Origin: Larix sibirica
Taxonomy: Eukaryota; Streptophyta; Pinopsida; Pinales; Pinaceae
Length of the DNA: 22,635 nucleotides
Direction: 5' to 3'
Assembly (NCBI GenBank): GCA_004151065.3
Contig: NWUY0300047057.1
Location: 1-22,635 of the forward strand
Made by a program: the position numbers and the translations under genes
Shown here: piece by piece, positions 1-22,635 of the stretch
How positions within the stretch are numbered: position 1 is the first letter of the stretch
How the letters are laid out: each line of letters begins with the position of its first letter
The notes under the pieces: model-generated
The model's input: the letters and a program-made list of their open reading frames with translations, nothing else
The model's database searches: none
What the model was told of the DNA's origin: nothing

Positions 1-793
1 GCCAAAGGATTATAAATAAATCTGGGAGAGAAGGCTACTTATGAAAAAGTCATAGCAAGAGAATGGGTTGGTCAGTTTTTAGAGGACATCTAGAACTTGT
101 AGAGTAAAACAAAGAAGAGAGCCTATGAACAATGAAAACATATTAACTCATTGATTGGGAGAGTAAATTGTTGTACCAATAGACCCATGAACCCTGAAAA
201 ATAGAGGAAGGGTTGTGGAGATGTAAGCATATGACTTGCAATCATTGAATGAGATTGAGTGTTTATTTCCCAAGAGGGTTCTCGAATTGAAATGTTATGT
301 GCATTATGTAGATTTTGTATGTGTTTGGTTACTTAATCATTATAGTAGTAAAGAACAATATAAGACATAATCATTATAGCAGTGACATTTAGTTTTACTC
401 AATTTTTGTTGTGTAGACACATTGGGTAGTTCCGACATGCCAACTAGAATATGGATAATATTACATGTTGATAGGAACAACGTAATAACCATATTCTCAC
501 ATGTGTGTGTTTCAAGTGAATTACTACTAATATCGATATTATTTAATAAATATACATCCATGAATCCACGAGAAATTTTTAAACCGAACTATTTATAGTG
601 AGAAGAAGCTCGCTTTAGATTCAACTACCTTACCTCATTTCTATGTCCACCAACCTAACTTCTACCATATGCAAACCCTCCTACAGTTACCTAGTATTAT
701 ATTCACGTTTGTGGATACTAACTTTAGTGTTTTGTGTAATTCTTACTAAAAATTCATGTAGATTTTATTGCCTTTGGAATTTCCAATCTAGTG
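1..793. other. AT-rich region, no gene recognised
   Basis: No open frame longer than about 70 codons, and no family motif, was recognised on either strand. The first 250 bases have a composition that could be very old coding sequence, but the frames are broken by many stops and I could not assign a family. Confidence 0.5.
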
Positions 794-1069
794 TGACCCT
801 CTTGTCTATTTTAATGGTTGATGGGATGATATAGAATTATTTTAGGTTTTAGAAGTTCCTTTGGTTATAAACTCCGACTCTTAATATGCTAAGCTATGAG
901 AGTTGGCAATGCAAATTGATGAAGCAATAAAAGTAAGTGGCCAAATATTACCTTGTGACCCTGGTCTATTTTAGTGGTTGATGGGAGGATATAGGATTTA
1001 TTTTTAGGTTTGAGAAGTTCCTTTGGTCATAAATTCCACATATGCTAAGCTATGAGAGTTAGCAAATGG
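794..1069. repeat. Tandem duplication, period about 162 bp
   Basis: Two diverged copies lie head to tail, at 794-918 and 956-1069. Both begin with TGACCCT, continue through TCTATTTTA.TGGTTGATGGGA.GATATA and AGAAGTTCCTTTGGT, and end in TATGCTAAGCTATGAGAGTT. Small indels separate the copies. No coding potential is evident, so this looks like a local duplication in non-coding DNA. Confidence 0.85.
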
Positions 1070-1590
1070 AAAATGTGGAAAGCAAATTTAATTTGCTTTG
1101 CCAAACCAAGTAGCCAAACATTTCCGAAGTATTAGGACGTAATCACTTTGATTGAGTTTTATATGCATATTAAGTTTGATATTCCACCCTACTTTGTTTT
1201 TTCCATTTTCCTCCTTTAATAGTTATACTTAATGCATATTCATGATAAAAGTAAAAGTGGCGGAGGGAAGAATATTTATTCTTAAACATTGATGTAGAAC
1301 TATGAAGGTAAGAACTTGGTAGGTGATATTGATGGCTGGTTAAAGATTGTATTTTGAGTTTTGTCGTTTGCATTGATTTTCAGAAAGAGTATTATATTTA
1401 CATGGTAAAGTGTTTTTTATTTGGTGAATGTTATGTTTTTCTTACTTTTTTAGAGTTTGAATCATTGGATGATCATTAGATGATTATATGGAGTTCTTAC
1501 ATCGTCGATTCTTGGTATGTCTAAAAATTTGACGATTTGGCTTGGATGGAGTTTTCATCGAAATTTGGTGTTTTTTATTATGCAATATCT
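1070..1590. other. AT-rich spacer, nothing recognised
   Basis: T-rich non-coding sequence. Short open frames on both strands have no recognisable motif and look like chance. Confidence 0.45.
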
Positions 1591-1705
1591 GAATTTAACT
1601 ATGTTTTAATGGTGATTTTGATGGTAGAAATGGATTCAACACCATCAAANGAATTTAACTATGTTTTAATGGTGATTTTGATGGAAGAAAAGATTCAACA
1701 CCATG
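1591..1705. repeat. 59-bp duplication flanking a single N
   Basis: The segment starting GAATTTAACTATG at 1591-1649 is repeated almost exactly from 1651 (through ...CAACACCAT), with one N at 1650 exactly at the junction. The copies differ at a few positions. This is what is seen when two contigs with overlapping ends, or two alleles, are placed side by side instead of merged. The 184-codon open frame across this junction is therefore not trustworthy. Confidence 0.9.
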
Positions 1706-2400
1706 AAAAACCCCTAGGGCACCCAAAATTTCACAGTTTGAGAGTTGTAAGCAAGATTTTTAAAAATTTATGTTGGAATTTTCAAAATCGTTCCCAAAAA
1801 AATCAAAATTTTCCGTTTGAAATCATAGAAATTTTAGACTACGCGCATCATGCACTCCTTTATTGCACATCTACTTATATGCTCTCATTAAAATTATGTG
1901 ATCCTTTCCCATATAGATACCGATCTTTATCTGCTCTCATTCAAATTATGTGTCCCACTGCAGCTTCTCCAACTCTGACGAGATTCATAAATCAGGTGCA
2001 TTGCTTCCCAAAATCCCCAAGCACCTCGATGGGGTCTATGTTTTACCCTTTAATTATCGATGCAGTCTATGCTGTTAGTCATTGTTGTTGATGTTGTGTT
2101 ACCTAGCTGGTTTTCTAATTTCTATTCAAGGAAACCGGCCTGGGGTAGCATACAACACAAGTCAGTTGTTCTGAAGGTGTGGTGGAATGGTCTTTCCAAT
2201 CGAGTTGTTTTTAGTGTCAATTTTTTCATGTTTTTAGGGTTGATTTTGAAGTTCTTTGGGCTAGTTCTGGTCTTATGCCAGCCAAGAAAGGGCTTCTTTT
2301 GTGAAAATTTGTGATTTTATCTAGGATAAAGTTTACAACTAGCTTGATTTGCTCCCGGCCTAAATGAATTGAAGGTTTTTGTGCAGGTGAACTCTTGGGG
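1706..2400. other. Non-coding stretch, no feature recognised
   Basis: Open frames at 1537-2091 and 2060-2314 on the plus strand show no recognisable domain and have low-complexity composition; the first runs through the N junction. Nothing else identified. Confidence 0.4.
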
Positions 2401-2640
2401 AGGTGAATTTTGGGTTTGTGTGATAATTGCTGAATAATTGATAAAAAATATAAAAGATGGTGTTTACAATGAATGGTGTAGCCCATATAAATAGGTTCAC
2501 ATGGTGACTATTCACCANCATAGTAAAAATATAATTGTTGAATAATTGATAAAATATATAAAAGATGATGTTTACAATGAATGGTGTAGCCCGTATAAAT
2601 AGGCTCACATGGTGACTATTCACCAAAGGGATGTGTCCCT
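2400..2640 (-). promoter_or_regulatory. Probable LTR-type promoter and leader remnant, minus strand
   Basis: Read on the minus strand, the segment has the general make-up of a plant retroelement LTR. There is an AAGGGACACATCCCTT palindrome, then GGTGAATAGTCACC (also palindromic), a TATA-like CTATTTATA element, then ACACCATTCATTGTAAACA and AT-rich sequence. On the plus strand the same element reads TATAAATA (2486-2493 and, in the duplicated copy, 2594-2601), so the transcription direction is not certain. No retroelement protein was found beside it, so it would be a solo or truncated LTR. Family unknown. Confidence 0.35.
2423..2625. repeat. 95-bp duplication flanking a single N
   Basis: Copy one spans 2423-2517 and copy two 2531-2625; both run from ATAATTG.TGAATAATTGATAAA to CATGGTGACTATTCACCA and are about 94 percent identical. 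They are separated by a 13-base stretch that begins with an N at 2518. As at 1650, a near-perfect repeat beside a lone N suggests an unresolved assembly overlap or a collapsed heterozygous site rather than a biological tandem repeat. Confidence 0.9.
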
Positions 2641-4652
2641 TAATTAATTATAATCAATGTAATGTTATTTTATTATGTTATGTTATTTTATTATTATTAT
2701 TTATTAATGTTTACTTATATATTTGTTCATTACACCCATATTATCCTCCCTAGGTACATTACATTGCATCCCCATTTGCATGTTTCGTCCTTAAAACATG
2801 AGAGGAAGCTATACAATATGATATTCTAAGCAATGTAGTGAATTTGTACCAAGCATGGACATCCATCCATCCTAGTAAAATGGGGACATGGGGTCCATTT
2901 TATTCCTTGCCACCTTGATCTTGATCTTGGTTGCTCCTTTGGTACCATGTTGTGATTGTGCTACCATGGTATTTCCATGCGCTACTTTTAGTCTTCAATG
3001 TGCCTCCATATAGTTTCATTTTTTGTTGCATGTTTGTTGAAGCTCCCAATTATGCCTTGATGATTGTTATTTCTCATAGTGGTGTGGGTGCGATATATAA
3101 CAACCTTGTCATTGTTTTTTTCTTTGACGTTGCAACTTGTTGTTCCTTTGATGATTGTAGCTCCTTATCCCCCTCTTTTCATTTAAAGTTGACACTTGAT
3201 TTGAATTGTTTATAGGTACTTCAACTATTTTGCCCACAAGGACTTTTTCATGCATCCCCTTGGGCTCTTCATGTTTAGTAAGAGAAATATCCCACGATGT
3301 AATTTAATTTTTCTTGCACCAAAGCTTTAATTTTTCTTGCACCAATAGATACACACAATAATCAACAATATAATGAACACAACCGTGTAGAGAAAACCCT
3401 TGAGGTAGGGCAACACCATTAATTTTTCATTATGAAAGGAATCATGCGACAAGACACTTGCTTGCTACAGCTATTACATCCAATATCCAACTTGCCCAAT
3501 ATAATGATGCTCATGTGTATTTATACTTTCTCATGAGTATTCCTATGCCAACTACCTCTTACCATGTCTGTGACATAATTTGTTCATTTTGGGCATATTA
3601 GTTGATTTTGTAGAAATTTGATTCTCCAATTTGCAACTGTTTGCAAAGTTAAGCTTTTGAGAGAACGCCTCGAAGTTTGGAGCAGGGAAACCAGTTGACA
3701 TGTGTCCCCTTATCACATCAGTTTTCATAAATTCGCATGTACACAAGGATTACGATGTTTGTTTGTTTTTTATGTTTGTGGCTAAGGCATAGATCGCGCT
3801 TTTAATTTAGCACAGTGGCTTGATCTAGCCTGCTAGAGTGGATGCCTCTCACGGACAGTGACAATGATGGCTCACTATCTTGGTGACAAGGTTTTATGTG
3901 GAGGTTACATATAGAGCTCAATGTGCTAGTCATGGATACGATGATTCCTTCATGTTGATGGCTTGTTTGACATCATGCTTCATGAGGTGGCTCAATTTCA
4001 TTGCCCTGAACAGAGATTAGTTGAGTGTTTGGTTAGTGTGTGGTTTGGTTTGGAGGGGATAACCAAGGTTGTAAACTGCATTGAACTTTGAACTGTCATA
4101 CTAGACATTGGTCGAGTGTGTATTTTTGCATTGAACTATTGTACTGGAATATTTATGGTACTATTGCAGAGTTGCATTGAAGAAGCGTTTTGGGGGTTTA
4201 TTTGTTTTCTAGCCGAGTTGACTTGGGTTTGTAGAGAAGATGGTTTTCAGCTGTGGTTTTTCCTGTGCAGGGATCTGGTTTTTGGATTTTTGAGCGTGCT
4301 AGTGTTTGTCCAATTAGCTAGTTTCCGTTGGGTTCCAGGGAGTTGAATTTGTTGGCCATCAGTTATTGATAGCATGGCGAGGGTTTTTGTGTTTAAATGC
4401 TTGGATTGGGTGCCTTTTTTCACGAGTTTGGTGGTCTTGTTGGGAGGGGGATGTGTTTGTGGCCAAGTTTTGGTTGAAACTCCTGGTTAATGAGAGCTTT
4501 GGCAGGTGCGGTGTGTAGATATAGGGGCTCAATGTTGGGGACAAGGTCTGGTTCGATGCATTCGCAGGTTGCAAAGTAGAGGTAATCCTTGTCTTCTGTA
4601 GATTCAATGAAATTAGGAAATTGAATGCAAATAGGATCTTTCTTTTGCTAGC
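2641..4652. other. Long non-coding stretch
   Basis: A (TTA/TTAT)-rich simple tract lies around 2660-2710. The rest is moderately AT-rich with only short open frames (for example 2931-3215 and 4116-4346 plus, 3552-3746 minus). These have hydrophobic, low-complexity translations and no recognisable family. I see no RNA gene or supported coding region here. Confidence 0.4.
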
Positions 4653-4786
4653 TCATGGTAGGGTTTTTTTGCGATGTGAATTGTGTTAGGGTTTTGGATG
4701 CGAATTTTTTTTGCATCGGTATTTGTTAGGGTTTTTGGGTTAGCATCTATATTTCTTATGGTTTTGGGTAGGTATCTGCTATTTCG
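4653..4786. repeat. About 36-bp minisatellite with TTAGGGTTTT core
   Basis: About four degenerate units with the core T(G)TTAGGGTTTTTGG, followed by a G.ATC/GAAT-like half, start near 4653, 4683, 4724 and 4753. The core resembles plant telomere-type sequence (TTTAGGG), but the long T run and the 33-40 bp period show a minisatellite rather than true telomere repeats. A related, more diverged segment may occur near 5034-5105 (ending ..GTGGGATTTTCTTGCCTTATGAAT). Confidence 0.6.
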
Positions 4787-4789
4787 ATT

Positions 4790-5555
4790 GGAATCCTTGA
4801 TTAGGAGCGAAATTTGTGTTGTAATATCCAAATAGCAAATTATTTAATTAATTCACCAAAACAATTAATCCCTTTGCTTGTTGATTGCTATACACACCAT
4901 TACTTATACGTTAGCGAATTCTATTTCGGCTCTCTATCACCTTCACATGGTTGTTGTGCAACTTTGATTCAGACTATAATAGTTTTTAATTCCATGTGAT
5001 TGATATATCTCCTTGGCCTTTGTGGCTTAAATGCAATTAGAAAATTAAACACAGTTATAATATTTTCTTCTGCCAGTTTGTGGTGGGATTTTCTTGCCTT
5101 ATGAATATCCATCTTCATGCGTAAGTTCCAACCATTCATCTCTGTGGAGACTTGATTACTTGCCTTACTCTGAGTATGAAAGAGGAGACTACCGAATATT
5201 ACTATTGGAAGGACAGTTGGCCTCCAGACCCATTGTAGCACAAGCCATTATGCCAGTTTCCTTCCCTAGCATTATTGAGTACTTGTCATCCTCATGTATT
5301 GCCTTGTATACGGTTTCTCACAATATTCATGAGCCCACAATAGTCACTTTCGCCATGCTTCCCTATTCTCTTTGGCAGGAGGGAGAATTTCTCCCCTAAC
5401 ATAAGGAATAGGAGGAAGAATTGCTCCTTAATCTCTATATCACCAGGCAGGAGGGCCAGTCATAATCTAGGGGTGAAATTTCCCATTCAAATATCAATAA
5501 TAAGAGATTCTCTGCTTACATCATTTCCCCTCAAGAGCTACCCATTTGCACGGTA
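4790..5555. other. Non-coding stretch with one unassigned 101-codon open frame
   Basis: The plus-strand open frame at 5094-5399 (101 codons) has mixed composition (EYERGDYRILLLEGQ near its middle) but no domain I recognise. Its upstream part overlaps sequence similar to the minisatellite flank near 4605-4680. A perfect short palindrome, GGGAGAATTTCTCCC, lies at 5381-5395. A real gene cannot be supported from sequence alone. Confidence 0.35.
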
Positions 5556-5561
5556 CATTTG

Positions 5562-5655
5562 TACTTGTGGCATTTGCAATGTCCATGTTCATTCTGGGAA
5601 AGCTGCGATGTGTGGGATTTGTTGCGACCAAGGAATGTAGGTGACGAACATGTTA
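5562..5655 (+). pseudogene. Cys-rich segment, copy A (unassigned)
   Basis: Translated in one frame this stretch reads CTCGICNVHVHSGK, then a short gap, then MCGICCDQGM. The same pattern, with many substitutions, recurs at 6378-6470. Conservation of the Cys and His positions and of the CCxQGM ending between diverged copies suggests the segment once coded for a small zinc-binding module or exon. The surrounding frame is quickly interrupted. I do not recognise the family, and no function is assigned. Confidence 0.35.
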
Positions 5656-5924
5656 TGAAGAATCTGTTGATTATTGTCAATGCCATTACTTCTAGGAAAC
5701 AAGTTGTGGTTGGACAATGTGATTGGAGCATTTTGCTAATCATCTAGACATGTCTTGTATTTTTCATATTTAATTATGCTTCTCTACATAAAACCTTTTT
5801 TCCATTTTCAATAATTGTTTAAAAGGATACTTTCTTAATCGATTGTGAAGGATTGTAGAAAGGTTTGGCCATATGTTACATGGGTTTTTTATTTTTTATC
5901 TAGGAAGCAAGGCTTCTTCCATTG

Positions 5925-6062
5925 AATTGGCCCTTGAGTTTGATGCACATAAATTAGTTCATCGTTTTGCTTTGGATAAAAAAGAAACAAGAATCGTCCC
6001 TTTAGATAGGATCCTAGGTTTGATGCACAAAATGAAGTCTTTTGCTCTGGATAAAATGATCC
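5925..6062. repeat. Tandem duplication of about 50 bp, period about 80 bp
   Basis: GTTTGATGCACA(T)AA..TT.....TTTTGCT.TGGATAAAA occurs at about 5937-5984 and again at about 6016-6060, with small indels. It is open in one plus-strand frame (5873-6070), but the minus strand is also open (5889-6077) and neither translation resembles a known protein. Confidence 0.6.
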
Positions 6063-6259
6063 ATTTTTAGGATTCACATCTTTGATATTTATTTATTGGA
6101 AACAACCAAATTTGAAAGTAGGTACCTCCAAAATCCAAAACTAGTGTCATATTTATAATAATAGCTCGACCTTGAATGTGTACAATGTGGATGAACCTTT
6201 AGAAATTTTTATATTAGAATCGGAATCTCAGTTAATCTTGATTAATTTAAATTGTTGCA

Positions 6260-6679
6260 TTGCTTAATATTGAGATCGCTTTCACTTTTCCCATTCCATT
6301 GTTTCAAATTTCAGAGATTGATTTGATGATTGATAATGTATATATATTGTTGAACTGCAAATTTTGTTCCTTTTGTTGTAGTTTTTGCATTTGCAATGCT
6401 CATCTTAATTCTGAGCAAGTTTCCCTATGTGAGCTTTGTTGCGAGCAAGGAATGCGGGTGTGGAACCAAGTTTGTCTTGTGCAGGTTTATGTTACTTATA
6501 TTGGCTTAGATCTATTTCTTCAATATAAAAAAATTGCAGAAGAGGGTGTTTTTCATAGATTTATATTCAAAAAATTGTATATCTTGTTTATATGTTGTCA
6601 AAAAAAGGTTAGATATCATTTTAGATACATGTTTGCAATCTTGAAGCCAGGACAATGTTTTTTTTTTTACAATTTCTAA
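6260..6679 (+). pseudogene. 139-codon open frame holding Cys-rich copy B
   Basis: The open frame contains the second copy of the Cys-rich segment (residues about 37-66; CSFCICNAHLNS, then LCELCCEQGM). Upstream of it is a T-rich stretch ending TTTTGTTGTAG just before TTTTTGCATTTGC, which could be a splice acceptor, so the segment may be an exon rather than the middle of one long reading frame. The N- and C-terminal parts look like read-through of non-coding AT-rich DNA (poly-F near the end). Family unknown. Either this or the copy at 5562 may be the relic of a duplicated exon. Confidence 0.35.
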
Positions 6680-7040
6680 TAAAAATGTTGGATGTTATGG
6701 AATAGTATGACACCAGAAACAAGTTCCCTACAGTATGGATCAAGTATCAATGATTGTCCATTGTTTTTTGTTTGTCCTTTTTCAAAGAACATGTGATAGC
6801 ATAGATATAGATCACTCTATGAACTATGTTAGTATGTATGACATCCATCATGTGTTCATGATTTTTAATATAACTAAAAGTTATTTTCTTGGCAAACAAA
6901 TCCAACATGCCTTGTGGCCATAATAGGGATTTTCCCCCTTGCTGGGTAGAATTCTCACACCTCCTAGTATTTTTACTGCCTGGTGGGAATATATATTTAC
7001 TTGCAGGAATTTGCTACATGTATCTTGTGAATTGTGACAT
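6680..7040. other. Spacer before the tandem array
   Basis: AT-rich with two short plus-strand open frames (6735-6923 and 6889-7089) of unremarkable composition. The second runs into the first array unit. No feature recognised. Confidence 0.4.
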
Positions 7041-8034
7041 TTTTCTAGTGGCATTCAATAGTATGGGTTGGTTGATAGATCGATTGTAGAGATGAGCAGT
7101 GGTTGTGTTGCTAGAAATAACAAGCAACACTATAGAAATTATGTCGTGTGTCATAGATGATAGTACAACATTTATTGTAATGAGGCATGCAATAGAAATG
7201 AGCTCAAGCTACCTTTAGCCATATGATTTGCATAGGTCCGTTGTTTAGCAGTTCTTTGCTTTGAATTAAGATAGTGATTTTTCTTGCAAAAATATGCTTT
7301 TTGACTAGATTATCCCTTCCTTCATCTAGTCGTGAGTTGGCATTTTCACTAGATGCAAAATGAACAAGGAAAAAATTATATTACAATGGTTAGGACTTTG
7401 TGGTAGTAGTTGCTTTGCATGCTTAGGATGTCTTTTCTATGCTCAAAACTTCCAGTACTGTTGCTATGAAAATATGTCATTGTGATTCGATGCATCTACC
7501 TAGTGACCTTTAATAGTATGGGTTGTATGATATATTGATTGTAGAGGTAAGCAGTTTTCTGCTTGGAATTGAGATAAGCCTTTTGCTTCTAAGAATATGC
7601 TTTTTGGATGGATTTGCCGTTGCTTTATCCGATTTCTAGTTGGATTTTTCACCAGACACAAAACAAACAGGGTAGGTATTAGATTGTAATGGCCATGATT
7701 GTGTGCCTAGTAGTTTCTTTACATCCCTAGGCTTTATGTCCTATGCTAAAAAAATTGAATACTTTTGCTATGAAAATATGTCATTGTGAATTGATGCATC
7801 TGTCTAGTGGCCTTTATCATTATGGATTGGCCTTTGATAGCAATCAACACTATAGAAATCATGTTGTATGTCATAGATGATACTAGAACATTTATTGTAA
7901 TGAGGGATGTGATAGAAATCATCACAGGCCATCTTTAGCATACTAGGCCTATGATTTGCATAGGCCAATATGATCAAGTCAAGGCTGATTTTTTTGTCTT
8001 ATGCTCAAAACTTTCAACACTTTTGATATGAAAA

Positions 8035-8345
8035 TATGTCATTGTGAAAGCCTTGATCATAGAACAACACATTTGGCCAAATCATCAAGTCAAATAGGAA
8101 AACAATACAGAATGCATAGAAATGAATGCATTTGACAACTTCTAGGCCTTTGTTTAAAACATGTAGTTTTGTTCTTTATTGATTGCTTCTATGCATGTTT
8201 TTTATTCTCTGGGTCCATTGCATTTTTGCTTTCAATGATCATGTGCTTTTGCAATTGATGCAAGAGATATGCAAGAGATCAAAAGACTTCCACTATTGTC
8301 TAGGTGATTGTTTGTTTGATGCACTTGAAGTCTTGAATCTGTTTT
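8035..8345 (+). repeat. Internally deleted copy of the element's upstream and OTU-start region
   Basis: Bases 8035-8210 (CCTTGATCATA.AACA... through GACAACTTCTAGGCCTTTGTTTAAAACAT) match 10427-10610. Then, after a deletion, 8245-8340 matches the OTU start at 10815-10940 (CTTTTGCAAT..., ATATGCAAG.GATC, AAAGACTTCCAC, GATGCACTTGAAGTCTTG). In the frame beginning at 8300 it reads LGDCLFDALEVL, close to the OTU active-site motif DGxCLFxAL, with only the first Asp replaced. In the main copy (10900-10935) a four-base loss destroys this stretch. So this array piece is a copy of the coding region taken before that damage. Confidence 0.75.
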
Positions 8346-8956
8346 TTGACTAGATTTTCCTTTGCTTCATCCAGTTGCTAGTTGGTATTTTCACTAGATA
8401 CAAAATGAACAAGGCATAAATTAGATTGCAATGGTTAGGATTGTGTGCTTAGTAGTTGCTCTGCATACTTAGGATTTATGTTCTATGCTAAAAAAATTCA
8501 GTACCATTGCTATGAAAATATGTCTGTGAATTCACGAATTTGTCTAGTGGCCTTTTAACGGTATGGGTTGGCTGATAGATCAATTGTAGAGGTAAGCAGT
8601 TTTCTTCTTGGAATTGAGATAGCCCTTTTACTTTTAAGAATCCGCTTTTTGACTAGATTTTCCCTTGCTCTATCTGGTTTCCAGTTGGAATTTTCACTAG
8701 ACACAAAATGGAAAGTGCATAAATTACATTGCAATGGCCATGATTGTGTGCCCTATGGTTGCTTTGCAAGCTTGGACTTTCTGTCCTATGATCAAAACTT
8801 TGAATACTTTTGCTATGAAAATATGTCATTGTGAATTGACACATCTGTCTAGTGGCCTTTAGCAATGTGTATTGGCCTTTAATAGTAAGCAACGCTATAT
8901 AAATTATGTCGTGTATCATAAACAATACTGTAACATTTCCTGTAATGAGGCGTGTG

Positions 8957-10214
8957 ATAGAAATCATCTCAGGCCATCTTTAGCATAGTAGGCATGTGAT
9001 TTGCATAGGCCAATTTGATGAAGTCCACGGCATCAAGACGATTTCATCAGTAAGTAAGTAAAATCTATTTGTTCTTTGTGTATTATACATATTAATTAAG
9101 TTTAGTAAAGAATTTGTTAATTAATTTTAGAGTTGTTATTTAGCAGTTCTCTGCTTTGAACTGAGGTAGGCCTTTTTCTTGTAAGAATCTCGTTTTTTAC
9201 TAGATTTCCCCTTGCTTCATTCAGTTTCCAATTGCAATTTTCACTAGATAGAAAATGAATAGGGAAAAAATTAGATTCCAATGACGAGGAATGTGTATTG
9301 AATCGATCATCTTTTGGCTAGGAAACATTTATTTTAATTGAAAGACTTCGACTACGGTCTGGGTGATTATTTTTTTTATGCACTTGAAGTCTTGAATCTG
9401 TTTTTTGACTAGATTTTCCCTTGCTTCATCCAGTTGCGAGTTGAAATTTTCACCAGACACAAAATGAACAGGACATAAATTAGATTGCAATGCCCAACAT
9501 TGTGTTCTTAGTGGTTGCTTTGCATGCTTGGACTTTGTGTCTTATGCTCAAAACTTTGAATGCTTTTGCTATGAAAATATGTCATTGTGAATTGTTGAAT
9601 CTATCTAGTGGACTTTAGCAGTGTGGATTAGCCTTTAATAGCAAACAACGCTATATAAATTATGTCATGTGCCATAGATGATACTATAACATTTACTGTA
9701 ATGAGGCATGTGATAGAAATCAACTGAGGCCATCTTTAGCATAGTAGGCATATGATTTGCATAAGCCAATTTGATGAAGTCTATGGCATGAATAGGGTTT
9801 TCATCAACAAGTAAGTAAAATCTATGAAAAGAAAATAAGTAAAATCCATTTGTTATTTTTATATTATATATATTAATTAACTTCTATAAAGAATATGTTA
9901 ATCAATTTTAGATATGTTATTTAGCAGTTCTCTGCTTCGAATTGAGGTGGGCTTTTGCTTGTAAGAATCTTGTTTTGGCATGTGAGAGAAATCAAGTTAG
10001 GCCATCTTTAGCAAAGTAGGCATATGATTTGCATACGCCAACTTGATGAATTCTATGGCATGATGAGAATTTTCATTAGCAAGTAAGTAAAATCTATGAA
10101 GAGAAAACAAGTAAAATCTATTTGTTCTTTGTGTATTATACATCTTAATTAACTTTTGTAAAGAATCCATTAATTAATTTTAGAGTTTTTATTTAGTAGT
10201 TCTGTGCTTCAAAT
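8957..10214. repeat. Three copies of a 210-220 bp block with repeated GTAAGTAA
   Basis: The blocks span about 8957-9166, 9727-9946 and 9999-10214. Each has CATCTTTAGCA..GTAGGCAT, TTTGCATA.GCCAA, a GGCAT..., TTTTCATCA, then AAGTAAGTAAAATCTAT..., a TATTATAcATATTAATTAA stretch and a TTTAGAG.T.TTATTTAG tail that meets AG(C/T)AGTTCT. In the second and third copies the AAGTAAAATC part is itself doubled. The block has the outward look of an AT-rich intron (donor-like GTAAGTAA, acceptor-like TTATTTAG), but no flanking exon could be shown. Confidence 0.8.
9300..9400 (+). repeat. Second array copy of the OTU-start segment
   Basis: ATCGATCATCTTTTGG, then ATTTTAATTGAAAGACTTC, then GCACTTGAAGTCTTG align with 10850-10935. 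In the frame of the 9359 codon it reads LGDYFFYALEVL, so the Cys codon of the OTU motif has become Tyr. It is followed directly by an array block (GACTAGATTTTCCC at about 9405), the same joint as at 8345, so both copies come from one rearranged unit that was then amplified. Confidence 0.7.
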
Positions 10215-10686
10215 TGAGATGGGCATTTTGCTTGTAAGAATCTCGTTTTGCACTAAATTTACCCTTGCTTCATTCAGTTTCCAATTGCAATTTTCACTAG
10301 ACACAAAATGGACAGGGTAGAAATTAGATTCCAAAGGCTAGGATTGTGTACTGAATAGTTGCTTTGCATGCATAGGCTTTATGTCCTATGCTCAAGACTT
10401 TCAAGACTTTTGATGTGAAAATATGTCATTATGACTGCCTTGATCATATAACAAGGCATTTAGCCAATTCATCAAGTCAAGTAGGAATGCAATACAAAAT
10501 GCATAGAAACGAATGCATTTGACAACTTCTAGGCCTTTGTTTAAAACATATAGTTTTTTTCTTTGTCCATTGCTTCTATGCATGTTTTGATTCTTTGTTG
10601 TCCATTTTTTTTCAATGATAGTTGTTTAACTATATCTAGCTTTTGACTTGAAAAACTTTGCTATTCTCAGGAGGCTTGCTTTCTAG

Positions 10687-11419
10687 TTGCATACTTTGCA
10701 GTACAAAACTTGTTCTTTGAGATTCGCTTCTCCTGATGATATTGAGTTTCACTTGATACATACACTATGCAATCACTAATTTGATTGTTATTGCAACGTG
10801 ATTCCTAGAGCATGTTCTTTTGCAATCAAAGCAATAGATATGCAAGGGATCGATCATCTTTTGGAGACAAAATATATTTCGATTGAAAGACTTCCACCAT
10901 CATCCGAGCAATTGTTTGATGCACTTGAAGTCTTGACACATTTTTTGTTATTCGTTCATTGAAATAAGGCAAGGAATTGTAAATCACTTCAAAAAAAAAT
11001 TCAACTCTCAACATCCTAATGCTCTCCATTCAGCTAGAACAGAACAGAGCATTGATTTCCTTCAAGAGTTGCATGGTGTGCAAGATGAAAATGCATACTT
11101 GCATAGGTTGTCTTTATCGGCTTCTAATTTTGAAAATGATTATGGACTTGGACTCTGGAGTGATATTTTTTGTATCAAATGATTCTTAAAATGGCTAGAT
11201 GTTCCAGTTTATGTTTGGTCATTGAAAAGAAAACAAAGTCTTTGTGTTCCAATGTCAAAACCAATGTATGTGAACTCAATATTTTGTTCTATGATCAATC
11301 CACATCATCTGGCTATTTTTCTCCATTGTTATCATATAGAGCGCAACAAAATATTATGTCCAACCCTAGAGCATCAGGCATCTCCTCATTTCCAAATATA
11401 TGTTCAGCAATTGATGTAG
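10687..11419 (+). pseudogene. OTU-like cysteine protease domain 1 (broken)
   Basis: Frame +1 holds the N-terminal part (10687-10953, with TAA at 10777) and frame +2 the rest (10946-11419, with TGA at 11180). The N-terminal piece has IPRACSFAIKAIDMQG, then ISIERLPP and LFDALEVL, where OTU proteases have the DGxCLFxAL active-site motif. Here it reads PSSEQLFDAL, so Asp, Gly and Cys are gone, apparently through a four-base deletion. After the shift come IEIRQGIVNHFKKKF, YGLGLWSDIF, WLDVPVYVWSLKRK and INPHHLAI. This resembles the usual OTU layout of Trp-Gly strand, (I/V)YVWS strand and a His near the end. A cysteine protease or deubiquitinase-like accessory role is known by family only. The order OTU-Rep-helicase supports assignment to the element. 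Confidence 0.65.
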
Positions 11420-11421
11420 AC

Positions 11422-12231
11422 ATGTTGTCAATTGAAAATGTATTGTCAAAATAACAACTTTGTCTAGTAGACTTTACCTCTAATAATTTCCATGAGTCGT
11501 TGTTCGAATCATTTTGCACATTGATGGGACAATTTGATGTGATTTGTTTGCGAAAGACAATTGGACAAATGTTTTGCAATTGCTATAATGGAAATGAAAT
11601 TAGAGCCACTGACTGCAACAACAAATATCTTATCAATCATACCGTAGTGAATGAGTAATGCATTGCTTGTGCAAAGGGATTTATTATAAATTTCTCCATG
11701 TTATAAAGACAGGGAAAGATAGAAGGAGGTGACTTTGCATTGCAATGGATTTGCAAATTTTTCAATGTCAATATATATATTTGGAACTTTCAACTTAGTA
11801 CAATTGGAAAAAGGTTTTACTCTACATATCCTTCTTCCAATATAAATTTTCTAATGTGTGCTAATATTGCCAATTTGCATAAGCATTATTGACCATTGCT
11901 TAAAAAACAAGAAATAGATACATTTTCGAACATCATTGCAAATAGCAACGAGAATTTTGTTCAAATAAAAAGAATTGTTGACTCAACAAGAACTATAACT
12001 ACACAAACTTGCAACAATATTGAAAATAGCAATATCATTCAACATGTTCGAAATAGAAAACATAGATCTACACACAAAAGACATTCTATGCAAAAGAGAT
12101 CTTCTTTGCAAAATAGACAAAAGCACCTAGAACAAGAAACTATAGAATTGCATTGTTGCAAAAGAGCAAATAGACAAAAAGCAAAGACTACTTCCAGTGG
12201 CTTCCTTGGAATCAAAATTACGAGACTGTGA
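11422..12231 (+). pseudogene. OTU-like domain 2 and basic linker (broken by in-frame stops)
   Basis: All in frame +1, with stops at 11452, 11656, 11704, 11890 and 12229. The expected active-site stretch reads FHESLFESFC, where DGNCLFESF would be typical, so the Cys position is Ser. Next come VICLRKTIGQMF, then GGDFALQWICKFFNVNIYIWN and, after a spacer, LHKHY followed by a stop and PLL, matching the (I/V)YIWN strand and HYxPL end of OTU domains. From 11896 on the translation is Lys/Arg/Gln-rich with many His and Asn, like the linker that precedes Rep in many Helitrons. The domain parallels the one just upstream (LFDALEVL/LFESFCTL, IRQGIVNHF/LRKTIGQMF), so the two may be an ancient tandem duplication. 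Function by family only. Confidence 0.62.
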
Positions 12232-13110
12232 CATCTAAAGTAAAAACTTCAAAAACATGAACAAATTGCGCCCAGTAGAAGAAAAAAAGACACACAAAGC
12301 CTTCAACTGCAATAAAAACATATTTGAAATTTGATCGAGGACACACTGACACATTCATGTGCTATTTGCAACCGTTTGCAATTTCAAAAAGACATGGAAA
12401 TAGTCGACAATGTTGTGCTACAAAACTATACATATTTAGTGCTAGAAGACAATTCAAAGAAAATTGAACTGAATCATGACGTTTGCAAACAATGCAAGAA
12501 AACTCTGTATTGCGAAAAAATACGTACATTTGCAGTCCCCTTACAAATATGACACAACAAAAAACTTGACTATGTGACAACATTAACACCTTTGGAATAA
12601 ATATTAGTGTCACCAAGAATGGATTTTGCTCAGATACAACAATTAGGATATAAGAAGGCTCATCTTGGACTTACTGGAACAATTATAAATGTGCCTGCAG
12701 ACTTGAAAAAAGTGCAATAGGATTTGTCGAGAAGCTTATCAGATTCACATACAATTGCAATGCTTCTAAAAAGAAAATTGGAATACAAAAATGCATACCT
12801 ATATGGAAATGTTCGACCACACAATGTTATGCTTGCTTTGAATCAATTATGCAATATGTCGCTTTACAAATCTGAAGGTGTTTTCATTGATGACAAATGG
12901 GAATAAATTTTCAGTAGAGACATGCAAAGACATAATGCTACCTTACTAAGTATAGAATCGGGAAGTTCTAGCGACGAGGACACAAAACTAGAAGTTCATT
13001 TTGAAACAATGATACATGGCTATGGACAAGCCAATTTCATAGATGACTCAACAAATCAAATGACAGAAATTACACCTTCTAAAGGATTTCAACCATTGGG
13101 CATTTTCTAG
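12232..13110 (+). pseudogene. N-terminal region of the Helitron Rep-helicase protein (Cys-rich plus DUF6570-like)
   Basis: Still in frame +1. A pair of CX2C motifs (CAIC at residues about 10-13 and CKQC about 53-56 of the 12331 frame) forms a probable zinc finger, followed by KIRTFAVP. After the stops at 12550 and 12598 comes ILVSPRMDFAQIQQLGYKK, then GLTGTIINVPADLKK, a stop at 12718, then DLSRSLSDSHTI, LLKRKLEYKNAYLYGNVRP and ALNQLC. This is the conserved region that precedes Rep in Helitron2 proteins: LVSP, G.IINVP, LPR, LKR..Y...Y and RP..V..AL. A stop at 12904 is followed by an acidic stretch (SGSSSDEDTK). All breaks are single stops without frame change. An ATG is not needed here; this is the inside of a long protein. 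Confidence 0.8.
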
Positions 13111-13600
13111 GAAAATTTTTGTGAAGAGATGAACTTTCCCACTTTGTTTTTTAATCTAGTGAGCCTAATGACATCATTGATAGGTTCACTTATCAACAAA
13201 TATCAAATTGGGATCTATTGCATGAATTAGAATAATTTTCAACACATGATACAATTAATTTTTTAAGGCAGTTCGCGTTCTCATCAATCAAGTTTCAAAT
13301 TATGCATGGATCTCAATTCGAAAGGGAGAGCTAAAAGGAAAAACTCTCATGAAAAAGGACGTAAAATGTAAAAAGAACCTAGAAAAAAATACTAAAATCA
13401 TCAATTGGATACCGTTGTCTTGGAAACATTCGCACTTCCCTTGACTACTTCGAACGCATAAAAAGAGATGTCTTTGCAATGATACGACAACTCCCCCCGA
13501 ATTTTTTCTAACTTTTAGCAGTGCCAAACATCTATGGACTACTTTGCGCAATCCATTTCAAAAACCTTGAAGCAAAAGCTCCAAAAAATTTGACAATCTA
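13111..13600 (+). pseudogene. Central conserved region of the Helitron protein, multiply frameshifted
   Basis: Continuing from the previous stop, ENFCEEMNFPTLF is in frame +1 to about 13150. SSEPNDIIDRFTYQQISNW follows in frame +3 (13155-13305), WISIRKGELKGKTLMKKDV in frame +2 (13307-13395), IGYRCLGNIRTSLDYFERIK and DVFAMIRQL in frame +3 (13404-13497), and TFSSAKHLWTTLRNPF in frame +2 from 13511. These match, in order, the hallmark strings of Helitron proteins upstream of the HUH motif: EE..FP.LF, IRKG..KG, GYR.L..IRTSPDYFE, DVFAMIRQLGPPT.F and TFS.A. At least four indels lie in under 400 bases. This explains why no long open frame is seen here. Confidence 0.88.
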
Positions 13601-14643
13601 GATTTTGACATTACTATAGAATCATTGATAAGACCACATCATGTCATTTGCAGTCACTATTATAGGAACATAATGTTAGCCCTAGGAACCTTGATGTTGA
13701 CTAACAATGAACTATTTGGAGATATAGAGGACTATTTCTCTATTACTGAATTTCAGAGCAGAGGCAATGAACATGATCATGGACTTCTTTGGATAAAAAA
13801 TGCTCCTATATATTGTCAATATCCTGAAGAAGGCATAATCACATTCATGAATCGATATTTGTCTTGTGATTTATCGCTTCTTACCGAGGATTTGGCTAAG
13901 ATTCAAACACACCATCATACAAAGTATTGCAAAAAGTATAGACATTCCAGTTGCAGATTCAATTTACCAATTCCTTCAATGGATAGGGTTGCTATTATGC
14001 ATCCCTTGGAAGTCATTGCAAATAAAGATATTGAAAAAACAAAAGAATTGTTTTCAGCAATAGACAATAAAATTTATTCCAAAAACGTATGCTTTGAAAT
14101 GTTTTTGTCAATTCTACACCTAACCAGGGATGAATACATTGTTCTCTTTTGCCCTTCTCTACCATGTCCTACATTGCTTCTAAAAAGAGATCCAACATAT
14201 GTATGGATCAATGCATTCTCGAAACAAATACCACGTCTATGGATTGAAAATACATATGCACAATTTATTCTAGATGCATATGCAGCAACAACATATTGTA
14301 GCTATTACATTACAAAATGGATCGCAAAATGATTACCACCTTAAAAAAATAAAGTGAGAATGCATGTTTTTTACAATGGTGGAAAAATAGAAACAATACG
14401 CAAGCTTGAGAATGCACTTTTGAATATGCAGCAGATGTCAAGTCAAAAAACCATTTATATTGTTCTTTCCATGCCACTGTATACAACTTATAGGAAAACA
14501 ACAATCATCAACACTGGCCCAGCTGGCAAAAGAACATATGTCCTAAAAAATCCAAAGTTATTAAATCAAGAACCAGATAATTTAGAAAATATTGTATGTG
14601 CATCAATTCTTGATAAGTATATTGCAAGGCCTAGTATGCTTTA
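13571..14643 (+). pseudogene. Helitron Rep nuclease domain (HUH, two tyrosines)
   Basis: Frame +2, open from about 13571 to a TGA at 14330 and then again to 14642. EFQSRGNEHDHGLLWIKNAP holds the HUH metal-binding pair (His-Asp-His at 13772-13780) in the classic EFQxRGxxHxHxLLW setting. Further on, AQFILDAYAATTYCSYYITK carries the two catalytic tyrosines (14294-14296 and 14306-14308) as Y-x3-Y-x2-K. After the stop, IRKLENALLNMQQMSSQ..IYIVLSMPLY and CASILDKYIARP match the C-terminal part of the Rep region. Rep nicks and joins single-stranded DNA at element ends through a Tyr-DNA link. Its active-site residues are all present here, but stops at 14330 and 14342 separate it from the helicase. The stretch beginning at 13625 starts with TTG and is internal to the protein, not a true start. 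Confidence 0.95.
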
Positions 14644-15234
14644 GCATGTATGCTTAGCTGAAATTTGCTTCTTACTACTCATGCTCAAATTCGAGAATTA
14701 GGAAAAGAAAACATGCTTGTATCATTCGATATGTTTGATACAATGAGCATAAAGACCCAAAAAACATTTTTAGAGAAAAAATGATGCTATATACACCATA
14801 TAGAGGAATTGAATATGTTCTTAGAAAGAACTATGCAACATGGTTTGAAGCATATTTGTCACAGAAATTGTTCATAGACCATACTAAATAAAAGTTCATT
14901 GGTCAATCAAAAACAACTTGGGGTGACATTGACATCGCTTCCAAAATGATTGTTTCTAAAAATGAACAATTGTTTATGGTACCAAGATTGCAAGAGGAAC
15001 CTGTTGAGCCTGTTGAATTTGAAAAATATGATATCAAAAATGTTCTAATGCAAAAGATCTTCCCTAGGCAAACTAGACCTAGTTCAAACAATACATTTCA
15101 ATCTACTAAGCAACCCTATGTCATAAGCAAAGATGATTATTATTCCATCATAAAAAATTAAACAAAGACCAACAATCAATAACAAAAGAAATTATAATGA
15201 GAAAGAAAAATAACTCGACTAACCAATTCAATTG
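14644..15234 (+). pseudogene. Rep-helicase linker (broken)
   Basis: Frame +3 carries HAQIRELGKENMLVSF (about 14690-14740) and, after shifts, REKMMLYTPYRGIEYVLRKN from 14772 (the REKLLLY.PWR string of Helitrons), a TAA at 14889, and then the frame from 14946 to 15161 with EEPVEPVEFEKYDI. This joins to NLNKDQQSITKEII (about 15158-15200), the LN.DQ..I. string just before the helicase P-loop. No domain of its own. It shows that Rep and helicase were one protein. Confidence 0.8.
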
Positions 15235-16478
15235 TTCTTGACCGAAAAAGCAAGAACAGGAAAAACATTTGTCGCGAAATCAATTTACCGTGGTTTGTTG
15301 CAATTCTACTACAAAGATATTCAAAGTGACCCCTTGAAAAAAAAGGGCATTGTCGTTACATTTATTTAAAGGGATGCACATAATGCAAATGGTATTACTA
15401 TACATTCATCCTTTCACTTTCCATTAACACTATCAAGGATGCAACCATTAAGCTCTGACACATTGGACTTGCTAAGTAAAGAATTTCAGCAAGTTTGGAT
15501 TTTGTTAGTGGATGAGGTGTTGCTAATTAGTTCTCAAATGATTTGCAGCATAGACAAAAGGTTGGGAGAAATTATGCACACCCCCACGCTTCCTTTTGGA
15601 AATATTGACATCTTATTTTTTGGCGATTTTTGTCAAGCACAGCCTGTAAAGGACTCGTGGATATTTGAACAAGGAAGCTTCCACTTTGGCATAATTCCAT
15701 ATAGCTTTTAGACAAACCATGTTAAATGCTTTTAGCTCATAGAATTAATGAGGCAAGAAGACCTAGTCTTTGTATCCATTTTGAATACAATTAGAGCTTA
15801 TTTGCAAACTGACTTTGACATTGACTACCTAAATAGACATTGCCATAGACCACCTCCAAATGAACCTATGTTTCCTTATCTTTTCTACAAGACCAAGGAC
15901 CTTGAACAACACAATAAAAAAATGTTGACACTAATTGTAAAGTCGTATCCATATACATTGCAGTCCATTGACAAGAAAATAAACACTATAAACATAAGTT
16001 CCTACCAAAATGACAAAGTTGAATCACCAACTGAAATTGTTCTAAAACAAGACATGTTTGTCAAACTAATTGAAGGCAATGTTGCAACTGAGGATGGCCT
16101 TGTAAATGGTGCGGAAGGATTTTCAAACAATACACGAAGGGCATAGTTGACATAGTTTAGATCGAATTTAACCTAGCTTCAGTTGGCACAATGCAAAGAG
16201 CAAAAATTCAACAACAATTTGCAAATAGAATTCCATCTACTTGGACACCCATCACAAGAATAAGTCGACAAATGACATCAACCAATAAGACACACATTGT
16301 TCGAGAACAATTTCCTGTTCAACTAGCATGTTCATGAACAATACATACATCACAAGGCCTTACCATGGAGAGTTTAGCATTCGACCCAAAAGGAGTTAGT
16401 CAGCATGGACTTGTATACACTTCATTGTCTCGTGTCAGAGGCAAGAAGCAACTATATCTCATAAATAAATTGGAATAG
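15235..16478 (+). pseudogene. PIF1-type DNA helicase domain of the Helitron (broken)
   Basis: Frame +1 from 15235 to about 16130, then +3 to 16478. Motif I reads FLTEKARTGKTFVAKSI (P-loop 15241-15267). Two of the usual glycines of GGAGTGKT are replaced, though GKT remains. After a TAA at 15367 come NGITIHSSFHFPL (motif Ia), VWILLVDEVLLISSQM (motif II, DE box), RLGEIM, PFGNIDILFFGDFCQAQPV (motif III region), a stop at 15709, ELMRQEDLVFVSILNTIR, and NGAEGF. In frame +3 the end has FPVQLACS, a TGA at 16335, then TIHTSQGLTMESLAFDP (the SQG(L/M)T motif) and VYTSLSRVRGKKQLYLIN (motif VI, SR). This is the 5'-3' helicase that unwinds DNA during rolling-circle transposition. Four stops and one shift disable it. 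Confidence 0.95.
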
Positions 16479-17201
16479 TCAAACTTCTGCATTTCGTTGA
16501 AAGTATCCGTTGAATTGCATAGACTTCAAACTAAAGCATGTCTACAATTTCAATATGGCCTTCAATCAATGACAAAGAAAGAATGTTTGCTTATATGCTC
16601 ATTGAACACACGACGTCTGCAACTACATGCTGACAATATTGCCAATGACTATGAAATTATGGAAAGCGATATTGTTTGTCTACAAGAAACTCATGCAAAG
16701 TTTTTGCCAAATAATAACCGTCTTGCAAATAAATACCACTCTATTGTTGTGTTTAATATTCATGGCATTGTTATATGTTGTAGGAAAAACATATTGCTCC
16801 AAGATTTTCATAGCTACACATCAAATTTGATTGAAGCAATTGTTTGTGAATTTGAAATTAACAAAACTATTATCAAACTGGCAAATGTATATGTTGCACC
16901 AAATGCACCAATTAAAGAAATTTACACCTTTATCAATAGCATAATGAAAAACATTAACCAAAATGAGCATATTGTGATTGCCGGTGACCTCAAATTTGAC
17001 ATATTGCAAAATTCTAGTTTGCAAAAAGAATTTTATTTTTTCATGAAAACTATTAACTAGAACTTGCATACAACAATTGCAACAACTCCGGCTGGTACTT
17101 TTCTAGATCATTTTTGGACAACTTTTCCAAGCGGCTCTGTCAATTTTCATATTTATGAAGCCTACTGGAGAGCCCATCATTGCATTTGGTTTTCAATCCC
17201 T
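16479..17201 (+). pseudogene. EEP (AP-endonuclease-like) domain fused to the helicase
   Basis: Frame +3, the same frame as the end of the helicase, separated from it only by a TAG at 16476. The N-terminal motif is SLNTRRLQLHADNI (metal-binding Asn), then SDIVCLQETH (catalytic Glu), LANVYVAPNAPI (Tyr), and VIAGDLKFDI where GDFNxD is usual, so the Asn has become Lys (16992-16994). After a TAG at 17058 come TPAGTFLDHFWTTF (Asp) and YWRAHHCIWFSIP, where S/T-D-H is usual, so the Asp is Ala. The fold is that of the exonuclease-endonuclease-phosphatase family, as in non-LTR retrotransposon endonucleases, and a C-terminal copy is characteristic of helentrons. With two key residues changed it would be inactive even without the stops. 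Confidence 0.88.
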
Positions 17202-17498
17202 CTAAAAATATTTGCAAATGCTTTGTTCGAATGAGAAATATATGTTTTTTTTATGAAATAAAAATTGCTCTCTAGCATTCTAGAACAGGAAATATCACTT
17301 CCTTCAAATAACTAGATCAAACAAAATAAGAAAAAAAGGTTAGAGCTCAAAGCACTTGCAAATGCACTGCCAGTTCCATTTCTTCTTGAAGCGATTAAGT
17401 GCAAATAACGTTGATTTCATGTCAGAATATTATTAAGCATGACTATAAACTAAAGACAATTGTCCTTGCAACAGTCTTCAAAATTATGCGATTTCACT
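17202..17498. other. Spacer between EEP and the RPA-like part
   Basis: AT-rich. An AATAAA at 17257-17262 is a possible polyadenylation signal for the Rep-helicase-endonuclease transcript. Around 17340-17405 there is a short open stretch (LELKALANALPVPFLLEAIK) of unknown kin. Nothing else recognised. Confidence 0.35.
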
Positions 17499-18145
17499 AT
17501 GGCCACTGATAGCAGTAGTGAAAACAAGTGTCAGGGGAAAATGCATGAACTTCCAGATAATGACAAGTCAGAAAGGTGATAACGAATTTGCTTCTTGATA
17601 GAGACATGCAATTTTATAGGCCTGTAGCAGATAAGCACTTTTCTAAATTAATTGTTTCCATTCTTATATATTGTCTTTCTTGCCTGTTTCAGAGCTAAAC
17701 AATGCCATTTCCATCGTCCCCTATTTTGCAACTTTGTTTAGGAACACATATAAATGTTTTTGAAGGCGATGTATTGATGTTGTATGGTCCTCCACAAAAC
17801 AAGAGCTCAACTTCACCAAGAAAAATAGAATTGATGCATGTTGATCTAGTTGACAGAGATGGGCAATTAACAATAACAATGAACATGAATGATAACCTTG
17901 TTTCTCGTTTCATGAAGTACTTTACACCTGGCAATAGTGTTCGAATTTCAAATTTTGTCACGAGAAACAAGGGACCATAAGACGGAGCTGATGTTAGATA
18001 TTGCATTGTGTTGGATCAACAAACTTATGTCGAGATAATACCACAGGTTTGCGAGGAGCACAAATTGGCACCAAATACAAATATCTATATGGTATCTCAA
18101 GCTCATAAAACTCTTACTCTGTGGGGTCCATCGCAGCATTTGTAA
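17499..18145 (+). pseudogene. RPA1-like protein, first OB-fold region with a possible leading intron
   Basis: An ATG at 17499 opens a 26-codon frame ending at 17577. A donor-like AG/GTGATA (17575) and an acceptor with pyrimidine tract TCTTTCTTGCCTGTTTCAG (ending 17692) could bound an intron of about 117 bases. From 17702 (frame +2) come FEGDVLMLYGPPQN, IELMHVDLVDRDGQLTI, and FTPGNSVRISNFVTRN, then a TAA at 17978, DGADVRYCIVLDQQTYVEII and TNIYMVSQ, ending at 18143. This fits an OB-fold of the RPA large subunit type: EL..VD.DG, F..G..V.I.NF.V, and later Y.IV....T.VE.I. Plant Helitrons carry such genes, thought to protect displaced single strands. A joined frame from the first small exon does not fit exactly, so the intron is tentative. 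Confidence 0.65.
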
Positions 18146-18512
18146 TTGCATGTGAGAAAAATAACAGAAAATACGAACTCTACATCAAAGATGGGGAAGG
18201 AATACATGATAGCACAACAATATGCTAGTTAGAATTTGAAATTAAACAATGTAATTTTCTCTGTTGATATTGAACTAACAACTTGCAATAAATTTCAAAC
18301 CATTTCAGCTGCAATTAACTAAAATATACAATAATTTGTACACCAAATTACAATAAGAGATAGCATCAGAAGTTCCATCCATGTACATGTTCAAGAACAT
18401 TGTTAGAAATGGCTCAAAAGGGTCTCAGCTACTGCGACTTTCTCAGGCCACATTTGTTGATGTCCTGAATGATGACTATGAAAAAGCACATTTACTTGCT
18501 CTCGTGCAGTAA
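18127..18512 (+). pseudogene. RPA1-like protein, second OB-fold region (fragmented)
   Basis: In frame +1 from 18127: FVIACEKNNRKYELYIKDGE, then DSTTIC and a stop. After an AG-ended AT-rich segment (TTTCAAACCATTTCAG near 18309, a possible acceptor), frame +3 carries SEVPSMYMFKNIVRNGSK and LLRLSQATFVDVLNDDYEK, ending at 18510. The first part resembles the R.L.L.DG.G strand pattern of an RPA OB-fold and the second the NV......LS.S.AT segment before the C-terminal domain. The match is weaker than that of the first OB region and depends on its position between the OB-fold and the zinc ribbons. Confidence 0.45.
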
Positions 18513-19500
18513 AAAAGAAAGGAAAGTATCAACTTACTAGTATTTGTGGCTTCCCTTCACTGATTCCACAATAACTATTGCAAATCCAGTCTAAAATCAT
18601 GGAATTGACATTGTTTAAAACCTAAGCTGCTAGTGAGTTCTTGATGGCTCTTGCTTGTGATGTTTGCAACTGATCAGATGCATACTTACTTCATTGTGTT
18701 AAGATCTTTGCAACGTGCCATGTGCAGCTCATTTCATGATGCTACAAGTTGATTGCACTGTGTTACAATGAAGCAATTGTTTATCATATTTTACAATGTT
18801 TTTTCCAGTTTATGTTCTTCTTAACTTGCAGTGCCATACGTTTACCACTGACATTCGAAGCTATATGATACCTTGTATTTTGCAATCTCTTTTTGGATTT
18901 TACACATACATTGTATATGACCATCATCAACACAGTTGTTCTGAGAAGCAATTTCGTTTATGGATCTTATATTTCTTCTTTGCACACTTTGCAAATACAT
19001 CTTATACTAGACATTGGCATAACTTGCCAAAAGCATTTGCACATATCAATGTTGTTTGCCATTTGCTTATGTCAGTTATATATGCTATTTGATTTTTACA
19101 TTGAATGCTACAAAATGTCAATGTTCTTTGTCATTTGATTGTGCCACCTATGTATGTGCTTAGATTGTGATAATGAATGTTGCAACATGCAACAATCACC
19201 CACAAATGGAATTTGTAATGCCTCATATAAAGCCCAACCGATGATGCTTCAAATTCAATGTGCAAACACTCGCTTAGATACATGTTCCAAACTTCAGCCA
19301 CTCCTGAGTTCTTGATAGCTTTTGCATTTGTTATTTTCAATCAAACCCATGCGTAGTTTCCTAATTGAGCCTAGGTTTTTGTCAATTTGATCGCTATTTA
19401 CAATCAAATTCATGCATTCTTGATGATGCTACAAGGCTTTTGCACATTATTGCAATTGAATCTTCTACTCTAACCATTAACATTACAACCATTATTGACA
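18513..19500. other. Spacer with scattered short repeats
   Basis: AT-rich with no conserved frame. The open frames at 18796-19092 and 18893-19138 overlap in different frames and look like chance. Diverged repeats are visible: TGAGTTCTTGATGGCTCTTGC (about 18633) against TGAGTTCTTGATAGCTTTTGC (about 19305), and GCTATATGATACCTTGTATTTTGCAAT (about 18861) against a block at 19676. This may be a large intron of the RPA-like gene or later insertions. Confidence 0.4.
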
Positions 19501-19504
19501 TCTG

Positions 19505-19743
19505 TGCACCGTTGCTATGATTCCCCTTGCATTTTACAATTGATGTTGGAATATATACAATACTTTGTATTCTGCAGTATGTTAGTAGCTCCTACATGAA
19601 CTTGAAATAACCATCACATTGCTGAGATATATGCACTGTTGTTATGATTCTTCTTGAATTTTTCCGTTGGCATTGCAATCTATATGGTACCTTGTATTTT
19701 GCAATGTGTTAATAGCTTATGCATGAACTTGAAATAACCATCT
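19505..19743. repeat. Tandem duplication, period about 120 bp
   Basis: Copy one at about 19505-19621 and copy two at about 19630-19743 share GCAC.GTTG.TATGATTC..CTTG.ATTTT, ATA.ACAATACTTTGTATT or ATATGGTACCTTGTATT, GCA.T.TGTTA.TAGCT..T.CATGAACTTGAAATAACCATC. A third partial relative, containing ATGATACCTTGTATTTTGCAAT, lies near 18861. Non-coding. Confidence 0.8.
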
Positions 19744-20600
19744 TCCCATAGACAACTATTTGAGCTAAATATAATCAGCAGCAAACAAGTACTATTAGTA
19801 CTTTTCCATTGCTCTTTCCATCACTACTAGTGCTTACCTTTTGATTAATACTTAAACAATACAATGTTGACATTGCATTGGGCACATATTCAATGATTAT
19901 CAGTATTTGAACCAATCTATGTAACCAAGACATCATATCAGGTGTTTTCCTTCAATTTGTAATATGTTCAATGCTTCCAATATATTGATACAGGGCATCA
20001 TTCTCACAGCTTCTATTGATATGCAAGTGCATATTTGTTTTTCACATTTAGAATCGACAACCAATGACTAGCAATAGCTTGCAACAATTGATATCGTGAT
20101 AAGTATGGCCAATGTTGATTAAACAGGATACTATGCTCGATGAACAGTGCTAGCAACTAAACACTAATACAAGCCAAACCTTTGATATGTGATAGCTTTT
20201 GTTCATCCAATCATTTCCCTAATTAACCGTGTTCATTAAGATGAAGCAATAGACATATTGTAATCAACACTATGATAAATCTAAACATACCATAGGTCTA
20301 TCCTAAGCACAACCTTGCAATTTCTATATGTCAATTTCTCGGTTTAGCTTTCTAATCATTTGTTGATGGCGTTTGCTTTTCATGTTTTTGAGGTTCTCTC
20401 CTGCAGTTTTCCATGGTTTATGTGTTGCACTATTGCCATTAATTAAATAATTGTTCTTGTAACCTTTGCATTGTCATTTCTTTTGGGAAATAGCGATTGC
20501 ATTTATTTCTTATGTGATGCAATATTTATTGTGTTCAGATTGCACACTATTTTTTCTTACTTTCTTGATATATGCTTCTAGCAATACAATTAACCATATG
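19744..20600. other. AT-rich spacer upstream of the zinc-ribbon segment
   Basis: No open frame with recognisable content. The end of the stretch, ..CATATGCATCTTGCAG at about 20595-20610, is a plausible splice acceptor directly before the conserved zinc-ribbon coding segment. The region would therefore be intron if the RPA gene was spliced. Confidence 0.4.
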
Positions 20601-20607
20601 CATCTTG

Positions 20608-20955
20608 CAGGTCTAAGGAATCTTGAAGGAAAAAAATGTCTTCTCACCTCCATTTCACAAAATTTGCAATAGGTGCAACCAGGCAATGCTCTATAGATTT
20701 CCAGAATGCACGGCCTGCAAACAGAACACACTGTGCATATATGAGCATTTCTTGGAGTGTATTCTTGAAACAAATGATGGCACAATGAAACTGCCACATC
20801 TGCAACAATACTACCCAGCAGTTGCAACAGTCAGCTATGAAAATTACTCCAAAAGCATCTCGTCAACAGTTTTCCACTTGCGAAAGCTTTGCCTTTGTGC
20901 TCTTTTTACACTGACTACAAACAACATTATCACTGAAACCAACAATGCTCAGTGA
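20608..20955 (+). pseudogene. RPA1-like C-terminal zinc ribbon, copy 1
   Basis: Frame +2 from about 20617 to the TGA at 20953. NVFSPPFHKICNRCNQAM is followed by CTAC to give CX2CX10CX2C (first Cys codon 20665-20667), and then IYEHFLECILETNDGTMKL, which fits the ..Y...L.V.D.TG part of RPA1 C-terminal domains (OB-fold DBD-C with its inserted zinc ribbon). An in-frame TAA at 20614 just after the putative acceptor CTTGCAG/G suggests the segment is an exon in another phase or is damaged. The residues after the ribbon (KLCLCALFTLTTNN) are less conserved. In the family this domain binds ssDNA. It lies downstream of the OB-fold parts on the same strand. Confidence 0.68.
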
Positions 20956-21021
20956 TCATCACTTCCTTTTTTGCAATTTTGCATAAATCCATGTATATTG
21001 AAAATAAACCCTTGCGCTGTT

Positions 21022-21048
21022 ACCATTTTGTACATGTTGCAAAATGGT
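21022..21048. other. Perfect 9-bp hairpin after zinc-ribbon copy 1
   Basis: ACCATTTTG and CAAAATGGT are exact inverted repeats around a 9-base loop. A hairpin near the 3' end is typical for Helitrons, but no CTRR end follows within 15 bases, so a terminus role is not supported. See also the hairpin at 21723-21758. Confidence 0.5.
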
Positions 21049-21583
21049 GGTTGATTTTGAAGATGGTAATTGAGATAATCAAATTAATTTGGGTATGCAA
21101 AGTTTTGAACCTTTTCTTTCCTTAACATATACACAATTATGTTTATATGACTTTATGCAAATTCGTGACTTTTAGTTGCTTTTTGTAGCTTCAAGCCATT
21201 ATATATGCCTTATATATGTATATGGTATTTAGGCCAATAGCTGCACATGCCACTGTTGTTTGTCATTTTAAAATAGCATTTGACAATGCTTGGAGCTATT
21301 GGAAAGCTATTTATACAATTTCACAACTTTATATTCTGCATTTAAAATCTTAAATGTTGGAATTCTTGCTCATGACCATTGATACCAATTTTTACTCTTT
21401 TAATCTAATGGCTCTTGTCGTTGTCTGCTTTTAGATTTAGCATGTCTTTTTTTTCTACTATATTGCAACAACCATTAAAAATAATGTTTCTTTAAGGCTT
21501 TTGTCATTTGTGCCTTCCATGCCTTGTAGATTTTACAGTTTTCCTCTTTAGTCAATTTGCAAGTGCAAGCAATATTGAAAACA

Positions 21584-21716
21584 AATAATGTATTCTCGCG
21601 TCCATTCCGTAGAATCTGCAATAGTTGCAACCAGCCAATGTTGTATACCTTAGTAGATTGCACAACTTGCAAAGAAAGTGCAATGTCCAGATACAAGCAT
21701 TGCTTCTTTCAATGAA
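21584..21716 (+). pseudogene. RPA1-like C-terminal zinc ribbon, copy 2
   Basis: Frame +2 reads NNVFSRPFRRICNSCNQPM, then CTTC and KESAMSRYKHCFF before a TGA at 21713. The spacing CX2CX10CX2C (first Cys codon 21617-21619) and NVFSxPF..IC..CNQ.MLY are the same as in the copy 952 bp upstream, at about 55 percent identity. Flanking non-coding sequence is also shared: GG.TATGCAAA.TTTTGAAC lies downstream at about 21091 in copy 1 and 21840 in copy 2. So a segment of about 950 bp, including this domain, was duplicated in tandem. Amino-acid conservation with base divergence hints that both were once under selection. Confidence 0.65.
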
Positions 21717-21722
21717 ACTTTT

Positions 21723-21758
21723 GGCACTCTTTGCACATTGTTCATCTTGCAAAGTGCC
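21723..21758. other. 10-bp hairpin with a 2-base bulge after zinc-ribbon copy 2
   Basis: GGCACT(CT)TTGC pairs with GCAAAGTGCC (21749-21758) around a 14-base loop. It lies at nearly the same place relative to the zinc-ribbon segment as the hairpin at 21022-21048, but the left arms are not at homologous positions, so independent origin is possible. Confidence 0.45.
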
Positions 21759-21922
21759 ATTGTTTCAATTTTGCTCATTTTGAAGTTCATACTTACAGAT
21801 GCGGTACACAATCTCTTTTTGAGCTGACAGACCTAATTTGGCTATGCAAACTTTTGAACTTCTCTTTCATATATATATATGATTTTTCAACTTTGTTCTG
21901 CTTCTATGCATTGATCTACATG

Positions 21923-22090
21923 GCTTGAATTCAATATGTCTCCTTGTCATATGTTTTATGCCCGATATCTATGCTTGAATTGATATATGTGCTTCAATTC
22001 AATATACATTGCACCTTGAATTCAATGTATCTGCTTCTCACATGACTTGATTTATACGGCTTAGATTCAATATATATACTTGTCATATTT
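21923..22090. repeat. Short degenerate repeats of GCTTGAATTCAATATAT
   Basis: About five copies of (G/C)CTT(G/C)AATTCAATAT.T.(C/T)..CTT(G/C)TCA..TG begin near 21923, 21973, 21991, 22013 and 22060, with spacing of 18-50 bp. This is a simple non-coding minisatellite. Its relation to an end of the element is not clear. Confidence 0.55.
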
Positions 22091-22635
22091 TGCTTTCATA
22101 TGATCTATGCCATTGTTCTTGCTCTTCCCTTGCTCTTTCACAACTATGTTCAATGTTATTTTAGATAGATTCACTGTTGGTGTGCTATTTTAGATAGATT
22201 CAAAATACATGCAAATAGTTGTATATGACCTTTAGGCCAATTGAAAACTTTATTTGAAGCATATGCTTCATATGATGCTCTCGTTCCTTGCTTGTATGCT
22301 TTAATATTTATAGCTTCAATTATTTGTATGTGCTCTTAATATGTTCAATACAATGCATTTTATATCAGCTATGCTTCACTTCACAACTAAGTTATTTTAC
22401 ATGGTTCAACTGCTTTTACATTGCCTCCTTTCTTTGCTATTGTCGCGGGCTATGCCACATGTCTATTGTTCTTGTGTAATTTATTTTAACTACCCAATGG
22501 ACATATTTAACACCCACCAACTACCAAGTGGGAATATTCTCATTACATTCACTATTCCCACATTACATTAATCATTATGTTGGGTACCCCAAATTATCCT
22601 ATGTGGGTACATTACTTAAAAACTTTCAAGACATC
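22091..22635. other. AT-rich end of the window, nothing recognised
   Basis: Contains a short direct repeat (ATTTTAGATAGATTCA near 22157 and 22187) and overlapping small hydrophobic open frames with no known motif (22288-22479 and 22341-22571). TGTTGGGTACCCC at about 22579 resembles the start of some plant LTRs but cannot be confirmed because the window ends soon after. Confidence 0.35.

Follow-up and report, generated by a model that had tools for sequence, protein, structure and literature searches.

Paired OTU-like domains and an RPA-like gene in a probable, long-decayed land-plant helentron family

The region from about 10.8 to 21.7 kb of the window (the whole stretch of DNA analyzed, 22,635 nucleotides) is best read as a single decayed copy of an old land-plant helentron family, and we put the probability of this reading at roughly 0.86. 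On the plus strand the window carries, in order, two OTU-like domains (OTU-1 and OTU-2), an HUH Rep, a PIF1 helicase, an EEP endonuclease, and a gene with two OB-like segments and a zinc ribbon. Including a CxxC region between the OTU-like pair and Rep, this order on one strand recurs in the fetched relatives, in keeping with the initial annotation, which had placed the modules in order on one strand with an RPA-like part downstream. The window copy itself is dead, as its translation and frame segments contain frame shifts and in-frame stops. The features are:

7025..10619, no strand assigned: array of tandem repeats to the left of the element (self-blast)
10865..11347, + strand: OTU-like domain 1, frame-shifted, with the catalytic-Cys block degraded in the window copy (tblastn)
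11446..11955, + strand: OTU-like domain 2, a single frame with stops, Cys replaced in the window copy (frame segment; profile match to OTU-1)
12358..12500, + strand: CxxC ... CxxC region between OTU-2 and Rep, also in other copies, of putative function (translation)
13571..14329, + strand: HUH Rep, with EHDHGLLW and a YCSYYITK two-Tyr block (Helitron_like_N)
~15229..16490, + strand: PIF1-like helicase, frame-shifted (PIF1 Pfam; own-genome DNA matches)
16479..~17200, + strand: EEP (APE-like) endonuclease, in the helicase frame in the family's ancestral frame (Pfam; frame continuity; C134 ORF)
17705..18535, + strand: OB part of the RPA-like gene, with two OB-like segments and then one more segment (blastn; marginal OB-fold Pfam signals)
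18536..20586, + strand: spacer of ~2 kb with tandem repeats, from the OB part to the zinc ribbon (blastn and tblastn comparisons)
20587..20967, + strand: C-terminal portion of the RPA-like gene, resembling a zinc ribbon (CxxC...CxxC) (tblastn; frame segment)
21557..21705, + strand: partial second zinc-ribbon stretch, 72% identical to 20605-20753 (self-blast)

The number of loci in their own genome at which these modules turn up is too large for chance. Of 14 sequences searched with seven module probes, 6 match all seven, colinear and on a single strand (tblastn), and in the remaining eight whichever probes matched are also in order; relatives collected from the same genome, a check proposed in the initial annotation, keep the order OTU-OTU-Rep-PIF1-EEP-RPA-like in the fetched ones. 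Helitron_like_N matches the window at ~13379-13789 (E 6.1e-9) and PIF1 at 15229-15762 (E 5.3e-12), and we take EHDHGLLW and YCSYYITK to be the HUH and two-Tyr motifs of Rep. There are 157 Rep matches in the genome, most of those listed containing stops and some partial ones lacking them (e.g., C12351 and C7341), and 41 PIF1 DNA matches.

The HUH Rep plus PIF1 helicase expected of a helentron are therefore present, and the EEP lies fused to the Rep/Helicase C terminus in the ancestral frame, a hallmark of helentrons; together these bear out the original helentron-type assignment. A canonical plant Helitron (Helitron1) would have no EEP, and here there is one. Exo_endo_phos scores just below the Pfam cut-off in the window (E 1.5e-4 and 7.4e-5), and Exo_endo_phos_2 matches 6 of 24 frame translations at E≤1 (the window and seven copies, three frames each), the best at 3.4e-7. 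The endonuclease named in the initial annotation is upheld. A single open reading frame in C134 carries both the PIF1 C terminus and the EEP; against the PDB its helicase part finds the PIF1 family (1.9e-8) and Helraiser (0.0013), and its EEP part a LINE-1 endonuclease (0.11) with unrelated matches at similar E. When the EEP of the window was searched against the PDB as a single sequence, only unrelated chance matches came back. Among the profiles originally proposed for checking, Helitron_like_N and PIF1 thus matched, Exo_endo_phos and OTU (the latter in relatives only) stayed below cut-off, and Rep_fac-A_C was silent at these loci.

Codon-phase comparisons show that Rep-PIF1-EEP was formerly one frame, and that OTU-1 to EEP was likewise, chained over Rep, a frame of roughly 2,100 codons. 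Across 10 copies of Rep-PIF1-EEP, variability peaks in the same codon phase in all 38 windows of the alignment, and stops are least frequent in the coding phase in 14/14 blocks. From OTU-1 to Rep (six copies), one phase prevails in 29/33 windows, the four exceptions counting against a single frame, and stops are again least frequent in it in each of 12 blocks. The OB part of the RPA-like gene keeps a single phase in 16/16 windows across columns 300 to 1425 of eight copies. Two seemingly open frames were rejected, one of 1680 aa in C13598 containing an N gap and one of 1152 aa in C134 spanning N. Every fetched copy is broken or gapped and none is intact, and the family therefore looks extinct, or kept alive by some copy not yet seen.

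OTU-1 of the window is 53% identical to that of C931 (E 1.8e-41, tblastn), and a 135-column alignment of the OTU-1 profile with that of OTU-2 scores E 1.9e-4, with an hhalign probability of only 48%. Less decayed copies retain OTU-like Cys and His blocks; C134 OTU-2 keeps both the GNCHDSLFESI and the HSHFHPLL block. NCLMHLKS, which in frame 3 had looked like the active site of OTU-1, was rejected when alignment showed it to be a frame-shift artefact. The initial claim of two OTU modules stands as two OTU-like domains, but Pfam OTU matched no own-genome copy tried: not the window, not the 24 frame translations of the window and seven copies, and not eight phase-read members for each domain. PF02338 does match three of four OTU-1 database relatives (P0004, P0005, and P0006), at E 4.4e-4, 4.0e-4, and 0.013, all below cut-off, and the fourth gives no match. 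AlphaFold models of OTU-1 and the OB part were unusable (mean pLDDT 36.8 and 31.7).

The gene downstream of the EEP is conserved in position. The window OB part matches at 52% (E 4.9e-47, tblastn) and the zinc ribbon at 43% to that of C14192 (E 6.4e-25, tblastn). By blastn the OB part lies 3' of the EEP in 8 of 11 copies, with C5634 matching in two pieces and C931 only to window position 17780. The spacer between OB part and zinc ribbon is far shorter in C10836, C13479, C11522, C7716, and C1090, and is 1.7 kb in C3034. Position and linkage of the RPA1-like OB folds and zinc ribbons described initially are thus upheld, but their RPA identity is weak, and the label is plausible by layout, without support of any curated model. 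It is possible, if rather unlikely, that the gene is some other zinc-ribbon OB-like or unrelated helentron ORF and not an RPA relative. Consistent with that, none of the 22 own-genome Rep_fac-A_C matches falls on the contigs listed for the RPA-like gene, which is accordingly not RPA70-like by this model; PDB searches gave chance matches or none; a database search with a 382-column alignment yielded 5035 candidates and no homolog at E≤1; and hhalign of the zinc ribbon with the Rep_fac-A_C-positive set gave E 0.027 and a probability of 1.8%. Kinship with RPA is favored, in contrast, by the cysteines of that alignment, which are roughly in register, by an OB-OB-CxxC..CxxC layout that we take to resemble RPA70, and by the marginal Pfam signals on the OB part, where three of seven families are OB folds (DUF223, 0.032; tRNA_anti-codon OB, 0.051; POT1PC, 0.082; each in 1/8 members). 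RPA has also been reported in helentrons (PMC4067079).

The genome containing the window contig is 618 Mb and has ~100 or more decayed relatives of the element. Its plant-like character, suggested at the outset, is borne out by the NAC family (PF02365), with 31 exon-level matches on 18 contigs and none in 14 controls. The radial-spoke family PF04712, used in an attempt to narrow down the plant group, matched neither here nor in any control and is therefore uninformative. Contamination of a plant assembly by animal, alga, or oomycete sequences is a concern, as PMC4067079 could not exclude it for its own plant hits, and no plant gene shares a contig with a copy where NAC contigs were compared. 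We nonetheless consider it very improbable, given 112 Rep loci over ~108 contigs, several of them long enough for matches to lie past position 100,000, and 11 fetched copies that are roughly 65 to 86% identical and decayed, as after long residence. Alignment scans with Rep or OTU-1 found no relatives in viral contigs or other genome contigs.

The RPA-like part belongs to the helentron-type element, as originally inferred, on the grounds of genome-wide linkage, colinear fetched copies, and inverted arms around the modules. At 78 of 112 RPA-like loci a same-strand EEP is present upstream, at a median distance of 1.66 kb, and at 51 a Rep is, against 3 and 0, respectively, in wrong-arrangement controls; in C11150 and C1090 everything from Rep through helicase and EEP to the RPA-like gene lies between the arms. 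A helentron stopping after the EEP beside a separate RPA-bearing plant Helitron is scarcely credible: flowering-plant Helitrons with RPA genes are known (PMC4683698), a separate Rep_fac-A_C-positive set exists in this genome, and 34/112 loci lack both an EEP and a Rep upstream at the cut-offs used (including C9840, whose Rep is 496 bp upstream and thus under the 500-bp minimum), but the single arrangement of the linked loci, the colinearity of divergent copies, the enclosing arms, and the absence of the Rep_fac-A_C matches from the contigs of the RPA-like gene all oppose it. Inverted arms are also present in C9840; they are complex, with A and B units in tandem on the right side. Helentrons are expected to show subterminal inverted repeats, a 3' palindrome, and a flanking T; exact termini, a terminal palindrome, and an insertion or target site were not found in the copies compared, and a clean left end at C13479:1617 was rejected, since C1090 and C11522 agree further leftward.

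Published helentrons join the EEP to Rep/Helicase and encode OTU proteases and RPA in further ORFs, of which some are carried only now and then (PMC4067079), and the endonuclease is often paired with an OTU domain (PMC5148889). The module combination, initially thought unusual and possibly undescribed, is therefore less odd than claimed; it is unusual, though, that the host is a plant, that the OTU domains form a tandem pair, and that the RPA-like gene is so divergent. Animal helentrons such as those of a mite and Nematostella share Rep-PIF1 with a C-terminal EEP and are reported with OTU and RPA as further genes; their subterminal inverted repeats have a candidate counterpart in the inverted arms here. 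Two OTU-like domains in frame upstream of Rep go unmentioned in the part of that source consulted (PMC4067079). This family further differs from them in its land plant host, an RPA-like gene missed by Rep_fac-A_C, and unmatched termini. Helitron2 (Chlamydomonas and others) clusters with helentrons (PMC5148889) but is described as coding for just one Rep/Helicase ORF that lacks an endonuclease (PMC4067079). The Mothra group of flowering-plant Helitrons, which has PHRPA (PMC4683698), likewise combines a plant host with a single-stranded DNA (ssDNA)-binding gene linked to RepHel elements; this family differs in having EEP and OTU. The same source restricts PHRPA to monocots and dicots and gives helentron RPAs a separate origin.

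The outstanding point is a many-copy helentron family in a land plant. Few plant helentron hits have been reported, and these were not separable from contamination (PMC4067079). With helentrons best known from animals and described as mostly absent from plants, ~100 or more decayed plant copies would widen the host range and are material for dating and for the question of inheritance versus transfer. We give even odds to the reading that an old and independent branch of helentrons inhabits land plants, or one lineage of them at least, and encodes one large OTU-OTU-Rep-PIF1-EEP protein together with a divergent ssDNA-binding protein of its own, gained independently of the PHRPA of flowering plants. 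The family would add another rolling-circle element with a single-strand-binding-like gene.

Movement was presumably by rolling-circle transposition, in which Rep would nick one strand and remain attached via its tyrosines, PIF1 would unwind the nicked strand, and the RPA-like protein would coat the displaced single strand, with the EEP perhaps nicking the DNA of the target or of an intermediate. The paired OTU domains may act as a cysteine protease or deubiquitinase, whether to cut the large protein or to counter its turnover by the host, which makes protein cleavage and deubiquitination the two activities to tell apart.

Neither Rfam models at the gathering cut-off nor a tRNA scan matched anything in the window. 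Units of the repeat array left of the element include pieces of the OTU-1 start, with 8312-8336 identical to 10912-10936 and 9302-9395 similar to 10849-10936 (self-blast).

We conclude, with a probability of roughly 0.86, that the stretch holds one land-plant element of helentron type, which has a pair of OTU-like domains and is long dead in this copy. Plus-strand frames of the window match Pfam profiles for Helitron_like_N (E 6.1e-9) and PIF1 (E 5.3e-12), and Exo_endo_phos gives a match slightly below the Pfam cut-off. The window is contig C10461 of a 618-Mb genome that also contains 31 exon-level matches to NAC family PF02365, which we take to be a plant marker, on 18 contigs, with none of 14 controls positive. 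These matches agree with the initial annotation in placing a helentron-type element in a plant genome. We drew on parts of PMC4067079, PMC5148889, PMC4683698, and PMC13286980, and no helentron family in land plants was found in the titles and abstract openings that our literature search covered; the HELIANO paper lies outside that scope, and we do not claim absence from print. The mechanism proposed for the element would be one drawn by analogy.

The RPA-like gene, lying downstream of the endonuclease (EEP) module, had been proposed to belong to the same element rather than to a neighbor, and its linkage across the genome supports this. Among the matches listed genome-wide, EEP lies upstream in the same orientation at 78 of 112 RPA-like loci, at a median distance of 1,660 bp, and is wrongly arranged at 3; Rep is upstream at 51 of the 112 and wrongly arranged at none. 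At 34 of these 112 listed loci both EEP and Rep are absent by the cut-offs used, although one of the 34, on contig C9840, has Rep 496 bp upstream. The RPA-like part follows EEP in 8 of 11 related copies from the same genome. When these copies, the window, and contigs C134 and C14192 are considered together, 6 of the 14 sequences carry all seven probes in order along a single strand, and in the remaining 8 the matching probes are likewise in order. In C11150, inverted arms at 18.8 to 19.9 kb and 27.2 to 30.8 kb flank Rep (23601), helicase (23826), EEP (24701), and the RPA-like gene (26103), and in C1090 inverted arms at 2.6 to 3.5 kb and 12.5 to 12.9 kb flank everything from OTU-1 through the zinc ribbon. 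Stop-free RPA-like matches at C786:32794-33330 and C5351:62910-63452, which are preceded by neither an EEP nor a Rep match, are perhaps RPA-only derivatives.

The ends of the element are less sharply drawn. A right-arm unit also occurs at the left, inverted, in C1090, C11150, and C9840, with several matches ending near one query point, and tandem units are present on the right side of C7716, C8272, C11150, and C9840. Near the shared stop point the left and right arms differ, yet the copies of each side remain alike around it, and it is therefore not a clean terminus. True termini were not found in the arm comparison, which included C1090, C11150, C9840, C7716, and C8272. To the left of the element, window positions 7025 to 10619 form a tandem array with units of about 300 and 750 nucleotides; because it includes pieces of the OTU-1 start, the array seems to have grown partly from the element's 5' region. 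Farther left, positions 5559 to 5649 and 6376 to 6466 are 77% alike and each translates as a cysteine-rich segment, with no Pfam match in the plus-strand frames of the region.

Relatives are abundant in the same genome, with lower-bound counts of at least 41 DNA matches for the helicase, 157 for Rep, 149 for EEP, and 151 for the RPA-like gene. We examined 11 copies, then C134 and C14192, plus the arms of further copies. Identity among the 11 copies is about 65 to 86% in blastn pieces, and among their frames of at least 150 amino acids without N, none is open for more than 238 amino acids. Stops are present in most of the Rep matches listed, and several partial matches are without them (e.g., C12351 and C7341). 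Long open frames in C13598 and C134 were discounted, as both cross N gaps. Two old copies contain near-identical internal duplications that are either recent or assembly-made: oriented positions 5314-6598 and 6872-8156 of C10836 (98.5% identical), and 342-3605 and 3607-6870 of C5360 (99.8%).

The decayed copies retain the imprint of an ancestral reading frame. Across Rep-PIF1-EEP in 10 copies, the same codon phase is the most variable in all 38 windows, and in the first 13 blocks of 300 columns the coding phase has 5 to 26 stops per block, versus 61 to 187 and 40 to 88 in the other two; the last, short block has 10 versus 17 and 11. From OTU-1 to Rep in six copies, one phase is common to 29 of 33 windows and has the fewest stops in 12 of 12 blocks, and OTU-2 and the CxxC region bracket three of the four out-of-phase windows. 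Joining this alignment to the Rep-PIF1-EEP one gives the single frame from OTU to EEP. One ORF in C134 contains both the PIF1 C terminus and EEP. The OB part of the RPA-like gene, compared in eight sequences, likewise keeps a single most-variable phase in all 16 windows over columns 300 to 1425.

For the doubled OTU module, a search with the OTU-1 profile recovers four proteins from the database; three of them have PF02338 as their best match (4.0e-4 to 0.013, below the Pfam cut-off), and one of the four relatives (P0005) continues past OTU-1 into what by eye is an OTU-2-like start. An alignment of the OTU-1 and OTU-2 profiles with each other spans 135 columns, with a probability of 48% and E 1.9e-4. 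Neither domain has a Pfam match in the decayed copies tried, and OTU profile searches of PDB gave no matches. The RPA identity of the downstream gene is weak: the Pfam OB-fold matches are marginal, the 22 Rep_fac-A_C matches in the genome all lie on contigs other than those listed for the RPA-like gene, and hhalign against nine Rep_fac-A_C places gives E 0.027 and a probability of 1.8%. Given this weak identity, we use "RPA-like" as a layout name. L047 to L052 and L054 mark a second multicopy RPA-like set, Rep_fac-A_C-positive and with stops, that possibly comes from another Helitron group of the same plant.
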